A stretch of 29,373 bases of DNA from a virus, in IMG/VR virus record IMGVR_UViG_3300000325_000020, positions 1 to 29,373 of that record; one strand, 5' to 3'. A model generated the notes under the pieces. The model did no database searches. It was given only the letters and a program-made list of their open reading frames with translations, and was not told where the DNA came from. The position numbers and the translations under genes are program-made. Within the stretch, counting starts at the first letter, position 1. Each line of letters starts with the position of its first letter. Positions 1 through 29,373 of the stretch are shown here, one piece after another.

Positions 1-31
1 AAGTTGGACAATTTCTTTTATATTCTGCCAT
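1..31 (-). CDS. 5' end of an unidentified phage gene (partial)
   Basis: An ATG on the minus strand at 31-29 opens a frame that runs out of the window, reading MAEYKRNCPT. It sits 12 bases after the terminase stop, and a GAGGG ribosome site lies five bases before the ATG. In T4-like phages the gene after the large terminase is usually structural (sheath, tube or portal), but ten residues are too few to say which. Confidence 0.5.
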   Translation of the reverse strand, partial: MAEYKRNCPT

Positions 32-43
32 TTTACCCTCTTA

Positions 44-1621
44 TTATTTTATTAACCATGTTAAATTTTCTTTTTCTCCAGCAACTTCCATTTCCCAAGA
101 ATCATTTCTATTATCCATTGGTTGGTAAACTGCTTCGTAATCTAATGTTCTACTTAATACATCTTTCTGTAATGCTATTCCTTCTGATTTTAATCTTAAT
201 GCTGTATCTCTAACCCACATACCTATTGCAAGACTGATTGAAAGATCATCATTATATCCTTCCATTGCCTGTGCCTTAAAATTGTGGTAAATAAATACAA
301 ACAATTCTTCTATCAATCTAGATGAATGAACTATTACAGTTTTTTCTCTAAAATACTCTTCTAATTTTGCTATTACTAATGGTCGTGTTTTCATGGTCAT
401 ACTGAAACCCGGGACCATCTTTTGATCCATATTTCTATATTTATTTGATATTTGACGCTGAACATCCACGTAGTGTAAATCCTTACTCGTATAAAACAAA
501 TTATCATAATCTCTGTCTATAACTTGCTGTATTGCTGCCCAACCTATTGATGCATTTTCAATAACGAGTAACGCGTTGTTATATTCTACTGCAGTATTCA
601 TACATAAATTACCAAAATCTTTTGTGGATATTTTTCCTTTATATTCCGCTACTTGTTCCATTTTCTGTACATCTATTACGTGGAATGCTGAAAAGTCATT
701 ACCATCACCACGGGCAACGTCAGCACTCAATACATAATCTTGTGTGTAATCTGGTGGTCTCCATATCCATAAATTACTATCAAATCCCCTTTTTTCCATT
801 GGTTCTTCAATGTGGGTATTTTTATATTCTTCAAGTATAACACCATCAATTACAGTTTGACCAGATGTGATGAATGAGCAATCACATTCTTGTGCTGCCA
901 TTGAAGGACCTAATAGTTTATCTTGGTCATCTCTCCAATCTTGTTCCCTATCTGGGTGTACTGTCCAATGGAGTTTAATGAAATTCCAATCATTTTTCCC
1001 TTCTTCAGCTCCAGCCCATGTTTTATGAAACCAATTTCCTACTCCATTGGGTGTGCTTAATGCAATACATTGACCACCAGTAGATAAGGTACTTTGTGCC
1101 GCTGTCCATATTGCATCAATTTTTGGAATAAATGAGGCTTCATCGAGTATCAATAATGATAATGCTTCTGATCTACCACTATCTTCACCACTGGAAATTG
1201 CCTTTACTTGTGAACCATTTGAATATTTTAAAGATAATTTATTATCCTCCGTACAACTGGATTTTACCCAATTTGGAAGATTAGCATGCATAACTCGTAT
1301 TTTTGTTACGAGATTTTTTGCTGTATCCTGTTTGGTAGCAATAACCAATATATTCTTGTCTGTTTGAAAGGTCATCATCCATAATGAATAACCAGCTACG
1401 AGAGTGGATATTCCTAACTGACGAGCTTTGAGAATAATATTATAATTGTGCTTATTAAAATCTTCTAATGTTTTTTCTTGGAAATCATATAAGGAAAATG
1501 GAATTTTACCGTCTATTGGATGTTGAATGACAGCATACTTTTTTAGAAAGTATATTGGGTCTTTAGCACACTTTATGTATTCGGCCTTTATTATTTCTTT
1601 TATGTTTTGGCTATTACTCAT
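44..1621 (-). CDS. Terminase large subunit (DNA packaging ATPase/nuclease)
   Basis: This is the motor that packages phage DNA into the prohead. The 525-residue protein has the usual two-domain layout. In the ATPase half, a Walker A variant ARQLGIST (66-73) is of the T4 gp17 type, Walker B LLILDE is at 156-161, and the coupling motif ALSTPNGVGN is near 187-196. The C-terminal RNaseH-like nuclease shows acidic residues at D301 (SADVARGD), E355 (VIENAS) and D458/D459 (YNDDLS). The start directly abuts the stop of the preceding gene, implying translational coupling. Length and motifs are typical of a complete T4-like TerL. Equivalent to T4 gene 17. Confidence 0.95.
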   Translation of the reverse strand: MSNSQNIKEIIKAEYIKCAKDPIYFLKKYAVIQHPIDGKIPFSLYDFQEKTLEDFNKHNYNIILKARQLGISTLVAGYSLWMMTFQTDKNILVIATKQDTAKNLVTKIRVMHANLPNWVKSSCTEDNKLSLKYSNGSQVKAISSGEDSGRSEALSLLILDEASFIPKIDAIWTAAQSTLSTGGQCIALSTPNGVGNWFHKTWAGAEEGKNDWNFIKLHWTVHPDREQDWRDDQDKLLGPSMAAQECDCSFITSGQTVIDGVILEEYKNTHIEEPMEKRGFDSNLWIWRPPDYTQDYVLSADVARGDGNDFSAFHVIDVQKMEQVAEYKGKISTKDFGNLCMNTAVEYNNALLVIENASIGWAAIQQVIDRDYDNLFYTSKDLHYVDVQRQISNKYRNMDQKMVPGFSMTMKTRPLVIAKLEEYFREKTVIVHSSRLIEELFVFIYHNFKAQAMEGYNDDLSISLAIGMWVRDTALRLKSEGIALQKDVLSRTLDYEAVYQPMDNRNDSWEMEVAGEKENLTWLIK

Positions 1622-1996
1622 TTACTTTGCTACTTCCACAATTTTTATTCCAAAATACGTAGGTATAATTATAGATGCTGCTCCGTATGTGAAATATAGC
1701 CATTTATTTTCATACCACGAAGGCTTGGAAAGTTTCACTTGTTTTTCCAATAAATCATTACGTTCTTCTAATAATCCAATCTGTTCATCTTTCTTTAATA
1801 ATAAAGTAGAATCGGTTTTAGCCTGTTCATTATAACCAACCAGTAATTCTTCGTATATTCCAAGTTGCACAGATTTAGTGCTATCAGAATACTGAAGTTC
1901 TTTTATTTGATTTGCTATAGCCACTACCTGTTCGTCTGTAAAAGTCTGTTGCCCGAACAGAACAGTGGATAATAATACTATCCAAATATATTTCAT
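1622..1996 (-). CDS. Exported coiled-coil protein with C-terminal membrane helix
   Basis: The 124-residue protein starts with a short hydrophobic signal-like segment (about residues 1-16, MKYIWIVLLSTVLFG). A charged helical region follows, with a coiled coil around 55-90 (LLLKKDEQIGLLEERNDLLE), and a hydrophobic helix (about 100-118) lies near the C-terminus. This topology would place the coiled coil outside the cytoplasm, as in spanin-type lysis proteins, but no lipobox or classical Rz/Rz1 overlap is seen. It lies immediately upstream of the terminase. Function is unknown; a role in lysis or envelope contact is inference only. Confidence 0.7.
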   Translation of the reverse strand: MKYIWIVLLSTVLFGQQTFTDEQVVAIANQIKELQYSDSTKSVQLGIYEELLVGYNEQAKTDSTLLLKKDEQIGLLEERNDLLEKQVKLSKPSWYENKWLYFTYGAASIIIPTYFGIKIVEVAK

Positions 1997-1997
1997 A

Positions 1998-2276
1998 TTA
2001 TCTATGTAATACGTAGACTACACCGGTTTCACCAATTACTACTTTGTTTACTCCAATTGGATATAGTGTTTTCGTGTTTAATACTGTCGATGGTAGTGTT
2101 CCACCACCTGATCCGTGAACAACCACGTTTGTAGTATTTTCAACTATAAATGCAGCTCCAGCGTTTGATCCAGTGAATTCTACTGTTGTACTCGATAGTA
2201 CTTTTGTTATACCATTGTAATCACCAAGCTTTTGGTCTGTTGGTAATGATCTGAACATTGTCCCTGCATCTGCCAT
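1998..2276 (-). CDS. Small beta-rich phage protein, possibly structural
   Basis: The 92-residue protein is rich in Gly, Thr and Val with alternating hydrophobics (for example VVVHGSGGGTLPST), as in small virion decoration or fibre-associated proteins. It has no membrane segment and no recognisable catalytic motif. A clear AAGGAG site precedes the ATG. Its place between membrane proteins and terminase fits a late gene. I do not recognise the family. Confidence 0.65.
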   Translation of the reverse strand: MADAGTMFRSLPTDQKLGDYNGITKVLSSTTVEFTGSNAGAAFIVENTTNVVVHGSGGGTLPSTVLNTKTLYPIGVNKVVIGETGVVYVLHR

Positions 2277-2297
2277 TTAATTTCTCCTTATATATAA

Positions 2298-2612
2298 TTA
2301 TTTACTTTTGGAAAATTTCCTTAAAAATTCTGCTGCATCATCTGCGTCATCATTTTCAAAGGCTGTTTCCATTTTCTGGACATCTTTTTTAGTTTTAGTC
2401 AATTTCCGTTTTAATTTTGTTATTTCTTTCTTGTTTTTCTTCTTATTTTTCTGTAAAGTTTTTATTTCTTTTAGTACCACTTCTTCTTTTTTCTTGTTCT
2501 CTTTAATAACCCTCTTCAACTCTTTGGCTTCTTTTGATTTTTTTGCACTCAGTAATGTGCTCAACCCGAAAAGTCCTAAAATCGCAATAATTAACTTCTT
2601 TAACCATTCCAT
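2298..2612 (-). CDS. Membrane-anchored lysine-rich coiled-coil protein
   Basis: The 104 residues begin with one membrane helix (about 5-22, LKKLIIAILGLFGLSTLL). A long highly charged Lys/Glu coiled coil (25-85) and a short acidic stretch follow. The N-in anchor plus coiled coil is the topology of an inner-membrane spanin (Rz-like), though a cytoplasmic scaffold is equally compatible. The start overlaps the previous stop in TAATG, so it is translationally coupled to the small gene upstream. Confidence 0.7.
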   Translation of the reverse strand: MEWLKKLIIAILGLFGLSTLLSAKKSKEAKELKRVIKENKKKEEVVLKEIKTLQKNKKKNKKEITKLKRKLTKTKKDVQKMETAFENDDADDAAEFLRKFSKSK

Positions 2613-2920
2613 TATTCCATCTCCATTATTTTTTTATAAGTAGACTTACCTTCTAACTTCTTAGTTTTTGACGGTTCATCAAATTCACTATCCATTGGTT
2701 CTTTATATTTACCATATCCTTCACTATCACGTTTTATGTCCTCAGTAAAACCTTTGTCGAAAATATTTACAGTTTTAAAAAGTCTAAATTTAAGTGCTGG
2801 GCGATCATTTATCAATAAATCCCCCTTTTCATTCCATTTAATAGATTTAATTACTACTGGCTTATTCTTAAATTTACCCATTTTTACAGTGTCGCCTTTT
2901 TTAATCGGTAATTCAATCAT
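2612..2920 (-). CDS. Small SH3/KOW-like basic protein, intact copy next to a homing endonuclease
   Basis: The 102-residue protein has an N-terminal beta-type segment (IKKGDTVKMGKFKNKPVVIKSI) that looks like a small barrel. A basic, disordered tail follows. Its own ribosome site (AGGAG) lies inside the last codons of the homing endonuclease gene, and the two genes overlap in ATGA. A truncated relative sharing GD-x-x-K-x-GKFKN lies on the other side of the endonuclease (3710-3793). Function is unknown. Confidence 0.75.
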   Translation of the reverse strand: MIELPIKKGDTVKMGKFKNKPVVIKSIKWNEKGDLLINDRPALKFRLFKTVNIFDKGFTEDIKRDSEGYGKYKEPMDSEFDEPSKTKKLEGKSTYKKIMEME

Positions 2921-3708
2921 TTTTTGCTCCTACAATTATTGAAATGATATCGTTTCATATTAGTTACTCCTCCAGTTTTATCACAGTTAGGACAAGTATC
3001 TATTTTTTGTTTATGTATCCGTCCACAATTTTCAAAATGATATCGATGCATCAAATTTATTCCACCAACTACACCACATGATGGGCATTCAACTCTTGAA
3101 AATTTCATACCTGTTCTGCCAATGCTCATATTTCGACATCGTTCTTTAGATAATGGTATGCCCATTAACGCATCACTAATACTTTTACGATGAGATTCTG
3201 TTAATTTTTTTTCAGTAAGACCTTTGCTAATATTATTACAATGTTCTTCAGATTTAGTTACTCCAAACATTGTCTTACTAATATTTTTACGATGTTCATC
3301 AGATAAATTTCTACCCAGCAAGCCTTTACTAATATTCATAGAATGTTCTTTAGAACGAATTCTTCCTTTTAATGATTTGCCTTTTTTCTTATTTGATTCT
3401 TCCGAAAAAATATGATTAAATCCACCAGTAGTCATATTATATCCGGTTCCCTCATCCATAAAAGTATTATATTCTTTAATATAATATGATTCCATTTTAT
3501 TTAACTCATCCATAGAATTACACTCACATATAATACCCCACTTAAAATTTTCTATGCCATATTTACGAAGTGCATTATGAAAATAAAAATTTGAATTTCC
3601 ATTAAATGCGCTCTGGCAATGACCTTTTTTTCTATCTTCCAATGTCTTAATCGTCTGACCAATATAAGATTTATCATTTATTTCATTGTGTGCTCGATAA
3701 ATAATCAT
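2917..3708 (-). CDS. GIY-YIG homing endonuclease with NUMOD3 repeats and zinc fingers
   Basis: A free-standing homing endonuclease that would cut an uninterrupted allele and spread by repair. The GIY-YIG nuclease domain is at 1-96: IYRAHN, SYIGQT (14-19), R26, catalytic Glu in MESYY (about 73) and Asn in YNMTTGG. Several NUMOD3-type DNA-binding repeats follow (SEEHxxNISKG, SDEHRKNISK and similar, about 100-200). At the C-terminus two zinc-finger-like units CPxCG...H...C and CPNC...H...C occur. A GGAG ribosome site precedes the ATG. All key residues are present, so it is probably active. It sits between a stump and a complete copy of one small gene family, which marks the insertion point. Confidence 0.9.
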   Translation of the reverse strand: MIIYRAHNEINDKSYIGQTIKTLEDRKKGHCQSAFNGNSNFYFHNALRKYGIENFKWGIICECNSMDELNKMESYYIKEYNTFMDEGTGYNMTTGGFNHIFSEESNKKKGKSLKGRIRSKEHSMNISKGLLGRNLSDEHRKNISKTMFGVTKSEEHCNNISKGLTEKKLTESHRKSISDALMGIPLSKERCRNMSIGRTGMKFSRVECPSCGVVGGINLMHRYHFENCGRIHKQKIDTCPNCDKTGGVTNMKRYHFNNCRSKK

Positions 3709-3709
3709 T

Positions 3710-3793
3710 TTAATTTCTCCAGCTTATCATGAGATTTTTGAACTTCCCCGTTTTGATCACATCTCCCACGGAAACATCTATTGTAATTGCCAT
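3710..3793 (-). pseudogene. 27-residue stump of the SH3/KOW-like gene, cut off by the endonuclease insertion
   Basis: A 27-codon frame starts in a TAATG overlap with the preceding stop, so it occupies a normal gene position. Its residues 10-20 (GDVIKTGKFKN) match the N-terminus of the intact small protein at 2612-2920 (GDTVKMGKFKN). After GKFKN the similarity stops, six unrelated residues follow, then TAA and the endonuclease ATG. Third codon positions differ between the copies, so this is not a recent exact duplication. It is read as the severed 5' end of the ancestral gene. Confidence 0.75.
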
Positions 3794-4473
3794 TATTTTT
3801 TCCCCTTTGGTAATAAATCAACTAATTTATTTCCTTTCCATTCTCTACTATCTACTCTACCACCTATTCTATGGTCTACCCATTTTCCCCATAATTTTTC
3901 ATTTTTAGCAAATATAGACTGACCACCTTTTTGAACTTGTCTATATCCACTTGCACTTCCCATTTCCTTAGAACCCGGTTCTGGTGTTGGATCGATTCCA
4001 CCACTTTTAGTTCCCTCTGGAGGTGTAGTTGGTTTAATCAAAGTTTCCGACGTTGAATGGAAGTTTGAGGTTTCTGGTGGAATTGTATATTCTTGTTTTC
4101 TATGAAATCCGTGGATTCCATACATTCTCTGTTTTGGTGCTAATGGTGGAGTGTCGTCTCGTAATTCATTTGCCATTATTGATGCGTATTCTTCTGGACC
4201 ACTTAAATAACGATATACCATTGCTTTATCTCGTTCTGCCCGTTTTAAATTATTTAGACTTCCGTTACCACCGTAAATATTGTCCGATGCTGGAAAATCA
4301 ATTTGTGTCATACCACGAGTTAAACTTGCAGGTCCCACTACTCGTCTCTCTCCACGTTTAGTGTAAAGACCGTCTGGCCATCCATCTCCAATTTCACCTA
4401 AACCTGTACCATGTCCGCCAGCTGATGACCCTTCATTTATAAGTTTTAACATTTTCGTTTCAAATTTATTCAT
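3793..4473 (-). CDS. Unknown leader-tagged protein, glycine/proline-rich
   Basis: The 226-residue protein begins MNKFETKMLKLINE followed by GSSAGGHGTG. This is a short amphipathic leader ending in I-N-E before Gly, as in the tagged genes further upstream. The rest is rich in Gly, Pro and charged residues and probably largely unstructured, with no membrane segment. The start directly follows the TGA of the gene upstream. It could be a head-packaged or assembly protein; the body is not recognised. Confidence 0.7.
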   Translation of the reverse strand: MNKFETKMLKLINEGSSAGGHGTGLGEIGDGWPDGLYTKRGERRVVGPASLTRGMTQIDFPASDNIYGGNGSLNNLKRAERDKAMVYRYLSGPEEYASIMANELRDDTPPLAPKQRMYGIHGFHRKQEYTIPPETSNFHSTSETLIKPTTPPEGTKSGGIDPTPEPGSKEMGSASGYRQVQKGGQSIFAKNEKLWGKWVDHRIGGRVDSREWKGNKLVDLLPKGKK

Positions 4474-5043
4474 TCAATCTTCCAATAAGTTAGTCTTCCA
4501 CCATTCAGGTGATAAATTCTCTACATGAAGTCGCGGTCTACCTCCACTAAATTTTGGTGATTTCTTTGCGGGGTCTGATGTATTACGTATGTTATCTTCT
4601 ATACGACCTTCAGCGTCAATTCCAGATGCTACAGGTGGACCAGCAAATAATACATTCTTATCATCTACTCCCAACCATTTAATTACACTCCAACCTAAAT
4701 TTTCTATCACATCACGTAATCTGTTTTTATATTTTTTCTTAGCTCCGTATGAAATTGCTGGAACTTCTCTGTAGTCCATAGTATAATCTTCTTCTGGATC
4801 CATTGCACCGTCACTTAAAATATATCCAATTACCTTATATCCTAAATCATTCTGTAATTGCTTAACCCAGTCTTTGGTTTCTTGTTTATATTGATCCAAT
4901 GATTTGTAAAATGTTCCTGGACCGTCATCTACTGGTGCTTTTCTGGTACCTGCACCTTCTTTTATGATAGAAATTATATCATTTTCTACTATAAAATCTC
5001 CTATTTTATCACCACTAAACTCATTTAAAATCTTTTTATGCAA
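4474..5043 (-). CDS. Unknown protein with short ILNE leader, TTG start
   Basis: 189 residues beginning MHKKILNE. The start is a TTG, supported by GGAG seven bases upstream, and no in-frame ATG lies nearby. The middle (about 45-135) alternates helices and strands with YKVIGYILSDGAMDPEEDY and looks like a folded domain of unknown type. The ILNE leader fits the (I/L)-x-E pattern of the block. No catalytic motif was recognised. Confidence 0.7.
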   Translation of the reverse strand: MHKKILNEFSGDKIGDFIVENDIISIIKEGAGTRKAPVDDGPGTFYKSLDQYKQETKDWVKQLQNDLGYKVIGYILSDGAMDPEEDYTMDYREVPAISYGAKKKYKNRLRDVIENLGWSVIKWLGVDDKNVLFAGPPVASGIDAEGRIEDNIRNTSDPAKKSPKFSGGRPRLHVENLSPEWWKTNLLED

Positions 5044-5089
5044 TAATCTTCTCCAAGATATACTTTATCACTTATAAATATCAATTTAC

Positions 5090-5647
5090 TTAACTATTAG
5101 ACAATTCTTCCTCAACTTCTATTTTCATTTTGAGTAAATCTTTGAGTGCGTCATCTGCCATTTCTTTTACTTTCTCGTCACTTTGAGTCCATTTCTCTTT
5201 CTCTATTTCTACTGACTGGACTCCAACTTGATTGTAAAATTCGGGTGTGGTCTGTGTTTTCCAATCTTCTACACTTTCTATTTGTTCGTTTAACCATGAA
5301 AGTTTATTTTTCAACACTTTTTGATTTTCCCAATCTTCAAATGTTCCATCTACCCGAAGTTTATTCTCAAATTTTACTTGACAATCAAAACATTGATTGT
5401 ATAATCTATACATCTTATCATCAAGTTTCAATTTCATTATTTTATCACACTTTGGACAAAACCATGGCATCTTTGCTTCTTGTAATACCTCCATTCTTCC
5501 ATTTATTCTGTCTCTTTCGTCTTGTATCTCTTTTTTACGAGCTTTCTTTTCTTTTTTATCTTCCGTGACCACCATTATTCTTTTATTTGGCGTTTCATTT
5601 CGTAAAATGGATTCTCTTGCCTCTACGTGTCTTTGATGTTCTCCCAT
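5090..5647 (-). CDS. Zinc-ribbon phage protein
   Basis: The 185-residue protein has a central four-cysteine zinc ribbon, CPKC (64-67) and CFDC (86-89), flanked by charged helical regions. From memory, a protein with a WFCPKC...CFDC core is widespread in T4-like marine phages, without known function. It lacks the leader tag seen in neighbours. Zinc binding is inferred from the cysteine spacing; a nucleic-acid or assembly role is unproven. Confidence 0.75.
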   Translation of the reverse strand: MGEHQRHVEARESILRNETPNKRIMVVTEDKKEKKARKKEIQDERDRINGRMEVLQEAKMPWFCPKCDKIMKLKLDDKMYRLYNQCFDCQVKFENKLRVDGTFEDWENQKVLKNKLSWLNEQIESVEDWKTQTTPEFYNQVGVQSVEIEKEKWTQSDEKVKEMADDALKDLLKMKIEVEEELSNS

Positions 5648-5652
5648 AACCG

Positions 5653-6687
5653 TTACCTCAAATGTTTGTTTACTATTTTAACTGCCTCTAAAGCATGTTT
5701 TCGTGTTTGCTTTATCATTTCAAATGACTCTGGCGTTTCTGCTTTCTTAAATTTTGAATTCGATAATTGTTTCTTTGTTTGTTTTGCGTAATTACTTCTA
5801 ACATTCTTTATGAATTCCTTTGAGTTTTTCATATTACTCAATCCACCTTTACCAAGAACTCCATTTTGTTCTAATGTCTTTGCCATTCCTATAATTCCAA
5901 TACAGAAACTTTTTATGGATACATTTTCGGTATCTATTCCCTTATACTTAATAAGTAGTGGGTCAATCTTTATTTCTTTAATATTTATTTTTGGGTCGTT
6001 TAGTTTAACTAAAAAACGAGTTGCGTGATACATAAACTTACCAATATCTGTTGAAATTAACTTAAACTCTATTCCTTTTCTATTTCTTGACGTAACTAAA
6101 ATGTTATTCTTGAATCTTCCCAAAACCCCCTCTGTTCCAAATGACATTGTTACTGTATTTCCAAGAGCACTATATAAATTTCCAATAGTAAACCCCTTTA
6201 ATCCATATTGTGGCTTATATCTTCCACTCATCCAGTCTGTATATGGTTTGAATGTCAATATCAAATCAACTTGACTATAAACTTCCTCTCCCAAATTGAA
6301 AATTACTGAATTTCCTTTGGTGTGTAATGTATCAGTAATCTCTACGTTTTTTGGAGCCTTTGTTTTTACATAAGTAAGAAAAGTTTCAAGATATTTTCGT
6401 CTTATTGCATTTTCCTTCTTTCTAAAATCTTTTTGGTCTATAACTGAAATTGGTATTTCTACCAACATATCAATATCACCATATATTTTATCAACTTTAT
6501 GTTTCAAATCATGCTTATAGTAACTTGTAGATCCAACTGGAGTTAATTTACCAAGTGGTTGTAGTCCACTCGTTTTCAAAAAAACATTAAAATTTTTAAC
6601 AAACCTCTCAAACTCTTTTACTGACGCCTTCACTATCATTGGAGTTAATTTAGTTTTCTGGGTTTTTACTGTTTCCCATCCGCCCAT
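5653..6687 (-). CDS. DNA polymerase beta-type nucleotidyltransferase-fold protein
   Basis: The 344-residue protein carries the signature of the pol-beta/CCA/poly(A) nucleotidyltransferase fold. A Gly-Ser turn VGSTS (51-55) is followed by GDIDMLVEI (D71 and D73), and a third acidic residue sits in a later strand, SQVDLILTF (D141). All three carboxylates needed for two-metal catalysis are visible. The remainder is helical and lysine-rich. A second protein of the same fold follows directly (6691-7587). Substrate is unknown; tRNA or another RNA end, or a small molecule, are all possible. No leader tag is obvious. Confidence 0.75.
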   Translation of the reverse strand: MGGWETVKTQKTKLTPMIVKASVKEFERFVKNFNVFLKTSGLQPLGKLTPVGSTSYYKHDLKHKVDKIYGDIDMLVEIPISVIDQKDFRKKENAIRRKYLETFLTYVKTKAPKNVEITDTLHTKGNSVIFNLGEEVYSQVDLILTFKPYTDWMSGRYKPQYGLKGFTIGNLYSALGNTVTMSFGTEGVLGRFKNNILVTSRNRKGIEFKLISTDIGKFMYHATRFLVKLNDPKINIKEIKIDPLLIKYKGIDTENVSIKSFCIGIIGMAKTLEQNGVLGKGGLSNMKNSKEFIKNVRSNYAKQTKKQLSNSKFKKAETPESFEMIKQTRKHALEAVKIVNKHLR

Positions 6688-6690
6688 TTT

Positions 6691-7587
6691 TTATAACTCC
6701 TTTGGAATTGGGAATTTATATCTTGTTAGTGTAGTTTTGTATGCATCAAATATTTTCCTATTCAACTTTTTAAATAAAAAGTCCTTTGACTTCATCAACT
6801 TATATAATTTTTCAAATGAATCAATATCTTTAAACGTGCGTTTTGATCCGAATAAAAATTTTGCTAACTTATCCATATCCCCAATTACTTTTCTTATTTT
6901 TAGTTTAACTCGTTTTCCCTTTTCGTTTGTGGTAAAATCAACTAACTCTACACCATTTTTCCAATTCATTTGAAATTTTCTCTTAACGTCAGGATCTTTT
7001 GTTTTTAATATCGTTTGAGAAAAAATATCTGCAATTAATAAATTACGATATACTGCTTTGTATTTACTTCTATAATCTGATGCAGAAAGTGCTTTTTTCA
7101 TGAATTCTAAATCACCAATCATAACATCAATCTGAACATATCCAGGATCACCTAAATCATTTCCATCTTTATCTACAGCGTTTAGTTGAGTACCACTTTT
7201 ATCTACAAGTGGGGTGATGAAGTGAGCCTGTTTTAATCCCTTATTAATTTTATGATCCTTAATTTTAGTTCTACCTAAAAACTTATCTAACTCTCCCCAA
7301 AATTCAGTTGCTTCACCGTTAAACTTCATAATTTTAGCCATGACTGATACATCTACTGCAATATCAATATCCCCTAAAAATGGTTTTTTATAGTTTCCTA
7401 TGATTGTGTATTTTAATTTTTTTAGACCAGCATCTACGAGAGATTTTTTGATTGTAGCATCCAGATGTTCACTTGGGACTACTGAATTTACATCACTAAA
7501 AACATTACCACCTTCAAGTAATAAACGTTTAAAATGTCTCTTTATTTCTTCTCGTATTAATTTTCTTACACTATTTTCCGTTATCAT
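6691..7587 (-). CDS. Second pol-beta-type nucleotidyltransferase-fold protein, leader-tagged
   Basis: The start is the ATG at 7587, with GGGAG seven bases upstream; a TTG three bases earlier is less likely. The N-terminus MITENSVRKLIREEIKRHF continues to LLLE before GG, matching the long leader family of this block. The body shows the nucleotidyltransferase signature: IIGN, then LGDIDIAVDV (D73, D75) and a third carboxylate in VQIDVMIGD (D154). It diverges strongly from the preceding enzyme, so the two probably act on different substrates or as a pair. The leader suggests cleavage to a mature form. Confidence 0.75.
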   Translation of the reverse strand: MITENSVRKLIREEIKRHFKRLLLEGGNVFSDVNSVVPSEHLDATIKKSLVDAGLKKLKYTIIGNYKKPFLGDIDIAVDVSVMAKIMKFNGEATEFWGELDKFLGRTKIKDHKINKGLKQAHFITPLVDKSGTQLNAVDKDGNDLGDPGYVQIDVMIGDLEFMKKALSASDYRSKYKAVYRNLLIADIFSQTILKTKDPDVKRKFQMNWKNGVELVDFTTNEKGKRVKLKIRKVIGDMDKLAKFLFGSKRTFKDIDSFEKLYKLMKSKDFLFKKLNRKIFDAYKTTLTRYKFPIPKEL

Positions 7588-7598
7588 CAATTCTCTCC

Positions 7599-9302
7599 CT
7601 AATCTACATTACGGTCTAAATACATTTGAGATACAACTTCTGGAGTATTTTTCTTTAATAAGTTTTTCATATTCTTAATTCTATTAATTGTCAATATTAT
7701 ACTTTTTCGTGTATCTTCACGTTTCTTTGGAATGGTTACTAATTCATCACCATCACTTTTAAATTCAGCGGCTATTGATTTAACACTTGCTTCAAGTTTA
7801 ACCAAATAACCTTCAAGTCCAGTTGGGTCTACCTTAATGCGTTTAACCAACTCTTTTTCTGCGTTCTGTAAATCATTCATGTATTTCCAATTGCGTTCTT
7901 TACGAGCAGTAAACTGATTTTTATCTACTATCTTGACCACATTTCCATCAGGAACATATAATACAAGTCCTTCATCTTCTTCACCAAATGCACGTTGAAA
8001 ATCTACTTTCAATACTTTACCTTTCATCTTTTTACCAATCAAATTTGCTATTCTCTGTATTTGATATTTGATTTTTTTATGGTGTGGTTTTCTTGCTGGG
8101 GTATTTAATAAATTTCCATATTTTTCAATCATCTTACTTAACAAAATTTCATAACTTTCTTCAAAATGAACTTGTTTTAAATTTACTTTTGGATTTGAAA
8201 AGAATTTAATGGTAGTTTTCTTATTTGCTTCTTTAGCAAATACATCGTGAAATGCTATTGGAGTTTCTACACCATCAACTATTATTTTAAATAATACTAC
8301 TATACCATCACCAATTTTTTCTGGATCATATAATACTATATTGTAATCCCATGATGGTATTGCCTCACATTCAATAGATATGTTTTTAGTATTACCTTCA
8401 ATGCCAAATTTCTTTGCATATTTATCTACTATTTTCTTATATGGAATTTTCTTTAATAATTTATGATACTTTACGAAATCTTCATAAAAATATAATGAAG
8501 GATAATCTTTTTCGTGTTTAACAGTTTTAGTTTTTGATCCTGAATAAAACCCTCCACCCCTTATTCCAAATTGGAAAAAGTGACCATCTACCTTTTCATT
8601 AACTTCAAATTTTGTATTGTCGGCATTCCACAGTTTTAAGAAGTTTAATAAATCCTTTGGTTTCATATCCTCTATATGTTTAATACCTTCTGTTAAAACT
8701 CCCTCTGTGATACCAAATTTCGTCTTAAAGATACCATATACGGACTTATTAACTTTACCGTATAGAGTTTTAAATGCATCCTTTGGATTATCACCTTTGA
8801 ATGCATTTCTAACAACAGTTCCACTAATAGTTTTTCCATCAATTTTCATTTGAAGTTGTGGGACAGTAATTACATATCCTTTTGTTTCAAAACTTTCCAT
8901 ATCTTTACCTGTATATGGGTTATAATACTTTCCACTTAATCTACCAGCATCCTTTTCACCGAGACCAACTACCAACGCAGTAGTTTTCTCATCAAACTTA
9001 GACTTTATCTCTACAGTATTATATGGATTTTTAACTTGAATGATGTTAGATTTTGGAACTTTAAACATTTTAGATATTATAGCTTCTTTTTCCTTAAAAT
9101 CAAATGGTGATTTACCATCAGTTTTATTTGAAGTTCCTATAAATACATTTTTCTTACCGAATTTTTTAACTAAGAATTCGTATGCGTGATGATGTCCTTT
9201 ATGATATGGTTGGAATCTACCGGAGTATACTGCTATGGTTTTTTTTATTTCACCAGTATCTTCCAATAATTCTTGTATTAACTGTGTTGCTAATTTACTC
9301 AT
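7599..9302 (-). CDS. Fusion of NMN-adenylyltransferase-like domain and KxDG nucleic-acid ligase-like domain
   Basis: The N-terminal half (about 20-195) is a HxGH-type nucleotidyltransferase: GRFQPYHKGHHH (28-39) and the ISGTVVR motif (159-165), as in NadM/NadR-type enzymes that make NAD from NMN and ATP. The second half resembles covalent nucleotidyltransferase ligases: KVDG (237-240, lysine for AMP attachment), FYSGSKTK, ECE (311-313), EDEGLVLY (442-449) and VVKIVDK (455-461), motifs I to V. The linker contains ITE-G (198-201) and LTE-G (203-206), which fit prohead-protease sites. The N-terminus MSKLATQLIQELLE also looks like a leader. The ligase half recalls a domain common in T4-like marine phages. 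RNA rather than DNA as substrate is inference. Confidence 0.8.
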   Translation of the reverse strand: MSKLATQLIQELLEDTGEIKKTIAVYSGRFQPYHKGHHHAYEFLVKKFGKKNVFIGTSNKTDGKSPFDFKEKEAIISKMFKVPKSNIIQVKNPYNTVEIKSKFDEKTTALVVGLGEKDAGRLSGKYYNPYTGKDMESFETKGYVITVPQLQMKIDGKTISGTVVRNAFKGDNPKDAFKTLYGKVNKSVYGIFKTKFGITEGVLTEGIKHIEDMKPKDLLNFLKLWNADNTKFEVNEKVDGHFFQFGIRGGGFYSGSKTKTVKHEKDYPSLYFYEDFVKYHKLLKKIPYKKIVDKYAKKFGIEGNTKNISIECEAIPSWDYNIVLYDPEKIGDGIVVLFKIIVDGVETPIAFHDVFAKEANKKTTIKFFSNPKVNLKQVHFEESYEILLSKMIEKYGNLLNTPARKPHHKKIKYQIQRIANLIGKKMKGKVLKVDFQRAFGEEDEGLVLYVPDGNVVKIVDKNQFTARKERNWKYMNDLQNAEKELVKRIKVDPTGLEGYLVKLEASVKSIAAEFKSDGDELVTIPKKREDTRKSIILTINRIKNMKNLLKKNTPEVVSQMYLDRNVD

Positions 9303-9451
9303 CTTCGTCCACCTTTATCAAAGTCCTTTGAAAACTTCTGTAATTTACCAAATGCTCTAAACTTTTTCATTTTCTCTTGTTTACTCCATTTCATTTTATC
9401 AAATACTTTCATTCTCTCCGTTAGTGGAAGTAGTGATGACAATTTAATCAT
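9299..9451 (-). CDS. Small basic leader-tagged protein (50 aa)
   Basis: A 50-codon gene fills the gap between the HAD phosphatase and the fusion ligase. It overlaps the former by 8 bases and the latter in ATGA. It reads MIKLSSLLPLTE followed by a Lys/Arg-rich helix (MKVFDKMKWSKQEKMKKFRAF). Leader plus short basic body resembles T4 internal head proteins, which bind packaged DNA. Function is inferred from this architecture only. Confidence 0.7.
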   Translation of the reverse strand: MIKLSSLLPLTERMKVFDKMKWSKQEKMKKFRAFGKLQKFSKDFDKGGRR

Positions 9452-9968
9452 ATTTTACCAACTGTGACTTCATTTTTATATGTGGATATTTCCGTTTTAA
9501 TTTCTTTACTGCATTTACATTTTTATTGGAATCATCGAAAAATGCTATATCATCGTATCCTTTTTTGATTTGGCCTTCTACCCAATCCGCTTTCTTTTGT
9601 GGATTTGCATCTGCAAGTGCTACTACAAATACATCTCCGTGGCCACTATCCTTAAAAAATTGTCTGACTGGTTTATATTTTGATCTGGCTGTAAGTATAG
9701 TTAGACGACGATTTCCAACTGCACTATGTATTCTCTTAAATACCTTAAACATACTTTTTATTTTTTTAGGGTCTATTACTTTATCAAATTCTGAAAAATC
9801 TATTTCATCACCTGGTTCTGGTTTATATACTGCGTATAGTCCTGGTGTCATTGTTATTTTCTTTCCATTACGCATTAAATAAACTTTAGAATTAGATTTT
9901 ACTAGTGTATCATCAAAATCAAATACTCGGAGTTTTTTTTCTATTAATAAATCTTTAAGTTTTATCAC
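9444..9968 (-). CDS. HAD-family phosphatase, leader-tagged (polynucleotide 3'-phosphatase-like)
   Basis: The 174-residue enzyme starts at a GTG and begins MIKLKDLLIE. A complete HAD core follows: motif I DFDDT (17-21), motif II LTAR (92-95, Thr), motif III lysine in PQKKADW, and motif IV FFDDS (143-147). Small HAD phosphatases of this size in T4-like phages resemble the 3'-phosphatase half of polynucleotide kinase. With the adjacent ligase-like protein, an RNA or DNA end-healing role is plausible. No kinase P-loop is present. Other phosphate-ester substrates cannot be excluded. Confidence 0.85.
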   Translation of the reverse strand: MIKLKDLLIEKKLRVFDFDDTLVKSNSKVYLMRNGKKITMTPGLYAVYKPEPGDEIDFSEFDKVIDPKKIKSMFKVFKRIHSAVGNRRLTILTARSKYKPVRQFFKDSGHGDVFVVALADANPQKKADWVEGQIKKGYDDIAFFDDSNKNVNAVKKLKRKYPHIKMKSQLVKYD

Positions 9969-10059
9969 TACCTAATTCCATCACATAATATAGTATTACA
10001 AACACCACCGCACTCAATAATAAAAAATCAAATTTTGCTACTATGAAATCACTAAACAT
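9955..10059 (-). CDS. 34-residue single-helix membrane protein
   Basis: The frame starts in a TAATG overlap with the previous stop and ends inside the HAD gene start, a typical coupled position. It reads MFSDFIVAKF and then one hydrophobic helix (FLLLSAVVFVILYYVM) and a short polar tail. Function is unknown. The tight overlaps on both sides make it a credible gene despite its size. Confidence 0.6.
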   Translation of the reverse strand: MFSDFIVAKFDFLLLSAVVFVILYYVMELGSDKT

Positions 10060-10331
10060 TACTTATCTAGCTTCCAACGTTTATCTGCTATTTTCTTCAT
10101 ACTTTTAAGAATAGTTTCTAATGCAACTACACTCTGATAATTATGTTTCCAATTTGGTTTAACAAAATCTTTATTTGTCCTGTTGGCCGTATTAAATATT
10201 TTATTAGCATGACCAAGAACTGTTTTAGCATATATTCTAAATTTTTTAGTTAGTTCTTCCCTTCCACTTTCACTAATAATCTCTCTAATCTTTTTTCGTA
10301 ATACTCGTTCTTGTAATTCATCTTTTGCCAT
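10059..10331 (-). CDS. Small helical protein with long leader-type N-terminus
   Basis: The frame extends upstream to a TTG at 10421, but the supported start is an ATG at 10331: GGGAG lies just upstream of three consecutive ATGs, at best distance for the third. The 90-residue product begins MAKDELQERVLRKKIREIISE, resembling the long leader family (amphipathic, ending I-S-E before Ser). The remainder is a basic helical body (about 25-90). No known domain was recognised. Confidence 0.65.
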   Translation of the reverse strand: MAKDELQERVLRKKIREIISESGREELTKKFRIYAKTVLGHANKIFNTANRTNKDFVKPNWKHNYQSVVALETILKSMKKIADKRWKLDK

Positions 10332-10405
10332 CATCATCTCCCGTTTAGATATTTTAACTTTTTGTTTTCCGATTTCTCTCGGTTTGTCTATGTGAAATTG
10401 TGCTA

Positions 10406-10642
10406 TTATTTTATATCCCAAGTTTTAATAGATTTTAAAACATAAGTAAGCGTTCCAACCTCATAATTAAATGCCTTTGCTAATTTATCATTTTTAAGAT
10501 GTAAAATCATTGAGTATTTCTTAAATGTTTCTATTGAAGATTTAAGTGTTTTTACTATAGCCATTTTATTTCCAGCACCTGCATATTCATTCAAAAGTTC
10601 TTCTCTGATGAGTTCTCTTAGTTGTGTTTTAGTTATTTTCAT
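10406..10642 (-). CDS. Leader-tagged small helical protein (MKITKTQL family)
   Basis: 78 residues. The N-terminus MKITKTQLRELIREELLNE is nearly identical to those at 10925 and 12186, whereas the bodies are unrelated. After the leader there is YAGAGNK and then two amphipathic helices. A GGAGAAATAAA ribosome cassette precedes the ATG. The conserved N-terminus on different bodies indicates a targeting tag rather than a shared fold. Confidence 0.75.
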   Translation of the reverse strand: MKITKTQLRELIREELLNEYAGAGNKMAIVKTLKSSIETFKKYSMILHLKNDKLAKAFNYEVGTLTYVLKSIKTWDIK

Positions 10643-10664
10643 TTTATTTCTCCATTAAAGTGTA

Positions 10665-10925
10665 TCACTCAAATTTCATTGGTTCTTGTGCCACTTTGTC
10701 TGCAAGTGTACCTATACCAAAACTGACCTGGGATAAAAGTTCAAGCCAAGAATCCAAATTTTCCTTTCCTTTTATTGAAGATTTTACCTCTTTGATAGCC
10801 TTACCCAACATCTTTTCATAAACCAGTAAATGTTTTAATAATTCCTTTTTCCTCGTTGGGTCATCCCACCCCTCATTTAACTCTTCCCGAATCATTTCTT
10901 TTAATTGTGTTTTAGTTATTTTCAT
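10665..10925 (-). CDS. Leader-tagged small helical protein (MKITKTQL family)
   Basis: An upstream TTG would extend the frame to 10940, but GGAGG eight bases before the ATG at 10925 fixes the start at MKITKTQLKEMIREELNE. The body (about 68 residues) is helical with a WLELLSQVSFGIGTLADKVA stretch. It shares only the leader with its neighbours. The ribosome site lies within the last codons of the gene upstream. Confidence 0.75.
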   Translation of the reverse strand: MKITKTQLKEMIREELNEGWDDPTRKKELLKHLLVYEKMLGKAIKEVKSSIKGKENLDSWLELLSQVSFGIGTLADKVAQEPMKFE

Positions 10926-10929
10926 TCTA

Positions 10930-11211
10930 CTATCCTCCAAACCTACTGTTTTTCCACATCAACTTCTGCAATCTTTCATACTCACGTTGTTGTTCTGGTG
11001 ATATTTTAATTGTTTTCAATGGCCCAAATATTCTTTGTTTTCTACTGTTTTGTTTATAAACATCATCCATCTTCTTTTCATCTTTATCTACTGCAATTAC
11101 TTTTTTAAGGTTGCTACTTACCACTATCCAATATCCAGCCTTTCTCATTTCTTGTGCCTTGTCAATAGTAATGTCTACTTTTTCGTTTAGTAAATCTATT
11201 AGTTTAATCAT
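10930..11211 (-). CDS. Leader-tagged small basic protein (MIKLxDLL family)
   Basis: 93 residues beginning MIKLIDLLNE, the short leader family. The body has one compact strand/helix unit (AGYWIVVSSNLKKVIAVDKDE) and a basic C-terminus rich in Arg and Lys. The start overlaps the stop of the ADP-ribosyltransferase gene in ATGA. Small basic tagged proteins are what T4 internal proteins look like, but the fold is not recognised. Confidence 0.7.
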   Translation of the reverse strand: MIKLIDLLNEKVDITIDKAQEMRKAGYWIVVSSNLKKVIAVDKDEKKMDDVYKQNSRKQRIFGPLKTIKISPEQQREYERLQKLMWKNSRFGG

Positions 11212-11765
11212 TTTATACCCATCAACTCTAATTCTTTTTCCCAGAATAATCCGTATACGGCTAATGCATTGACTTTAACTAACACATTCATTGTGTTTCC
11301 AACGTGAAATACTTCTTGTTCATTTCTTTTTAATCCAACTTCTTTTCCAATCTTACCTAACCACTTATAATTACCAACAAAATTATTATCTATTTTAGTA
11401 ATAATAATTGATTCTGGATAATCGGGCTTAGCATTATATTTAGCAAACTTTTGAGCTAAATCAAAATTATATGTAAATGATTGTACTGGTCGTCTTGACC
11501 TATACTTCATTTTTAAAAACAACCATTTGTCATCTCGTTTAGCTATTTTTAGTTTTTTTAAATCTTTTTTAGATATAGCCGTTCCTCTATACACTTCACC
11601 ACTAATCGGGTTTAATTCTTTTGAGTATTTAGATTTTTTTGAATACAAAGATTTAATAGTAGAATCTATTTTAGTAGTTCTTTCACCGCCAGCTTTCATA
11701 TACTTTTTTAACATTTCTATTTCAGTATCTAAGTTTTCTGTCAATAAATCTTTTAGCTTTATCAT
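11208..11765 (-). CDS. Leader-tagged mono-ADP-ribosyltransferase (Alt-like)
   Basis: The 185-residue protein begins MIKLKDLLTE. It then shows the three catalytic landmarks of the R-S-E class of NAD-dependent ADP-ribosyltransferases in the right order: EVYRGTA (R60), VQSFTYNFDLAQKFA (S96, T98) and NEQEVFHVG (E149, E151). T4 Alt, which is packaged in the head, injected and modifies host RNA polymerase, has the same NExEV context and is also processed after an N-terminal L-I-T-E. This protein is much shorter and is essentially the catalytic domain. The target is unknown; modification of a host protein or nucleic acid right after infection is inference. It lies near an NAD-synthesis-type domain. 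Confidence 0.75.
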   Translation of the reverse strand: MIKLKDLLTENLDTEIEMLKKYMKAGGERTTKIDSTIKSLYSKKSKYSKELNPISGEVYRGTAISKKDLKKLKIAKRDDKWLFLKMKYRSRRPVQSFTYNFDLAQKFAKYNAKPDYPESIIITKIDNNFVGNYKWLGKIGKEVGLKRNEQEVFHVGNTMNVLVKVNALAVYGLFWEKELELMGIK

Positions 11766-11808
11766 AATATTTCTCCTAATAATAAAAAGCTATGTTTAGT
11801 TTCAGTTC

Positions 11809-12186
11809 TTACAATATGTACGTACTTTTGACTTTATAGTTAATTTTCTTTTTACCATCTTCATCTATATACTCTATGTCAAAATCAAAGCTAGGAACTG
11901 ACCCAAAATAATAAAATCTCACATCTACAATTTTACCCTTAGTAGCAGGAATTTTTTTCGTTTTCCCATGAGCAGTAACAACCTTATACCTATCATAGGT
12001 TACATTACTTCCTTTGAGTTTATTAATCGCAGACTTTATTAACTTATCCTCAGTAGTATCTCTAGCCTTTTCAGCACCATCTGCTATACCATTTCCAAGA
12101 GCATTAATTTGCTTTGAAGATACCGTGCCTTCATTCAATATTTCCTCTCTAATCATTTCTCTTAATTGTGTTTTAGTTATTTTCAT
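11809..12186 (-). CDS. Leader-tagged small protein (MKITKTQL family)
   Basis: 125 residues with N-terminus MKITKTQLREMIREEILNE followed by GTVSS. A helical linker follows, and from about residue 60 a beta-rich domain with alternating Val/Tyr/Phe (VDVRFYYFGSVPSFDFDIEY), reminiscent of small secreted or internal protein folds. The ribosome site is AGGA. It is the first gene of the tagged series in the direction of transcription. Confidence 0.7.
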   Translation of the reverse strand: MKITKTQLREMIREEILNEGTVSSKQINALGNGIADGAEKARDTTEDKLIKSAINKLKGSNVTYDRYKVVTAHGKTKKIPATKGKIVDVRFYYFGSVPSFDFDIEYIDEDGKKKINYKVKSTYIL

Positions 12187-12211
12187 TTTATTTATATCCT
12201 ATAGTTATATG

Positions 12212-12217
12212 ATTATA
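12212..12217 (-). promoter_or_regulatory. Possible -10 element before the leader-tagged gene block
   Basis: The 50-base gap 12187-12236 has on the minus strand a perfect TATAAT, about 22 bases before the AGGA ribosome site of the gene at 12186. No good -35 is present 17 bases upstream (only an A/T run). It could be a middle-type promoter needing a phage activator, or chance in AT-rich DNA. Confidence 0.3.
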
Positions 12218-12236
12218 AATATACAAAACTTTTTTT

Positions 12237-12812
12237 TTAATCCCATAAACTGAAAAAGTATTCTCCAATCAATTCAAAGGAACGTTTTACAGAACTATTC
12301 AATTTTTCATACTCACCGTCTTTTTTGTAATCGTAGTCAGCATCATGGATTAGTTTGGCACACTTGAGCCCGTAAATGATTTCCCCATACACATTCTGCA
12401 TACGTTGTTCTGCTTTCTCACTCGCTTCATCTGTTGGATTTCCATCTTCATCAACTCCATCTTTTTCATCGTAGAAAGCCATTGAAACACCTACGTGGTC
12501 TTTTTTCAAGCTCTCAAACATTGGAATTAGAATTGTGACTAAATGGTAATCAATCCCCCAAGTATCCTGGTAAGAGTAGCCTTGTTTTGCTCGTTGGTAG
12601 TAATGCTTCAAAGCCCCTGGTCGAATTTTATCCCACCAGTCGTTTAAAACTTTTTGGTGAAATGGAAAATAAATCCAGTCTTCCCATTTTGCTATAAACC
12701 AATTTCGTTGTGAGTCGCGATAATCCATCATTTCTCTTAAGTCTGTGAAACATACATCTCCACCATCAGTGGATATACATCCTTCGCAAGTTTCTTCATT
12801 GTGTTTTTTCAT
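12237..12812 (-). CDS. Conserved phage hypothetical protein, Trp/Tyr-rich
   Basis: The 191-residue protein is soluble. It contains a CEGC pair with a further Cys near the N-terminus, many aromatic residues, and a central segment (RAKQGYSYQDTWGIDYHLVTILIPM) of a type widespread in tailed phages and always unannotated as far as I recall. Acidic linker DEKDGVDEDGNPTDEASEK at about 118-136. It is probably an early or middle accessory protein. No enzymatic motif was identified. Confidence 0.75.
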   Translation of the reverse strand: MKKHNEETCEGCISTDGGDVCFTDLREMMDYRDSQRNWFIAKWEDWIYFPFHQKVLNDWWDKIRPGALKHYYQRAKQGYSYQDTWGIDYHLVTILIPMFESLKKDHVGVSMAFYDEKDGVDEDGNPTDEASEKAEQRMQNVYGEIIYGLKCAKLIHDADYDYKKDGEYEKLNSSVKRSFELIGEYFFSLWD

Positions 12813-13051
12813 TTTACCTCTTCCATTTTTATTGATTTATTATTAACTTCTACATCGTAGTAAATAGTTTTCGGTTTTGGCTTATTCATATTGTTTACAT
12901 CTAATCGTATTCTATTTCTAGCATGCGACGGATCTCCAGATGCATGTCCTTCTAATGATGTGTATAATCCATACCATCTTTTTTTATATGGTTCATGAAC
13001 TGTAATTCCCAAATCATTTTTCCACGATTTTATTTTATATTTGTATTTCAT
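12809..13051 (-). CDS. Small basic protein of unknown function
   Basis: 80 residues, lysine- and tyrosine-rich, with KSWKNDLGITVHEPYKKRWYGLYTSLEGHAS in the N-terminal half and a beta-type C-terminus. Starts in an ATGA overlap with the micro-gene upstream and ends in a second ATGA overlap with the following gene. No family was recognised. Confidence 0.65.
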   Translation of the reverse strand: MKYKYKIKSWKNDLGITVHEPYKKRWYGLYTSLEGHASGDPSHARNRIRLDVNNMNKPKPKTIYYDVEVNNKSIKMEEVK

Positions 13052-13152
13052 TTGTTTCTAATATCCTCTAAAATTTCTATTATATTCTGTAGTCCTTCTT
13101 TTATCATGTTAAATAAAAATCCTACTACTACTAATATAGCAAGTTCTATCAT
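13048..13152 (-). CDS. 34-residue membrane-associated micro-protein
   Basis: The frame has ATGA overlaps at both ends, placing it firmly in the gene train. It reads a hydrophobic helix MIELAILVVVGFLFNMI and then an amphipathic helix KEGLQNIIEILEDIRNK. It probably inserts in the membrane as a hairpin or surface helix. Function is unknown. Confidence 0.6.
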   Translation of the reverse strand: MIELAILVVVGFLFNMIKEGLQNIIEILEDIRNK

Positions 13153-13595
13153 ATTAATCCCCGCCGTCTCATATCATCTTGAATCACATCGCAATACTCT
13201 TTACTCGTTTTGAGTGATGGAGCATCACCTGTTAGTTTTTCCATTTCACTACGATAATGTTTTATACCATCCAACTTTCTATCCTGTTTTATAAAATCTT
13301 CTATATCAAAATCTATAGTGAGTTTGTTGCTTGACCCTGCACCATTCTTGATTTTGTTTCGTATTCTCCATATTTTATTTGCCGCTTTCATTGTTTCAGC
13401 TAACGTTTCCCGTTCTGTATCAGCATCTGGCATTTTTTTACCTGTATGAAAATCTCTTACTACATTCATCATAACACTTGCAGATATTAAATGGTCGTCA
13501 AATAATTCATTGTCAGTAACTTCATCTGATTCAGTTTCTTCTACTAGTTCAATTAGCAACTGTAACTTATCTAAAGTTTTAGTGTATTTAGTCAT
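13149..13595 (-). CDS. Unknown helical charged protein
   Basis: The 148-residue protein is predicted mostly helical, with acidic N-terminal half (ELVEETESDEVTDNELFDD) and more basic second half ending DDMRRRGLI. No cysteine cluster or membrane helix. It could be a nucleic-acid-handling accessory, but nothing in the sequence identifies it. Confidence 0.65.
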   Translation of the reverse strand: MTKYTKTLDKLQLLIELVEETESDEVTDNELFDDHLISASVMMNVVRDFHTGKKMPDADTERETLAETMKAANKIWRIRNKIKNGAGSSNKLTIDFDIEDFIKQDRKLDGIKHYRSEMEKLTGDAPSLKTSKEYCDVIQDDMRRRGLI

Positions 13596-13601
13596 ATTGT
13601 G

Positions 13602-13886
13602 TTAGGCTACCACCATGGGGAATAAAGTTACTTCTTTGCCGTTAGCAAGTTTCTTTGTTATATCTTTATTTTCAAACCAATGCATTACTAAATCTTTTAA
13701 GAGTTCTAAGTCAATTACTTTTGTAGGTTGAACTACAGTTGGTTCACTATTACCTATATCACAGTAAAGAAAATCTACAACATAGTATTCATCTGGACAA
13801 TGTTTATTTAACTTATGTCGCATTTCTTTTATGCTATCTGGAATTGATAGTTCCAATGGTTCTAATTCGGGGCTAATTACTTTCAT
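13602..13886 (-). CDS. Small unknown protein
   Basis: 94 residues beginning MKVISPELEPLELSIPDSI, with a central segment HCPDEYYVVDFLYCDIG and a C-terminal helix plus strand (ELLKDLVMHWF). Compact alpha/beta character. The preceding short frame overlaps its start, so it is translated in series. Not recognised. Confidence 0.65.
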   Translation of the reverse strand: MKVISPELEPLELSIPDSIKEMRHKLNKHCPDEYYVVDFLYCDIGNSEPTVVQPTKVIDLELLKDLVMHWFENKDITKKLANGKEVTLFPMVVA

Positions 13887-14043
13887 CTATAATCACCGTA
13901 TTTTCGCTAATATCAGTTTCAAATAGTATAGTATCATCGGGAATATCATTTTGAATATGCATCCAAACTTCATTCCCATTAATTAATAGTGGAAATTCAG
14001 CTGAATATGTTTTTATAAATTTAATTAATTTGGCTTCAGACAT
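13873..14043 (-). CDS. 56-residue acidic protein, possibly the 3' part of a frameshifted gene
   Basis: The frame from the ATG at 14043 reads MSEAKLIKFIKTYSAEFPLL...NGNEVWMHIQNDIPDD and ends overlapping the next gene start. It has no good ribosome site. A proper AGGA site and ATG lie upstream at 14102, but that frame (MKNYNKLVN...) stops after 18 codons. A shift of one base after about codon 6 would join it to VSKFIPNGGYEDLS, which runs straight into this frame. So the intact gene was probably 14102-13873, disrupted by one indel or by a sequencing error. Confidence 0.5.
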   Translation of the reverse strand: MSEAKLIKFIKTYSAEFPLLINGNEVWMHIQNDIPDDTILFETDISENTVIIDESN

Positions 14044-14118
14044 ACTTAAATCTTCATACCCACCATTGGGAATAAATTTACTAACTTATTATAATTTTTC
14101 ATTTTATTTATCCTATAT

Positions 14119-14373
14119 TTATTCTGTATTATAGATATGTCCAGAAAAGCGTTCATCTTTTTCTTGCGTTAAGTTTCTTAATGTGAATCCAGTATCATCA
14201 AATACGTCACCTAACATTTCTGTCTCGTCGAATTCGATAATGTCGCCAGGCAACCAATTTAACTTATCTGTAAGATCGTCTGGTAAAACTATGTATAGTT
14301 CACCGTCAGTATCTTTTTGTACTTTTGTGCTCCATGTTGTTGATGGTTCACCTCGTTTTGGACTGTTATTCAT
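14119..14373 (-). CDS. AbrB/SpoVT-like swapped-hairpin DNA-binding-type protein
   Basis: The 84-residue protein contains GELYIVLPDDLTDKLNWLPGD and then IIEF. The spacing of Leu-Pro, a short helix, Gly-Asp and a beta strand is that of AbrB-type looped-hinge domains (MazE/AbrB regulators). The C-terminal half is acidic and probably non-DNA-binding. The partner gene downstream in transcription is unknown, and no toxin-like gene is adjacent, so a regulator is more likely than an antitoxin. Moderate certainty. Confidence 0.55.
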   Translation of the reverse strand: MNNSPKRGEPSTTWSTKVQKDTDGELYIVLPDDLTDKLNWLPGDIIEFDETEMLGDVFDDTGFTLRNLTQEKDERFSGHIYNTE

Positions 14374-14552
14374 TTTGTAACTCCGTTTTGTTTATAAAAA
14401 TCATCTAATTCATCTGCACCTAACATCTCAAATTCTATCACATCAAATGGGTGTCCCTCTAATGGTCTGTATAAGTGAGTTATTCCATCTTCATCCATCC
14501 CCAAGAATAACCAGCCTTGTCCATTCCACCATACATAATCATTGTTTTTCAT
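14370..14552 (-). CDS. Small Trp-rich protein
   Basis: 60 residues. The N-terminus MKNNDYVWWNGQGWLFLGMDEDG is a small beta-hairpin-rich segment, and VIEFEMLGADELDDF in the C-terminal half echoes IIEFDETEMLGDVFDD of the neighbour at 14119-14373. The start codon of that neighbour overlaps this stop in ATGA. Function is unknown. Confidence 0.6.
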   Translation of the reverse strand: MKNNDYVWWNGQGWLFLGMDEDGITHLYRPLEGHPFDVIEFEMLGADELDDFYKQNGVTK

Positions 14553-14553
14553 T

Positions 14554-14811
14554 TTATTGATGCCATTGAACTGTAGCTTGGTTTAAATGTTTGCGCATTT
14601 GTTCTTCTACGATATCCCAATCAAAACTACGTCTCCATTTAGAAATATTAGTATGTTCGATATAATCTTTGATAACATCTCCCAATTTTGCACTATGTAA
14701 TTTTAATTTCATTGTGCTCATTTTTGATTTTTCATACTGACTATACATTTCTACTGGGACATCGTCTATTTTGTCTGTGCCGTACTTTTCGGTTAATTGT
14801 TCGTATTTCAT
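14554..14811 (-). CDS. Small helical protein downstream of methyltransferase cluster
   Basis: The 85-residue protein is soluble and helical, with RRSFDWDIVEEQMRKHLNQ toward the C-terminus. It is preceded by the same AAGGAGAAATAAA leader as the methyltransferase genes, and that leader's AAGG overlaps the stop of the methyltransferase upstream. No domain was recognised. Confidence 0.6.
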   Translation of the reverse strand: MKYEQLTEKYGTDKIDDVPVEMYSQYEKSKMSTMKLKLHSAKLGDVIKDYIEHTNISKWRRSFDWDIVEEQMRKHLNQATVQWHQ

Positions 14812-14822
14812 TTTATTTCTCC

Positions 14823-15470
14823 TTAAAATAATCTTTCTTGTGTAGTATGTTTTTCGATTCTTTCTTCTGCAATGTTGAAATATGTTTCATCAATCTCAAT
14901 ACCTATAAAATCTCTATTAGTTTGTTTACAAGCAACTCCTGTTGAACCTGAACCCATAAAAGGGTCTAAAATAATTTGTGTTTCATCTGTATTATTTTTT
15001 ACAAATATTTCAAGCATATCCACATTTTTTTCAGTAGGGTGTAATAATTTACTACTTGAAATTTTAGGAAATTCCATAACATCGGACAATCTTTTTTCTC
15101 TAAACAAACTTCTTCCTTTATGTGCATAAATTATAAATTCGTGTTTCGGTGCGTATGATGCCTTTAAATCTCCAGAGCCATGATTATTTTTAACCCAGAC
15201 AATAATATTTTTTATTTTGAAATATTTTTCAATAGATTGTTTAAATTTATCAACATTATGCCAACTACAAAAAATATATAAAGATGAATTATTATTAAGA
15301 ATTTTATCTGATTTTATTAAAAAATCTTCAAGCCAAATTAAATTTGAATCATTTTTTATTTTATCAAATTTTTCTTTCACAACTCTTCTATTACTTTGAA
15401 AAGACATTCCATAAGGTGGGTCTGTAATTATAGCATCGACCTTAATCCCATCTTCAATCATTCTATCCAT
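14823..15470 (-). CDS. DNA methyltransferase (DPPY class), start codon lost
   Basis: Transfers a methyl group from SAM to adenine N6 or cytosine N4 in DNA. Catalytic DPPYG at 17-21; the SAM-binding DPFMGSGSTGVA lies after it, giving the beta-class order. The ATG at 15470 has no ribosome site. The natural 5' end lies 11 codons upstream at 15503, where the leader GGAGAAATAAA is followed by ACG in place of ATG. The frame there reads KLYNEDCLIA, matching the N-terminus of the next methyltransferase. Either ACG is used weakly or the gene gives a shortened product. The C-terminus TQERLF fits the QxxLF clamp-binding pattern. Confidence 0.85.
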   Translation of the reverse strand: MDRMIEDGIKVDAIITDPPYGMSFQSNRRVVKEKFDKIKNDSNLIWLEDFLIKSDKILNNNSSLYIFCSWHNVDKFKQSIEKYFKIKNIIVWVKNNHGSGDLKASYAPKHEFIIYAHKGRSLFREKRLSDVMEFPKISSSKLLHPTEKNVDMLEIFVKNNTDETQIILDPFMGSGSTGVACKQTNRDFIGIEIDETYFNIAEERIEKHTTQERLF

Positions 15471-15483
15471 TGCTATTAAGCAA

Positions 15484-15535
15484 TCTTCATTATAGAGTTT
15501 CGTTTTATTTCTCCTTAAAATAATCTTTGTTGTGT
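15484..15535 (-). repeat. Methyltransferase junction repeat, copy 1
   Basis: A 52-base segment covering the end of one methyltransferase gene, the ribosome site and the first codons of the next. It is identical to 16260-16311 except for a single base, which lies in the start codon (C here, T in the other copy on the coding strand). Similar but shorter versions occur at 14815-14840 and 17350-17385. Confidence 0.85.
15501..15503 (-). other. ACG in place of ATG start codon
   Basis: On the minus strand an intact AAGGAGAAATAAA ribosome cassette is followed by ACG AAA CTC TAT AAT GAA GAT TGC. The sister gene at 16279 has ATG in the same context. This is the only mismatch in the 52-base repeat shared with 16260-16311. 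Confidence 0.85.
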
Positions 15536-16279
15536 TTCTTTTATTCTTTTCTCTGCTATATCACAATACTCACTACTCATCTCACTACCTATCCAATTTC
15601 TATTATTTAAAATAGCCATCTTTGCTGTTGTTCCACTTCCCATAAAAGGGTCGTAAACAATATCATTTTCATTACTCCAACTTATTATGTGGTCATTCGC
15701 TAATTGTTCTGGGAATTGAGCAACGTGATTAGCTGTATTATAACCGCCAGTGTTATACTTCCAAACATTACCTTTCTGTTTTTTATCTTTGGTTTTTAAA
15801 GATGTTTGTGTTTCTCTTAATCCTATACCAATTTCATTAGTTTTCCTGCTTCTTTTTATTGTTTTGCCAGCGTGAATACAATCAATCATTAAAGGATTAA
15901 AAGACTTTGGTTTTTCTTTACTGAAAACGAACATATATTCAAACTCTTGCTCATATCTTTTATGTGTTAGTGGTATAAAATTTGCTTTTTGGTAAATCAT
16001 AGTGTCATTCAGCCTAAATCCACATTCTTTTAAAAATAATGCTTGTTTAAAAGATGTTCCTGTCTCACTTCCTTTTATTGTTGCATCTCCAACAATCCAA
16101 ACTACTACACCGCCTTCTTTAGTTACTCTATACAATTCTTTAGCTATGCTTTCAAAATCAAAACTATAACCATTGTACGTCCTTAAATTGTCATAAGGTG
16201 GAGATGTTACTGTTAAGTCAATAAAGTTATCTTCCATTCTTGCCATTGTATCAAGGCAGTCTTCATTATAGAGTTTCAT
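15515..16279 (-). CDS. DNA methyltransferase, SPPY class
   Basis: 254 residues starting MKLYNEDCLD at an ATG with a full AAGGAG site. The catalytic motif TSPPYDN (25-31) is the form usual for cytosine-N4 methyltransferases. The SAM motif DPFMGSGTTAKMA is near the C-terminus. It probably methylates a specific short site to escape host restriction or to mark phage DNA; no restriction nuclease is nearby. Ends in TQQRLF. Target sequence cannot be read from the protein. Confidence 0.9.
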   Translation of the reverse strand: MKLYNEDCLDTMARMEDNFIDLTVTSPPYDNLRTYNGYSFDFESIAKELYRVTKEGGVVVWIVGDATIKGSETGTSFKQALFLKECGFRLNDTMIYQKANFIPLTHKRYEQEFEYMFVFSKEKPKSFNPLMIDCIHAGKTIKRSRKTNEIGIGLRETQTSLKTKDKKQKGNVWKYNTGGYNTANHVAQFPEQLANDHIISWSNENDIVYDPFMGSGTTAKMAILNNRNWIGSEMSSEYCDIAEKRIKETQQRLF

Positions 16280-16311
16280 TTTATTTCTCCTTAAAATAAT
16301 CTTTGTTGTGT
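16260..16311 (-). repeat. Methyltransferase junction repeat, copy 2
   Basis: This is the second copy of the 52-base stop/ribosome-site/start junction found at 15484-15535. On the minus strand it encodes the end TQQRLF of the upstream enzyme, TAA overlapping AAGGAG, and the first codons of the next enzyme. The tandem arrangement would allow recombination between gene boundaries. Confidence 0.85.
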
Positions 16312-17244
16312 AGTATGTTTTTCAATTCGCTTTTTAGCTATCTCAAAATAATCTTTGTCTATTTCAATCCCTATAAAGTCTCTATTCAAGTTTTTACAAG
16401 CTACTCCTGTTGTTCCACTTCCCATTGTTAAATCAACTACTGAATCATTTTCATTGCTAAAAGTCTTCATCAAATCTTCAAGCAACAATACAGGCTTTTG
16501 CGTTGGATGGTAACCGTCATAATCCTTTTTGTATTTTAAAATATTTGATTTGTATTTTTTACCTTCCCATAGGTTAAAGGTGCTTGCGAACCTTTTAAAA
16601 CAATTAAAATGTATTTCCTTTAACTCTTGGTATTCCCTATTAAAAAAACCAGTTACTTCTCTTAATTTTAAATAATGTTTTTCAGGTATCATTGATGGTT
16701 GCAATGAACTACACCAATGGTAAGCGGCTCCACCGTGTCCTTTTGTATTTAATCCACAAACACCACACATTTCATCAAGTGTTAGTTTTGCTTTTTTACG
16801 TTCTATATTTAAGTATTCTCTATAACTATCATCTTCACCATAAGTTCCGTGAGAGCCTTTGCTAAAAACTAAAACATCTTCATAATAATTTAAAGGTGCT
16901 TTTTTAGCTGTTAAAGCATTTGCAAAATGGTCTTTCTCCCATATCATACTATAATTAAATGGTAAGTTTGGCAGTGCTTTATTTATTAATTCATTTGTAA
17001 ATGGTTGCTGTGCTGTTAATATCATTTTGCCGTTTTTTCTTAAAATACGATTTGCGATTTCCATTATTTTATTAATATCAATAACACTATCCCATTCAGT
17101 TTTCCCTTTCATTCCATGATTTATGCTTTCACTATTTCCTAACCCTTTAACAGTTCCATAAGGTAAATCAGTCAATATTAAATCAACACTTCCATCTTTT
17201 ATATGCTTGTGTTGTTCTAAACAGTCACCTTTATAGAGTTTCAT
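16291..17244 (-). CDS. DNA adenine methyltransferase-like protein (DLPY motif)
   Basis: 317 residues. The catalytic tetrapeptide is DLPY (26-29) in LTDLPYGTVKGLGNS, and the SAM motif is LTMGSGTTGVA near the C-terminus. Compared with its paralogue at 17367-18299, the first 40 and last 100 residues are closely similar, but the middle (about 125-230) differs. That middle region carries a possible metal site (CGVCG...H) and probably forms the target-recognition domain. Ends in TQQRLF. It probably methylates adenine, by the motif type. Confidence 0.85.
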   Translation of the reverse strand: MKLYKGDCLEQHKHIKDGSVDLILTDLPYGTVKGLGNSESINHGMKGKTEWDSVIDINKIMEIANRILRKNGKMILTAQQPFTNELINKALPNLPFNYSMIWEKDHFANALTAKKAPLNYYEDVLVFSKGSHGTYGEDDSYREYLNIERKKAKLTLDEMCGVCGLNTKGHGGAAYHWCSSLQPSMIPEKHYLKLREVTGFFNREYQELKEIHFNCFKRFASTFNLWEGKKYKSNILKYKKDYDGYHPTQKPVLLLEDLMKTFSNENDSVVDLTMGSGTTGVACKNLNRDFIGIEIDKDYFEIAKKRIEKHTTQQRLF

Positions 17245-17259
17245 TTTATTTCTCCTTTG

Positions 17260-17355
17260 TTAAATTGTTCCGTAAACAATACTAACAACAATTATTACCG
17301 TGATTGCTATTAATCCAAAAACAAATACTATATTATCATCAAGTTCAATCTTCAT
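17260..17355 (-). CDS. 31-residue single-helix membrane protein
   Basis: The frame lies between two methyltransferases with its own AAGGAAAAATAAA site and ATG at 17355. It reads MKIELDDNIVFVFGLIAIT and then IIVVSIVYGTI: a short acidic N-terminus and one membrane helix. Unknown function. Its position with a regular leader supports translation. Confidence 0.6.
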   Translation of the reverse strand: MKIELDDNIVFVFGLIAITVIIVVSIVYGTI

Positions 17356-17366
17356 TTTATTTTTCC

Positions 17367-18299
17367 TTAAAATAATCTTTCTTGTTTAGTATGTTTTTCA
17401 ATTCTTTCTTCTGCAATTTTAAAATAGTTTTCATCTAATTCAATACCTATAAAATCACGATTTGTATTCATACAAGCAACTCCTGTACTTCCACTACCCA
17501 TTGTTAAATCAACTACTAAATCGTTTTCATTACTAAATGTCTTAATCAAATCTTCAAGCAACAATACAGGCTTTTGCGTTGGATGGTAACCGTCATAATC
17601 CTTTTTGTATTTTAGTATATTGCTTTTGTATTTGTTGCCTTCCCATAAGTTAAATGTACTTGTATGTCTTTCATTTATCTTTTCAAGCTCACTGTAATTT
17701 AAAAATCCATCCATATTATTAATTCGGTATTCTGTAATTAAAGCTAAGTATGTTTCTTTTTTGCAAAGTTCAAATTGTGAGCTTTTTATTCTAAAAACGT
17801 GGTCAGCTCTTTGTCCTATTGCCTCAATTACATTTTTCTTTTTAAGTCCAATAAAAGAAAGCACGTTACCAAAATACGTTCTAAGTGGGTGCAAGTTTTC
17901 AACATCATACTTTTTGCTAAAAACTAAAACATCTTCAATATAACTTACAGGTGCTTTATTTGACACTAAACAATTTGCAAAGTGCATTTTATCCCAGTAC
18001 ATATTATAGCTATGAGGTAAGTTAGGAATAGCTTTTGATATTAATTCAGTTGTAAAAGGTTGGTTAGCTGTTAAAATCATCTTGCCATTTTTTCTTAATA
18101 TCCTATTGGCTATCTGCATGACTTGATCGGTATCAATAGTAATATCCCACTCAGAAACATTATATTTTTTTTCTTTTGCTACCCTGCTATTACCCAACCC
18201 TTTAACCGTTCCATAAGGCAAGTCCGTAAGCACCAAATCTACACTTCCATCTTTTATATGCTTGTGTTGTTCTAAACAGTCACCTTTATAGAGTTTCAT
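17367..18299 (-). CDS. DNA adenine methyltransferase-like protein (DLPY motif), paralogue
   Basis: An ATG at 18332 could extend the frame, but the AAGGAAAAATAAA site fixes the start at 18299 (MKLYKGDCLE). The 310-residue enzyme has LTDLPYGTVKGLGNS and LTMGSGSTGVA, nearly the same N- and C-terminal parts as the neighbour. It has a different central target-recognition segment. Conserved flanks with a swapped middle suggest duplication followed by a change of specificity. Ends in KQERLF. Confidence 0.85.
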   Translation of the reverse strand: MKLYKGDCLEQHKHIKDGSVDLVLTDLPYGTVKGLGNSRVAKEKKYNVSEWDITIDTDQVMQIANRILRKNGKMILTANQPFTTELISKAIPNLPHSYNMYWDKMHFANCLVSNKAPVSYIEDVLVFSKKYDVENLHPLRTYFGNVLSFIGLKKKNVIEAIGQRADHVFRIKSSQFELCKKETYLALITEYRINNMDGFLNYSELEKINERHTSTFNLWEGNKYKSNILKYKKDYDGYHPTQKPVLLLEDLIKTFSNENDLVVDLTMGSGSTGVACMNTNRDFIGIELDENYFKIAEERIEKHTKQERLF

Positions 18300-18300
18300 T

Positions 18301-18486
18301 TTATTTTTCCTTAAATGTTTTAAGTTTTCCATTTTGAGCTGAATACCATTTGTTCATATACCTAAATTCAAATCCTTTATCTCTCATACAAATAGCAATT
18401 TCTTCACCATGTTTAGTTTTTAAAACAACTCCGTTATAAATCTCTTGCAGGATTATTGTGCCTTTTTTGTCTGTTGTTACTTTCAT
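18301..18486 (-). CDS. Small unknown beta-type protein
   Basis: The frame is open from 18525, but GGAGAAATAAA fixes the start at the ATG at 18486 (MKVTTDKKGTIILQE). The 61-residue product looks beta-rich, with YNGVVLKTKHGEEIAICM and an aromatic tail FRYMNKWYS. The start overlaps the zinc-ribbon micro-gene in ATGA. Function unknown. Confidence 0.6.
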   Translation of the reverse strand: MKVTTDKKGTIILQEIYNGVVLKTKHGEEIAICMRDKGFEFRYMNKWYSAQNGKLKTFKEK

Positions 18487-18611
18487 TTTATTTCTCCAAA
18501 CTTTTCTTCTAACCACATTGTACATTCTGGACAGTAGTATGAATCGTGTTTTTCATTATACCACGACACTTTGTGCTCTTTACATAAATTTATATTGTGT
18601 TTATGTTTCAT
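18483..18611 (-). CDS. 42-residue zinc-ribbon micro-protein
   Basis: The frame reads from the ATG at 18611 and overlaps the next gene in ATGA. It contains CKEHKVSWYN and later YYCPECTMW: a C-x2-H plus CPEC pair that could bind one zinc. Proteins of this sort usually bind nucleic acid or another protein. Small but well placed, so probably real. Confidence 0.65.
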   Translation of the reverse strand: MKHKHNINLCKEHKVSWYNEKHDSYYCPECTMWLEEKFGEIK

Positions 18612-19136
18612 TTACATAAACCTCTGCTGTGTTTCTCTTTTTCTATTATACTCTTTATACATTCCATTACAATCTTCTAAGTTGTTTTTTGTTGGTGGAC
18701 AATTACGAATTGAATCAGTATATTCTTGAGTTGTGTATTTTCTCGGGTATAATTGATGACGGATATGATGCCTCATATTATCCACGAACTCTTTTTGCCT
18801 ATTCTTTCTCTCGGAATCTGTAACTGATGTTTCTTTGATTAGTTTCCATAACTTATTTAATTTTCTTCCTATTGGATGCCTCTCTAAATCTGGCATATCA
18901 CCGTCCATTAGATAAATCAATTCATTCTTTACATCAAGCTTAGTTTCAAGACTTTCTAATTTACTTAGTTCTATTAAACCAGATCGTGTACGTCTATCGT
19001 TAGTTTTCTGTCGCGTCAGGCGAACCATATTTGTATCATCAATATTAGTGTAGTGAGCATAGTTATCAAAAAAATTACTCTTTTCTAATTCTTCTAACGC
19101 GTCGTGGACAAATGGTTGCATATAAACATCACTCAT
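18612..19136 (-). CDS. Unknown charged helical protein
   Basis: 174 residues, helical and strongly charged, with LTRQKTNDRRTRSGLIELSKL and later histidine/arginine-rich MRHHIRHQLYPRK. A second in-frame ATG at residue 6 is possible. The last residues RETQQRFM resemble the TQQRLF tail of the methyltransferases, which may be chance or a shared clamp-type tail. No family was recognised. Confidence 0.6.
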   Translation of the reverse strand: MSDVYMQPFVHDALEELEKSNFFDNYAHYTNIDDTNMVRLTRQKTNDRRTRSGLIELSKLESLETKLDVKNELIYLMDGDMPDLERHPIGRKLNKLWKLIKETSVTDSERKNRQKEFVDNMRHHIRHQLYPRKYTTQEYTDSIRNCPPTKNNLEDCNGMYKEYNRKRETQQRFM

Positions 19137-19551
19137 ATTTTTTACGATTTTCTATCCATTGTTCTAAATTCATAACCGGTTCGTCAGTATTCCATAAAGA
19201 TTCTGATATCAATTCTTTTACTGGTCTATTTTCGTTACCAAATCTTGCGGACATTTCATCATTTACATATAATGTAGTATCTAAACATTCTGCAATTTCC
19301 TTTAGAGTATCACCATCAATAGTAATCGAAACGTCGCCATGCCACACTTTCCCATATTCTGGCATCACTACATTTGCATTAAACACAATTAAGTCTACTG
19401 GATGCTCTTGATGATAGTGTGATTTAGAACCTCCAATCATTCGACCATAGAAGAAGTTATGTGCTTCAAATATCTTTTGAATATCTTGAATAGTTGTAGG
19501 TGGTTTCCAATCACTTGGATAAAGTCCTGGGTCTTTTTTGATGTTAGTCAT
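19129..19551 (-). CDS. Conserved-type phage hypothetical protein
   Basis: 140 residues, soluble alpha/beta. It contains GRMIGGSKSHYHQEHP and VIFNAN-like strands (DLIVFNANVVMPEYGKVWHGD), then DGDTLKEIAECLDTTLYVND. It overlaps the genes on both sides by 8 bases. The histidine-rich loop could bind metal, but no known catalytic motif is complete. Confidence 0.65.
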   Translation of the reverse strand: MTNIKKDPGLYPSDWKPPTTIQDIQKIFEAHNFFYGRMIGGSKSHYHQEHPVDLIVFNANVVMPEYGKVWHGDVSITIDGDTLKEIAECLDTTLYVNDEMSARFGNENRPVKELISESLWNTDEPVMNLEQWIENRKKYE

Positions 19552-19708
19552 TACTTAGCACGTCACTATCAGGAACATTAAAAGTAACAAAACGATTTGA
19601 AATTCCATCTTGTCTTGTCAGTGATACAGTATAACTATTTTTTACTAATGCTATAATCAAAGCATCCATAGTACTTTCATCTACTATTTGTATATTAATT
19701 GTTTTCAT
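19544..19708 (-). CDS. 54-residue unknown protein
   Basis: Starts at the ATG at 19708 after AGGGAG and a six-base spacer. It reads MKTINIQIVDESTMDALIIAL and continues with a beta-type stretch ISNRFVTFNVPDSD. It overlaps the next gene by 8 bases. A small alpha/beta fold is likely. Its ribosome site and first codons are duplicated just upstream (see the repeat at 19691-19757). Confidence 0.6.
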   Translation of the reverse strand: MKTINIQIVDESTMDALIIALVKNSYTVSLTRQDGISNRFVTFNVPDSDVLSND

Positions 19709-19757
19709 TTAAAACTCCCTTGTTGTATATTAACTGTTTTCATTTAATACTTCCTTG
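19691..19757. repeat. Imperfect tandem duplication of a ribosome site and gene start
   Basis: The segments 19691-19722 and 19726-19757 are imperfect copies with a 35-base period. On the minus strand both read CAAGGxAGTxTTAAATGAAA and continue ACARTTAATATACAA. The upstream copy forms the last codons of the gene at 19730-20164 and its stop, and still contains an out-of-frame MKTVNIQ start. The downstream copy is the working start of the 54-residue gene. Confidence 0.75.
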
Positions 19758-20164
19758 ACTTCCATGAAGAAATCATTGTCATCGTTTTTAACTAACCACA
19801 CATTCTCAAATAAATAGAGATAGTCCCCCCATGACTTATCAAAATAATCTAACATTGGTTCCAAGTTAGAAAATTCATTTATTTCTAAATCATCACCTCT
19901 GTCTCTATGATATGCCATTGTAACATCTTTCAATTCAATTTCATTTCCTCTTATTGGGAATGTTTTAAAATTATTTTGTGTTTCAATGTCGTCTCGTAAG
20001 TATGATAATGATCCGAGTTTAAGTAACTTATCTACTTTATTTTCATCAGTAAAACTATCTACTAATGTTTGTCCAACCCCTTCTGGATACCCGTCGAAAT
20101 GACAATATACTGCCTTGAATGTTTCGTCTGGTTGTTTCTTTGCTATATATGACCGAGTGCTCAT
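19730..20164 (-). CDS. Widespread MSTRSxIA phage/bacterial protein of unknown function
   Basis: The 144-residue protein begins MSTRSYIAKKQPDETFKAVY and continues with CHFDGYPEGVG. This N-terminal signature (MSTRSxI...Y.HWDGYP) is frequent in phage and bacterial genomes, and its function is unknown to me. The C-terminal half is acidic, with aromatic residues. It is the first gene behind a strong promoter (20189-20217), so it is expected to be expressed early. The very C-terminus stems from a tandem duplication. Confidence 0.75.
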   Translation of the reverse strand: MSTRSYIAKKQPDETFKAVYCHFDGYPEGVGQTLVDSFTDENKVDKLLKLGSLSYLRDDIETQNNFKTFPIRGNEIELKDVTMAYHRDRGDDLEINEFSNLEPMLDYFDKSWGDYLYLFENVWLVKNDDNDFFMEVKEVLNENS

Positions 20165-20188
20165 TTTTTATTCCTCATTTGTTGCCTT

Positions 20189-20217
20189 AATATACTACGA
20201 AAAATCGTAAAAGTCAA
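20189..20217 (-). promoter_or_regulatory. Sigma70-like early promoter
   Basis: Minus strand TTGACT (20217-20212), 17-base spacer, TATATT (20194-20189). It ends about 20 bases before the GAGGAAT ribosome site and ATG of the gene at 20164. An AT-rich AAAAATAAAGC precedes the -35 and resembles the stretch before the other two promoters in this window. Confidence 0.85.
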
Positions 20218-20230
20218 GCTTTATTTTTAA

Positions 20231-20461
20231 TTAAATTCTATTGTGATTATTACAACATTCAACATCACAATAATTATATAGTTGTATTTTACTTTTACCC
20301 TTTAAGTCCGACCTATCTATTTTAATATCAGACTTTCTATATATTGGCATTTCTTCAAATGATCCAAGAGGTGGAACTACGTGGCATACTAATGGATTAG
20401 TTGCCATCTTTCCACAATTATGACATTTTCGTTTTATTGGTGATTTTATTTTCTTCTTCAA
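20231..20461 (-). CDS. Small zinc-finger protein
   Basis: An ATG at 20491 is possible (MGNLYWRSNHL...), but a strong GGAGG nine bases before a TTG at 20461, which overlaps the stop of the remnant upstream, points to a 76-residue product starting KKKIKSP. Cysteines pair as CHNCG and CDVECC. The zinc knuckle plus basic N-terminus suggests nucleic-acid binding. The gene lies just beyond the homing endonuclease insertion. Confidence 0.65.
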   Translation of the reverse strand: MKKKIKSPIKRKCHNCGKMATNPLVCHVVPPLGSFEEMPIYRKSDIKIDRSDLKGKSKIQLYNYCDVECCNNHNRI

Positions 20462-20523
20462 GTGATTGGACCTCCAGTATAAATTTCCCATTTTCCACTA
20501 TCTATAAGCGGTTTAGCTTTTTT
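20458..20523 (-). pseudogene. Severed 3' end of a def-like gene beyond the endonuclease
   Basis: After the endonuclease stop, another frame reads KKAKPLIDSGKWEIYTGGPIT and stops in TTGA overlap with the next gene, the junction expected of a normal gene end. It resembles the C-terminus of deformylase before the endonuclease: KYKKVMNDLGNDKKWTI against NIKKAKPLIDSGKWEI. The DNA resumes at AAATAT-TAAAAAAG where def has AAATAT-AAAAAG. It is read as the original end of def, displaced when the endonuclease inserted. Confidence 0.65.
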
Positions 20524-21457
20524 AATATTTTTCAAACGTCAAATCTCTTTCTCTAATTCTATAAAAATCACAATTTAATACTTCTTTTATTTCATTCATA
20601 CGCTCAATATCTTTTTTCTTTAACTTGCCATTAAAATAATGGTTATCTTCATCCCATTCTATCACTATATTATATATCGATTCATAATAATCCACAAAAT
20701 ATCCAGCTACCTTTTTCTCTCCGCCATTCATTGCATGTTGTCCATTCCATCCATTATATTTATTTAACCAATCAAAGTACTCGCAAGCAACTTTATTAAA
20801 ACCAATAATGCTTCCGGTTAATCCAATTCTTTCAATAACAGCTTCTCGTTTATTTAACCTATTTAATTTACCTTCGTCAGTTTGATAAAATTTAAGTAAT
20901 GATTTTCTTATTTTATCTTTAACATCTTTTCTACAAGATGGATTTTTATATCCTGCAAATCTTCCTTTATTGGCATTGCTAATTTTTTCACAGGTTTCTT
21001 CTGTTACTTCTCTATTAGAATTTCCATCAGCAGTTAATTGTGAATATTCACTACAAACAACCGGCGCGTTTGGAAATTTATTTTTATATTCTTGAAATGT
21101 TATATTGTGAGTATCTAAATGTCTAAAATGTATTTGTCTTAGTTTTTTCCCACATATTTGACATTTCATATAATCAATATTTTCAATACCTGATAGAAGT
21201 TTCCATTTTCTTTTGTCTAAATTTCTATTATCTATACCACGACACTTAATAGAACAATAATATTTATATCCAGTTCCTATATTTTTAAATTGAGTTTTAT
21301 TACTACATTCGTCTCTACTACATAATATTTCATTATCATTTTCTGCCATGAAATTTTGATAATAAGTCTCGTGAGATATATTAGGGTGATTTTTTGATAG
21401 ATGTCGTGATAACCACATCATTGTTTTAAAACTTTTATTACAAATTTGACATTTCAT
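20522..21457 (-). CDS. Homing endonuclease with zinc fingers and PD-(D/E)XK/Vsr-like nuclease domain
   Basis: The frame is open from 21586, but AAGGAGAAATAAA fixes the start at 21457 (MKCQICNKSF). The 311-residue protein begins with zinc-finger-like units (CQICNKSF...RHLSKNH, CSRDEC...CSIKC, CQICGKK...H..TH). A NUMOD-like middle (EKISNANKGRFAGYKNPS) follows, and then a C-terminal nuclease-like segment EWDEDNHYFNGK (267-278) with KKKDIERMNEI and FYRIRERD. This resembles the EDxHD/Vsr-type homing endonucleases, but the exact class is inferred. It sits directly after def and is flanked by a def 3' remnant. Confidence 0.8.
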   Translation of the reverse strand: MKCQICNKSFKTMMWLSRHLSKNHPNISHETYYQNFMAENDNEILCSRDECSNKTQFKNIGTGYKYYCSIKCRGIDNRNLDKRKWKLLSGIENIDYMKCQICGKKLRQIHFRHLDTHNITFQEYKNKFPNAPVVCSEYSQLTADGNSNREVTEETCEKISNANKGRFAGYKNPSCRKDVKDKIRKSLLKFYQTDEGKLNRLNKREAVIERIGLTGSIIGFNKVACEYFDWLNKYNGWNGQHAMNGGEKKVAGYFVDYYESIYNIVIEWDEDNHYFNGKLKKKDIERMNEIKEVLNCDFYRIRERDLTFEKY

Positions 21458-21490
21458 TTTATTTCTCCTTAGTAGATTATTAATGTTATA

Positions 21491-21552
21491 GAACAAGTAA
21501 TCCTTACTTACTAAGGTTTCGGGAAACGGTAGCAACTCCGCTGTCCTTGTCC
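21491..21552 (-). ncRNA. Compact structured RNA element between def and the endonuclease
   Basis: On the minus strand a 7-base-pair outer stem GGACAAG / CTTGTTC (one G-U) encloses 48 bases. These contain three further hairpins in series: CGG-AGTTGCTA-CCG, GTTT-CCCG-AAAC and CCTTA-GTAAG-TAAGG. The segment is richer in G and C than its surroundings. It is not a tRNA (no T-arm next to the 3' strand, too short) and no group I core is recognisable. It could regulate the endonuclease or be a ribozyme remnant. No known family was matched. Confidence 0.45.
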
Positions 21553-21567
21553 TATAATAAATATCAT

Positions 21568-22206
21568 TTAATTTAAAATTGTCCATTTTTTGTCATTACC
21601 TAAATCATTCATAACCTTTTTATATTTTAAATTTTTAATTTCTCCTGTTATATTATTTTTTACTTTTACTTTATCATTTCTTTCGTACATTTTATCATTT
21701 TTAAACGGAACTATTTTTTTCTCATAATCAAATATTGTTTTTCCGTTAAGATGTGAAATTTCATGTTGTACAGCGATTGCTTCAAGTAACCGTAAATCTT
21801 TATCATCTGCATTTTCTTTTTCCCAAATTCCTTTACCACTGTTTGTTGAAACTCCACTAAAATACCAATTACTTTCTTCTTGTTCTGTATGTACTATAAT
21901 ATTCTTATATCGTTTGGTGTGTACACCTTTCTTTGGATATGAGAGACATCCCTCATAAAAATCTATTTCGTCCCATTTTTCAATTACTGTTGGGTTGATT
22001 AGTATAAGTGGTTCTCTAACATTTACTACTGCTACTTGAGCGTCTATATTGCACTGTGGGGCTGCCAATCCGATTCCCGATTTATTTTTACTTAAAATCT
22101 GGAATAATTCTGTTGCTATTTTTAACCCATCTTCAACTGAAACTTTTTTGAGTTTCTTATTTATAACCGGATTATGTTCTTTGTTGCAATTAATTATTTT
22201 TCGCAT
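21568..22206 (-). CDS. def: Peptide deformylase
   Basis: Removes the formyl group from the N-terminal methionine of new proteins. All three motifs are complete: GIGLAAPQ (44-51), EGCLSYP (85-91) with the metal cysteine, and QHEISH (147-152). Phage deformylases are known from cyanophages and other marine phages, where they are thought to favour turnover or synthesis of particular host membrane proteins. At 212 residues it has an insert around 108-135 and a C-terminal extension. The last 15 or so residues (KVMNDLGNDKKWTILN) appear to replace an original end now found beyond the neighbouring endonuclease. Confidence 0.95.
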   Translation of the reverse strand: MRKIINCNKEHNPVINKKLKKVSVEDGLKIATELFQILSKNKSGIGLAAPQCNIDAQVAVVNVREPLILINPTVIEKWDEIDFYEGCLSYPKKGVHTKRYKNIIVHTEQEESNWYFSGVSTNSGKGIWEKENADDKDLRLLEAIAVQHEISHLNGKTIFDYEKKIVPFKNDKMYERNDKVKVKNNITGEIKNLKYKKVMNDLGNDKKWTILN

Positions 22207-22459
22207 AAACCATCCTGTATACCTTATATAATCTGTTACAGTATTTAAAATCTAACTCACTTATATAACCGTCATCCATATAACCATATTCAAGTTTAGT
22301 AACATATTTAAAATCACTACTCCAATCTCTATCTGTACAATTCAATTCCTTACCTGGTGGTATTTTATACTCACCACCATTAACACGTTTTTTATTGTAG
22401 TCCGCCCATTGAATCATAGTTGACCGTAAATGTTTAAGTTTTTTTAATACAGTATTCAT
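22190..22459 (-). CDS. Small unknown basic protein
   Basis: The start is taken at the ATG at 22459 in ATGA overlap with the previous stop; a GTG two codons upstream is the alternative. 89 residues starting MNTVLKKLKHLRSTMIQWADYNK, then a Tyr/Asp-rich half (YGYMDDGYISELDF). It overlaps the start of def by 17 bases. No domain was recognised. Confidence 0.6.
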   Translation of the reverse strand: MNTVLKKLKHLRSTMIQWADYNKKRVNGGEYKIPPGKELNCTDRDWSSDFKYVTKLEYGYMDDGYISELDFKYCNRLYKVYRMVYAKNN

Positions 22460-22737
22460 CCCCACGTTTTCTTATTATACAACACTACTTGATATTCCAA
22501 CAGTCTCCCACATTCATCACAGAAAATTGGAGTGATTGATTCAAAATTACTATATTGATTCAATACACGTTCACAATGATTTTCAACTTGTTCCCACTCT
22601 TCTGGTACGTTCTTATTTAGAGTGTGTTGTTCAACACTTTCATCACAACATTTAGTTCGAAATGCATATAGTTCCGCATCGGGATTCTCTTTGGACTTAA
22701 AATAATTTCTATCCATTATTGTAAGTTCGGACATCAT
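22456..22737 (-). CDS. Small protein with zinc-binding cysteines
   Basis: 93 residues with a CC pair (TKCCDES) and a CDECG near the C-terminus that could together bind one zinc. The rest is acidic and helical (PEEWEQVENHCERVLNQY). It begins in an ATGATG overlap with the preceding gene. Probably a nucleic-acid or protein-interaction module; family unknown. Confidence 0.6.
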   Translation of the reverse strand: MMSELTIMDRNYFKSKENPDAELYAFRTKCCDESVEQHTLNKNVPEEWEQVENHCERVLNQYSNFESITPIFCDECGRLLEYQVVLYNKKTWG

Positions 22738-22982
22738 TTGTCTAATGCCGTTGAATTACCATCTATCACCCAAACTCCACGGAGATATTCTTTAAGTAAC
22801 CCACTTTCTGCATTACGACGTAAAACAAAATCTTCGTGGGTTTCGTTATCTAATCGCTTAGGACCTTTTAATCCTGCAGAGATTTGGTATCGTTCTTCCA
22901 GAAATACTTCCTGACTCATATACTTTTGACGTGGTGTTCCTTCTCCTGGTTTTGTTATTGGCTTCATTGGTTTTAATGTCAT
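22734..22982 (-). CDS. Small unknown protein
   Basis: 82 residues beginning MTLKPMKPITKPGEGTPRQKY. The basic proline-rich N-terminus is followed by an amphipathic helix region (ETHEDFVLRRNAESGLLKEYL). It carries the standard GGAGAAATAAA ribosome site, which lies in the last codons of the preceding micro-gene. Unrecognised. Confidence 0.6.
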   Translation of the reverse strand: MTLKPMKPITKPGEGTPRQKYMSQEVFLEERYQISAGLKGPKRLDNETHEDFVLRRNAESGLLKEYLRGVWVIDGNSTALDK

Positions 22983-23122
22983 TTTATTTCTCCCATCTTT
23001 TTTCTGTAAAGTTCAGCGTCAGGATCATCTTTTGCCCAGAATTTAGTTCCATCCTTTAACTCATACTGTTTATAATTATGAGCTATATGAAACGGTGTAT
23101 CTTTTTTCTTTTTTCTTGCCAT
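22979..23122 (-). CDS. 47-residue lysine-rich protein
   Basis: It starts in TAATG overlap with the previous stop and ends in ATGA overlap with the next gene. The product begins MARKKKKDTPFHIAHNYKQY, and DDPDAELYRKKMGEI follows later. It is highly basic at the N-terminus and could bind nucleic acid. The double overlap is good evidence that it is translated. Confidence 0.6.
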   Translation of the reverse strand: MARKKKKDTPFHIAHNYKQYELKDGTKFWAKDDPDAELYRKKMGEIK

Positions 23123-23346
23123 TATTTTATTGCCTCTGTTAATTTAATACCTGCATTAAAACCCATATTATAAGCATTATCTATTTTAGATTCTATACCA
23201 GTATCTATTATATTCCACCATAACATTGCTGATACTATCCACATCCACGTTGATATTTTTAATCCAAACATAGTACTGGACATCTGTTCATTCATCCACA
23301 TTGTACCAGTATTAAATGGTTTTATAACCCAATTCATTAATTCCAT
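23122..23346 (-). CDS. Small membrane protein
   Basis: The 74-residue protein has one clear membrane helix (about 32-48, STWMWIVSAMLWWNIID) and many Met and Trp residues. An amphipathic region precedes it (PFNTGTMWMNEQMSSTMFGL) and a short polar tail follows. Early-region location suggests a host-takeover or superinfection-exclusion role, which is speculation. Confidence 0.6.
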   Translation of the reverse strand: MELMNWVIKPFNTGTMWMNEQMSSTMFGLKISTWMWIVSAMLWWNIIDTGIESKIDNAYNMGFNAGIKLTEAIK

Positions 23347-23348
23347 AT

Positions 23349-23783
23349 TTATTCTTCTCCGAGTTTGTGATTTAAAAAATCTTTTTGTTTTTTGATTGCT
23401 TTCTTTAACGCTACTTTCCGTTCCTTATCCATAGCAAGTAACATCTGTTGTTTAGTTCTACGTTTCGTTTTCTTCTTGGATGGTATAACTTTCGTAGGTT
23501 TTAATGTACCTTTGAGTTTAGGTTGTTCTTTACCCTTATGAAAAACATTACCATCCACATCAACAAATTCTGACATCCAATGCCATCCAACTGGACGACC
23601 GGTTGGACTATATGCTGATTTTGATTTTTCAACTGGGTAGTCTCGTGCCATAACCATATTAACACACATACTACACTTTACGGATACCGCTTCATCTCCT
23701 ACACTTTTAACTTCACGTCCACATGAACATTCCATATAACGAATTCCATCTACTTCATATGAGTTACTTACTTTTTGTTTCAT
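23349..23783 (-). CDS. Zinc-ribbon protein with basic tail
   Basis: 144 residues with four cysteines, CSCG (about 19-22) and CSMC (37-40), forming an N-terminal zinc ribbon. A conserved-looking segment RPVGWHWMSEFVDVDGNVFHKG is followed by a lysine-rich tail (SKKKTKRRTKQQ). I recall similar proteins in T4-like marine phages, without a function. The architecture suggests binding to nucleic acid or a transcription component. Confidence 0.7.
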   Translation of the reverse strand: MKQKVSNSYEVDGIRYMECSCGREVKSVGDEAVSVKCSMCVNMVMARDYPVEKSKSAYSPTGRPVGWHWMSEFVDVDGNVFHKGKEQPKLKGTLKPTKVIPSKKKTKRRTKQQMLLAMDKERKVALKKAIKKQKDFLNHKLGEE

Positions 23784-23798
23784 TTTGTTTTCCTTTGT

Positions 23799-24134
23799 TT
23801 ATGCGACACCAATGTCGCCTGTTTGTATTGCGTCATTAATTTTTTCTTCTAATACATCATCTAGTATGTCATCAAATGTTTTACCACTATTCCAATTATG
23901 TTTACTATCCATAAATAATACTGGTTGTCCATGCTCTACTTTTAAATTTTCATATGTAGCGTCCTTATCAACTTCAATCAAATGTAAAATCATATGGTCA
24001 TTCATATCTTGAAATAAATCCATCATTTCTACCATTTCATCTTCTGTCTTACCGTGGTATATTGTTTTAATGTCATTTGAGTTTATGCCTATGTCATCAT
24101 CCGACATTACAAGTAACCAACTTTTAGTATGCAT
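23799..24134 (-). CDS. Acidic early protein
   Basis: 111 residues with about 25 Asp/Glu, eight Lys and no Arg. It begins MHTKSWLLVMSDDDIGINSND, and has helical EDEMVEMMDLFQDMND and FDDILDDVLEEKINDAI. The acidity would allow DNA mimicry, but no specific family was recognised. It overlaps the preceding gene by 11 bases and is transcribed from the promoter at 24484-24512. Confidence 0.65.
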   Translation of the reverse strand: MHTKSWLLVMSDDDIGINSNDIKTIYHGKTEDEMVEMMDLFQDMNDHMILHLIEVDKDATYENLKVEHGQPVLFMDSKHNWNSGKTFDDILDDVLEEKINDAIQTGDIGVA

Positions 24135-24456
24135 CTTCAGATCCTTTATATTCTATAAATGGGATATTATTATCAAATTTAACATTACCTTCAACATCAG
24201 TATCTTCAAATAAAACATTCATTCTATTTCCAATGGATTTTTTCAATCTTTCCGCTTTATCCATTAATTGCCAACGACTATATTTTTCTGACCAAACTGG
24301 AAAATTCTTTGGGACCGTTTTAATAGTAACAGATATTGTATTTTTCCAATAAGTGTTGCTAGAAGTTATCGAAGCATTAAATCCCATTTTCTTTAACATC
24401 GGAATTAACTCTTTACGATATTTACCTGCTAATTTTTTTACTTCATTATATACCAT
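24124..24456 (-). CDS. First gene behind an early promoter, small basic alpha/beta protein
   Basis: 110 residues. The N-terminal helix MVYNEVKKLAGKYRKELIPML is followed by strands (NTISVTIKTVPKNFP) and a helix (LMDKAERLKKSIGNRM), suggesting a small alpha/beta fold. It lies about 20 bases downstream of the predicted transcription start. Function is unknown; an early host-interaction role is inferred from position only. Confidence 0.65.
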   Translation of the reverse strand: MVYNEVKKLAGKYRKELIPMLKKMGFNASITSSNTYWKNTISVTIKTVPKNFPVWSEKYSRWQLMDKAERLKKSIGNRMNVLFEDTDVEGNVKFDNNIPFIEYKGSEDAY

Positions 24457-24483
24457 ATGATTTTGTCCTTTTAGTTTCCTTTG

Positions 24484-24512
24484 ATCTTACAACAAAAAAA
24501 TGAGAAAGTCAA
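24484..24512 (-). promoter_or_regulatory. Sigma70-like early promoter
   Basis: Minus strand TTGACT (24512-24507), 17-base spacer rich in T, TAAGAT (24489-24484). It lies upstream of an AAAAGGAC ribosome region and the ATG at 24456. The run AAATAACAC before the -35 matches that before the promoter at 24987-25015. Confidence 0.85.
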
Positions 24513-24522
24513 GTGTTATTTT

Positions 24523-24759
24523 TTATAATTCTGGGTGTGATTTGTCAAACCAAAAATCTTCATCATTAACATATTCCATATCTATATAGTCCATAATTTC
24601 GCCAGCAAGATTTTCATTAAATTTCCAAAAATCATCGCCAGACATTTCATTAATTTTTGTTATGTGAACTTCATCACTCGTTACATTCCACGATACATTA
24701 TAATAAATATTAGTATCTTCATCAAAATACTCAAACTCTTCATCAAAAAACCAAGTCAT
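24523..24759 (-). CDS. Very acidic early protein, possible DNA mimic
   Basis: 78 residues with 22 Asp/Glu, three Lys and no Arg, plus many Phe, Tyr and Trp: FFDEEFEYFDEDTNIYY, EIMDYIDMEYVNDEDFWF. Size, charge and aromatic content resemble small DNA-mimic proteins that inhibit host DNA-binding enzymes (for example Ocr- or Gam-type), although no homology is claimed. It forms a pair with the preceding gene, directly under an early promoter. Confidence 0.65.
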   Translation of the reverse strand: MTWFFDEEFEYFDEDTNIYYNVSWNVTSDEVHITKINEMSGDDFWKFNENLAGEIMDYIDMEYVNDEDFWFDKSHPEL

Positions 24760-24960
24760 TTATCTATCTCCTAAATATTCTGGTTCTGATATCATATTTA
24801 ATACTTCATCATCATAAAGTTCTATTCCAACATTTTCTTCATATGCTCTCATAGGCATTTCTTCATTATATTCCAATTCAATATCATATAACTCACCAAC
24901 ATCAGGACCGTCATATCTATCATCTATGAAATTTAATTCTGTATCATTTGTCGAGTTCAT
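24760..24960 (-). CDS. Very acidic first protein of an early transcript
   Basis: An ATG at 24972 is possible, but GGAG six bases before the ATG at 24960 favours the shorter start (MNSTNDTELNF). The 66 residues hold 21 Asp/Glu, three Arg and no Lys. It is the first gene after the promoter at 24987-25015. DNA mimicry or binding to a basic host protein is plausible but untested. Confidence 0.65.
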   Translation of the reverse strand: MNSTNDTELNFIDDRYDGPDVGELYDIELEYNEEMPMRAYEENVGIELYDDEVLNMISEPEYLGDR

Positions 24961-24986
24961 TAGTTTCTCCATTTAATTTCTATTAG

Positions 24987-25015
24987 AATATACGGAAAAG
25001 ATCAATACAAGTCAA
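24987..25015 (-). promoter_or_regulatory. Sigma70-like early promoter
   Basis: Minus strand TTGACT (25015-25010), 17-base spacer, TATATT (24992-24987), preceded by AAAAATAACAC. It lies 27 bases before the ATG at 24960 and drives the acidic-protein genes. With the other two it gives a clear consensus for this phage's early promoters. Confidence 0.88.
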
Positions 25016-25028
25016 GTGTTATTTTTGT

Positions 25029-25970
25029 TTATTTATTTTTATTTTCTACGACTGGATAGTGTATTCCACGATCTTGTGGGACTGTTGGAGTTTCCTTTAT
25101 AACTTTTGTTTCTTCTATAACCTTATCTAACTTTTTTTCAGTAATATCCGGTTCTATTGTTTCTTTAACAAGTTTCTCAAATAATGGTTTATCTTCACCA
25201 TATAGTTTCCACCACTTTTTTCGTTTCTTTGGTTCTGTATTTTCTGGTGGAGTGTGATGTTCTGCTCTATGAACCATTGCTATGTTATATGCAATAACTA
25301 ATACGACAGCCATTGGGTCAAACACGAAAATGAGGATGAATATAAAAAACTTAACTACTGTATCTATATCGGTTTTGAATGTTCTGGCAAGATAGATAGC
25401 TGGACCTACATCAACACCGGTTTCAATTAATACTGTTTTTAAATCTCCAATATCTTCTTTAATATCTAATATTTGTTCATTTAGGTTTAAAATTTTTGGG
25501 TTGTAATCTTCACGGAGTTTTCGTCTGGCTGTAATATAGTTGTCCGGTAATAATGCTACAGATTGTTCTAATTCACTTTTTAGATATACCTTATCTTCTT
25601 CTAACTGTTCTAATCTATCTTCTTTGTAAATCAGTTTTGTAGATTGTTTCTCAAACTCTACTGTGGCCCCTTGATAGGCATTGGATAAGAATCCGAATAT
25701 ACCTGCTGATGTAATTCCAACTAAAGTTATTGTTCCAACCAATAGATAAGTTTTCATAAACCCATTTATTTTAGTCCAATACCGATATAAGAATGATGCT
25801 GTTACTAACTTTGCAAACTCTAATGATCCTGCCATTATCACTACTGCTAATGCTGCTCCGGCGAATAATTTTGATAATCCATATACTGAATAGAATGCCG
25901 CACTACCCGCTACGAGTAGTGCTGCTAATCCTACTAAATATGGAAATGTTTTACTATTTTGCGTCTCCAC
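25029..25970 (-). CDS. Multi-pass membrane protein with cytoplasmic or periplasmic coiled coil
   Basis: 313 residues, GTG start with GGAG seven bases upstream. Three hydrophobic helices lie in the first 100 residues (YLVGLAALLVAGSAAFYSVYGL, LFAGAALAVVIMAGSLEFAKL, TYLLVGTITLVGITSAGIFGFL). A coiled coil follows at about 104-180 (DRLEQLEEDKVYLKSELEQS), then a fourth helix (FFIFILIFVFDPMAVVLVIAYNIAM) and a hydrophilic tail of about 80 residues. I recall a similar protein family, always of unknown function, in T4-like marine phages. A sensor, envelope or DNA-entry role cannot be distinguished. Confidence 0.75.
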   Translation of the reverse strand: METQNSKTFPYLVGLAALLVAGSAAFYSVYGLSKLFAGAALAVVIMAGSLEFAKLVTASFLYRYWTKINGFMKTYLLVGTITLVGITSAGIFGFLSNAYQGATVEFEKQSTKLIYKEDRLEQLEEDKVYLKSELEQSVALLPDNYITARRKLREDYNPKILNLNEQILDIKEDIGDLKTVLIETGVDVGPAIYLARTFKTDIDTVVKFFIFILIFVFDPMAVVLVIAYNIAMVHRAEHHTPPENTEPKKRKKWWKLYGEDKPLFEKLVKETIEPDITEKKLDKVIEETKVIKETPTVPQDRGIHYPVVENKNK

Positions 25971-25991
25971 ATGATCTCTCCAATTACTTTG

Positions 25992-26177
25992 TTATTCATC
26001 TTCTAACTCGATGAGATTTAAAATAATAGATATTTTATCTTCCATTATTTCTAATCTACCAGCGAGTTCTTTTACTGGAATAACCTTTCCTTCGGCGTCG
26101 AATAAGTTTGACCTTAATCTCTCCATCGAAAGTTGTAACTGTTCAATATGTTCTAATATTCTATTTTTTCTTAACAT
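25992..26177 (-). CDS. Small coiled-coil protein
   Basis: 61 residues, two helices: RILEHIEQLQLSMERLRSNL and ELAGRLEIMEDKISIILNLIEL, joined by a short DAEGKVIP turn. This makes an antiparallel helical hairpin. It probably dimerises or packs against a partner. Not recognised. Confidence 0.6.
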   Translation of the reverse strand: MLRKNRILEHIEQLQLSMERLRSNLFDAEGKVIPVKELAGRLEIMEDKISIILNLIELEDE

Positions 26178-26217
26178 TTAATGTATCCTTAATAGTAATA
26201 AATATAATATATATTAA

Positions 26218-26403
26218 CTATTGTTTAGATTCTTCTACTGATGCTTTTCTATATCCGGTAACTAATTTCTTCAATTCACCGAGAGCTTTTCGTGCTCTAC
26301 CACCTGCTGCTTTGTTACCCTTTTCAGAATATATTTCATGGTTTTCTGAAAATTCAGTGTATAGTTTAGTAATCTGTTCGTTTAGTTCATTTAATTTACT
26401 CAT
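26218..26403 (-). CDS. Histone H1-like (Hc1-type) small protein
   Basis: 61 residues with EIYSEKGNKAAGGRARKALGELKKLVTGYRKASVEESK. The segment GNKAAG-x-RARKA followed by L.K.....YRK is the signature of bacterial histone-H1-like Hc1-family proteins, which are common in the Bacteroidetes and chlamydiae and occur in phages. It probably binds DNA. It overlaps the preceding J-domain gene by 8 bases. The fit by eye is good, but not tested by a profile search. Confidence 0.75.
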   Translation of the reverse strand: MSKLNELNEQITKLYTEFSENHEIYSEKGNKAAGGRARKALGELKKLVTGYRKASVEESKQ

Positions 26404-26980
26404 CGTTTTTCTCCTCGTTAATGTTTAGTCCGAGAGATTTTAACATTCCCTCTTTCACTATTTCTTTATTTTCTTCTGGGGTATCTTTCCATTGCCAAGC
26501 GTAAGTTCCTTTGAGTTCATGTATCTTCTCTGTAAGTTTCTTTACACTTTCTTCTAAATACTTACTATCATCTTTTTTAATTTTAGAAATGTCAATTCCT
26601 AATTCCATTGCTATTTCCATCACTCTTGACCAATCTTTATTCTTTACTGATCCTAATGCTTCTTTGTATAAATCTACTAATTTATTATGCCTAACTTGAG
26701 AAATATTTTTGTTTTCAAGTTTATCAGGATGAGTTTTTTGAGCTATCTTTTTAAATACTATATTCACATCCTTTTCTGGAATATCATATTCAATAGGATC
26801 CGTAGCTACTCTTTTAGCATCTTTAGAAGTTTTTTTCTTTCTAAAATACTCACCAAATTCCTTTTCAAACTCAACTAAACTATCATTAAAAATAAATGTA
26901 GTTTCTTCAAGTTCAGTTTTTAAATATAGGATTTGATGTTGTAACTTTTTTCTTTTTAATTCTAATAACTTATCATTCAC
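26396..26980 (-). CDS. J-domain (DnaJ-like) protein
   Basis: 194 residues. An N-terminal coiled coil (KRKKLQHQILYLKTELEETTF) leads to a J-domain-like core: DVNIVFKKIAQKTHPDKLENK with the diagnostic HPD (84-86), then helices (RHNKLVDLYKEALG). J-proteins stimulate DnaK/Hsp70 ATPase; no phage DnaK is seen here, so it may recruit the host Hsp70. The C-terminal half (about 130-194) is helical and specific to this family. It is near the phage groEL/groES. Confidence 0.75.
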   Translation of the reverse strand: MNDKLLELKRKKLQHQILYLKTELEETTFIFNDSLVEFEKEFGEYFRKKKTSKDAKRVATDPIEYDIPEKDVNIVFKKIAQKTHPDKLENKNISQVRHNKLVDLYKEALGSVKNKDWSRVMEIAMELGIDISKIKKDDSKYLEESVKKLTEKIHELKGTYAWQWKDTPEENKEIVKEGMLKSLGLNINEEKNDE

Positions 26981-27207
26981 TACGACTGTGGCATATTATA
27001 TCTATTCAACCAAATGTATAAAGCTTCTTTTTCATCTTTACTCAACAACTCAAATATTTCTGGTTGGACTGGGAGTTCTATTAAATCTATTCTATCTTCA
27101 CCGTCACCATAAACTCTTTTACCATCACCTTCTCCTGGATCAATTCCAAGTTCTTTTAATCTACGTATTAAAATTTTAAAGTTGACCATTTCCTGTTTAT
27201 TGGACAT
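26980..27207 (-). CDS. Small unknown acidic protein
   Basis: 75 residues. An N-terminal helix (VNFKILIRRLKELGID) precedes a Gly/Asp-rich loop (PGEGDGKRVYGDGEDRID) and a C-terminal helix (LLSKDEKEALYIWLNRY). The stop abuts the start of the J-domain gene. Not recognised. Confidence 0.6.
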   Translation of the reverse strand: MSNKQEMVNFKILIRRLKELGIDPGEGDGKRVYGDGEDRIDLIELPVQPEIFELLSKDEKEALYIWLNRYNMPQS

Positions 27208-27245
27208 AATATACTTCTCCTGTTGGTAATAAATATAGATTTTAC

Positions 27246-27428
27246 CTAAATATCATCAAATTCTGCGTCTATTATAGTCATACAGAAATAGAACTTATTA
27301 CCATTGCGAAGTACTGCGTCTGCACCGTATTTATCTTTCCAGTAATCTGTTCCCTTTTCATTTGTTTTATCTACATCCATTTTACCTAATACTTGATATA
27401 AAGTATCTTTTACATTTATTATATCCAT
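27246..27428 (-). CDS. Small unknown protein downstream of groEL
   Basis: 60 residues, MDIINVKDTLYQVLGKMDVDK followed by a short alpha/beta segment ending NKFYFCMTIIDAEFDDI. It lies after the groEL terminator-like hairpin on the minus strand, so it would need read-through or its own start signal. No domain was recognised. Confidence 0.55.
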   Translation of the reverse strand: MDIINVKDTLYQVLGKMDVDKTNEKGTDYWKDKYGADAVLRNGNKFYFCMTIIDAEFDDI

Positions 27429-27445
27429 TTATAATATCCATAATA

Positions 27446-27470
27446 GTGGGACCACTTATTGTGATCCCAC
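27446..27470 (-). terminator. Hairpin terminator after groEL
   Basis: On the minus strand GTGGGATCAC-AATAA-GTGGTCCCAC forms a 10-base-pair stem (one G-U) with a 5-base loop, 14 bases past the groEL stop. It is followed by TATTATGG rather than a clean U-run, so it may terminate partially or protect the groEL mRNA 3' end. Confidence 0.65.
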
Positions 27471-27483
27471 TACCAATGTGGAT

Positions 27484-29115
27484 TTACATCATGCCTGGCA
27501 TTCCACCCATTCCGCCTGGTGGCATCATAGGTGATGTGTCGTCACTTGGAATTTCCGTAATAACGGCCTCCGTTGTGAGTAACATACCAGCGATTGAACT
27601 TGCGTTCTCTACTGCTACACGTGTAACCTTAGCTGGATCAATAATGCCAGCCTTGAACATATCTACATATTCTCCACTACGAGCATCAAACCCAGTTCCA
27701 TTTTTACTATTAAGAACTTCACGTGCTACGACGGAAGATTCTTCACCAGCATTTTCACAGATTTGACGAAGTGGTGCTTGAAGTGCTTTTCTCATGATAT
27801 TCACTCCAACCATTTGTTCATCATCTACTGATACATCGTCAAGAGCTGAAATAGCACGAAGTAGAGTAACACCACCACCAGCGACGATACCTTCTTCAAC
27901 TGCTGCTCGGGTTGCGTGTAACGCATCTTCCACACGAGCTTTCTTCTCTTTCATTTCAACTTCAGTTGGTGCTCCAACATTTAGTACTGCAACTCCACCA
28001 CTTAGTTTAGCAAGTCGCTCTTGTAACTTCTCAATATCATAATCGGAAGTGGATTTTTCAATCTGAACTTTGATTTCATTAATACGAGATTTAATTGTAT
28101 CTACATCACCACTACCACCAACGACGGTTGTATTGTCTTTGTCGGATACAACACGTGAACAGGTTCCCATAAAATCAAGAGTTGTGTTCTCTAATTTATG
28201 ACCAGCTTCTTCAGAAATTACGGTTGCTCCGGTGAGTGCCGCAATATCTTCTAACATTGATTTACGTCTGTCTCCAAATCCTGGTGCCTTCACTGCAAGA
28301 ACTTTGAATGTTCCACGGAGTTTATTCACTACGAGTGCCGCGAGTGCTTCACCATCTACATCTTCAGCTACTATGACGATTGGTTTTCCTGTCTGAACTA
28401 CTTTCTCCAAAATAGGTAGAACGTCTTTCACATTGGAAATCTTCTTGTCATGTAATAAGATATATGGATCTTCAAGAACTGCTTCCATATTATCAGAATC
28501 GGTTACGAAGTATGGTGAAAGATAACCACGATCAAATTGCATTCCTTCTACGAAATCCAAATATGTTTCAGCTGTCTTACTTTCTTCTACAGTAATAACA
28601 CCGTCTTTACCAACTTTTTCCATTGCCTCAGCAATCTTTCCACCAATCTCACTATCATCATTTGCTGAGATTGTAGCTACTTGAGCAATTTGATTTGAAT
28701 CTGGAAGGTCTTTAGCTGCGTTACGGATGGACTCTACAACTTTACTTGATGCAAAATCAATCCCACGTTTAATGGACATTGGATTTGCACCCGCTGTAAC
28801 ATTCTTCACTCCTTCGTTTATGATGGCCTGTGCGAGAACCGTGGCGGTAGTTGTACCATCACCAGCTATATCAGATGTTCTTGACGCAACTTCTTTCAAT
28901 AACTCTGCCCCTACACTTTCAAACTTATCTTCAAGTTCAATTTCCTTTGCTACTGTAACCCCATCTTTGGTTATGAGCGGAGAACCGAACTTCTTTTCAA
29001 TAACTACATTCCTACCCTTTGGACCTAATGTAACCTTAACCGCGTTTGCAAGTTGGTCTACACCAGACATCAAAGCTGAGTGGGATTGAGCATTGTATTT
29101 TATTTCTTTAGCCAT
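27484..29115 (-). CDS. groL: GroEL chaperonin (Hsp60)
   Basis: Full-length 543-residue chaperonin that folds proteins in a double-ring cavity with GroES. Visible landmarks are [11 protein letters not shown], the ATP-binding [12 protein letters not shown] (about 85-96), [27 protein letters not shown], the catalytic Asp in IIDPAKVTR and the [10 protein letters not shown] tail. All usual residues are present, so it should be functional. AGGAG lies six bases before the ATG, just after groES. It appears less AT-biased than the neighbouring phage genes, suggesting more recent host origin or selection. Phage GroEL probably folds phage-specific virion proteins. Confidence 0.97.
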
Positions 29116-29124
29116 TTCATTCTC

Positions 29125-29373
29125 CTATAACTTAGCCATTATGTCATTCTCACGAACAATTAATAAATCACTTCCATCAATATTGATTTCAGTTCCACTA
29201 TATTTTCCATATAGGACTTCATCATTTACACTAACGGATGGACTTACTAATGTTCCACTATCAGTTGTCCTGCCTGGACCAACTGCTACTACTTTACCGC
29301 GTTGCGGTTTTTCTTGTGCCGTATCGGGAAGAATAATTCCACCGGTGGAAACTTCATCAGCTTCTGCGGCTTC
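29125..29373 (-). CDS. groS: GroES co-chaperonin (5' end outside window)
   Basis: The last 82 residues of a GroES are present. They include [26 protein letters not shown] (mobile loop and first strands), [13 protein letters not shown] and the usual ending [13 protein letters not shown]. The stop TAG overlaps the ribosome site of groEL, so the two are co-translated. GroES caps GroEL during folding. The N-terminus lies beyond 29373. Confidence 0.95.

What the first reader, a model, noticed from the sequence alone, without database searches (positions are those of the whole stretch)
7599..9302. NMN-adenylyltransferase fused to a ligase-like domain with prohead-protease-like sites in the linker
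Residues 20-195 have GRFQPYHKGHHH and ISGTVVR. Residues 230-465 have KVDG, ECE, EDEG and VVKIVDK in ligase order. The linker has ITE-G and LTE-G side by side (198-206). If the capsid protease cuts there, two separate enzymes would be released in the head. NAD made by the first could feed the nearby ADP-ribosyltransferase.
Basis: partly seen in the sequence, partly recalled or inferred. Interest (0 to 1): 0.7.

Follow-up and report, generated by a model that had tools for sequence, protein, structure and literature searches.

The report
Phage two-enzyme precursor with capsid-protease sites
A marine T4-like phage gene encodes an NMN-adenylyltransferase-like enzyme joined to a ligase-like enzyme by a short link carrying two capsid-protease-type cut sites, and hundreds of related uncultured phages carry longer versions of the same thing, which suggests that these viruses pack multi-enzyme precursors into their heads and cut them apart there.

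Summary
The 567-aa gene lies on the minus strand (9302..7599). Its N-terminal half is a cytidylyltransferase-like/NMNAT-type domain; its C-terminal half carries the covalent-nucleotidyltransferase motifs KxDG, ECE, EG and VVK in order. The only two [LIV]xE[GAS] motifs in the protein are ITE200|G and LTE205|G, exactly at the joint.

More than 500 uncultured viral contigs carry relatives of each domain type, fused in either order into 557-1700 aa proteins. The protease-type motif is enriched between domains (135 observed, 57±7 by shuffling) and depleted inside them (20, 53±7). It marks the ligase start in 35 of 47 families (6 expected). The same domains occur as separate genes with capsid-targeting-like leaders. 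In a sister phage, a separate window gene (4474-5043) is fused onto the NMNAT-ligase precursor exactly at such a site. The window's own phage encodes a T4 gp21-type protease.

The ligase fold is supported for the main family (AlphaFold2 pLDDT 91; best PDB matches are ligases). For the window's divergent copy the evidence is motifs and weak profile matches. Cleavage in the head is inferred, not shown. NAD feeding an ADP-ribosyltransferase is unsupported; an injected RNA-repair/NAD kit is a better guess.

The parts
7599..9302 (-). 567-aa NMNAT-type + ligase-like fusion (P0001)
9261..9302 (-). N-terminal leader MSKLATQLIQELLE (14 aa) ending in LLE|D, capsid-targeting-like
   Evidence: relatives have [LI]xE at residues 10-17
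8724..9236 (-). NMNAT/cytidylyltransferase-like domain (residues 23-193) with intact HxGH and ISGTVVR
   Evidence: Pfam PF01467 E=1.6e-6, phrog_3041 E=3e-13, PDB 2qjt E=4e-5, NCBIfam PRK01153 E=6e-7, motif census
8685..8711 (-). joint with tandem prohead-protease-type sites ITE200|GVLTE205|G
7602..8687 (-). ligase-like half (residues 206-567): KVDG (K237, codon 8592-8594), ECE 311-313, EDEG 442-445, VVKIVDK 455-461, C-terminal helical tail
   Evidence: motifs; hhalign vs canonical family P=0.0037 and vs DUF6267-type P=0.0053, better than 86 control ORFs on the first; own model failed
6691..7590 (-). nucleotidyltransferase-like ORF (GDIDIA...IDVMIG) with leader ending LLE26|GGNVF; homologue is fused between NMNAT and ligase in L061 and after the ligase in L032, each time behind KE|GGN or ME|GGN
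5653..6687 (-). second polymerase-beta-like nucleotidyltransferase ORF (GSTSYYKHDL...GDIDML), motif-level only
   Evidence: no PDB, Pfam or NCBIfam match
4474..5043 (-). DDGP-domain ORF; ends LSPEWWKTNLLED-stop; its homologue is residues 1-190 of the sister phage's 1104-aa NMNAT-ligase polyprotein, followed there by FSPEWWKQNLVE|G
   Evidence: E=5e-111
3793..4473 (-). ORF with leader MNKFETKMLKLINE|G
2612..2920 (-). small ORF (GDTVKMGKFKNKPVVIKSI) fused as a module in polyproteins L123, L161, L064, L096, L112
9444..9968 (-). HAD-type phosphatase with MIKLKDLLIE leader (polynucleotide-kinase-phosphatase type)
   Evidence: phrog_415 E=1.9e-8
10406..12186 (-). block of small ORFs (10406-10642, 10665-10940, 10930-11211, 11208-11765, 11809-12186) sharing MKITKTQLREMIREEL.NE or MIKLKDLLxE leaders on unrelated bodies
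44..1621 (-). terminase large subunit: places the block in the late head region
   Evidence: Pfam PF03237 E=3e-14, phrog_2 E=1e-50

Best explanation
The gene encodes a head-packaged precursor. A short N-terminal leader (cut after LLE14) targets it to the prohead. The phage's gp21-type protease then cuts after ITE200 and/or LTE205, releasing an NMNAT-type adenylyltransferase and a KxDG covalent-nucleotidyltransferase (RNA-ligase-type) enzyme inside the capsid. It is a small member of a large family of marine-phage head polyproteins in which NMNAT, ligase, P-loop kinase, Nudix, exonuclease and nucleotidyltransferase domains are strung together by LxE|G joints. The released enzymes would be injected with the DNA as a ready-made kit, most likely for repairing host or phage RNA ends cut by defence nucleases and for restoring NAD. 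Shown by sequence comparison: domain identities (graded), the joint motif and its enrichment, fused/unfused equivalence of the modules, leaders, and presence of the protease. Inferred: packaging, cleavage, injection and the biological role.
For: Domains: (NMNAT type); the canonical ligase relative folds at pLDDT 91, and the 25 best PDB matches are RNA or DNA ligases, best E=3.5e-3; the first 13 residues, which hold the cut site, are disordered; the window half aligns in register to two ligase families, scoring above all 86 controls on the first. Architecture: 84 NMNAT+ligase and 33 ligase+NMNAT proteins besides 12 window-type copies. Sites: 135 outside the domains vs 56.6+-7.2 shuffled, 20 inside vs 53.3+-7.1; 35 of 47 ligase starts carry a site vs 6.1 expected; control motifs not enriched; tandem sites 4-5 residues apart recur. 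Fused/unfused: sister phage L130; L061, L032, L154; stand-alone ligase with leader MKFLKSYEEFLNENLILE|GG in LR756500. Protease: PF03420 in 15 of 20 records, including two contigs carrying the window's gene at 100% identity (E=1.3e-27, 9.3e-28). Mel-JY01 has the fusion, a gp21-like protease and a T4-like capsid protein whose propeptide ends LLE|G. The T4 gp21 motif is L/I-x-E (PMC9026906). Leaders: 7 of 19 ORFs on the terminase side vs 2.4 expected; 1 of 34 elsewhere vs 2.9.
Against: No virion proteomics exists for these phages in what I could search. The window's ligase half has no database match and its own model failed (2-sequence alignment, pLDDT 43), so its enzyme identity rests on motifs and weak profile scores. 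NMNAT assignment is below NCBIfam equivalog cut-offs, and over half of distinct relatives have GxHH instead of HxGH. In 10 of 47 families the stretch between NMNAT and ligase has no [LIV]xE[GAS] motif, though in several of these the ligase comes first and has its site on the other side.
Confidence: 0.6

Rival explanations
1. The fusion stays intact: a bifunctional cytoplasmic NMNAT-ligase, with the LxE|G motifs being a flexible linker that is never cut, or cut only incidentally.
For: Fusions of NMNAT with other NAD or RNA enzymes are known (NadM-type NMNAT/Nudix, PDB 2qjt). Ten of 47 families lack the motif in the NMNAT-ligase linker.
Against: Motif-specific enrichment at joints and depletion inside domains; identical motif ending the leaders of unrelated genes; a separate gene in the window ends at the very point where the sister phage's polyprotein carries a site; same-phage gp21-type protease.
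Confidence: 0.25
2. The N-terminal domain is not an NMNAT. It is a diverged adenylyl- or cytidylyltransferase-fold domain used for another nucleotide transfer or as a nucleotide-binding module in RNA repair, so NAD is not involved. (Not exclusive with the best explanation's packaging and cleavage.)
For: Below NMNAT equivalog cut-offs; 55 of 101 distinct relatives have GxHH in place of HxGH; NAMPT found in only 2 of 18 records and absent from the complete Mel-JY01 record.
Against: The window copy keeps HxGH and ISxTxxR; all best named matches are NMNATs; two large records do carry NAMPT.
Confidence: 0.3
3. The C-terminal half of this particular protein is not a ligase; KVDG, ECE and EG are chance or a relic.
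For: No Pfam, PHROG, NCBIfam or PDB match; failed model.
Against: Motifs in ligase order; in-register profile alignments to two ligase-like families that are themselves related (P=3.3e-6), above all or nearly all controls; same position in the architecture as the canonical ligase.
Confidence: 0.15

Closest known systems
T4 internal head proteins and Alt with capsid-targeting sequences, cleaved by gp21
   Same: Short N-terminal leaders ending in L/I-x-E; gp21-family (Peptidase_S77) protease in the same phage; genes in the head/terminase region; proteins meant to enter the host (PMC9026906).
   Different: Here the motif also separates enzyme domains within one chain, so the cut would release several enzymes, not just remove a propeptide.
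Polyvalent proteins (Iyer et al. 2017, PMC5512222)
   Same: Large phage multidomain proteins combining diverse enzymes, predicted to be carried in the virion; domains such as ParB and polymerase-beta-type nucleotidyltransferases overlap.
   Different: Those are proposed to be released by embedded metallopeptidases; no peptidase domain was found in the polyproteins I scanned, and the candidate protease acts in trans. The paper text searched does not mention nicotinamide enzymes.
NadM-type NMNAT/Nudix bifunctional proteins and phage NAD salvage
   Same: NMNAT-type domain; one relative (L172) also has a Nudix domain in the same chain.
   Different: Partner is a ligase-type domain; the NMNAT match is partial and below equivalog cut-offs.
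T4-type RNA repair (Pnkp, Rnl1, Rnl2) and RlaP nucleotidyltransferases (PMC7824862)
   Same: KxDG ligase fold in relatives, P-loop kinase, HAD phosphatase and nucleotidyltransferase-like neighbours or modules.
   Different: T4 Pnkp and Rnl are ordinary cytoplasmic enzymes (own knowledge); here they appear as head-precursor modules with leaders and protease joints.
DUF6267 (PF19782) / phrog_455, hypothetical proteins of marine cyanophages
   Same: KWDG...EGYV...VKLV motifs; L083 fuses it to NMNAT; related by profile to the canonical ligase family (P=3.3e-6).
   Different: Mostly stand-alone in cultured cyanophages; the window half is only weakly similar.

Membership tests
gp21-type prohead protease substrates (CTS proteins) | N-terminal 10-20 aa leader ending in L/I-x-E | tested here: met
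   LLE14|D in the window protein; 7 of 19 terminase-side ORFs vs 2.4 expected
gp21-type prohead protease substrates (CTS proteins) | gp21-family protease encoded by the same phage | tested here: met
   PF03420 E=1.3e-27 and 9.3e-28 in contigs with the 100%-identical gene
gp21-type prohead protease substrates (CTS proteins) | cleaved protein present in virions | not testable with these tools
   needs mass spectrometry
Polyvalent proteins | several unrelated enzymatic domains in one phage polypeptide | tested here: met
   2 domains in the window, 3 or more in L130, L154, L032
Polyvalent proteins | delivery with the DNA | not testable with these tools
   only leaders and gene position
Polyvalent proteins | embedded metallopeptidase (frequent, not universal) | tested here: not met
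   no peptidase match in the scanned polyproteins
Cytidylyltransferase-like superfamily (PF01467) | score above Pfam cut-off | tested here: met
   28.8 bits vs 21
NMN adenylyltransferase (NadM/PRK01153) | score above curated NCBIfam cut-off | tested here: not met
   29.2 bits vs 127
NMN adenylyltransferase (NadM/PRK01153) | GRFQPxHxGH and ISxTxxR motifs | tested here: met
   residues 28-37 and 159-165
Covalent nucleotidyltransferases (RNA/DNA ligases) | motifs I, III, IV, V in order | tested here: met
   KVDG 237, ECE 311, EG 444, VVK 455
Covalent nucleotidyltransferases (RNA/DNA ligases) | adenylyltransferase fold, window copy | tested here: inconclusive
   model pLDDT 43; weak profile matches
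Covalent nucleotidyltransferases (RNA/DNA ligases) | adenylyltransferase fold, canonical relatives | tested here: met
   pLDDT 91; 25 best PDB matches are ligases, best E=3.5e-3 with low overall TM
ADP-ribosyltransferase (ORF 11208-11765) | match to a known ART family | tested here: not met

The most novel reading that the evidence does not exclude
A large, almost uncultured group of T4-like marine phages packs multi-enzyme polyproteins into the prohead and uses the capsid protease, in trans, to cut them at LxE|G joints into separate RNA-repair and NAD enzymes that are injected with the genome: a phage counterpart of virus polyprotein processing, in which modules move freely between fused and leader-bearing single genes.
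Probability: 0.5. Interest if true: 0.88.

Novelty: new variant of a known kind. Interest (0 to 1): 0.72.

Why it matters
If true, the capsid protease of T4-like phages is not only a propeptide remover but the processing enzyme of true multi-enzyme polyproteins. One look at the LxE|G joints would then list which proteins a phage injects, in hundreds of uncultured marine viruses. It would give a delivery route for RNA-repair and NAD enzymes at time zero of infection, before host anticodon nucleases or NADases act, and would turn DUF6267 and the HPFED/KxDG family from unknowns into testable ligases. One cultured phage (Mel-JY01) makes the central claim directly testable.

Tried and rejected
tblastn of the window ligase half in 50,697 phage records gave only antisense chance matches to Pbunavirus genes. 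AlphaFold2 of the window ligase half on two sequences failed and its Foldseek list is meaningless. The DNA pattern EKVDGHFF and a genome-contig scan found no further window-type ligases. Profile comparison with shallow alignments gave nothing; it needed the 42-row canonical and the 46-row DUF6267-type alignments. PDB sequence profiles of the canonical ligase gave no significant match. Considered and rejected: that EGG at the ligase start is merely part of the ligase fold. It is disordered in the model, and the same [LI]xE|G motif precedes unrelated domains and ends unrelated leaders. The NAD-to-ADP-ribosyltransferase link was considered and left unsupported.

Full report
WHAT IS THERE. The ORF is 567 aa on the minus strand, 9302..7599. 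It sits in the late region of a T4-like phage, between the large terminase (44-1621) and a block of small ORFs. All the stated motifs are present. The two [LI]xEG motifs at E200 and E205 are the only [LIV]xE[GAS] in the protein. Two such motifs in residues 190-215 occur in 5e-5 of composition-preserving shuffles. An 82%-identical relative keeps both, with the middle residue of the second changed (LTE to LSE) while L, E and G stay.

N-TERMINAL DOMAIN. Pfam CTP_transf_like covers residues 25-113 at E=1.6e-6, above its cut-off. The best PDB and NCBIfam matches are NMN adenylyltransferases, but at 29 bits against an equivalog cut-off of 127, so 'NMNAT-type' is as far as sequence goes. The window copy keeps HxGH; of 101 distinct relatives 40 have HxGH and 55 have GxHH.

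C-TERMINAL DOMAIN. No library recognises it. The related canonical family, found fused to the same NMNAT domain in Mel-JY01, LR756508 and more than 100 retrieved contig proteins, has invariant EKxDG and EG. It folds with mean pLDDT 91, and its 25 best PDB matches are RNA or DNA ligases: fungal tRNA ligase E=3.5e-3, archaeal RNA ligases, T4 Rnl1, T4 Rnl2. TM-scores are low, probably because the family carries large helical insertions. A second KWDG family fused to NMNAT in L083 is Pfam DUF6267, E=9e-36, and is related to the canonical one (hhalign P=3.3e-6). The window half aligns to both in register over the joint, HxED, KxDG and the following strands (P=0.0037 and 0.0053). It scores above all 86 unrelated control ORFs on the first family; on the second the two-sequence profile also beats all 86, and the single sequence beats 85. 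A separate short alignment matches motifs IV-V (EGLVLYVPDGNVVKIVDKNQFTAR with EGYVISDPSG-PIKLVNRGGFTAA; P=0.0098). Its own structure model failed. I rate the ligase identity of the window copy as likely but unproven.

THE JOINTS. In 47 non-redundant fused proteins, [LIV]xE[GAS] occurs 135 times outside the two domains against 56.6+-7.2 in shuffles, and 20 times inside against 53.3+-7.1. Control motifs with K or Q in place of E, or with shifted spacing, show no such contrast. A site lies at the start of the ligase in 35 of 47 against 6.1 expected, typically as L-x-E|GG, often doubled 4-5 residues apart, as in the window. A recurrent linker element, [FL][ST]x[ED]WWK...LxE, precedes many joints.

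FUSED AND UNFUSED EQUIVALENTS. In the sister phage L130/L134 a single 1104-aa protein runs: homologue of window ORF 4474-5043 (residues 1-190, E=5e-111) - FSPEWWKQNLVE|G - exonuclease (RNase_T, E=8.5e-6) - SIEE|G - NMNAT - FSPEWWKKEMLLE|GG - ligase. The window's separate ORF 4474-5043 ends LSPEWWKTNLLED-stop, that is, at the same joint. Homologues of window ORF 6691-7590 (leader LLE|GGNVF) are internal modules behind KE|GGN in L061 and ME|GGN in L032. The P-loop kinase of the window's phage (L001, leader MIKLKDLIQLNE|GVNDPGIF) is an internal module behind VTE|GVNDPGIF in L154 and INE|GVNDPGIF in L115. LR756500 has the ligase as a stand-alone gene with leader MKFLKSYEEFLNENLILE|GG. So the domain border and the motif travel together whether the border is a gene start or an internal joint.

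LEADERS AND PROTEASE. On the terminase side of the window, unrelated ORFs share two leaders, MIKLKDLLxE and MKITKTQLREMIREEL.NE; 7 of 19 ORFs have [LI]xE[GASDN] early, 2.4 expected, against 1 of 34 (2.9 expected) on the other side. T4 gp21 cuts after L/I-x-E, and a 10-residue leader suffices to target IPIII to the T4 head (PMC9026906). A gp21-family protease (PF03420) is present in 15 of 20 records carrying the gene family, including two contigs with the window's gene at 100% identity. In Mel-JY01 the capsid-protein propeptide ends GLLE|GI and the NMNAT-ligase joint reads IIAE|GG.

MECHANISM. Inferred: late synthesis, leader-directed co-assembly with the prohead core, cutting by the prohead protease at E14 and E200/E205, retention of both enzymes in the mature head, injection. 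The set of modules seen across relatives (P-loop kinase, HAD phosphatase, KxDG ligase, nucleotidyltransferase-like ORFs, Nudix, exonuclease) matches RNA-end repair plus nucleotide/NAD handling. That is my preferred role, at about 0.35. NAD supply for an ADP-ribosyltransferase is not supported by any match, and NAMPT is rare in these records, which are mostly fragments.

NOVELTY. T4 leaders, phiKZ-like head processing and polyvalent proteins are known kinds. A trans-acting capsid protease with a motif separating enzyme modules was not described in the papers I could search; the library holds only part of the literature. In 50,697 phage records the canonical ligase occurs in three, one of them an isolate, against more than 500 uncultured contigs.

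Noticed in passing
L001:1068-2459 (same phage as the window): The P-loop kinase is interrupted inside GGPG^SGKT by an intein (Intein_splicing PF14890, E=1.2e-8 and 8.5e-4) whose middle is split over three frames with a small zinc-ribbon-like ORF: a possible split intein or decayed homing element.
   Followed up: partly
L190, reverse strand, about 8028-10502 of the piece: Second polyprotein (at least 824 aa) of the same phage with about eight short modules separated by repeated ESVNE|G/A joints, just beyond the prohead protease gene.
   Followed up: partly
PF19782 (DUF6267), phrog_455; L083 461-823 and 84 phage records, mostly marine cyanophages: A Pfam family of unknown function with KWDG...EGYV...VKLV motifs, related by profile to the ligase family: probably a covalent nucleotidyltransferase.
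   Followed up: partly
window 14823-18332: Four adjacent DNA-methyltransferase-like ORFs (DPPY/SPPY/DLPY motifs), two of them close paralogues.
   Followed up: no
window 2917-3708 and 20522-21586; L190 rc 486-1277: GIY-YIG-type and HNH/Vsr-like homing-endonuclease-like ORFs wedged between other genes.
   Followed up: no
window 21568-22206 and 27484-29115: Peptide deformylase-like ORF (GIGLAAPQ, EGCLSYP, QHEISHLNG) and a full-length GroEL in the phage.
   Followed up: no
NMNAT domains of relatives: Over half have GxHH in place of HxGH, a consistent swap that may mean altered chemistry.
   Followed up: partly
L032:5965-9564: C-terminal repeats (NPETxxxILVKTALKYPxxHPAHK) recur between modules of the polyprotein.
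   Followed up: no
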